Origin: a virus
Virus record (IMG/VR): IMGVR_UViG_3300015206_000010
Coordinates: 1 to 26,594 of that record
Length of the DNA: 26,594 bases
Reading direction: 5' to 3' (one strand)
Position numbers and translations under genes: made by a program. Positions 1 to 26,594 of the stretch are shown one piece after another (position 1 is the stretch's first letter; every line of letters begins with the position of its first letter). A model generated the notes under the pieces. It ran no database searches. It was not told where the DNA came from and was given only the letters and a program-made list of their open reading frames with translations.

Positions 1-128
1 TGGTTGATACTACCATATCGCTGCGCATATGCTCAATTGGCCTGCTGCACTGCGATGTGCATTACTTCGGCGTCGGCAGCCCATCGCTGGAAAAATAAGA
101 TTCCTTGTCGCCAGTACGGTGCGCATTA

Positions 129-254
129 TCACAGCCCCAGCGAGCGCTTCACCGCGCGCAGCGAGTTCGCCTCATCCGCCCACTTGCATACCGTCTGCGC
201 CGTGTACGCGCAGGCCGCGAAAGACACCAGGAAAACGATAACGTATCCAATCAT
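129..254 (-). CDS. Small membrane protein, 41 aa
   Basis: A 41-residue protein starting at the ATG at 254-252. It is too short for a usual ORF cutoff, but a textbook ribosome binding site (AGGAGG, six bases before the ATG) sits inside the end of the upstream gene, and the two genes share an ATGA stop/start overlap. Residues 3-16 (GYVIVFLVSFAACA) form one hydrophobic segment, followed by a charged tail ending in RAVKRSLGL. This suggests a single-pass membrane protein with a cytoplasmic basic tail. Its place at the end of the tail module, among other tiny membrane proteins, would fit a lysis accessory protein, but no family is recognised. A Cys at residue 15 could hint at a lipobox-like signal but the context is not convincing. 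Confidence 0.6.
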   Translation of the reverse strand: MIGYVIVFLVSFAACAYTAQTVCKWADEANSLRAVKRSLGL

Positions 255-466
255 GCTAAGCCTCCTAGAATTGCGATTGTGAAAACCCGAGCCGGATGGT
301 CAGCGACCGCTACGCCAGCCGCCAAGCTGACGCTGGTCCATTCGCGCTCCGACATGCTGGCCGCCAGCGTAGCAAGGTCCGCCATCGGCGTGTCGGATTG
401 CGCGGCCGCGATAAGCAGGACGGCCGCGATTTTCTTTGCTTTCGATTTCTGGTAGCTGTTCGGCAT
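251..466 (-). CDS. Hypothetical protein, 71 aa
   Basis: A 71-residue protein of unknown function. The N-terminus is basic (SYQKSKAKK), then comes an alanine-rich hydrophobic stretch and a C-terminal hydrophobic patch (VFTIAILGGLA). The gene ends inside the ribosome binding site of the 41-residue membrane protein and overlaps it by ATGA, which supports it being translated. No good Shine-Dalgarno precedes the ATG at 466. A sigma70-like promoter lies immediately upstream and would give a leaderless or nearly leaderless message. The start is therefore uncertain; an internal Met (MADLATL) is an alternative. Confidence 0.5.
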   Translation of the reverse strand: MPNSYQKSKAKKIAAVLLIAAAQSDTPMADLATLAASMSEREWTSVSLAAGVAVADHPARVFTIAILGGLA

Positions 467-472
467 GAGTCA

Positions 473-502
473 ATAATAGACCCATGATGCGCATGTGCGC
501 AA
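473..502 (-). promoter_or_regulatory. Possible sigma70-type promoter with a small inverted repeat
   Basis: On the minus strand TTGCGC (502-497) and TATTAT (478-473) are separated by 18 bases, a fair match to -35 and -10 boxes. Two adjacent TGCGCA palindromes (488-501) overlap the -35 box and could be an operator. The predicted transcription start falls almost on the ATG at 466. The surrounding 467-627 stretch holds no convincing gene on either strand, which is unusual in this tightly packed region and supports a regulatory role. Judged by eye only. Confidence 0.3.
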
Positions 503-627
503 GGATAAACTATACCTATTACGTTGGTACTAAGTAGGCGCGTTCGACGGAGTGCCCTTTGGGCTGTTCGTGTCGACCCGCGTCTACCTAGTGGATTTGA
601 TGATACACCAAACGCAGAAACGGCGTA

Positions 628-846
628 TCACGCAGGACGCGCCGCGTCAAACATAGCGCGCCGCTCGCAGTTGCATCGCATGTACTCGACTTCCTTCAGC
701 ATCAGCACCAGCGTCAGCTGCTCGACGCTGTCCAGCTGCTTGAGCGATTGAACGCGCGCATTCTGCGCGGCTTCGCGAGCCATTAAGAGAAACTGCCCGT
801 CGGATAGTTTCAGTTGATTTTGTAACGACCGAATCAACGGTGCCAT
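628..846 (-). CDS. Hypothetical protein, 72 aa
   Basis: A 72-residue, mainly helical-looking protein. It starts at the ATG at 846 after a short AAAGGT ribosome binding site. It has a Leu/Gln-rich amphipathic pattern (SLKQLDSVEQLTLVLMLKEV) and two cysteines near the end (CNC). There is no membrane segment and no recognised family. It lies between small membrane proteins and a promoter-like gap, so it closes the tail-tip transcription unit before a possible new start at 502. Confidence 0.55.
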   Translation of the reverse strand: MAPLIRSLQNQLKLSDGQFLLMAREAAQNARVQSLKQLDSVEQLTLVLMLKEVEYMRCNCERRAMFDAARPA

Positions 847-885
847 ACCTTTATGGTTAAGGGTGGTTCGGAAGTCGCTCGACGG

Positions 886-1047
886 CTACTTATTGAGAAG
901 CGGCCACAGCTGGGATAGCACCCAGAGCGCCAGGCCCGCGCTTATGAACGCAGGGTAGTACGGAGACGGCGAAGCCCACCAACGCGACCACGCGCCGATG
1001 ACGAACACCAGGAACGCTGCCACCAGGAAGAATGCTGAAATGCTCAT
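886..1047 (-). CDS. Small two-helix membrane protein, 53 aa (holin-like?)
   Basis: A 53-residue protein too short for common ORF cutoffs. Two hydrophobic segments are visible: about residues 3-19 (ISAFFLVAAFLVFVIGA) and 33-50 (AFISAGLALWVLSQLWPL). They are joined by a Trp/Ser/Pro-rich turn (RWWASPSPYYP), and the protein ends in NK. Two short helices with a tight turn is the layout of class II holins, and the position after the tail-tip genes fits a lysis cassette. No endolysin is in the window, so this is inference. The start lies 4 bases after the stop of the upstream 44-residue gene, so translational coupling is likely. Confidence 0.5.
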   Translation of the reverse strand: MSISAFFLVAAFLVFVIGAWSRWWASPSPYYPAFISAGLALWVLSQLWPLLNK

Positions 1048-1051
1048 AGGC

Positions 1052-1186
1052 TCAACCGTGCTTCAGGTAGGTTATCACGGCTGAGACTGCTGCGCTCAGC
1101 ATGGCCGCGGCGCCCACCATGCGCCAGCGCGATTCTTCCAGCGTCCGAAGCCTCGAATCGAGGTCGCACTCAGCCGGCGTAAGCAT
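1052..1186 (-). CDS. Small single-pass membrane protein, 44 aa
   Basis: A 44-residue protein with an acidic/basic amphipathic N-terminus (AECDLDSRLRTLEESRW) and a C-terminal membrane helix (about residues 23-41, MVGAAAMLSAAVSAVITYL) ending KHG. An N-terminal amphipathic helix followed by one membrane helix is common in small phage proteins next to lysis genes (XhlA-like layout). It overlaps the end of the LamG-like tail gene by 17 bases and lacks a clear Shine-Dalgarno, so it probably depends on coupled translation. Function is not assigned. Confidence 0.5.
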   Translation of the reverse strand: MLTPAECDLDSRLRTLEESRWRMVGAAAMLSAAVSAVITYLKHG

Positions 1187-1559
1187 ATGAGCCGTGGCTA
1201 CAATCGAACGGTTTTCCTGTTAAATCGACGACCTTTTCGAGGTAAAACGCGGTCATTCTTACCTGTGGTGACGCGCTCGCTCCTATGCCGTAGGAACTAT
1301 TAGAGATATCGACGTCTTGCCAACCTACGCCGGTGTCGGGATTCTCTGTCGTGATGACTTGGTAGGTGAGGTAGTCGAGCAGCGCTGGAATCGACGTCAG
1401 GTCGCCACCCGACGCCACGGTGTCATGCCCGACGACCAGGGTGGAAAGTCGCGGTACGAAGACGAAATCGACGCCGGGTGTCGCCGTGTTCGGGTCGGGC
1501 CGCATGCAGGCGTTCCAGACCAGCGCCAGAATCAGGCCGCTGCAATCCGAGGAAGCCAT
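1170..1559 (-). CDS. LamG-like tail protein, C-terminal fragment
   Basis: This 129-residue frame is the continuation of the LamG-like tail protein encoded just upstream, displaced by a frameshift. Phage proteins of this type carry, after the lectin-like domain, a region ending with a motif like NPDTGVGWQDVDI followed by a beta-rich tail; here TTENPDTGVGWQDVDISNSS is seen. Deleting one copy of the 17-base duplication at 1588-1621 joins the two frames into a single 394-residue protein. The ATG at 1559 is an ordinary internal methionine without a ribosome binding site, so separate translation is doubtful. The end overlaps the 44-residue membrane protein gene. Confidence 0.6.
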   Translation of the reverse strand: MASSDCSGLILALVWNACMRPDPNTATPGVDFVFVPRLSTLVVGHDTVASGGDLTSIPALLDYLTYQVITTENPDTGVGWQDVDISNSSYGIGASASPQVRMTAFYLEKVVDLTGKPFDCSHGSYAYAG

Positions 1560-2371
1560 TTCGAAGACCGCATCGGGTCCGGTGGCCTGCGCCAGGAGAT
1601 AGGTTGCGCTAGAAGGTACGTTAAATCACCGTCCGGCGAGCTCCCAGGCGTTGACGGGTCGTCGTCGACCATTGGATAGCTGGAACCCGGTGTCGATGGC
1701 TGCCATTCGTTCGCCTGCAGGTCCGCGATAGGTTCAATCGACAGGATGCGCTGCCGGCCGTAGAAGTCGGTGAACGGGTCGCCGGCCCGGGTCTGGCCGT
1801 CCCAGATAATCAGATTGTCAATGATGATTCCAGGTGGTCCGAATCCCTCGAACCGCAGAACGGTGTGGGTGTCCGGCAGCGTGGCGCCGAAGTTTACCGG
1901 ACTCTTCATCGCTGCCATGACGCCGTTCTTGCGGAGCTCCACGGCGCCGGCAGTCCCGAAGCTGACCTTCAGTTCGAGCGTCGACCATACGCCAGGTGCG
2001 AAACCGGTAGATGTCGAGCCGGTGTTGACCAGCAGCGTTCCCAGCGGCCCGAGAATGTCCATGGTGCCGTCGCTGCGCGCCTTCAGCGAAAGCAGGATGG
2101 TCGTGCCGATGGAGATTCGATACCATTCCATTTCTTCAAGCGGTGTTCCGGACCACTGCCAGTCCATGTTGAAGCCCCAGGTGCTTTGCGCATCCAGCGG
2201 CACGACGTAGTTGGCTTCCCCGAACGCGGTGTTGAATAGCTCGATGGCCTGGCCGATTCCATCGCGGCCGGTGACCATGCTGCCCTGGTTTAAACTGGCG
2301 TTGTAGCCTTTATATTTCAGCGCAGCGCCTTGATAAGTACACTCGTCGAACCCGTCCACGAAGCGAATCAT
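1532..2371 (-). CDS. LamG/concanavalin-like tail protein, N-terminal fragment
   Basis: The N-terminal part of a tail-tip protein resembling phage LamG-like (concanavalin A-like jelly-roll) proteins. It opens with MIRFVDGFDECTYQGAALKY, has jelly-roll-type strands with WSTLELKVSFG and VELRKNG, then IIIDNLIIWDG and the conserved junction YGRQRILSIEPIADLQANEW. Such proteins probably bind sugars or serve as receptor-binding accessories on the tail tip. The frame is correct to about TYLLAQ and then runs into an out-of-frame tail (PISWRRPPDPM) because of the 17-base duplication. The start overlaps the stop of the RRM gene (ATGA). The motif PSTPGSS occurs twice, 9 residues apart, with a different codon at every position. 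Confidence 0.7.
   Translation of the reverse strand: MIRFVDGFDECTYQGAALKYKGYNASLNQGSMVTGRDGIGQAIELFNTAFGEANYVVPLDAQSTWGFNMDWQWSGTPLEEMEWYRISIGTTILLSLKARSDGTMDILGPLGTLLVNTGSTSTGFAPGVWSTLELKVSFGTAGAVELRKNGVMAAMKSPVNFGATLPDTHTVLRFEGFGPPGIIIDNLIIWDGQTRAGDPFTDFYGRQRILSIEPIADLQANEWQPSTPGSSYPMVDDDPSTPGSSPDGDLTYLLAQPISWRRPPDPMRSSKWLPRIAAA
1588..1621 (-). repeat. 17-bp diverged direct duplication that breaks the LamG-like gene
   Basis: On the minus strand ACGTACCTTCTAGCGCA (1621-1605) is followed directly by ACCTATCTCCTGGCGCA (1604-1588). The copies match at 13 of 17 positions. All four differences are third-codon positions, so both read T-Y-L-L-A when read in their own frame. Because 17 is not a multiple of 3 the frame is lost between them. 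Removing either copy restores one open frame from 2371 to 1170. Confidence 0.8.
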
Positions 2372-2655
2372 TTCCGCTTCGCCGTCCGTTTCGTCGTCTT
2401 TGGTTCGCGCGGCTTCGATTCCATGATGGTCAGGCAGCGGCCGTGCAGCGAGCGTCCGTTCATTTCTTGCATACAGGCGTGTGCATCATCATCGCTGTTG
2501 AAATCGAGAAACGCAAAGCCCTTCCCCTCGCCGGTGCCGAGTACGGTCGGCATGCGAACGCGGGTCGGATAGTGGTGGTTTTCATTGAGCCACGCGCGAA
2601 GCTCGTCTTCGCTGGTGAAGTATCGGAGGCTTCCGACGTGCAGTGTCATTCGCAT
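2368..2655 (-). CDS. RRM-type RNA-binding protein, 95 aa
   Basis: A single RNA recognition motif protein. RNP2 is visible as LHVGSL (residues 5-10) and RNP1 as GKGFAFLDF (about 44-52). Between and after them lie the expected helix (TSEDELRAWLNEN) and the C-terminal beta-alpha-beta elements (DDDAHACMQEMNGRSLHGRCLTI). The tail is short and very basic (KPREPKTTKRTAKRK). This is the layout of the small bacterial Rbp proteins, which bind single-stranded RNA. The start is either M1 or M3 (MTLHVGSL resembles the usual beginning MTLYIGNL). The gene is 23 bases after the tail hub stop and overlaps the LamG-like gene start by ATGA, so it sits inside the tail operon. Its role there is unknown. Confidence 0.85.
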   Translation of the reverse strand: MRMTLHVGSLRYFTSEDELRAWLNENHHYPTRVRMPTVLGTGEGKGFAFLDFNSDDDAHACMQEMNGRSLHGRCLTIMESKPREPKTTKRTAKRK

Positions 2656-2678
2656 AGCTTACCATGCGCACATGCTCA

Positions 2679-4400
2679 TTACATTGTCAGCGTGGCTACG
2701 ACCGTGACGCCCTGCGCCTTTACCGGAACGCCCGAAGCTGCAACGTAGTTCGCGTTGATGGTCAGAACCTGTCCGCTGTACAGATACGTTCCAGCCGACA
2801 GCGGAACTACGATGGTCTGGAACACGTTCGGTGTGGCCGAAGGCGATAGGCTGACCGTCGCGAAGACGACGCCATCCGCCAGCAGCTGTACCACCAGGGT
2901 CTGGTTAATCGGGACTATCTGCGCCGCGATGGCAACCGTCGCGAGCCGCCCAGTTCTCCGGACTTGCAGCGGATTCGTCAGCGCCGTTCCGCCAGCGGCC
3001 GACGAGCCGTTCCCTAGCGCCCACGAGTAAGGGTCGTTCTGCAAGACGGGCAGCGCGTTTTCCGTGCGTGCGACTAGACGCGAGAAGTATGTAATCCAGT
3101 TCGCCGGGTCGTAGTTGTTGATTGCGGTTACGGTCCATCGAAAGAAACTGCCGTACTTAAGATACCAGTCTTGCGCCGTGCCAGTGATTCCACTGATGAT
3201 GAACCCCTGCGGCGTCGTGCCGGTTCGCGGGACACCCAGCGAAGGCAGGTAGACTGGCAGCGCCTGCCCAACGAACAGCCCGGGTTTATCGGTTTCGAAT
3301 GTGAGTACCTGGGGGATTGCACCGCTGCGATTCAGGAAGCTCTGCGCGAGCGCGTTCAGGTCGTCGACGCTCGAAACGTTTTTCACCTGGTCGATGACTT
3401 CGAAGATTCCAGAGCCGCAGTGCCCGAAGGTCGGCCCGGTCGGCGTTAGCGGGTTGGACGCCGAACCAACAACGACAGAAGCCGCATTCGCCCCGTTCCC
3501 TGGCGTGTAGGTGATGACAATAGTCGCGCCCGAAGGAAGCGGTCCAAACGTCGGCCCAACTTGCGTTCCTCCAGCAAGAAACGCCCATAGGTAATCATTG
3601 GGTCCAGTCGACGTCTGGCCACTGTATGCCGAGAGCTCGTAAACCGTCTGAACATTTCCGTTCACCGTCAGGCTTGAAATTGCTGCGATGGGCAGCGAAG
3701 CCAGGATACCGTACGGCGTCCCAGCCGGTGAATCCCACACGCCTGGCTCGCCTTCGGTGAAGATGATGGTTTCCGTTGTGCCGCTTGGAACCGTTCCGCC
3801 GCCGCCCGCTGCGTTTGAGCCTGGCAGCGTGTTCAGGTTCGACACCACGTATTCTTTGTTCCGGAACCCGCTGGTTTGTGAGCCTCCGGAAACGCTGGTC
3901 GAAATCATCGGCGTACCAGCCGAACGGCGAAACGGTGCGTTCGACTGCGTCTCGTCGATGCTGAACGGCGCCGCTGGTGCTTCCGTAATCGGCGAAAAGA
4001 AAAGCACGCCGTACTGGTCAATCCACCAGACCGTTCCGGAATCCTGCGCGAGTTCATCAAACATTTGCCGGACGGTTTCGTACTGGCCGGACGTGTCCGC
4101 GTCGAGCGTGCCCAGGCTTCCATCGATAGGAACGCCCTGTGTCGTGACACCTTCACCGTTCAGGAAATTGGAAACGACGTCCAGAATCACCTGCCCGATG
4201 TCGGTTCCAGCCGTATAGACTTTGCCCGTGACCACCCGGTGGTCGCAGATGGATGTCTTGTCGAGCGCGGTGATGTGGTGATGTGGTAGGTGATGCACGC
4301 CGGCGACGTGAACGGCATTTCGCGGTCGACGCCCACCGTATCGATGCAGCCGGCAAACAGCGTGATTCCAGCCTCGACAATTTTCACCGTGACGCCGCAA
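2679..4400 (-). CDS. Tail hub / tip protein, C-terminal fragment
   Basis: The larger part of the tail-hub protein, split from its N-terminus by a frameshift. True homology begins at about ITALDKTSICDHRVV (near base 4268); the first 44 or so residues of this frame are read out of frame and are not protein-like. The remainder is typical of siphoviral tail hub/tip proteins: GQVILDVVSNFLNGEGV, DTSGQYETVRQMFDELAQ, VWWIDQYGVLFFSPI, then beta-rich domains (DQVKNVSSVDDLNALAQSF) and a C-terminal jelly-roll-like domain ending VVATLTM. In the restored form the protein would be 781 residues. It would sit at the tail tip between tape measure and receptor-binding proteins. Confidence 0.7.
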   Translation of the reverse strand: MRRHGENCRGWNHAVCRLHRYGGRRPRNAVHVAGVHHLPHHHITALDKTSICDHRVVTGKVYTAGTDIGQVILDVVSNFLNGEGVTTQGVPIDGSLGTLDADTSGQYETVRQMFDELAQDSGTVWWIDQYGVLFFSPITEAPAAPFSIDETQSNAPFRRSAGTPMISTSVSGGSQTSGFRNKEYVVSNLNTLPGSNAAGGGGTVPSGTTETIIFTEGEPGVWDSPAGTPYGILASLPIAAISSLTVNGNVQTVYELSAYSGQTSTGPNDYLWAFLAGGTQVGPTFGPLPSGATIVITYTPGNGANAASVVVGSASNPLTPTGPTFGHCGSGIFEVIDQVKNVSSVDDLNALAQSFLNRSGAIPQVLTFETDKPGLFVGQALPVYLPSLGVPRTGTTPQGFIISGITGTAQDWYLKYGSFFRWTVTAINNYDPANWITYFSRLVARTENALPVLQNDPYSWALGNGSSAAGGTALTNPLQVRRTGRLATVAIAAQIVPINQTLVVQLLADGVVFATVSLSPSATPNVFQTIVVPLSAGTYLYSGQVLTINANYVAASGVPVKAQGVTVVATLTM

Positions 4401-5032
4401 AGGTCCTGCGCCGCGGTGAAGGTCCCAGGGATAAGCTGACCGCCGATATCGATGTAGTCGAAGGTCGCGGTTGAACGCCCGATGGTCTGGCTGGTGATGG
4501 TCGCGGCAGCTCCGTTCGTGCCTGCACCCATCGGCGAAACGCCCGAGTGCCGCCCCAGGCTGGTAAGGTCCACCCCACCCAGGTACAGCCTCAGCCCCTG
4601 GTTGCCGCCCAGGAGCGCAGGAGTGCCCCAGGACTCGCCGGATGCGATTGCGGGACGTCCAAGTACGTTGATGAACTGGTCGGGCAGTAGGAGCGCGGCA
4701 GTGCCCCAGAATTCGCCTGTGGGAATCGCTGAGGATAACTGAATCAGCTTGGTGATGATATTGGGAGTTGGCCAGCTTTCCCCTGTGGGAATCGTGCCGA
4801 CGTCCACTTGGCCGTTGATGCTGGGCGTACCCCAGAATTCACCTGTGGGAATCTTCGCGGCCAAGGTGACCGCTTGTCCCGCGCTGCTGATAGTCGGAGT
4901 ACCCCAGGATTCGCCGGTGGGAATCGCGCTCGAAAGCGTGATGGTGTCCGATGAACCGCCAGCGGCCTGCAGCGCGCCGATATCGCGCCCTGAGCCAGAC
5001 TGGAGTGACCCGATATCGAGGTTGCTGCTCAT
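4187..5032 (-). CDS. Tail hub / tip protein, N-terminal fragment with IPTGESWGTP repeats
   Basis: The N-terminal part of the tail-hub protein. Residues 1-25 contain two DIG(S/A)LQ units. Residues about 37-139 hold five copies of a short repeat of the type IPTGE(S/F)WGTP, spaced 20-26 residues, like the SGEAFG-type repeats seen in many phage tail-tip proteins. Then a hub-like beta domain starts (LRLYLGGVDLTSLGRHSG, ATFDYIDIGGQLIPG, VKIVEAGITLFAGCID). The correct frame ends near CITYHIT; the last 20 residues are out of frame. Removing one 8-base unit at 4269-4284 gives a continuous frame from 5032 to 2679. The start ATG lies just after the beta-helix stop and has no clear Shine-Dalgarno. Confidence 0.75.
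   Translation of the reverse strand: MSSNLDIGSLQSGSGRDIGALQAAGGSSDTITLSSAIPTGESWGTPTISSAGQAVTLAAKIPTGEFWGTPSINGQVDVGTIPTGESWPTPNIITKLIQLSSAIPTGEFWGTAALLLPDQFINVLGRPAIASGESWGTPALLGGNQGLRLYLGGVDLTSLGRHSGVSPMGAGTNGAAATITSQTIGRSTATFDYIDIGGQLIPGTFTAAQDLCGVTVKIVEAGITLFAGCIDTVGVDREMPFTSPACITYHITTSPRSTRHPSATTGWSRAKSIRLEPTSGR
4269..4287 (-). repeat. 8-bp tandem duplication that breaks the tail hub gene
   Basis: Plus-strand GGTGATGT occurs twice in tandem (4269-4276, 4277-4284), followed by a partial third GGT. It changes the frame of the tail hub gene. With one unit removed the protein reads C-I-T-Y-H-I-T-A-L-D-K across the junction, joining two halves that both look like tail hub. Confidence 0.75.
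4618..4925 (-). repeat. Five protein-level repeats (IPTGESWGTP type) in the tail hub
   Basis: Five copies of a segment whose plus-strand core resembles CCCCAGAATTCGCCTGTGGG lie about 60-78 bases apart (near 4625, 4702, 4772, 4830, 4902). They encode IASGESWGTP, IPTGEFWGTA, IPTGESWPTP, IPTGEFWGTP and IPTGESWGTP. The spacers are unrelated in sequence. The arrangement follows codon frame, so this is a coding repeat and not a CRISPR or iteron array. Confidence 0.8.
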
Positions 5033-5033
5033 T

Positions 5034-6086
5034 TTAGATGATGGTCGACTGATAGCCAGCAGCCTTGCAAGCTGCGCCGCCGCCCGTGGTGCTGTTCAGT
5101 GTGAAGTCGCCGCCCGATGAGTTGGTGAACGGGTCGGCTGTCAGACTGACGTCGCTGGGACCAACTGGGAAGCCGAGACGGTCGGCTGTGGTGTTCGCGC
5201 CGTAAGCGTTGCCCCGCGGCAACGCGCACACAGTGTATTGTCCTGCACCACTGAAACCGAGGCTGTGATAGCCATAGGCTCCATTTCCATAGAAAATATT
5301 ATTCCAGGCCATCGTCGACCCAGTTGCATCAGTCGGGGAAACAACGCCCGAACCGGTATTTCCAACGAAGCAATTGTTGAGCAGCACGAGCATGGACTGC
5401 GACCCGGAGCTGAGCCCTACAGTCGATTCGTTTGTGATGCCGTTTCCGCCGTTCCCATAGAACACTGAGAATGCGACCGCCGAGGTTCCGTTCTGCCCTG
5501 CTGAGCTGCTCGCAGTGATGCCGCAGCGGAAGCCGTCGCCGCCGTTGTTATGGAAGTAGCAGCCGGCGATGGCACACTGGCCTGTGGTGATGAGCCCGTG
5601 CGAAACGCAGTTCTTGATTTCGCAGGTGTCTAGCTGCAGGTTCAGGATGGTGTACGCGATGTTCTGCCAGTCGAGGTTGAACCCGAGGGTGAACCCGTCA
5701 AAGACGCAGTTCGCGAAAAGGACAGCAGACGCGTTCGCCGACGTCGGGATGATTCCGTTGCCGGCCGACCCGCCAGTCCCTTTGGTGGTCGCTGTGTTGC
5801 TGAAGATGATGTTCTTGAAAATGGCGTTCGTCAATCCCCCGACGTCAATCAGGTTTATGGAGTTGGTCGCCGTCGTCCAGGTAGCCTTGCTGCCGTCATC
5901 GCGCGCCACTGAATACCCGTTGATGAGCAGCGGATTGTGGAAGCTGGAATCCACCCCAATGGCCTGTACGGCCGTGACCGTGTAGGTTCCCTTGAGATAG
6001 ATAATGTGAGCGAAGCCGACCAGCCGAAGCCGACCAGCGACGAAATCACAGTGGACACATTCTGCAGCGCGCCTCCGATGACCCAC
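5034..6086 (-). CDS. Beta-helix tail protein, C-terminal fragment
   Basis: Right-handed parallel beta-helix protein, main body. From about IIYLKGTYTVT onward the sequence shows repeating rungs with stacked Asn/Gly turns: NAIFKNIIFSNTATT, NCVFDGFTLGFNLDW, LDTCEIKNCVSHGL, GCYFHNNGGDGFRCG, SVFYGNGGNGITNES, NNCFVGNTGSGV, NNIFYGNGAYGYH. The end (DPFTNSSGGDFTLNSTTGGGAACKAAG) is a typical closing segment of such phage proteins. Beta-helix proteins of this type are tailspikes or receptor-binding components; no catalytic residues can be assigned. The first 28 or so residues of this frame are out-of-frame readings of the 14-base duplication region. Restored length is 451 residues. Confidence 0.75.
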   Translation of the reverse strand: MGHRRRAAECVHCDFVAGRLRLVGFAHIIYLKGTYTVTAVQAIGVDSSFHNPLLINGYSVARDDGSKATWTTATNSINLIDVGGLTNAIFKNIIFSNTATTKGTGGSAGNGIIPTSANASAVLFANCVFDGFTLGFNLDWQNIAYTILNLQLDTCEIKNCVSHGLITTGQCAIAGCYFHNNGGDGFRCGITASSSAGQNGTSAVAFSVFYGNGGNGITNESTVGLSSGSQSMLVLLNNCFVGNTGSGVVSPTDATGSTMAWNNIFYGNGAYGYHSLGFSGAGQYTVCALPRGNAYGANTTADRLGFPVGPSDVSLTADPFTNSSGGDFTLNSTTGGGAACKAAGYQSTII

Positions 6087-6403
6087 GTCCCGCCCGAGCC
6101 TATTCCAGGGTCGCGGTCGAGTGTCGCCAGTCCGCTGGATGTGCTGACGATTTCGTAAGCACCAGCAGTTAACCCGGTCCCTCCCGAAATCCGAATGATG
6201 TTGCCGACGTCGGTGGACACAAACGAATGCGAAGCCGACGAAATCACGTCGAAAGATACAGACACCAAGTCCGTCCCGCTGAACTGCGAGCTATCCTGCT
6301 GGCTGTAATCCGTTCCGCTGGCGCCCTTCACAAAGCCGCCGCCGTTCGAATCGCTGCCGGTGGCCGGCCGGACTTCCCAGGTTGTCAGTTCAGGGAGTGC
6401 CAT
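5855..6403 (-). CDS. Beta-helix tail protein, N-terminal fragment
   Basis: The start of the beta-helix tail protein. It begins MALPELTTWEVRPATGSDSN and continues GGGFVKGASGTDYSQQDSSQ, a characteristic opening of a family of phage beta-helix proteins. It is followed by ISSASHSFVSTDVGNIIRIS and a capping segment up to about VSTVISSLVGFG. After this the frame runs into an out-of-frame tail (SASLTLSISREPTRSRP) because of the tandem 14-base duplication at 6011-6038. The N-terminal domain would normally attach the helix to the tail. The gene starts 6 bases after the preceding gene's stop with no strong ribosome binding site. Confidence 0.75.
   Translation of the reverse strand: MALPELTTWEVRPATGSDSNGGGFVKGASGTDYSQQDSSQFSGTDLVSVSFDVISSASHSFVSTDVGNIIRISGGTGLTAGAYEIVSTSSGLATLDRDPGIGSGGTWVIGGALQNVSTVISSLVGFGWSASLTLSISREPTRSRPYRPLGWIPASTIRCSSTGIQWRAMTAARLPGRRRPTP
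6011..6038 (-). repeat. 14-bp perfect tandem duplication that breaks the beta-helix gene
   Basis: Plus-strand CGAAGCCGACCAGC occurs twice, head to tail (6011-6024 and 6025-6038), with no mismatch. Removing one copy gives V-I-S-S-L-V-G-F-A-H-I-I-Y-L-K-G, joining the N- and C-terminal parts into one 451-residue frame from 6403 to 5034. Confidence 0.85.
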
Positions 6404-6409
6404 GGAGTT

Positions 6410-6937
6410 CTATCCAATCGAAGGCGCAGGAATCCAGATACCGCCAGGCGATTTGCCCCAGCGCTTCAGCTGCTCGAGCACAGCCTTCAGTCGCGCGCGC
6501 ACGCCGGCGTCGCGTTCCTTTTCCGCCAGCGATTCAAACAGCGTGAACACCTGGCCGGACGCCCACGCCACGGTGACGTTGTTTCCGTCCGTGGTCAGCG
6601 GCAAGCCTGACGCCGTATCAATCAGGCCGATGAGCCGCGACGTCGAGTTCGAGCCAGAGTCTTTGAACAGCACCAGCTGAGTCACGGTCGAGCCGGAAGT
6701 CACCGACGGAAATACGGTGTTCGCAGCCGACAGCGTGCCGAGCGAACCGGTGACGCTGGTCAGCGTGATTTTCGTTCCGACCAGGCCGCTCGAAGCAATC
6801 GGCGTCGAGTAGAATTCGTCGGTGGTCGTGTTCGGCGTGTAAGCCGACGTGAACATCGCCAGTGCGATGGTATCTGTCAGCGCGTCGATATCGGCTTCAA
6901 GGAACGCCTCGCGGCCCAGTCCATACATTCGGTTCAT
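6410..6937 (-). CDS. Tail-associated structural protein, 175 aa
   Basis: Resembles a small phage virion protein often found just upstream of beta-helix and tail-tip genes. The start is MNRMYGLGREAFLEADIDAL, then AMFTSAYTPNTTTDEFYS, and the central signature QLVLFKDSGSNSTSRLIGLI followed by DTASGLPLTTDGNNVTVAW. It is predominantly beta with an appended helical C-terminus (FESLAEKERDAGVRARLKAV) that may be specific to this phage. It probably decorates the tail tip or fibre base. The ATG lies 2 bases after the upstream stop, so translation is likely coupled. The family has no experimentally defined role known to me. Confidence 0.65.
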   Translation of the reverse strand: MNRMYGLGREAFLEADIDALTDTIALAMFTSAYTPNTTTDEFYSTPIASSGLVGTKITLTSVTGSLGTLSAANTVFPSVTSGSTVTQLVLFKDSGSNSTSRLIGLIDTASGLPLTTDGNNVTVAWASGQVFTLFESLAEKERDAGVRARLKAVLEQLKRWGKSPGGIWIPAPSIG

Positions 6938-6938
6938 G

Positions 6939-7133
6939 TTATTTCCCCACCTTCAAAACGGTATTGTTCGGACTCAAGCCCTGGCCGTTTCGCGCGACAT
7001 ACAGCGGTTCGAGCAGCTTCCGGATTTGCATCTTTTCGGCGCGCAGCTTGGCGATAGCGTCGTCGCGCTGCGCCTTTTCGGCTTCGAGTTGCTCAAGCGA
7101 CATTTTGCTTGCGCAGATTTGTTGAATATTCAT
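6939..7133 (-). CDS. Small coiled-coil protein, 64 aa
   Basis: A 64-residue protein with a long charged heptad-like helix (about residues 12-45, SLEQLEAEKAQRDDAIAKLR onward). It ends in a short tail (ARNGQGLSPNNTVLKVGK). A good AGGGAG ribosome binding site precedes the ATG at 7133. The helix looks like a coiled coil, and the position directly after the tape measure suggests a tail-tip or assembly accessory protein. No family recognised. Confidence 0.65.
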   Translation of the reverse strand: MNIQQICASKMSLEQLEAEKAQRDDAIAKLRAEKMQIRKLLEPLYVARNGQGLSPNNTVLKVGK

Positions 7134-7145
7134 GGTCGTTTCTCC

Positions 7146-10100
7146 CTAAATCTTTAATCCTGCCTGCCGAAAGCTGGCCACCAGCGTTTGTCGAATCATT
7201 TCCGCCAACTGGTTGTTCGTCTGGTTGGCGCCGTTCACCGTGATGTTGATGGCCACGGGCGGATTCGCCAGCGTCACGGGCAGCGGATTGCCCACCGTGT
7301 AATTCGTCTTCGAGTAATCGCCCAGCGCCAACTGACCCAGCGCCGCGAAGTTGGTGCCCTGCGTGCCCTGCGTCGCTTGAGTGACCATGCCTTCCGCGCC
7401 GGTGGCTCCGGTGCTGAATACACCGCCGTTTTGGACCAACGCAGCCAGCGCCTGTTCTGCTCCCTGAAGCGTGGTACCTGATGCGGTAAGCGTCTCGCCA
7501 GGCCCAGCACTCGGAGCCCCAGGCGTAAATTGCTGGGTAGTCACGCCTGTGGTTTGGTCCGTCGACAATCCCGCGTTGAGCGTTAGGGCAACGGTGTACA
7601 AACCGGTCTGCGGGTCGTAGGTCAGGTTCGGATTCACCTGCGCCTCCGCGACGCCTTGGTTAGGTATCGTTAGGCCGGTGGCACTCGTGAACGCCGCCCC
7701 GAGTTGGGAGTACGTGTTGAACGCGTTCTGCTGATTCGCCTGGTCGACGTTCGCCGCTCCGCGGCCCGCATCGCTGAACGCCGAGTCATAGCCAGCCGTT
7801 CCTGCGCTGTAAGTGTCCAGCGCTTTCTTGAGTACGTTCGGGTCTATGACCGAGACGCTGGCCGCAATGGCCGCGATACCGCCAGTCGCCTGAGTGACGG
7901 CCTGTCCCGCGTTCATGGCTTCCTGCGCGAGGGTCGATAGCGCCTTCGATGCGTCCTGCGCCGACATGGTTCCGGCGTTCACCTGGTCGGTGTAGGATTG
8001 CAGGTCGCTCTGATATTGCGCCTGCGTAATGGTGGTCGTGTTGGTCGACTCAACAAGGCCGGTCAGGCTGCTTGCCACACCCGTGGTCGATGCGGTCAGG
8101 TTCTGCAGCGCCGTGGTGGCAGTGCCGGTCGCCGTGGTCGCGGAATAGAGCGTATCCGGATACGGCGAGAGCGACTCGTTCGTCGAATTGAGTTCCGACG
8201 CTAGGTTTTCGAACTGCTGCTTCAGCGAACCGGATGTCTCGCCTATCATCGTTTCGACGGCCTGCAAAGACGACCCGACGTCCGTGAAGCTGGTCCCAAG
8301 GTCGTTATTGACGTCCTTGAGTGCAGTGGTGGTATCCGTGGCGCCCTGAATGCCGTTGACCAAGTTCCCAAAAGCCACGGTCGCGGTGGTCGTCGCCGTC
8401 GTGCTGGCTACCGTCGCTGTCGTGTTCGCGGCCGTGGCGGTCGTATTGTCGGCCGTGGCCGCCGCCGCCTTCTGTGCCGCCAGCGTCGCCTGCTCCGTCG
8501 CGATGGTGCTTCCCGTGATGGCTGTGCCGTCCGCGTTCAAGCCTTCCTGCAGGTTTTCCAGTTCCTGGTTGGTTTTGTCGACCGTCGCGAACGGGTCGCC
8601 GCCCATGCCGATGGTGTCGGTCCCAGGAGTATTCGTGGCCTTGTTTAGCTCCCCGTTCTTCAGCCATACGAGCCCCATCGCCGCGATGGTGGTCGCGCTG
8701 GAGTCCATGCCGAGCAGCCCTTTATCGTCTTCGGCGTTCTGCGCATCCATTTCAGCCAGCGCGTCGGTGGTCTGCTTGGCCGCTGCGCCGATTGCTGCGA
8801 TACCGGAAGCCGCGTTCGCCGCTGGTCCGCCCGTCCCGTTCATGACCGCGATGGCGTCGTTTAGCTGCTTGACCAGCCCTTGGACGGCAGTACTCGAAGA
8901 AGTGGTCGTCGCACCGTTCGCGGTAAGCCGAATCCCGAGCGCGGCCAGCGCCGATTGCGTTTTGCTGAACGCGTCCTGCAGCGCCAGCTGCCCCGAAATG
9001 GACGTCTGCGCCGTTTCGTTCAGGGACACCCAAGCGTTAAACAACCCCTCGGCCGAGTTCACCTGGGTGTTTGCGGCCTGGGTGATGGACTGCAGCGCGT
9101 TCGCCGTTCCCTGCAGCGGGTCGTGAATGTTCAGCGACGCTTGCGCCAACTGGATAGTGGAATTAGCGACCGTGTTCAGCTGCAGCGAAGCTTGGCCAGC
9201 AGCTACGCCGATGCTCTGCAGGATGACGCCGAACGGATTCGCAGAGTTCACGAAGCCTGTGTTCGCCTTCGACACGTTATCAATCGCGGTAACCGTCAAA
9301 CCCAGCTGGGAAAACTGCGCGGCGAACTGGTCGACCAGCTTCTGTACGGCTGGCGTGGCATTAGTGGTCGAAAGGGTGAAGGCGGTTTGCGAGCCAGCTA
9401 CCTGGGTAACGGTGATTCCCAGCGCAGCACCAGCAGTCTGCAGGTTCTTGAGCGCGGTCGCGGCCGCGATGGACTGCGAGTCGGTCAGCGTCAGCGTATC
9501 TTTGAACTGCGCGAGGATAGCGACGTTATCACGGAAGGCCTGAATCTGGTTCGTCGCCGTGTTCGTCATCAGCAGCGCGGCCGCTGCAGCGTTCGAGAAT
9601 GACGTGCCCGCGTTTTCGGCTGCCGTCTGCGCATCCTTGTACGCTTTCTGCAGCGCCTGCAGCCCGACCGTGCCGTCGTTGAACTTCTTTAGAATCGCGT
9701 CGAATGCGCCGACCGCTGCATCATTCGACTGCGCCTCTTGGTCGGTCGCCAGTTGGATATTGGCGATGTCGACCGCCATGCTGGCGAACGGCTGATGCGT
9801 CGCTGTGGCTGCGCTCGATAGCTTCGCCGCGACGTCCAGGAATAGATTGGCGGAAACCGTTCCGTTCTGGAAGCCCTGGCTCAGCTGGTTGAAGGTAGAC
9901 GACAGGCTCGCATAGGTCGCAACCTGCTGCGATACCGTCTGCCCAATGCCCATCATGGTGTCGGCAAACTTCACGCCTCCCGGGTTCGCTGCGTCCCAGG
10001 CAGCGCTGACGTTCTGGACCGCGCGCGCGTAATCCGCCGTGCCGGGTGACACTTGCGCCAGGGTCGACGTCGCTTCAACCAGCAGCGTGTTTGCCTTCGA

Positions 10101-11570
10101 CTGAGCGAGTTGGACACCATCCACGCTGTCCGCGAAGGTGACACCGCTTGTGCTGGCCTTATCGAGCGCGGCGCCGTACGCGACCACCGTGGCCCGGTAC
10201 TGGTCCGCTGTGATTTGTCCCGACGCCAGCTTATCCTTCGCCGTATCGAGGTCGATTGAAAGCGTCGTCAGCGAACCTTGGTTATCCGACAGCGTTTTGA
10301 ATGTCGCCGCCATCGAGGTATTGAAAATCTCGTTGGCTGTTTTCCCACCAGCGAATGCGGCTGTGATGACGTTGACGCCTTCTTTGATTTGCTGCGCGCC
10401 AGCCATGAACGCCGTGTAACCAACGGTCGAGCCGGACGCCAGGAAGGTAAAGAAATCCTGAAACTGGATTTCGACTTTCCCCAGGGTGTCGGTCCAGAGG
10501 TTCCCGAACCCCGCGACCGCGACCGTAGCGACTTCCGTCAGGCCTGCTACCGCTGGCGCTATGGATGCGCCGATTTGCGTGAACGTCTGATTGCTGGCGT
10601 TTTCCAGCTTATTGAATTCGCCAGTTACCGTCTGCGCCATCAACTGCGCATCACCTGCGAACTTCTGAAGAGCCTGCCCTGCAATTGCCAGGCGTTCAGA
10701 TGGGTCCAGCGCCTTGAAGTCAGCCGCGACTTCAGCGGTGGATACGCCCATCACTGCAGCCAGTTGCTGCTGTGTGATTCCCAGCTGCGTCAACTGGCGA
10801 GCGCCAGCGGTTCCGTTTTCAACTAGGCGACCAAGGGACTGGCTTACCTGGTCGAAGCCGTTACCGGTCGCTGCCGCCGCATCGGCAGACAACTGTAAAA
10901 TCTGGGTGGTTTCCGAGCTCGACAGCCCGAACGCCGTCATTCGCTGCGCTGCGGATAGCAGGGACGGGAAAGCCAGCGCGTCGTTGTTTGCTTGGTCGCG
11001 GAGCGCGGCAACTTGAGCCGTAGCATTGGCAGCGCTTCCGGACATCGCTCCAAGTGCGATGGTCGCCGTCTGAACTTGCGAGAATGCTGCGATGGCGTCT
11101 TCCGCTAGGTCCTTCAGCGCGCCAGCTGTGATTTCGATAGCCGCGAATTGCCCAAGGGTCGTCAGCAGTTCAGACCAATCGGTCCCGCCCTGCTTGGCTT
11201 TGTCTCCCGCATTCTCGGTTTCGTTCCCTAGCGTCGTGACTGGCTGAGTCGCCCCCGTCGCCGCGTCGCCGATTTGCGACATGGAGTCCGCGGCTTCGAT
11301 GGAGTTCGTATCGAACAGGTCCAGCTGGCCGGTGGTGTCCTGAACCTGGCCGCCGAACAAGCTGAACTGCTGGCCGGCGTTGACCGCTGCGTTTCCAGTC
11401 TGGTCGAAAACGTCAATCAGTTTTTCGCCGGCGTTCGGGATGTCGAACGCGCCCGCGAGAATTTGCGCGGCCGCTGTGGCGTTCGCTACCGCTTGTACGA
11501 GCGCTTCCTCGAACTGGCTGAAGTCGCCAGTAATCTCAATGGGGATTTCGCCAATCGGTTCATCAGGCAT
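7146..11570 (-). CDS. Tail tape measure protein, 1474 aa
   Basis: The longest gene, placed right after the tail-assembly chaperones, as expected for the tape measure protein that sets tail length and is ejected with DNA. The sequence is Ala/Thr/Gln/Ser-rich and mostly helical. The N-terminus reads MPDEPIGEIPIEITGDFSQF; then comes a typical tape-measure segment (TATIALGAMSGSAANATAQV, SAAQRMTAFGLSSSETTQIL, SLGRLVENGTAGARQLTQLG), followed by many degenerate helical repeats with LATDQ/TALKNLQ-like units and a low-complexity Ala/Thr stretch (around 8365-8465). No peptidase or lysozyme motif is seen. At about 0.15 nm per residue the tail would be about 220 nm, consistent with a siphovirus. A GGGGGG-type ribosome binding site lies about 12 bases before the ATG. 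Confidence 0.93.
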   Translation of the reverse strand: MPDEPIGEIPIEITGDFSQFEEALVQAVANATAAAQILAGAFDIPNAGEKLIDVFDQTGNAAVNAGQQFSLFGGQVQDTTGQLDLFDTNSIEAADSMSQIGDAATGATQPVTTLGNETENAGDKAKQGGTDWSELLTTLGQFAAIEITAGALKDLAEDAIAAFSQVQTATIALGAMSGSAANATAQVAALRDQANNDALAFPSLLSAAQRMTAFGLSSSETTQILQLSADAAAATGNGFDQVSQSLGRLVENGTAGARQLTQLGITQQQLAAVMGVSTAEVAADFKALDPSERLAIAGQALQKFAGDAQLMAQTVTGEFNKLENASNQTFTQIGASIAPAVAGLTEVATVAVAGFGNLWTDTLGKVEIQFQDFFTFLASGSTVGYTAFMAGAQQIKEGVNVITAAFAGGKTANEIFNTSMAATFKTLSDNQGSLTTLSIDLDTAKDKLASGQITADQYRATVVAYGAALDKASTSGVTFADSVDGVQLAQSKANTLLVEATSTLAQVSPGTADYARAVQNVSAAWDAANPGGVKFADTMMGIGQTVSQQVATYASLSSTFNQLSQGFQNGTVSANLFLDVAAKLSSAATATHQPFASMAVDIANIQLATDQEAQSNDAAVGAFDAILKKFNDGTVGLQALQKAYKDAQTAAENAGTSFSNAAAAALLMTNTATNQIQAFRDNVAILAQFKDTLTLTDSQSIAAATALKNLQTAGAALGITVTQVAGSQTAFTLSTTNATPAVQKLVDQFAAQFSQLGLTVTAIDNVSKANTGFVNSANPFGVILQSIGVAAGQASLQLNTVANSTIQLAQASLNIHDPLQGTANALQSITQAANTQVNSAEGLFNAWVSLNETAQTSISGQLALQDAFSKTQSALAALGIRLTANGATTTSSSTAVQGLVKQLNDAIAVMNGTGGPAANAASGIAAIGAAAKQTTDALAEMDAQNAEDDKGLLGMDSSATTIAAMGLVWLKNGELNKATNTPGTDTIGMGGDPFATVDKTNQELENLQEGLNADGTAITGSTIATEQATLAAQKAAAATADNTTATAANTTATVASTTATTTATVAFGNLVNGIQGATDTTTALKDVNNDLGTSFTDVGSSLQAVETMIGETSGSLKQQFENLASELNSTNESLSPYPDTLYSATTATGTATTALQNLTASTTGVASSLTGLVESTNTTTITQAQYQSDLQSYTDQVNAGTMSAQDASKALSTLAQEAMNAGQAVTQATGGIAAIAASVSVIDPNVLKKALDTYSAGTAGYDSAFSDAGRGAANVDQANQQNAFNTYSQLGAAFTSATGLTIPNQGVAEAQVNPNLTYDPQTGLYTVALTLNAGLSTDQTTGVTTQQFTPGAPSAGPGETLTASGTTLQGAEQALAALVQNGGVFSTGATGAEGMVTQATQGTQGTNFAALGQLALGDYSKTNYTVGNPLPVTLANPPVAINITVNGANQTNNQLAEMIRQTLVASFRQAGLKI

Positions 11571-11572
11571 GA

Positions 11573-11986
11573 TTAGTTAACCCCCCTGTTCTTGTTGATG
11601 CGGTCAATTGCCCACTGCGGCAGTACGTTCATCGCTTCGTCGAGCAGCGCCTTTGTGATGCGCGGGTCTTGCGGTTTATCGCTTGCCCGTTTCTTGCGTC
11701 CCAGGAAATGAGCAGGTTCCCAGGCTTCGTCATCCTCGCCGCGAAAGTTTGCGTTCGCGAACATCGACTGCTGAATCGCCCAGCGGTTCAACTTGGCTTC
11801 GTGGACGTCGGCCAGCGCTTGGAATTCGCGCGTGGTCAGCGCCCAGGATTCCTCAGTCGTGAGCCCCAGCCCATCTTTCGATGTGGCGAACGCCCACGAC
11901 TTGAGCCAGTGGTCTTCCCGCTCTACTGGACTGAGGTCCCAGAAATCGGCGCCGTCGTCTCCACGGGTTTCTGAGCCGACGGCCAC
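11573..11986 (-). CDS. Tail assembly chaperone, downstream frame (T-like)
   Basis: A 137-residue frame that overlaps the preceding gene by 64 bases in the -1 frame and lies immediately before the tape measure gene. This is the position of the T part of lambda G/GT-type tail chaperones. It has a Trp-rich, charged helical sequence (DFWDLSPVEREDHWLKSWAF, ESWALTTREFQALADVHEAK, NRWAIQQSMFAN). The only starts available are GTG at 11986 or later codons without a ribosome binding site, so it is probably made as a frameshift fusion to the upstream protein (about 253 residues). The fusion is inferred from the overlap and the gene order. Confidence 0.75.
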   Translation of the reverse strand: MAVGSETRGDDGADFWDLSPVEREDHWLKSWAFATSKDGLGLTTEESWALTTREFQALADVHEAKLNRWAIQQSMFANANFRGEDDEAWEPAHFLGRKKRASDKPQDPRITKALLDEAMNVLPQWAIDRINKNRGVN

Positions 11987-12333
11987 GTTTTTGCCAGTGC
12001 GTTAATCACGGCCAGCGCGGCCGGCTGCACGTACGGAAGGTCCAGCAATTCCGCCAGGTCGTCCGTGGTGCCGGTGTACTGCGGCGTAATCGACGCATGT
12101 AGGACGTCGACCAGAACGGAGAATCGGAGGTTGCCGTTCTGCACCAAGCCGTTTCCGAGGTCCTTCGGAAACCAAGCTTGGATTTCAGAGCCCAGCTTCC
12201 GGACGTCGAAGCCGGCCTTATCGAGCCGGTAAACGGATGCCCGGGTGAACCTCACCGTGTAGGTGACGCCGTCCGAGAGTGTGAGGGTCGGGTAATCGAT
12301 ACCCGACCCGATAGGAGTAATCTTGTCTGCCAT
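11923..12333 (-). CDS. Tail assembly chaperone, upstream frame (G-like)
   Basis: A 136-residue protein between the tail tube and the tape measure. The N-terminus is beta-rich (YPTLTLSDGVTYTVRFTRAS), followed by helices (VYRLDKAGFDVRKLGSEI, DDLAELLDLPYVQPAALAVI). It matches by position and style the first tail-assembly chaperone (gpG-like) that coats the tape measure during assembly. The C-terminal 20 residues beyond the slippery site (TWPSAQKPVETTAPISGTSV) are Pro/Thr-rich and disordered-looking, as is usual for the non-shifted product. A good upstream spacing from the tail tube gene stop is present. Confidence 0.75.
   Translation of the reverse strand: MADKITPIGSGIDYPTLTLSDGVTYTVRFTRASVYRLDKAGFDVRKLGSEIQAWFPKDLGNGLVQNGNLRFSVLVDVLHASITPQYTGTTDDLAELLDLPYVQPAALAVINALAKTWPSAQKPVETTAPISGTSVQ
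11987..11995 (-). promoter_or_regulatory. Candidate -1 translational slippage site (GGCAAAAAC)
   Basis: On the minus strand GGCAAAAAC lies where the two chaperone frames begin to overlap. In the zero frame it reads GCA-AAA-ACG; after a -1 slip it reads GGC-AAA-AAC-GTG. The A-site Lys codon re-pairs perfectly on the A5 run, but the P-site Ala codon does not, so the heptamer is non-canonical (the standard form is XXXYYYZ). The predicted fusion joins L-A-K to N-V-A-V. No downstream stem-loop was evaluated. Confidence 0.45.
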
Positions 12334-12359
12334 AGTTCAAGCCCCTTTTGTGAAATCGA

Positions 12360-12788
12360 TTAAACCAGCGAAGGCTGGCCGGTACCGCTGAGCGTGATGG
12401 TTGCTTTCAACACGTCGGCCTGGGTGCCCTTGGTGTTGTACTTGGTCACGTACGCCTGGAAGCTGTCCGTGCTGCTGTTGCCGTCGTTGTAAATGAACCG
12501 GCAGTCGCACAGCGTCTTCGATTGCCACAGGCCACGCAGCCCGGTCGCCGAGCTATTCAAGGTCGGGTCTTCGGGAACCCAGAACACGTTGATGGTCACC
12601 TCGCCGACGTCGAGCAGCGTCGGGAAACGGTCCATCCACAGGTCGGTGACGTTCGAGACGTCGACCACTTTCGTGGAACCGCTCTGGCTGAAGTCCGTGA
12701 CGTTGACGATGGTCGAAAAGACGTCGGGCGATTCGCTGATGGAAATCTGAAGCCTGACGCCCTGCGTTGCTACTGCTTTAGCTGACAT
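12360..12788 (-). CDS. Major tail tube protein, 142 aa
   Basis: A beta-rich 142-residue protein between the tail terminator and the chaperones. It starts MSAKAVATQGVRLQISISES and contains the tail-tube-like pattern IVNVTDFSQSGSTKVVDVSN followed by TDLWMDRFPTLLDVGEVTIN and ITLSGTGQPSL at the end. It is the building block of the siphoviral tail tube around the tape measure. It is preceded by an AAGGGAG ribosome binding site at good spacing. The size and composition fit the lambda gpV/TTP-type family without the extra Ig domain. Confidence 0.85.
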   Translation of the reverse strand: MSAKAVATQGVRLQISISESPDVFSTIVNVTDFSQSGSTKVVDVSNVTDLWMDRFPTLLDVGEVTINVFWVPEDPTLNSSATGLRGLWQSKTLCDCRFIYNDGNSSTDSFQAYVTKYNTKGTQADVLKATITLSGTGQPSLV

Positions 12789-12803
12789 GTTGGTTTCTCC
12801 CTT

Positions 12804-13217
12804 TTAAGTGTTCGAGTTGAAAATATAGGCGTCCACGCGCCGCCAGTACCGAATTGGTGTCGTTTCGGTGAAGCCGCTGCCGCCGATGTTGATGACCGTC
12901 GTTGCGCCGACCGTGTAACCGGTGGCGTTGAATTGGTCGAGGAACGCCAGCAGCTGCGCTTCGACCTCCTGCGCCGTCGCGACCGTCGATCCCCAGATGG
13001 TGAACTGCACGCGCGCCCGTTCGAGTGCGTTCGCGCCTTCGGCCGAGCTCAACGGAGCTCCCGAAACCCGCATGAACACGATGGCCGGCATGTTCGAGGT
13101 CTGGACCAGCTGCACGTTGTAGATTGCGGCCGCTCCGTCGGCGCGCAATCCCAGCGTGGCTACCAGTGCAGGCGTCACCTGCATCGCGGTTTGCAGCTTC
13201 ACCTCGAGCGTGTTCAT
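12804..13217 (-). CDS. Tail terminator / completion protein (DUF3168-like), 137 aa
   Basis: It resembles DUF3168-type tail terminator proteins that cap the tail tube. It has an N-terminal helix (LEVKLQTAMQVTPALVATLG), a strand with Y-N-V-Q-L, the motif ARVQFTIWGSTVATAQEVEA (an RVQI-like central strand and helix), and a final strand RRVDAYIFNSNT. The gene overlaps the preceding one by ATGA and leads directly to the tail tube gene. This order (HK97 gp10-like, DUF3168, tail tube) is standard in siphoviruses. Confidence 0.8.
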   Translation of the reverse strand: MNTLEVKLQTAMQVTPALVATLGLRADGAAAIYNVQLVQTSNMPAIVFMRVSGAPLSSAEGANALERARVQFTIWGSTVATAQEVEAQLLAFLDQFNATGYTVGATTVINIGGSGFTETTPIRYWRRVDAYIFNSNT

Positions 13218-13618
13218 TTGCGTAACGCAAGCGCGATTTGTCCTCTGAAGATTTCCTTCACTGCGTCCTTGCTGGAGTCAAAGGCTGGGCGCATATATGG
13301 TTGCGGCGGCATTCCAGGCCAATTCTGGTTGTGCGGGACCGATGGGTCGCCCTTCCTTCCGGTCCCAAATTCTACAAACGAAGCGTAATCGGTATGCGGC
13401 GCCACGATACCGACGGTGGTCGACCCGCTGGTACTGACTGCCGAGGTAATCGAATCGCGCAGTGCGCCCGTGTCGACGGGACAATACCCCTTCGCGGAAT
13501 CCTCAATCAGCTTGCAGGACGCCGTCACGCTGGCGACCACAGCCGGTGCGATAGAGCCCTGGATGAACTGGCCGATGTCGTTTCGCGGCTTGAAGGTTGC
13601 GCGCGCCGAAATCCCCAT
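13214..13618 (-). CDS. HK97 gp10-like neck/tail completion protein, 134 aa
   Basis: Contains the signature of the HK97-gp10 family: AKGYCPVDTGALRDSITSAV, then HTDYASFVEFGTGRKG and QPYMRPAFDSSKDAVKEIFR. These proteins act at head-tail joining or tail completion. It is 134 residues long, usual for the family. The start overlaps the previous stop as TAATG, and the stop overlaps the next start as ATGA, so it is firmly in the operon. Confidence 0.9.
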   Translation of the reverse strand: MGISARATFKPRNDIGQFIQGSIAPAVVASVTASCKLIEDSAKGYCPVDTGALRDSITSAVSTSGSTTVGIVAPHTDYASFVEFGTGRKGDPSVPHNQNWPGMPPQPYMRPAFDSSKDAVKEIFRGQIALALRK

Positions 13619-14067
13619 TACACGTTCACCAGTTCGAGCTCCAACCGAGTCATCTGAAACTGGGAGTCCTTCTCGACGCCCAAAATATTAAACTGGACGC
13701 CGTCGACGGTCGCGGTCCAGTTGGTCGGAATCTGTCCGTCAGGCGTAGCTGGTACCGCGACCACTTCCGGGTAATAGTCGTTCAGCAGCATGTGGCGGAA
13801 ACCCTTGCTGGCGATTTCTTCGAGGTCCTTTGCTTCAGTGGCTTGGATTCGCGCGTCCGACGGTGGAGCGTCCATGCAGCCGATGGAGGTCGATCCGGTG
13901 AAGTGGTCGACCAGCCCGGGAACCGGAATGCTTCCCTGGTCAGGCGTGCCGGACGGGTCGAATCCGGTATCCGGCATGGTGAACACGCACAGGGACACAA
14001 ACAGCCCCGTGGCGCGCGCCGCTGGCATCACGCCGGCCACTGCCCGAGCTATGAGCGCTTGATTCAT
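13618..14067 (-). CDS. Head closure (stopper-like) protein, 149 aa
   Basis: A 149-residue protein between the putative adaptor and the gp10-like protein, where siphoviruses place the head closure protein. The N-terminus is helical (MNQALIARAVAGVMPAARAT), the middle has PDTGFDPSGTPDQGSIPVPG, and the C-terminal part is beta-rich and ends with VDGVQFNILGVEKDSQF followed by RLELELVNV. The closing strands, with a V-D-G-x-x-F-x-I pattern, are usual for stopper-type proteins. The assignment rests on order more than sequence. Confidence 0.65.
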   Translation of the reverse strand: MNQALIARAVAGVMPAARATGLFVSLCVFTMPDTGFDPSGTPDQGSIPVPGLVDHFTGSTSIGCMDAPPSDARIQATEAKDLEEIASKGFRHMLLNDYYPEVVAVPATPDGQIPTNWTATVDGVQFNILGVEKDSQFQMTRLELELVNV

Positions 14068-14525
14068 TAGACGAAGGAATGCCGCTGCACTTGCGAGGTA
14101 AATCGGTCGCGCAGCGCCCAGTTCGTTTGGACCTGCTCGATGATGACGAAGGCCATCGAGTTATCGTCGATGTCCAGCCATGATTGCGCCTGCGTTCGAA
14201 GGGCGGCCGCCGCCGACTTGGCGTCCAGCTTCACGTCAAGCAGCGCGATTACGGAAGACAGCATGGCCTGGTTGCTGGCGAGAGCGTTCAGGCAATACGC
14301 CACGGTCCGCAGGATGTTGACCGGTGCTGCCGGCAGCGTCGCCTGGCCAGCATAGCCGGAGTACCGCTGCGCCGACTGCCACACCATCGACGTAACGTTG
14401 TTCATCGACGTGATTTCCTCGTCCTGGAACAGGCAAGGCTGCGCCGTCGTGTTGATGGTGTCCGGAATCATCAGCCGAACGTAATCGACCAGCGAGTTGC
14501 GACCTAAGATGTAGGAGAACGACAT
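14067..14525 (-). CDS. Head-tail adaptor/connector protein, 152 aa
   Basis: The first gene after the major capsid protein. It is helical, with VDYVRLMIPDTINTTAQPCL and FQDEEITSMN at the N-terminus (the typical start of gp6-like adaptors: a short helix, I-P-D-T, then L-F-x-D-E-E-I), then Ala-rich helices (ILRTVAYCLNALASNQAM) and a C-terminal MAFVIIEQVQTNWALRDR. It would form the adaptor ring under the portal. No Shine-Dalgarno is seen within 15 bases of the ATG, and the terminator hairpin ends about 13 bases upstream, so its message may come from read-through. An in-frame TGA just upstream rules out a longer start. Confidence 0.7.
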   Translation of the reverse strand: MSFSYILGRNSLVDYVRLMIPDTINTTAQPCLFQDEEITSMNNVTSMVWQSAQRYSGYAGQATLPAAPVNILRTVAYCLNALASNQAMLSSVIALLDVKLDAKSAAAALRTQAQSWLDIDDNSMAFVIIEQVQTNWALRDRFTSQVQRHSFV

Positions 14526-14537
14526 GATTTGAAAGTG

Positions 14538-14576
14538 AAAAGGCGCTCACCTCCCCTGTTGAGGTCGAGCGCCTTT
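14538..14576 (-). terminator. Rho-independent terminator after the major capsid gene
   Basis: Arms AAAGGCGCTC and GAGCGCCTTT are perfectly complementary, and inside them ACCTC pairs with GAGGT across a short CCCTGTT loop with one bulged base. On the minus strand the stem is followed by TTTTCACTTT, a weak T-tract. It stands in the 76-base gap between capsid and connector genes, the usual place for a partial terminator that keeps capsid message high. Confidence 0.75.
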
Positions 14577-14601
14577 CTCATCGCGATGGCAACGCGATAC
14601 C

Positions 14602-15888
14602 TTAGACGCCCTGCCCTGTGCTGGCTGCCGCCGAGCGACCGTCAAGTTGAACACCGCCGAAGGCCATCAGCACCTTGAATTCGGTGCTCATGGTGCGGAA
14701 ATCTCCAAGCAACGGTTCCACGCCACCGCCGACGCGCATGGTGTTCGGAACCTTCTCGTACAGCTGCGGAGTGCCGTAGCCGCGCAGCGTGCCGAATTCC
14801 ATTGCCGGACGTCCCTGGCTCGCCGGGTCGGCGAACATGTACCACTGGCTAATTTGCACGCCAGGGGTGGTCGTGACGATGGGCAGATACGGGTCCATGA
14901 TGACCGTGAGGTCCTGAACAATCCAGTTATCCACCCTCACGCGTTGAGCGTTGTACAACGTCTGGGTTGCGCCGGTGCCGCTAACCTGCGTTGTTCCGCC
15001 CTGGACGTTGACGTCTACCGACAGCTGGTGCATCAGGTTGTTAGCCGTGACTTTCAGCGAAGGTCCAACGACCAAGAACAGCTTGCCCGGGATTTCGATG
15101 GGGTCGCCGCCGGTGTCGCGCTGGTTCGCCATGACGGTGAACGCATCCGCCAAGCCCTGCATGGTCAGTGCCGGGTTGTTCGAGCTCGCGCCGTTCGCCG
15201 TGATGATTTGGTTATTGAAGCCAGCGTTGAACAGCGTCGAGTTCGGGCCGGTCAGGCCAGCATACAGCTGGGTGATGAATTTCGACACGGTGCGACGAGC
15301 GCCGCGCGCCAGGCGGTTGGTCAGGTCGTCGAAGATTCCAAGGTCGTCATTGATGACGGCTTCCCAGGATACTTTCGCGCCCTTCTCGTACTTCAGCGGA
15401 GCGTACAGAATCGGCGTGCGCTGGCTGATATCGCCGAGCGGCAGGTCCTGCAATTCCGCGACCGCAGAGAACGGAGTTTCCAAGCCGTCGAAGATGAAAA
15501 TCTTCTTGTTGCGGAAATCGTTCAGCGTGGCCGTCTTCACCAGCGGCATGGTCGGAATCGGAACCTCGGTGTAATCGCCGAGCAGTTCGCGGTCGAGCAC
15601 GTCCACGGTCAGCGCTTGGAAATCCGACGTGGTCATGGTTTCGCGAAACACCATCGGGTATTTGCGGCAAAGGAAATCGAACGCGCCCGACTCGGTCAGG
15701 TTGAACGCCTGACGCATGTAGAACGGGTTCAGCTTGCCTTCTTTGAAGTCAGCCCAGATTTCGGCCGCTCCAAGAACGCGCGCCTCGCGCAGCCGGTTCT
15801 GCTGCCGGGTGACGGCAGAGAAACCGGGAACATCCATATCGCCCGTAATCGGCGAGCCAGCGAAGAGACCTTCTAGAAGTTCATTCAT
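14602..15888 (-). CDS. Major capsid protein, 428 aa
   Basis: A 428-residue capsid protein placed after the protease/scaffold and decoration genes. It is recognisable from its layout: an N-terminal arm and helix (ILGAAEIWADFKEGKLNPFY-like region), a long middle with the P-domain/spine pattern (VDVLDRELLGDYTEVPIPTM, ILYAPLKYEKGAKVSWEAVI), then INDDLGIFDDLTNRLARGAR, LFLVVGPSLKVTANNLMHQL and a C-terminal MSTEFKVLMAFGGVQLDGRS. The HK97 fold is expected from established knowledge of this gene position. A strong ribosome binding site (AGGAG, eight bases upstream) and a downstream terminator fit high expression. No frameshift is present. Confidence 0.88.
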   Translation of the reverse strand: MNELLEGLFAGSPITGDMDVPGFSAVTRQQNRLREARVLGAAEIWADFKEGKLNPFYMRQAFNLTESGAFDFLCRKYPMVFRETMTTSDFQALTVDVLDRELLGDYTEVPIPTMPLVKTATLNDFRNKKIFIFDGLETPFSAVAELQDLPLGDISQRTPILYAPLKYEKGAKVSWEAVINDDLGIFDDLTNRLARGARRTVSKFITQLYAGLTGPNSTLFNAGFNNQIITANGASSNNPALTMQGLADAFTVMANQRDTGGDPIEIPGKLFLVVGPSLKVTANNLMHQLSVDVNVQGGTTQVSGTGATQTLYNAQRVRVDNWIVQDLTVIMDPYLPIVTTTPGVQISQWYMFADPASQGRPAMEFGTLRGYGTPQLYEKVPNTMRVGGGVEPLLGDFRTMSTEFKVLMAFGGVQLDGRSAAASTGQGV

Positions 15889-15914
15889 TGTTTTTTCTCC
15901 TGGGTGCTCGTCGC

Positions 15915-16343
15915 TTACGAAGCGTACGGACCGGAACCGCCATCCTTCAGCCGGACACGGCAGGACGTGGAAGTGACTCCAGCGCCGACGGCGTCGAGCG
16001 AATTTCCGAACGGCGTGTTGCCGCGCGTTTTGTCAATCGTGAGGTTGTACGTCACGTTGGTCGTCGCGTCGTACGTGCCGCTCGCGAACAGTTCGTCCCC
16101 AGGCTTGATGGCCTGAACGCTGTTCGGAGACTGGCTCGACTGGCCGATGACCGTGAGGTTGTAGCAGTCCTCGCCGAGGTCGACGGTCGCCGTGGTGAAG
16201 CTGCCCTGGCCGGCCGCGATGGGTTGCAGCGCGAGCACGACACCCGACAGCGTGCCGACGAGAATCGGCATGCCGACCGTAACCGCACTCGGAACGGGAA
16301 CGTTGATGTGCCACCGTCCGTCAATTGCCTGATTTGTCGCCAT
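15915..16343 (-). CDS. Capsid decoration/cement protein (DUF2190-like), 142 aa
   Basis: A small beta-rich protein immediately before the capsid gene. It has V-T-V-G-M-P-I-L-V-G-T-L-S-G-V-V-L-A as a strand pair and YNLTVIG plus KPGDELFASGTYDATTNVTY. It ends CRVRLKDGGSGPYAS. This pattern (a GxP...GVAL core and an I-x-x-G-D-x-L/V-Y region) is that of DUF2190/cement proteins, which bind outside the capsid lattice and stabilise it. AAGGAG lies about 12 bases before the ATG. It follows the preceding small gene without a gap. Confidence 0.8.
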   Translation of the reverse strand: MATNQAIDGRWHINVPVPSAVTVGMPILVGTLSGVVLALQPIAAGQGSFTTATVDLGEDCYNLTVIGQSSQSPNSVQAIKPGDELFASGTYDATTNVTYNLTIDKTRGNTPFGNSLDAVGAGVTSTSCRVRLKDGGSGPYAS

Positions 16344-16535
16344 CTACTTCTTCTCCTTATGCGGGTGAGTCGGATGCGTCGGATTGGACGGGTGATGCGG
16401 CAGCTTCTCACCGTGAACGTCGATGGGGTTGCCGTCGGCGTCAACCGCAGACTTCTGCGGCATGTTCTCTTTTGCCTTCGCGGCGGCGTCGGCCTGCGCC
16501 TGTTCGGCGGGTGCCAGCTTGTCGTTTTCGTTCAT
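16344..16535 (-). CDS. Small hydrophilic His/Pro-rich protein, 63 aa
   Basis: A 63-residue protein with no hydrophobic core. Its N-terminus is Ala/Gln/Glu/Lys-rich (APAEQAQADAAAKAKEN), followed by a D-x-D-G-N-P-I turn. Its tail is rich in His and Pro (LPHHPSNPTHPTHPHKEKK). It is probably disordered and could bind metal through the histidines. It begins 2 bases after the protease/scaffold stop, with a GGGAG site upstream, and ends one base before the decoration protein gene, so it is co-translated with the head proteins. Function unknown; a minor head or assembly factor is a guess. Confidence 0.65.
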   Translation of the reverse strand: MNENDKLAPAEQAQADAAAKAKENMPQKSAVDADGNPIDVHGEKLPHHPSNPTHPTHPHKEKK

Positions 16536-16537
16536 GA

Positions 16538-16975
16538 CTAACGTCTCCCTTCGACCGCGCGCGTTGCCGCCGCTTCTGTCATCCCCAGGCGCATGAAGGT
16601 CTTGACCGAGCGCGCCTTGATGTCTTCCGGCTTCACGGATTCAGCAACGGGCAGCTGGATAGTCGACGGGGTTCCGACTCCACTGACCTTGCCCGATCCC
16701 ATGATGGTCGCGACGTAGGCACCTTCGGCCTTGGCCAGCGCGTTGACCGATTCGGTGAACGCAGCAACGTCGAGCGCGCCATCCTTCATCGGAATGTTGC
16801 GCAGCGCTTCGGCGATGACGCGCGCCTTCGATTCCTTCGGCAGAGTCACCGATTCGAGCAGCGTTTCCGCAGCCTCTCGCGCGTCGCCCTTGATGGCACG
16901 TTCCAGCAGTTGGGCGTTGACGACTTTCTGAGCGTCGACGCTTTCCCGCAAAGTTTTCAATTCCGCAGCATCCAT
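16538..16975 (-). CDS. Nested in-frame scaffold protein, 145 aa (internal start)
   Basis: Within the protease gene an AGGAGGT ribosome binding site stands 7 bases before an in-frame ATG (16975-16973, residue 395). It is the best ribosome binding site in the head module, and the start lies just after the protease domain. The product (MDAAELKTLRESVDAQKVVN and onward) would be the helical scaffold alone. This recalls lambda C/Nu3, where an internal start makes separate scaffold. Expression of the internal start is inferred. Confidence 0.65.
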   Translation of the reverse strand: MDAAELKTLRESVDAQKVVNAQLLERAIKGDAREAAETLLESVTLPKESKARVIAEALRNIPMKDGALDVAAFTESVNALAKAEGAYVATIMGSGKVSGVGTPSTIQLPVAESVKPEDIKARSVKTFMRLGMTEAAATRAVEGRR

Positions 16976-18157
16976 TTCGGATACCTCCTGTTCGTTTTCG
17001 ATTTCGCGGGCAGCTTCAGCCAGCGCCAGACCACCGCGGCCTGCTTTCGTCACATAGTCGATTGACTCGATATGCGAAAACTCTTTGAGTACGGGCTTTC
17101 CGCCGACCGTCTTGTCGCCTTCGCGGATACCGCCCGCGCGAATCGATAGGCCGATGTGCGGCGCCCGCTCCGCGACCTTCTCGGCGTAGTCCGCCATCAC
17201 CTTCGCTTCGGCGTACACGCCCGCACCTTTCGGCCCGTTATCCTTCCACACGGCCTGGCTGGTGGTAATCGCTGCCAGATGGTCGAGGTTGCCTTCCGGT
17301 CGCGCGGCTTCCTCTGCTGGCGTCGCGTGGTTCCAGAACATCAGCGTCCCTGGCTTGAACTTGCCAGCCTCGCGCTTCAGCGCTTCCGCGGTGTAGTGAG
17401 CCGTGCTGCCGGTGCCGGGGTTGATGATGAGGATTGGATAATTGGTGCGGGTGCCAGCCGATTCGCGAATCGAAACATCCGCCAGAAACGTTGCCGCCGA
17501 TTCGACCAGCTTCAGTTCGCCGGATGCCGGCACTCCGGATTCCTTCGCGTCACCTTTCCAGGTCGCCGGCAGTTCGTCGGTGAATCCCTTGGCTTTCGCA
17601 ATCCGGATGATGTTGGCCTTCAGCTGAGCGACGCCGTAGTTATCGGAACCTGCGCGGCCCATCGCATGGATGGCTGCCTGGACGTCGGACGCCTTCAGAA
17701 TCGGAAACGACTTGCCCTTGCCTGCGAAGCTGTCGTCGCTGGCCGAGCTCCGTTCCGTCTTGCTGATGAACCGCTCGTACAGCGGAAGGTCCGTGTACAG
17801 CTTCGCCGTCTTCAGCGACTCCGACATGGACGAGTACTGGTCGTCGTCGTCGGCCTGCTCCAGGTAACTGGTTTGCGGAATGACCTTTACAGCCTTCGAA
17901 GCGTCGAGGTTAGCGGTTTGCTTTCCGCCGACCGTGCCGATTTCGTACGGCGCCTTCTGCATCGACCCGTTCGAGGAATAAATGCAGTCGCCGGACTCGC
18001 CGTCGCCCGTGTGGTCAACGTAGTAGCCGTATCCGTTCGGGTTCGTCGCAGCACTGACTGCGCTTTGCAACTGGTTCCGCACGTCGCTATGACCCGCGGC
18101 CTCTTCGAGTTGCAGCGCAAGCGCCTGGTAACCGGGTGAAAGCTTCTCGATGGCCAT
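16538..18157 (-). CDS. Prohead maturation protease with C-terminal scaffold domain, 539 aa
   Basis: A 539-residue head protein. Residues 1-75 include GYYVDHTGDGESGDCIYSSN, an N-terminal domain seen in other phage proteases. Residues about 140-205 match a DUF6582-like region (GKSFPILKASDVQAAIHAMG, IIRIAKAKGF, LPATWKGDA). The protease core spans about 215-375: the likely catalytic pair is His277 (MFWNHATP) and Ser338 (HIGLSIRAGG), and SHIESIDYVTKAGRGG is the conserved closing motif. The rest (380-539) is helical and charged, as expected for the scaffold, which the protease removes. The start ATG has no strong Shine-Dalgarno, and a divergent plus-strand gene lies 72 bases upstream. Confidence 0.85.
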   Translation of the reverse strand: MAIEKLSPGYQALALQLEEAAGHSDVRNQLQSAVSAATNPNGYGYYVDHTGDGESGDCIYSSNGSMQKAPYEIGTVGGKQTANLDASKAVKVIPQTSYLEQADDDDQYSSMSESLKTAKLYTDLPLYERFISKTERSSASDDSFAGKGKSFPILKASDVQAAIHAMGRAGSDNYGVAQLKANIIRIAKAKGFTDELPATWKGDAKESGVPASGELKLVESAATFLADVSIRESAGTRTNYPILIINPGTGSTAHYTAEALKREAGKFKPGTLMFWNHATPAEEAARPEGNLDHLAAITTSQAVWKDNGPKGAGVYAEAKVMADYAEKVAERAPHIGLSIRAGGIREGDKTVGGKPVLKEFSHIESIDYVTKAGRGGLALAEAAREIENEQEVSEMDAAELKTLRESVDAQKVVNAQLLERAIKGDAREAAETLLESVTLPKESKARVIAEALRNIPMKDGALDVAAFTESVNALAKAEGAYVATIMGSGKVSGVGTPSTIQLPVAESVKPEDIKARSVKTFMRLGMTEAAATRAVEGRR

Positions 18158-18229
18158 TGAGCCGTATCGTACTGGTCACAGGTAACGGCTACCAAGCGAA
18201 AGGCCAAAGACTTTAGTAAGGTAGATTAA
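18158..18229. promoter_or_regulatory. Divergent intergenic region, likely with promoters
   Basis: The 72 bases between the minus-strand protease gene and the plus-strand zinc-ribbon gene. On the minus strand TTGGTA and TACGAT are 18 bases apart and could be a promoter giving a nearly leaderless protease message. On the plus strand AAGGTAG lies about 5 bases before the ATG at 18230 and is a plausible ribosome binding site. A short imperfect palindrome GGTAACGGCTACC sits in the centre and could be an operator. Judged by eye only. Confidence 0.35.
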
Positions 18230-18589
18230 ATGGCAAAGCAGACACCCGTTAAAACCCCCACCGTTGACGCACAGGCGCCCCAGGACGCGGCGTCCGTTGT
18301 TTCACGTGAAACAGGCCGGATGCCGTCCTGTACAAGCTGTGGGTTGCGGGACGCCGCGCCCAACGGGAAAGATTACTGGTGTCTGGAGTGCCGAGCCGAA
18401 TATCAGCGCAAATATCGAAGCGCCGACGCGATTCGTGCGCGGGCTGAAGGGTATGCCACGGGCGTGGCCGATTTGCGGGTGGCGTTGCGGGAATGGTTCG
18501 AAGGCCAGCGGTCGGGCATGTTTTCCGGTTACGAGATTTCGGAAATCATCCGCCAGCAGAATTCGCCACGCGAAGCGACTCGCGAATAG
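18230..18589 (+). CDS. Zinc-ribbon protein on the opposite strand, 119 aa
   Basis: The only supported gene on the plus strand. Residues 1-30 are Thr/Pro/Ala-rich and likely disordered, but include VVSRETG, encoded by a perfect parS palindrome. Residues about 33-58 form a zinc ribbon with two CxxC pairs (SCTSCG and WCLECRAEYQRKYRS). The rest is helical (ADLRVALREWFEGQRS, GYEISEIIRQQ). This layout resembles small phage and bacterial HNH-less zinc-ribbon proteins that bind nucleic acid. The orientation, within an otherwise minus-strand operon, suggests independent regulation and later acquisition. It ends close to the SixA-like gene, so the two converge. Function unknown. Confidence 0.75.
   Translation: MAKQTPVKTPTVDAQAPQDAASVVSRETGRMPSCTSCGLRDAAPNGKDYWCLECRAEYQRKYRSADAIRARAEGYATGVADLRVALREWFEGQRSGMFSGYEISEIIRQQNSPREATRE
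18298..18313. promoter_or_regulatory. parS: Perfect parS-type ParB-binding palindrome
   Basis: TGTTTCACGTGAAACA is a perfect 16-bp palindrome identical to the consensus of bacterial chromosomal parS, bound by ParB (Spo0J). It lies within the first quarter of the zinc-ribbon gene, where it encodes V-S-R-E-T. The exact 16-mer is expected by chance well under once in 10,000 windows of this size. No parA or parB gene is visible here. Binding by host ParB is an inference from the sequence identity. Confidence 0.85.
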
Positions 18590-18602
18590 CTACTGGACGT
18601 CG

Positions 18603-18626
18603 TGGCGGATTATACGGCATCCGCCA
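18603..18626. terminator. Hairpin between convergent genes, possible weak terminator
   Basis: TGGCGGAT and ATCCGCCA form an 8-bp perfect stem around an 8-base loop. It lies 13 bases after the stop of the plus-strand gene and overlaps the last codons of the SixA-like gene. There is no T-run on the plus side, so termination is uncertain. Confidence 0.3.
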
Positions 18627-19143
18627 ACTCGCGCGCCGCTTCGACGACTTCGGCTTCCTCAATCGAAGGAACCAACGCGGGCGTGATGAGCCATTGCAGC
18701 GTGGCGACGTCGTCCGAATTCATTTTCAGATAGGCGATGGAACCCTGGTCGAAGCGAACGTACTCCGGTCCTGGCGTGCTGTCGGTCCCGATGAGCCACA
18801 GCAGCAGGGTGTTCAGGCTTGGGTCGTGTCCGACCACCAGAACATCGGTCGACGCGGCCGCCAGCCTGACGATTTCCTTCCATGCTTCCGCTGGTTCGGC
18901 GTCGGGTTTCAGGAGCGTCGTCGACGCGGTGTAGGAACCCAGCGCCTTCGCCATCGGTTCGGCCGTGTCGAGTGCGCGCGTCATCGGCGAGCAGATTACG
19001 ATGTCGACGCGTCCAATTAGCCGGGTCAGCCAGCCGGCCATCTGCACGGCCTGTTTCTTGCCGAGGTCGGTTAGAGGCCGCTCGCCGTTCATTGGATGGC
19101 CGTTGACGGGTTGCCCATGCCGCATTAAATACAAACTCTTCAT
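18610..19143 (-). CDS. SixA-like histidine phosphatase, 177 aa
   Basis: A member of the histidine phosphatase superfamily, closest in style to SixA, which removes phosphate from phosphohistidine of signalling proteins. The catalytic signature is at the N-terminus: LMRHGQP with Arg8-His9-Gly10. The second site CSPMTRALDTAEPMA includes Ser52 and Arg56, and VVGHDPSLN has the second catalytic His106. All key residues are present, so it is likely active. The gene lies between a Cys/His-rich small protein and the plus-strand gene, in the head operon. The stop of the upstream gene is one base before its ATG (TGACATG). A phosphatase is not a known part of phage heads; the substrate is unknown. Confidence 0.9.
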   Translation of the reverse strand: MKSLYLMRHGQPVNGHPMNGERPLTDLGKKQAVQMAGWLTRLIGRVDIVICSPMTRALDTAEPMAKALGSYTASTTLLKPDAEPAEAWKEIVRLAAASTDVLVVGHDPSLNTLLLWLIGTDSTPGPEYVRFDQGSIAYLKMNSDDVATLQWLITPALVPSIEEAEVVEAARELADAV

Positions 19144-19144
19144 G

Positions 19145-19345
19145 TCAGAACCTCATCATAGGACAGTGTGGCGACCAATGCCGAATGGTCGGCAGGCCTG
19201 ATGTCTCGTCGTAGTGAATCACCGCCAGCCAGACGAGCCCACAGCGTTCGTGCGTCCAGCGGTCTGTATCCTCCAGCGAACCGGACAGCAGCGCTTTCGA
19301 CAGCGCCTTCCCGCAGCAGCTGTCCGGTTCGTGGGTGTTTATCAT
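19145..19345 (-). CDS. Small Cys/His-rich protein, 66 aa
   Basis: A 66-residue protein with conserved-looking metal-type residues: EPDSCCGKALS at the start, RWTHERCGLVWLAV in the middle, and RHWSPHCPMM at the end. The Cys/His spacing suggests a zinc-binding fold. Its start overlaps the portal stop by ATGA, and it leads into the SixA-like gene, so it is part of the same message. No family recognised. Confidence 0.65.
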   Translation of the reverse strand: MINTHEPDSCCGKALSKALLSGSLEDTDRWTHERCGLVWLAVIHYDETSGLPTIRHWSPHCPMMRF

Positions 19346-21354
19346 TTCAGTTTTTCAACGGCCTGAATCAGCCGGGTGAGCGCTTCCTTCTGCTGCTTCG
19401 GCACAGGCGCATTCTGCCCGGGTGCCGGCACGGTTCCACCTGGCGCCTGCGGAATGCCGCCAGGATTCGGAACGGCTTTCGGCACGGGTGGTGCTTCCGG
19501 TTCCTTTGTGCGGTTCGGGTCGTACTTGTCCGGTCCACTATCCGGATACATGCCGTCCAGGATTTCCTGGTAGTCTTCCACGCCCAGCTGCTCAAACAGC
19601 AGCCCGACGCCAGCCTTCTCGTCGATACCAACAATCTGGCCGCCCTTGTTCTGGAGGGTCATGGCGTCCGAAATCGCGATAATGTTCTGAGGCATGTCGC
19701 CCTCGCGAATCGCCGGGAAGTTGCACTTCAGCTGGATTTCGGAATCGGGCCGCGCCTGCGAGGCTTCCGCCACGTAAACCCACTGGCCGTTCGCCTTCCG
19801 CTTCCGCGCCATCTCGACCACTCGCCGGTTGCCCTTGCGTGCTTCCCGCAGCTTTCCGCCTGGCGCCGACTGGCTGACCGATAGGACGTACGCCGCAATC
19901 ATGATGAGCACTTCGCGCCAGCTTTCCTGCTTCGCAATCATGCCGAGCTCTGTCGGTCGGTCGAGGGTGGTCGCGGTCGATAGGTTCGCCGTCTCCATGT
20001 CGCCAAGCCAGGTCGGCGGAATCTCGAACACCAGGCCGACCATGTTCCGGTATTCCTTCACGTCCGACGGGTTGCGGACGGCGCCGCTCGTATCGAACGC
20101 CTTCAGCGTCGTGCCGGGTCCGCTCGCGAAGATTGAACCTGCTATCGGTGGAGGGTTGCGGTCCCACAGCGAATTGTTCGGTCCGACCGTCGTACCCAGC
20201 TGTTCCTTTGCGCCTTCCAGCGCTTGCTGGCCGCCCTTGGTTGTGACGGTCATGGCGATGTTGGCCAGCGCGATGCGGGTGGTCAGGTCGGCTTCGAGCA
20301 GCCGTTGCGCGTTCTTTGCCCATGCCAGCGCCGCGTACGCCTTCGGTGTATCGAAGTGCCACTTCCCGATACCGACGCCGCCCTTCTGCATCAGGACGGG
20401 CGTGTTCCACATGATGTCTTGGCCGTTGATTGCGGTCTGCCCGCGCTGCTCTGGTGTTGGAATCCAGTTCAGAGCCGGATAGAACGCTTCCGCCTGCCTG
20501 GCCTGACCGGTTCCAAGCTGGGAGTCCGCGGTCCGCTGCGCCCACTTCCGGTGATAGAACCACGGCTGGTCCGAATCGTCCGGGTTGCTGATGACTTCGA
20601 AGATTTCCGTCGCGTCGATTGTGCGCACGCTGACGTTTCCTTTGTTAACCGCGTCGGGAAAGAAGATATAGAACACCTGGCCGTCATATTGCAGCCGCTT
20701 GTGGAGCTCGAGCAGCGCTGACTGGCCGAGCGTGCGCTTGTTGCGTTCGAAGAATTCCTTCAGCACTTCGTTCGCGTCGTCGTCTTCGGAAACTACTTCA
20801 ACGCCGCGGCCGAACACGTAGCTTGCTGTTACGTTGATGCCGCGCTGGATGAGCGGGTTCTTGATGTAGTACAGCCGCGAAATCAGGATGATTTGCTGGA
20901 TGCCCCACCGTGAGAATTCGAGCCAGGAAAGATTCGACTCGCGCCGCCACTCCATGTTCTCAAGCGCCAGCGATATATCGCCGGTGGCGCCCACGGCCGA
21001 CAGCGGAATGGATTCGCGCAGCGCTGTTCCTTCGCGGTCGGATAGCTTGGCGTTCGCGAACGCAATCAGCCGGTCGGTGTCCTGCAGAACGGCCGGCGAA
21101 ACGCGCCACGGTCCGGACCCGCCCATCTGGCGCGCCTCCATGAGCTCGCCGATTCGTTCCGAGAAGTCCGCGTGCCTCTGCTCGATGCGGTCGCGTTCGA
21201 ATGACTTGATGAGCTCAGACCGCAGCAGCGCGTTCGCGGCCTTCAGGTCGGTTAGGACTTTGTCTTTCGCTGTGGCTTCGCGCAATGCGCTGGTGATGGT
21301 TTCAACCGGCGCCGGTTGAGTGTCTCGCTTGAAGAATCGCCGCAGCCAGTTCAT
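19342..21354 (-). CDS. Phage portal protein (lambda-B-like), 670 aa
   Basis: A 670-residue portal protein forming the dodecameric DNA entry ring. The N-terminus is MNWLRRFFKRDTQPA, then a middle with NLSWLEFSRWGIQQIILISR and YYIKNPLIQRGINVTASYVF. The wing has GQVFYIFFPDAVNKGNVSVR and the region before the stem has YRNMVGLVFEIPPTWLGDME, followed by TANLSTATTLDRPTELGM, which is typical for phage portals. The C-terminal 70 residues are Pro-rich and linker-like. Its place upstream of the protease fits the standard order. A GTP-less start with no strong ribosome binding site lies after an inverted repeat (21362-21383). Confidence 0.9.
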   Translation of the reverse strand: MNWLRRFFKRDTQPAPVETITSALREATAKDKVLTDLKAANALLRSELIKSFERDRIEQRHADFSERIGELMEARQMGGSGPWRVSPAVLQDTDRLIAFANAKLSDREGTALRESIPLSAVGATGDISLALENMEWRRESNLSWLEFSRWGIQQIILISRLYYIKNPLIQRGINVTASYVFGRGVEVVSEDDDANEVLKEFFERNKRTLGQSALLELHKRLQYDGQVFYIFFPDAVNKGNVSVRTIDATEIFEVISNPDDSDQPWFYHRKWAQRTADSQLGTGQARQAEAFYPALNWIPTPEQRGQTAINGQDIMWNTPVLMQKGGVGIGKWHFDTPKAYAALAWAKNAQRLLEADLTTRIALANIAMTVTTKGGQQALEGAKEQLGTTVGPNNSLWDRNPPPIAGSIFASGPGTTLKAFDTSGAVRNPSDVKEYRNMVGLVFEIPPTWLGDMETANLSTATTLDRPTELGMIAKQESWREVLIMIAAYVLSVSQSAPGGKLREARKGNRRVVEMARKRKANGQWVYVAEASQARPDSEIQLKCNFPAIREGDMPQNIIAISDAMTLQNKGGQIVGIDEKAGVGLLFEQLGVEDYQEILDGMYPDSGPDKYDPNRTKEPEAPPVPKAVPNPGGIPQAPGGTVPAPGQNAPVPKQQKEALTRLIQAVEKLK

Positions 21355-21361
21355 CTGCGCA

Positions 21362-21383
21362 GTTTAGCAGTTCCAAGCTAAAC
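21362..21383. promoter_or_regulatory. Inverted repeat between methyltransferase and portal genes
   Basis: GTTTAGC and GCTAAAC form a perfect 7-bp inverted repeat with an 8-base loop. It covers the stop of the methyltransferase gene and lies directly before the portal gene. It could be an operator, an RNA hairpin or a processing site. There is no T-tract, so it is not called a terminator. Confidence 0.35.
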
Positions 21384-22100
21384 GCAACGCCTGAAGTCAA
21401 AGTCCGGACAACGCGCCTTGAGGTCCGGAAGGTTCGGGTCCGACACGTGGTCTGGCGGCGTGAAGTCGCCGCGCCAGCACAACAGAATGCCGTGCGGAGT
21501 TGAATACCAGCGACACTTGAAGCCGCGATTCATCAAATACTGCGCACCCTCGCGCACGGGTCTGCCGAGCGCGTCATGAAAGATGATGGCTGCATTGCTC
21601 CCCATGCGCGTCGCTGCAGCCTGAGCGTCGAATAAGGGCTCACCTGGTTCGTGGTCGCCGTCGATGCATGCTCCAGCCAGTGGCGTATTTTCTCTGCTGA
21701 AGTATCGCCGCGAGGTTTCATGACGGACGCTGTAAACGCCCGTCCAGGAAGAGCGCAGATTCTGTTCGAACCGTTCCTGCCATGCCGCAAGTCTAAGCAT
21801 CGGGTCGACCGCAATTACGCCGACTCCAGCCGCAGCAATATGCGCGGTGGTCCAGCCGGTATGGCATCCAATGTCGACCCATGTTCCGCCGATGCGCCGC
21901 GCCACGTTGTAGAGAATCGCCGCCTCGTCGTGCGTCCATAGTCCGCAGTTCTTGTACAGCCCGAAGACCGGGTCGTCATCCGCCTTGTCGGCCCAGTCCG
22001 ATAGGACGGTGTGTCCGAACGAATGCGGCATCACGCGCGCGGTCAGGTGCCGGAAGTGCGGCTGAATGTCAGGCGCTTTCAGGTTCGAACGATAAATCAT
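21378..22100 (-). CDS. Class I SAM-dependent methyltransferase, 240 aa
   Basis: A class I (Rossmann) methyltransferase. Motif I is GGTWVDIGCHTGWTTAHIA at about residues 70-88, with the next strand as VGVIAVDPM (post-I). A later block GACIDGDHEPGEPLFDAQAA is reminiscent of Methyltransf_24-type enzymes, where D-G-D-H lies near the metal/substrate site, and FHDALGRPVREGAQYLMNRG follows. The tail PDHVSDPNLPDLKARCPDFD is short. It is likely to act on small molecules or sugars. It is coupled to the upstream HNH-like gene by ATGA and lies directly before the portal gene. Confidence 0.75.
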   Translation of the reverse strand: MIYRSNLKAPDIQPHFRHLTARVMPHSFGHTVLSDWADKADDDPVFGLYKNCGLWTHDEAAILYNVARRIGGTWVDIGCHTGWTTAHIAAAGVGVIAVDPMLRLAAWQERFEQNLRSSWTGVYSVRHETSRRYFSRENTPLAGACIDGDHEPGEPLFDAQAAATRMGSNAAIIFHDALGRPVREGAQYLMNRGFKCRWYSTPHGILLCWRGDFTPPDHVSDPNLPDLKARCPDFDFRRCV

Positions 22101-22549
22101 GACGCTCTACGTCCACCGAATCTGGCTGGAGTCAGCACTGCTTCGCGCTCGCTCATGCCGCGCTCTATTCGATGATGAATCGTGGTGGGCGAGATACCTT
22201 TCTCAGATGCCCAATCTGTAATGGTCTTACGCGCACCGTCGATTTCTATGAAGTGAGTCGCCCTGGTGTTGCGCATCTGCGCATCCCTCGTCACCCAGGC
22301 TATGTTCCCCGGCTCATATCCTCTGCTGTTGTCAATTCGCTCCAGGGTATGCGACGCCGTCGGTCGCTCGCCGATGTGCGCAAGCCACCTGGCGAAGCCG
22401 CCGCGACCCAACCAGCCACGGAACACGCGAATGCCTCGCGCACCGTAGTCTTTGTGGTTTGGATGCTTCGGATTCTCGCACCTGCCCGTCATGTTGGCCC
22501 ACGCATCGTACTCTGCACTGTGGGATTTGTTGTGTGTTATTTTTCCCAT
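22097..22549 (-). CDS. HNH-like DNA-binding/nuclease protein, 150 aa
   Basis: Resembles a common phage family with an HNH-type fold followed by a DNA-binding helix-turn-helix. Visible parts are EYDAWANMTGRCENPKHPNH, the YGARGIRVFRGW block, then HTLERIDNSRGYEPGNIAWV with the downstream QMRN, a pattern like the H-x-D...N...N part of HNH enzymes. The first His of the classic motif appears replaced (LERID), so nuclease activity is uncertain. The C-terminal part (ITDWASEKGISPTTIHHRIE) is a helix-turn-helix with the RGMSEREAV pattern. It could be a free-standing homing endonuclease that has entered the operon. It starts 5 bases after the GT2 gene. Confidence 0.65.
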   Translation of the reverse strand: MGKITHNKSHSAEYDAWANMTGRCENPKHPNHKDYGARGIRVFRGWLGRGGFARWLAHIGERPTASHTLERIDNSRGYEPGNIAWVTRDAQMRNTRATHFIEIDGARKTITDWASEKGISPTTIHHRIERGMSEREAVLTPARFGGRRAS

Positions 22550-22553
22550 CGGC

Positions 22554-23669
22554 CTACAGCATACCGAACAAATTCAGACCTTCAAAGTACTTTCGTCCGT
22601 ATTTTGAAATCATTTCCTCACAGTACCGTTCCTGCCAGGGAACCGCATTGAGGTCTAAGTATTTGAGCAGGTGCGCATATCCAGCCCACCAGTCGTCTGG
22701 TGCTTGGGCGTATTGCCAGTCAACCGGACTTTCAATCCCCGGACGTCCCAATATGGCTTGGTCGTTACCGAACAAATTCAGGCCTTCAAAGTACTTTCGT
22801 CCGTATTTTGAAATCATTTCCTCGCAGTACCGTTCCTGCCAGGGAACCGCATTGAGGTCTAAGTGTTTGAGCAGGTGCGCATATCCAGCCCACCAGTCGT
22901 CTGGTGCTTCGGCGTATTGCCAGTCAACCGGACTTTCAATCCCCGGACGTCCCAATATGGCTTGGTCGTACATTGCGTCGATTTTGGCGATGTCCATCTC
23001 GGGATGGTGAATACGGTCGCGGATTTTATATGCCCGATGCTTCGCTATCAGCCGGCGTTCGGTGACGCCCCACAGGTGCATGATTCCGCCGTCGCCGTGC
23101 ATATATGGCCGGAACGGCACCCACCTGCAGCCCTGCGGTTCGCGTCGATGATGCTGGTAGGCTTTCGCCCCGAACTGGTCGGACGGCTTCCAGCGCAGCT
23201 GCGGGTTGTCAGTGAACACCACCGAGGTTTCACGGCGCGCCCACATGCCGGACGAGTGATACAGGCGTGGCGTCCTGCGCATGTTGTAAAGCGGCAGTGT
23301 GAGCATCGACGTCCCTAGCGCGTTCCACGTTTTCAAGTCACATAAGGCGCGAACTTCCGTAGCGACGTTCGCCGTCAGGATTTCGTCGGCGTCAACGATA
23401 CTGATATGCGTCGCCCCGAGCAGCCGCGCGCGTTCGAGCATCATTTGCCGATGGTCCATTTCATCCCATAGGTCGGTGGGAACGGATTCGCAATGCACCC
23501 GGCCCGGGAATTCAGCCTGCAGGTCCGCGATGATGTCGACTGTGCCGTCTGTCGAGCCGTGGTTCAGGATGACCAGCGCATCATTCCACAGCAGCGCCAC
23601 GCGCGCGCTCAGGCCAATAATCCATCCCTCATTCCGAACAGGGCAAAGAGCAATTAATTTCATAATCAT
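22554..23669 (-). CDS. GT2-family glycosyltransferase with duplicated C-terminal segment, 371 aa
   Basis: A family 2 glycosyltransferase (GT-A fold). MKLIALCPVRNEGWIIG is the typical start, with LVILNHGSTDGTVDIIADL as the nucleotide-binding block and HISIVDADEIL (Asp93-x-Asp95) as the DxD metal-binding motif. Sugar-nucleotide transfer to a glycan or protein is expected. Residues 235-302 and 303-370 are a 68-residue repeat created by a 204-base in-frame duplication; only two residues differ between copies. The duplicated part has WQYAxAPDDWWAGYAHLLK. A single copy would give a 303-residue enzyme. The start is M1, or M3 (MKLIAL) with the usual GT2 beginning; M1 overlaps the stop of a short remnant. 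Confidence 0.85.
   Translation of the reverse strand: MIMKLIALCPVRNEGWIIGLSARVALLWNDALVILNHGSTDGTVDIIADLQAEFPGRVHCESVPTDLWDEMDHRQMMLERARLLGATHISIVDADEILTANVATEVRALCDLKTWNALGTSMLTLPLYNMRRTPRLYHSSGMWARRETSVVFTDNPQLRWKPSDQFGAKAYQHHRREPQGCRWVPFRPYMHGDGGIMHLWGVTERRLIAKHRAYKIRDRIHHPEMDIAKIDAMYDQAILGRPGIESPVDWQYAEAPDDWWAGYAHLLKHLDLNAVPWQERYCEEMISKYGRKYFEGLNLFGNDQAILGRPGIESPVDWQYAQAPDDWWAGYAHLLKYLDLNAVPWQERYCEEMISKYGRKYFEGLNLFGML
22563..22970 (-). repeat. 204-bp in-frame tandem duplication in the GT2 gene
   Basis: Two head-to-tail copies (22563-22766 and 22767-22970) differ at four positions apart from the boundary base (for example CAGACC versus CAGGCC). Two of the four changes are synonymous, and the others swap Tyr for His and Gln for Glu. 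The frame is kept. Confidence 0.9.
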
Positions 23670-23719
23670 TCTGGGTAGCTGGTCAGTTCGATGTTCAATC
23701 GCCAGGCGATGAGCTTCAT
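23666..23719 (-). pseudogene. 17-residue remnant of a glycosyltransferase end
   Basis: A very short frame reading MKLIAWRLNIELTSYPE. It closely matches IAWRLNIDLTNCPE near the end of the 24143-24862 glycosyltransferase, and the DNA is also similar (for example CCCAGAATG at the end of both). It overlaps the stop of the 141-residue gene and the start of the GT2 gene by ATGA on both sides. It is probably the leftover of a deleted glycosyltransferase copy, although a short translated peptide used for coupling is possible. Confidence 0.55.
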
Positions 23720-24141
23720 TCTGCCGCCTCTTTGTTCTTTATCACGAAAGCATTTTTAACTACGCCAACTCGTCCCTTGCAGGCGTTGAGGCATTTTGCG
23801 CATGGGACTAATACTTCGAGGTGCGCTTCCGATTCAACAAGGCTCTTGATTTCTTCTGCCAGTTGGTCGGCTGAGGTTAGCTCGAAGTTCCAGTAAGTTC
23901 CTTCAGTAATCGGAGCGGCTTTGAACCCGCAAAAGAAACCCTGGTCTTCGCCAGCCAGCCTGATATGTAGCCGAGCGGAGCGCCCATAGACTTCCACCAC
24001 TTCGACGTCTAGCGTTTCCGGCATCGTGTGGCGCGCGTCAAAATCACAGGTCGCTACGCGTCCTTCGCCGAACAAGTCTGCAATCAAAACCTCTGCGTTT
24101 GGATGCAATTCAAGTTGCCGAGCTAACTCACCAGCGCGCAT
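23716..24141 (-). CDS. Hypothetical protein with a CxxC cluster, 141 aa
   Basis: A 141-residue protein. The first 25 residues (AGELARQLELHPNAEVLIAD) resemble the opening of a widespread small phage/bacterial protein with an E-L-x-x-x-L-x-x-x-P-x-x-x-V pattern. The middle is beta-rich (LDVEVVEVYGRSARLHIRLA). The end contains VPCAKCLNACKG, three cysteines in a CxxCxxxC cluster that could bind metal, followed by a lysine-rich tail. It sits between two glycosyltransferases. No function can be given. Confidence 0.6.
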   Translation of the reverse strand: MRAGELARQLELHPNAEVLIADLFGEGRVATCDFDARHTMPETLDVEVVEVYGRSARLHIRLAGEDQGFFCGFKAAPITEGTYWNFELTSADQLAEEIKSLVESEAHLEVLVPCAKCLNACKGRVGVVKNAFVIKNKEAAE

Positions 24142-24142
24142 T

Positions 24143-24862
24143 CTAGTACGCTCCGTCAGCGATGAGCACCGTCTTGTCTGTTTCGCCGCCCTTATACGCG
24201 AACCATTCTGGGCAGTTAGTCAGGTCGATATTCAGTCTCCAGGCGATGACCGAAGCCGCACTTTGGTCATGCCGGTGGCCGCGAACGTCACGAGGTCCGC
24301 AAATGCCGTAGCGGCCGCTCGCTACCAAGCTGGCGTCGACGTCGTGCGGCCCAAGGTTAGGATGCGCCCATGCCGCGTTCACCCACGGCCCACGAAATGC
24401 GCCGTTCTTGGCGAGTCTCAGATACTCGTCGAGAAATGCTCGACCCGTCGGGTGATTCGTGCAAACCCCAAACGTCGTGGCTACGACGTGTTTGATTTCG
24501 CGATTTTCTTCCCGACTGACGCCGAGCAACGGATACGCCGCCTCACATGTCCAGGTTTCGTTGCTATAGCCGTTGTTCGCGAACCAGACGCCATCGTCTT
24601 CAATCTTCTGCCAGAGGTCCTCGAGCGGCCGCGCGCCTGGCACGATGCAGGCGTCCATCCAGAGAAGCGTCGGATACTTGAGCGCGGCCATATCCAGCGC
24701 GTGCGCCTTGAAAGCATAGGGAACCTCGGAATGGTCTGGGCATCCCAATGGCTCGCGGTCCCAGGTGATGAGCGGAACGCCCGCAAAGCTTTCCTTCAGG
24801 CGTCGCTGCCCTTTCAGGTAATGCTCGCCGGTGGCGACGTTGACGATTGCGCGCGTGCTCAT
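24143..24862 (-). CDS. Putative glycosyltransferase, 239 aa
   Basis: A glycosyltransferase-like protein. It starts MSTRAIVNVATGEHYLKGQR, then LITWDREPLG and CPDHSEVPYAFKAHALDMAA. The segment YPTLLWMDACIVPGARPLED has a W-x-D-A-x-x position like the DxD-type metal site of GT-A enzymes. It ends with HDQSAASVIAWRLNIDLTNC, a region typical for phage glycosyltransferase-like proteins. The substrate is unknown, but it would add a sugar, with the other GT2 gene. The start shares an ATGA overlap with the original end of the FkbM gene, which supports the start. Confidence 0.7.
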   Translation of the reverse strand: MSTRAIVNVATGEHYLKGQRRLKESFAGVPLITWDREPLGCPDHSEVPYAFKAHALDMAALKYPTLLWMDACIVPGARPLEDLWQKIEDDGVWFANNGYSNETWTCEAAYPLLGVSREENREIKHVVATTFGVCTNHPTGRAFLDEYLRLAKNGAFRGPWVNAAWAHPNLGPHDVDASLVASGRYGICGPRDVRGHRHDQSAASVIAWRLNIDLTNCPEWFAYKGGETDKTVLIADGAY

Positions 24863-25005
24863 TTGAGCACCATGACTAAGTTGGTGGCGTTCGCATAAAC
24901 CACATTGTAACCGTTAGTGGTGGCCTTTGCGCTAACTTCGCCTTCGCGGCCGTCGTGCTCGACGACGATGCAGCGCGGTCGCCAGCCGAGCTCGACGATG
25001 TGCAG
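24859..25005 (-). pseudogene. Detached C-terminal part of the FkbM methyltransferase
   Basis: The frame from 25005 to 24859 encodes IVELGWRPRCIVVEHDG and continues through GYNVVYANATNLVMVLK. This is the expected end of an FkbM-type enzyme and is joined perfectly to the upstream frame when one 19-base copy is removed, giving 234 residues. It now has no start codon of its own. Its stop overlaps the next gene start (ATGA), showing that this was the original end of the gene. Confidence 0.8.
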
Positions 25006-25582
25006 CGAGCTCGACGATGTGCAGGAACAGTTCCGCCGAGGTTCCTTCGGTGTCGATGTTTATCATGTCGAAGCCACCGAACTGGTTTGAGATTTGTTCA
25101 GGAGTGATGGCTGGCACTAATGCCTGGCCGTAGAAGATCGCGCCAGCGTCTTTCCACTTCTGAACATTGCCGGAGCTCGATAGCGCGTCATCGCTCAGTT
25201 GCAATAGAACCAATCCGGGGACGGTGGCGACGCAGGCCTGTATCAGCGTTAGCCTGGTGGTGTGACCGTACAATTCGCAGCCGCACACGACGCAGCATTG
25301 TCGTTTCCGTTCGCCGTATAGTTCGGTCGGCACGTGGCCGCAGATAACGCAGGCGCGCATCAGGTTGATGAACGGCCCGGGTGATGGCTCGATGAGTAAG
25401 CCGCTCCAGCCGAGCTCAATCAACGCCCGGGTGTTGCTCTTGTCGGTCGGGTGGTGCGCGCCGATGTCCAAGAATCGGCCTCGCGTATAGTTGATGCCAG
25501 CGTTTCCGCCGTCCACTTCGAACGCTTCTAGGATGTATGATTGTTCAGAATATTGAGAATAAATAGTCCCGCTCACGCGCAT
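24932..25582 (-). CDS. FkbM-family methyltransferase with inserted zinc ribbon, truncated
   Basis: An FkbM-type SAM methyltransferase. It opens YSQYSEQSYILEAFEVDGG and has RFLDIGAHHPTDKSNTRALI (motif I) and WSGLLIEPSPGPFINLMRAC, with GFDMINIDTEGTSAELFLHI at the end of the core. Between these, residues about 77-103 hold an inserted zinc ribbon with two paired Cys clusters (CVICG and CCVVCGCEL). The frame is lost at residue about 192 due to the 19-base duplication, and the last 24 residues are Arg-rich off-frame sequence. A GAGGAG ribosome binding site precedes the ATG at 25582. Activity may be lost, since the final strands are missing. Confidence 0.85.
   Translation of the reverse strand: MRVSGTIYSQYSEQSYILEAFEVDGGNAGINYTRGRFLDIGAHHPTDKSNTRALIELGWSGLLIEPSPGPFINLMRACVICGHVPTELYGERKRQCCVVCGCELYGHTTRLTLIQACVATVPGLVLLQLSDDALSSSGNVQKWKDAGAIFYGQALVPAITPEQISNQFGGFDMINIDTEGTSAELFLHIVELAAHRRARLATALHRRRARRPRRRS
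24987..25024 (-). repeat. 19-bp perfect tandem duplication that breaks the FkbM gene
   Basis: Plus-strand CGAGCTCGACGATGTGCAG occurs twice in tandem (24987-25005 and 25006-25024) with no mismatch. Removing one copy restores a 234-residue FkbM frame ending at 24859, with an ATGA overlap to the next gene. Confidence 0.9.
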
Positions 25583-25677
25583 CTCCTCTTCAAAAACCTA
25601 GGTTGTCTATTTACGGAATCCTCTTCGCTCCAGCCCTTGCGGAGCCTATCCCTGATGACGTGCGGCGGCATTGGCAT
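25573..25677 (-). CDS. 34-aa micro-protein with an HTH-like motif
   Basis: A 34-residue protein, too short for usual cutoffs. It is supported by a perfect ribosome binding site (GGAGGT, 3 bases before the ATG at 25677) and a TAATG overlap with the preceding zinc-ribbon gene. The core (HVIRDRLRKGWSEEDSVNRQ) matches the pattern of the C-terminal helix-turn-helix in the HNH-like gene at 22097 (TIHHRIERGMSEREAVLTPA): R-x-R-x-x-x-G-W/M-S-x-x-x-x-V. It looks like the DNA-binding part alone. It could be a remnant of a mobile nuclease or a genuine small regulator. The end overlaps the FkbM start. Confidence 0.6.
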   Translation of the reverse strand: MPMPPHVIRDRLRKGWSEEDSVNRQPRFLKRRCA

Positions 25678-25892
25678 TAAACCTCCGTTTTCGGTTCTAA
25701 GATTTCCAGCATGAGTTCTGCGGCCGCGTTCAGGCATGCCATGCAGCCGACCTTGTTCGCTGAAATCGTTCGCTGGCAATTCGGATTCGGGCAGCGCTTC
25801 GTGCCTGACGGCCGCGTCTTCACTACTTGCGGGTGTGGTTCCGCCTGGCTGAGGTTTTCAGCCAGCAGCGAGTTGAGCATCTTCCCGTTCAT
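25677..25892 (-). CDS. Small zinc-ribbon protein, 71 aa
   Basis: A 71-residue protein starting at the ATG at 25892, after GGAGGG; longer upstream readings of this frame are not protein-like. Residues about 33-52 hold a zinc ribbon (RCPNPNCQRTISANKVGCMA, with the last Cys next), a four-Cys C-x4-C...C-x2-C layout. The rest is helical (LNSLLAENLSQAEPHPQV, LNAAAELMLEILEP). It overlaps the TylF-like stop by ATGA. The function is unknown; small zinc ribbons of this kind often bind nucleic acid or partner proteins. Confidence 0.75.
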   Translation of the reverse strand: MNGKMLNSLLAENLSQAEPHPQVVKTRPSGTKRCPNPNCQRTISANKVGCMACLNAAAELMLEILEPKTEV

Positions 25893-26482
25893 CGTCCCTC
25901 CTGTTTGATTTGGCGAATAAATTGAATCGGTCCAAAGCTGTTGCCCATGTAATCGAGAGTCGCTTTGCGGGAGCCGCTTAAATCGAAGTCGTCGACGACG
26001 ATGATTCCACCTGGGACGACCAGCGGGATCAAGTGTTCCAGGCAGACCTTCGTCGATTCGTAGAGGTCGCCGTCGAGCCGAAGCAGCGCTATCTTCGGGT
26101 TCGTCGCCGCCCAAGCCGGAACGGTGTCCTGGAACATGCCTTCGTGAAACACGAACTGGCCGAGGTCGAAGCCCCATTCGGTCAGGTGTGAAACCACTTG
26201 CTTGCGCGAGTGCGACGATTGCCCCACTGGGTGGTTGGCTTCGAGCCATTCGACGTCTTCAGGTCCAGCGGCTGGAACTCCCGCGAAGGTATCGAACAGG
26301 TGAACCATTTTAGACGTCCCGATCGCCATCGCAGCAGCGTTCGACCCAGCGCCGACGCCGCATTCTACGATGACGCCAGGAACGCTGAAAGTTTGGACGT
26401 ATCGCCCAGCGCTGTAGCTCGCCTTGATGGTGTGCAGCGACGAGTACGCGCGCGCTGCGATGGTTTCTAGAGACGCAATCAT
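25889..26482 (-). CDS. TylF/MycF-type O-methyltransferase, 197 aa
   Basis: A TylF/MycF-like methyltransferase. Motif I is VIVECGVGAGSNAAAMAIG, then VHLFDTFAGVPA, LLRLDGDLYESTKVCLEHLI and GGIIVVDDFDLSGSRKATLD, with the Asp residues that in MycF bind magnesium (D in LDGD and the DD pair). It would methylate a sugar hydroxyl. The start is taken at 26482 (MIASLETIAARAY) because the stop of the upstream frame forms an ATGA overlap there and the longer frame from GTG at 26566 overlaps a better coding frame. No strong ribosome binding site is visible at 26482. Confidence 0.75.
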   Translation of the reverse strand: MIASLETIAARAYSSLHTIKASYSAGRYVQTFSVPGVIVECGVGAGSNAAAMAIGTSKMVHLFDTFAGVPAAGPEDVEWLEANHPVGQSSHSRKQVVSHLTEWGFDLGQFVFHEGMFQDTVPAWAATNPKIALLRLDGDLYESTKVCLEHLIPLVVPGGIIVVDDFDLSGSRKATLDYMGNSFGPIQFIRQIKQEGR

Positions 26483-26594
26483 AGTGGGTTGCAGCCAGGG
26501 AAACCAGCCGCTTTCCTTTCTTCGAATAACTGCTTCGACTCGCGCCAGTGTTTCGGCGTGTTCCACTTCTCAAGATGCGCCGGAAGCTTCGCCG
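26479..26594 (-). CDS. Partial gene, C-terminal end, at window edge
   Basis: An open frame without a start in the window. It reads AKLPAHLEKWNTPKHWRESK and then QLFEERKAAGFPGCNPL, a protein-like, charged and helical sequence with no stop. It ends with TGA overlapping the ATG of the TylF-like gene. It is not recognised. Its presence moves the TylF-like start to 26482. The rest of the gene lies to the right of the window. Confidence 0.6.
   Translation of the reverse strand, partial: AKLPAHLEKWNTPKHWRESKQLFEERKAAGFPGCNPL

Follow-up and report, generated by a model that had tools for sequence, protein, structure and literature searches.

A lone host-type parS site in the head module of a tailed phage, and an excess of the same 16-mer in viral contigs lacking partition genes

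The window analysed here, the whole 26.6-kb stretch of DNA (26,594 nucleotides), is an IMG/VR fragment of a tailed phage, the rest of whose genome lies outside the fragment. The capsid, head protease and portal genes and a long tape-measure-like gene are carried on the minus strand (Table 1). All neighbouring head, tail and portal genes share this orientation, and the small reading frame ORF119 appears to be the sole plus-strand gene of the structural module, as had been claimed in the original prediction. The histidine phosphatase gene that separates ORF119 from the portal gene matched no homologue in the corresponding loci of related phages. A 134-aa head-completion-type protein is grouped with the tail-connector genes in the window (13214-13618), while its homologue in most relatives (L122-L126, L128, L132-L134) lies beside ORF119 on the opposite strand; these differing places point to gene shuffling around ORF119.

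Table 1. Features of the window at and around ORF119.
Feature	Position	Strand	Remarks
Major capsid protein	14602..15888	-	PF25209, E 7e-30
Head maturation protease, divergent from ORF119	16538..18157	-	phrog_15531, E 2.9e-26
Divergent intergenic stretch, from protease gene start to ATG 18230	18158..18229		46% G+C; AAGG Shine-Dalgarno sequence
ORF119, 119 aa	18230..18589	+	Antisense to head module; holds parS
N-terminal extension of ORF119, aa 1-30	18230..18319	+	Contains parS; missing in homologues found; 62% G+C
GGACGCGGCGTCC, 13-bp inverted repeat	18283..18295		Two bases from parS
Alternative start ATG	18320..18322	+	Coincides with start of homologues
Histidine phosphatase family protein, convergent with ORF119	18610..19143	-	PF00300, E 3.1e-15
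Portal protein	19342..21354	-	phrog_10963, E 3.7e-51

Several features were observed elsewhere in the window. In a tail-region protein (4187-5032, minus strand), the N-terminal half contains several repeats of the motif IPTGE(S/F)W(G/P)TP. Upstream of the portal gene, a row of methyltransferase- and glycosyltransferase-like genes (21378-26566; TylF-like PF05711, Methyltransf_24) is homologous to a similar cassette in contigs L147 and L148. Within it, a 204-bp unit stands in tandem duplicate at 98% identity (22562-22969), doubling the C-terminal ~65 residues of a 371-aa glycosyltransferase-like protein, and is either a real recent event or an assembly artefact.

The small protein encoded by ORF119 has a long helix and two pairs of cysteines of the CxxC type. 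Residues 27-82 matched the profile of endonuclease VII (PHROG 1035) with an E value of 2.9e-4, and no Pfam match was found; the profile match, covering 56 of 271 positions, is too weak and partial for ORF119 to be assigned to that family. AlphaFold gave pLDDT values below 50 at residues 1-9 and 11-26, followed by a better-defined cysteine-rich head and then the long helix. Because of the low values, the segment of ORF119 up to parS is predicted to be unstructured, as far as residue 26.

The site itself, TGTTTCACGTGAAACA at 18298-18313, is a perfect 16-bp palindrome and an exact match, with no mismatch, to the chromosomal parS consensus, the Spo0J/ParB site of ParABS systems (PMC10197239). Most bacteria hold and place their chromosome through this sequence. 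Both this identity and the low probability of a chance hit had been predicted and are borne out. With independent bases at the window's 59.7% G+C, 2e-6 exact sites are expected per window, and no other match at up to three mismatches was present in the whole 26.6 kb. The site is read as codons 23-28 of ORF119 (GTT GTT TCA CGT GAA ACA, V-V-S-R-E-T), three of which are rare within their respective families (TCA 6%, CGT 10%, ACA 8%). If the peptide is taken as fixed, the probability of exactly these codons under the window's codon usage is 1.4e-5, and no other codon stretch able to encode the 16-mer was found in the 20 genes tested. No sigma-70-like promoter was found near parS. The neighbouring inverted repeat GGACGCGGCGTCC resembles a terminator stem, but may be due to chance, as shuffled sequences yield 0.8 such sites.

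Relatives of the phage were fetched by capsid (25-78% identity) and by portal, and at least 14 related contigs were found to carry an ORF119 homologue. Where mapped, these genes lie on the strand opposite the head genes and adjoin the protease gene. The homologues begin a few to ~20 residues ahead of the first cysteine (alignment A1), and the 30-residue extension that bears parS was absent from every one found; since they start so close to this cysteine, the extension in the window is an addition. The conservation that the original prediction looked for fails at this depth of comparison: no related record scanned contained parS at up to one mismatch, and retention of the site within its own lineage was not seen among these distant relatives (ORF119 28-40% identical; closest capsids 60-78%). 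The divergent gene arrangement is kept in them without any parS. Judged by these comparisons, the parS of the window is a private, recent gain of this phage lineage, because the homologues lack the extension and the relatives lack the site. A recent common origin of the site with relatives was rejected, as none of them carries parS.

Several weaker matches were also set aside. A two-mismatch site in relative G005 reads V-P-R-E-T inside a protein, which we take to resemble a ribbon-helix-helix protein, and the CACGTG core of a two-mismatch site in relative G006 is broken. In Pelagibacter phage HTVC027P, the one-mismatch site is translated as F-H-V-K-H, presumably in a frame of VRR-NUC-type nuclease character. 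All three may be protein coincidences. An in-frame TGA in the terminase of G005 and G009 was a read-through artefact, the standard ORF of 487 aa being intact. Capsid relatives in genomes were too distant to identify a host (best 38%, Streptosporangium; 28%, one MAG). Tyrosine integrases were encoded by G006 and G010, so that the family may include temperate phages.

Whether parS belongs to the coding sequence depends on which start is used. The start of the homologues favours ATG 18320, whereas the ribosome-binding site favours ATG 18230, which has the better Shine-Dalgarno sequence (AAGG, 8 nt spacing) and lies 68 nt ahead of the first base of parS. Both starts are possible on this evidence; if ATG 18320 is the true one, parS would stand in a 5' leader rather than in coding DNA.

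Exact parS was found in at least 120 stretches of IMG/VR. Two control palindromes of the length and composition of parS were scanned to the end of the collection and gave 10 (the scrambled TCTTTGACGTCAAAGA) and 33 occurrences (TGTTTCAGCTGAAACA, with the parS arms and a dead core) in all of IMG/VR. The 18-mer formed by GT plus parS was present in at least 119 stretches, just nine of those listed being also among the 120 parS loci, where ~4 would be predicted from the dead-core control with a random flank. Because the GT flank was seen in 9 of the 120 parS loci listed and the 18-mer in so many stretches, ~1,600 or more viral parS stretches can be extrapolated, if the lists are representative. 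The excess of parS is therefore ~30-fold as a bound that needs no extrapolation, and 48-160-fold when extrapolated.

Most of the parS loci listed (103 of 120) hold a single site, and 17 hold between two and five exact copies, which none of the 43 control loci does. Five stretches with four or five exact copies each (L017, L044, L165, L243 and L248) are candidates for true viral centromere arrays. Of the 84 non-redundant parS sites listed, 24 are intergenic, compared with none of the 31 dead-core sites and with 7% of positions taken at random; the scrambled control, unlike the dead-core one, was intergenic in 4 of 10 cases, a small number. The viral sites are spread over many unrelated locations, with genes for internal virion protein, tape measure protein, terminase, head-tail adaptor, portal and DNA polymerase holding or flanking them. 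Among the matches listed, 58 of 83 coding sites are read in the V-S-R-E-T frame. In 292 of 314 cases VSRET was encoded by the codons of parS, which was dropped as evidence, since the loci had been chosen for parS. A preference of coding parS sites for disordered linkers found no support in composition (0.53 against a background of 0.51), and selection for harmless placement is thus not supported in general.

Contigs with parS of 19-201 kb (n = 29) were examined for phage and partition genes. Terminase was identified in 20 of them (phrog_2, phrog_38), indicating that most of these contigs are phage rather than stray chromosome. Neither HTH_ParB, the domain that reads parS, nor ParA was found in any of the 29; a ParB_N-like domain scored above the cut-off in three and an integrase was present in four. 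The excess of the 16-mer is seen in phage DNA with neither parA nor parB. A phage-encoded parA or parB, which the original prediction had suggested looking for, was also not found here: the window gave no match to ParB_N (PF02195) or ParA (PF13614), nor were ParA and HTH_ParB found in relatives of 42-47 kb, two of which gave weak, sub-threshold ParB_N-like matches. With its exact parS, phage head genes and no ParB or ParA genes, the window fits a class of 'solo viral parS' that is proposed here.

A parallel is offered by podovirus contigs with pelagiphage-like scaffolding genes (L054, L112, L162, L199), in which parS lies in the N-terminus of the scaffolding protein, again in the V-S-R-E-T frame. 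Both the length and the sequence of this N-terminus differ among the contigs, and it is followed by a conserved body, RPEWLPEKF, which is present without parS in the isolate HTVC041P. As in the window, the gene that holds the site belongs to the head module and has it in an N-terminal segment that is variable; unlike in the window, the gene (scaffolding) and the phages are unrelated ones and the site is common to several diverged contigs. These contigs show the same pattern, a patchy parS in a tolerant peptide, although they were chosen for having parS and the parallel is no proof of conservation.

As lone parS sites are tens of times commoner than matched control palindromes, phages probably borrow a host segregation protein through them. 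Provided that a canonical ParB exists in the host, its binding to the parS of the window is very likely, and there is a fairly good case that this binding is the reason for the site's presence. The likeliest reading overall, to which we give an even chance, is that the solo, phage-borne parS is a loading site for host chromosomal ParB, recently gained in a dispensable extension or leader. That the benefit would be positioning or partition, rather than a decoy effect or gene control, is put forward tentatively; of the uses considered, it is the likeliest. The original proposal that host ParB is borrowed or titrated finds support at the population level, in the excess, the multi-copy and intergenic sites and the terminase-bearing contigs without ParA or HTH_ParB, but not in conservation of the window's own site. 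The single copy in the window and the composition around coding parS sites, no more disordered than the background, also count against the loading-site reading.

Under such a mechanism, host ParB-CTP would load at the phage parS on entry into the cell, close as a clamp and slide along the viral DNA. Loaded in this way, that DNA could act as a host partition complex, and the ParA (and SMC) machinery of the host would keep and segregate it while non-integrated. This would favour persistence of the phage in a carrier state or before integration; an integrase is encoded by two relatives. It is a little less than an even bet that many unrelated tailed phages have independently acquired a lone parS of the host type and exploit the host ParB-CTP clamp, and via it ParA/SMC, with no partition genes of their own.

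Chance is a fairly unlikely source of the site. An accidental 16-mer in a weakly constrained peptide, of no use even though ParB may bind it, would suit a site private to this lineage, and the ~28 dead-core control sites in large viral ORFs illustrate that such coding matches occur in a large collection. However, the expectation per window is minute, and coding parS sites exceed coding controls ~20-fold or more (extrapolated), so that few exact matches should be accidental. It is far less probable still that the segment is a passenger, captured from a host gene with a coding parS, such as the one that some bacteria carry in the 5' region of rsmG. The extension is indeed an added segment missing in homologues, and the V-S-R-E-T frame recurs in many coding sites; yet no phage protein or Pfam family similar to ORF119 was found, and the intergenic and multi-copy viral sites require another cause.

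Two further readings would have host ParB bind the site to a different end. As a decoy, which we think unlikely, the many parS copies of a replicated phage would draw ParB clamps away from the origin of the host and upset its segregation or division, to the advantage of the phage. The same sequence evidence applies to it as to the loading-site reading, phage copies would be expected to outnumber the few host parS sites, and a lytic-phase role is possible given that 25 of the 29 long parS contigs have no integrase; a decoy would, however, profit from arrays, whereas single sites prevail among the loci listed. Local control, in which ParB, either sitting on parS or spreading outwards from it, would keep ORF119 and the promoter region of the divergent protease gene repressed until copy number rises, is quite improbable. 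The position of the site, shortly past the probable start codon or else within a leader, and near a divergent gene pair, would be apt for it, as would the intergenic excess of viral parS, but no promoter of the sigma-70 type was recognised nearby, the relatives share the divergent arrangement without parS, and viral parS sites are scattered over many unrelated places.

The loading-site reading can be set against two known systems. Chromosomal parS of ParABS, which is found on bacterial chromosomes close to oriC or parAB, shares the 16-bp consensus; the copy in the window instead lies in a phage head module where no parAB was found, and is a putative ParB site. P1 parABS and extrachromosomal mycobacteriophages have their own ParA/ParB with a private parS (PMC7157519). 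The likeness to these phage-plasmids is that a phage replicon bears a centromere, which may serve an extrachromosomal stage, and the difference is that the window has a host-type site, with no ParA in it or its relatives and no HTH_ParB in the relatives. No report of a phage-borne host-type parS was found in the open literature, preprints and most subscription papers being outside the search, and the priority of the finding is uncertain.

Phage partition has so far been studied in phages that bring their own ParABS. Silent mutation of parS should be feasible, given the tolerance of the coding stretch that holds it, and the pelagiphage-like sites of L199, L054, L162 and L112 are good laboratory candidates. 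If the proposed borrowing is true, parS would provide a simple handle on how non-integrated phage DNA is held or segregated and, in addition, a sequence-based marker of host choice. The borrowing would also mean that phages depend widely on the host centromere machinery, and that host ParB is a common viral target.
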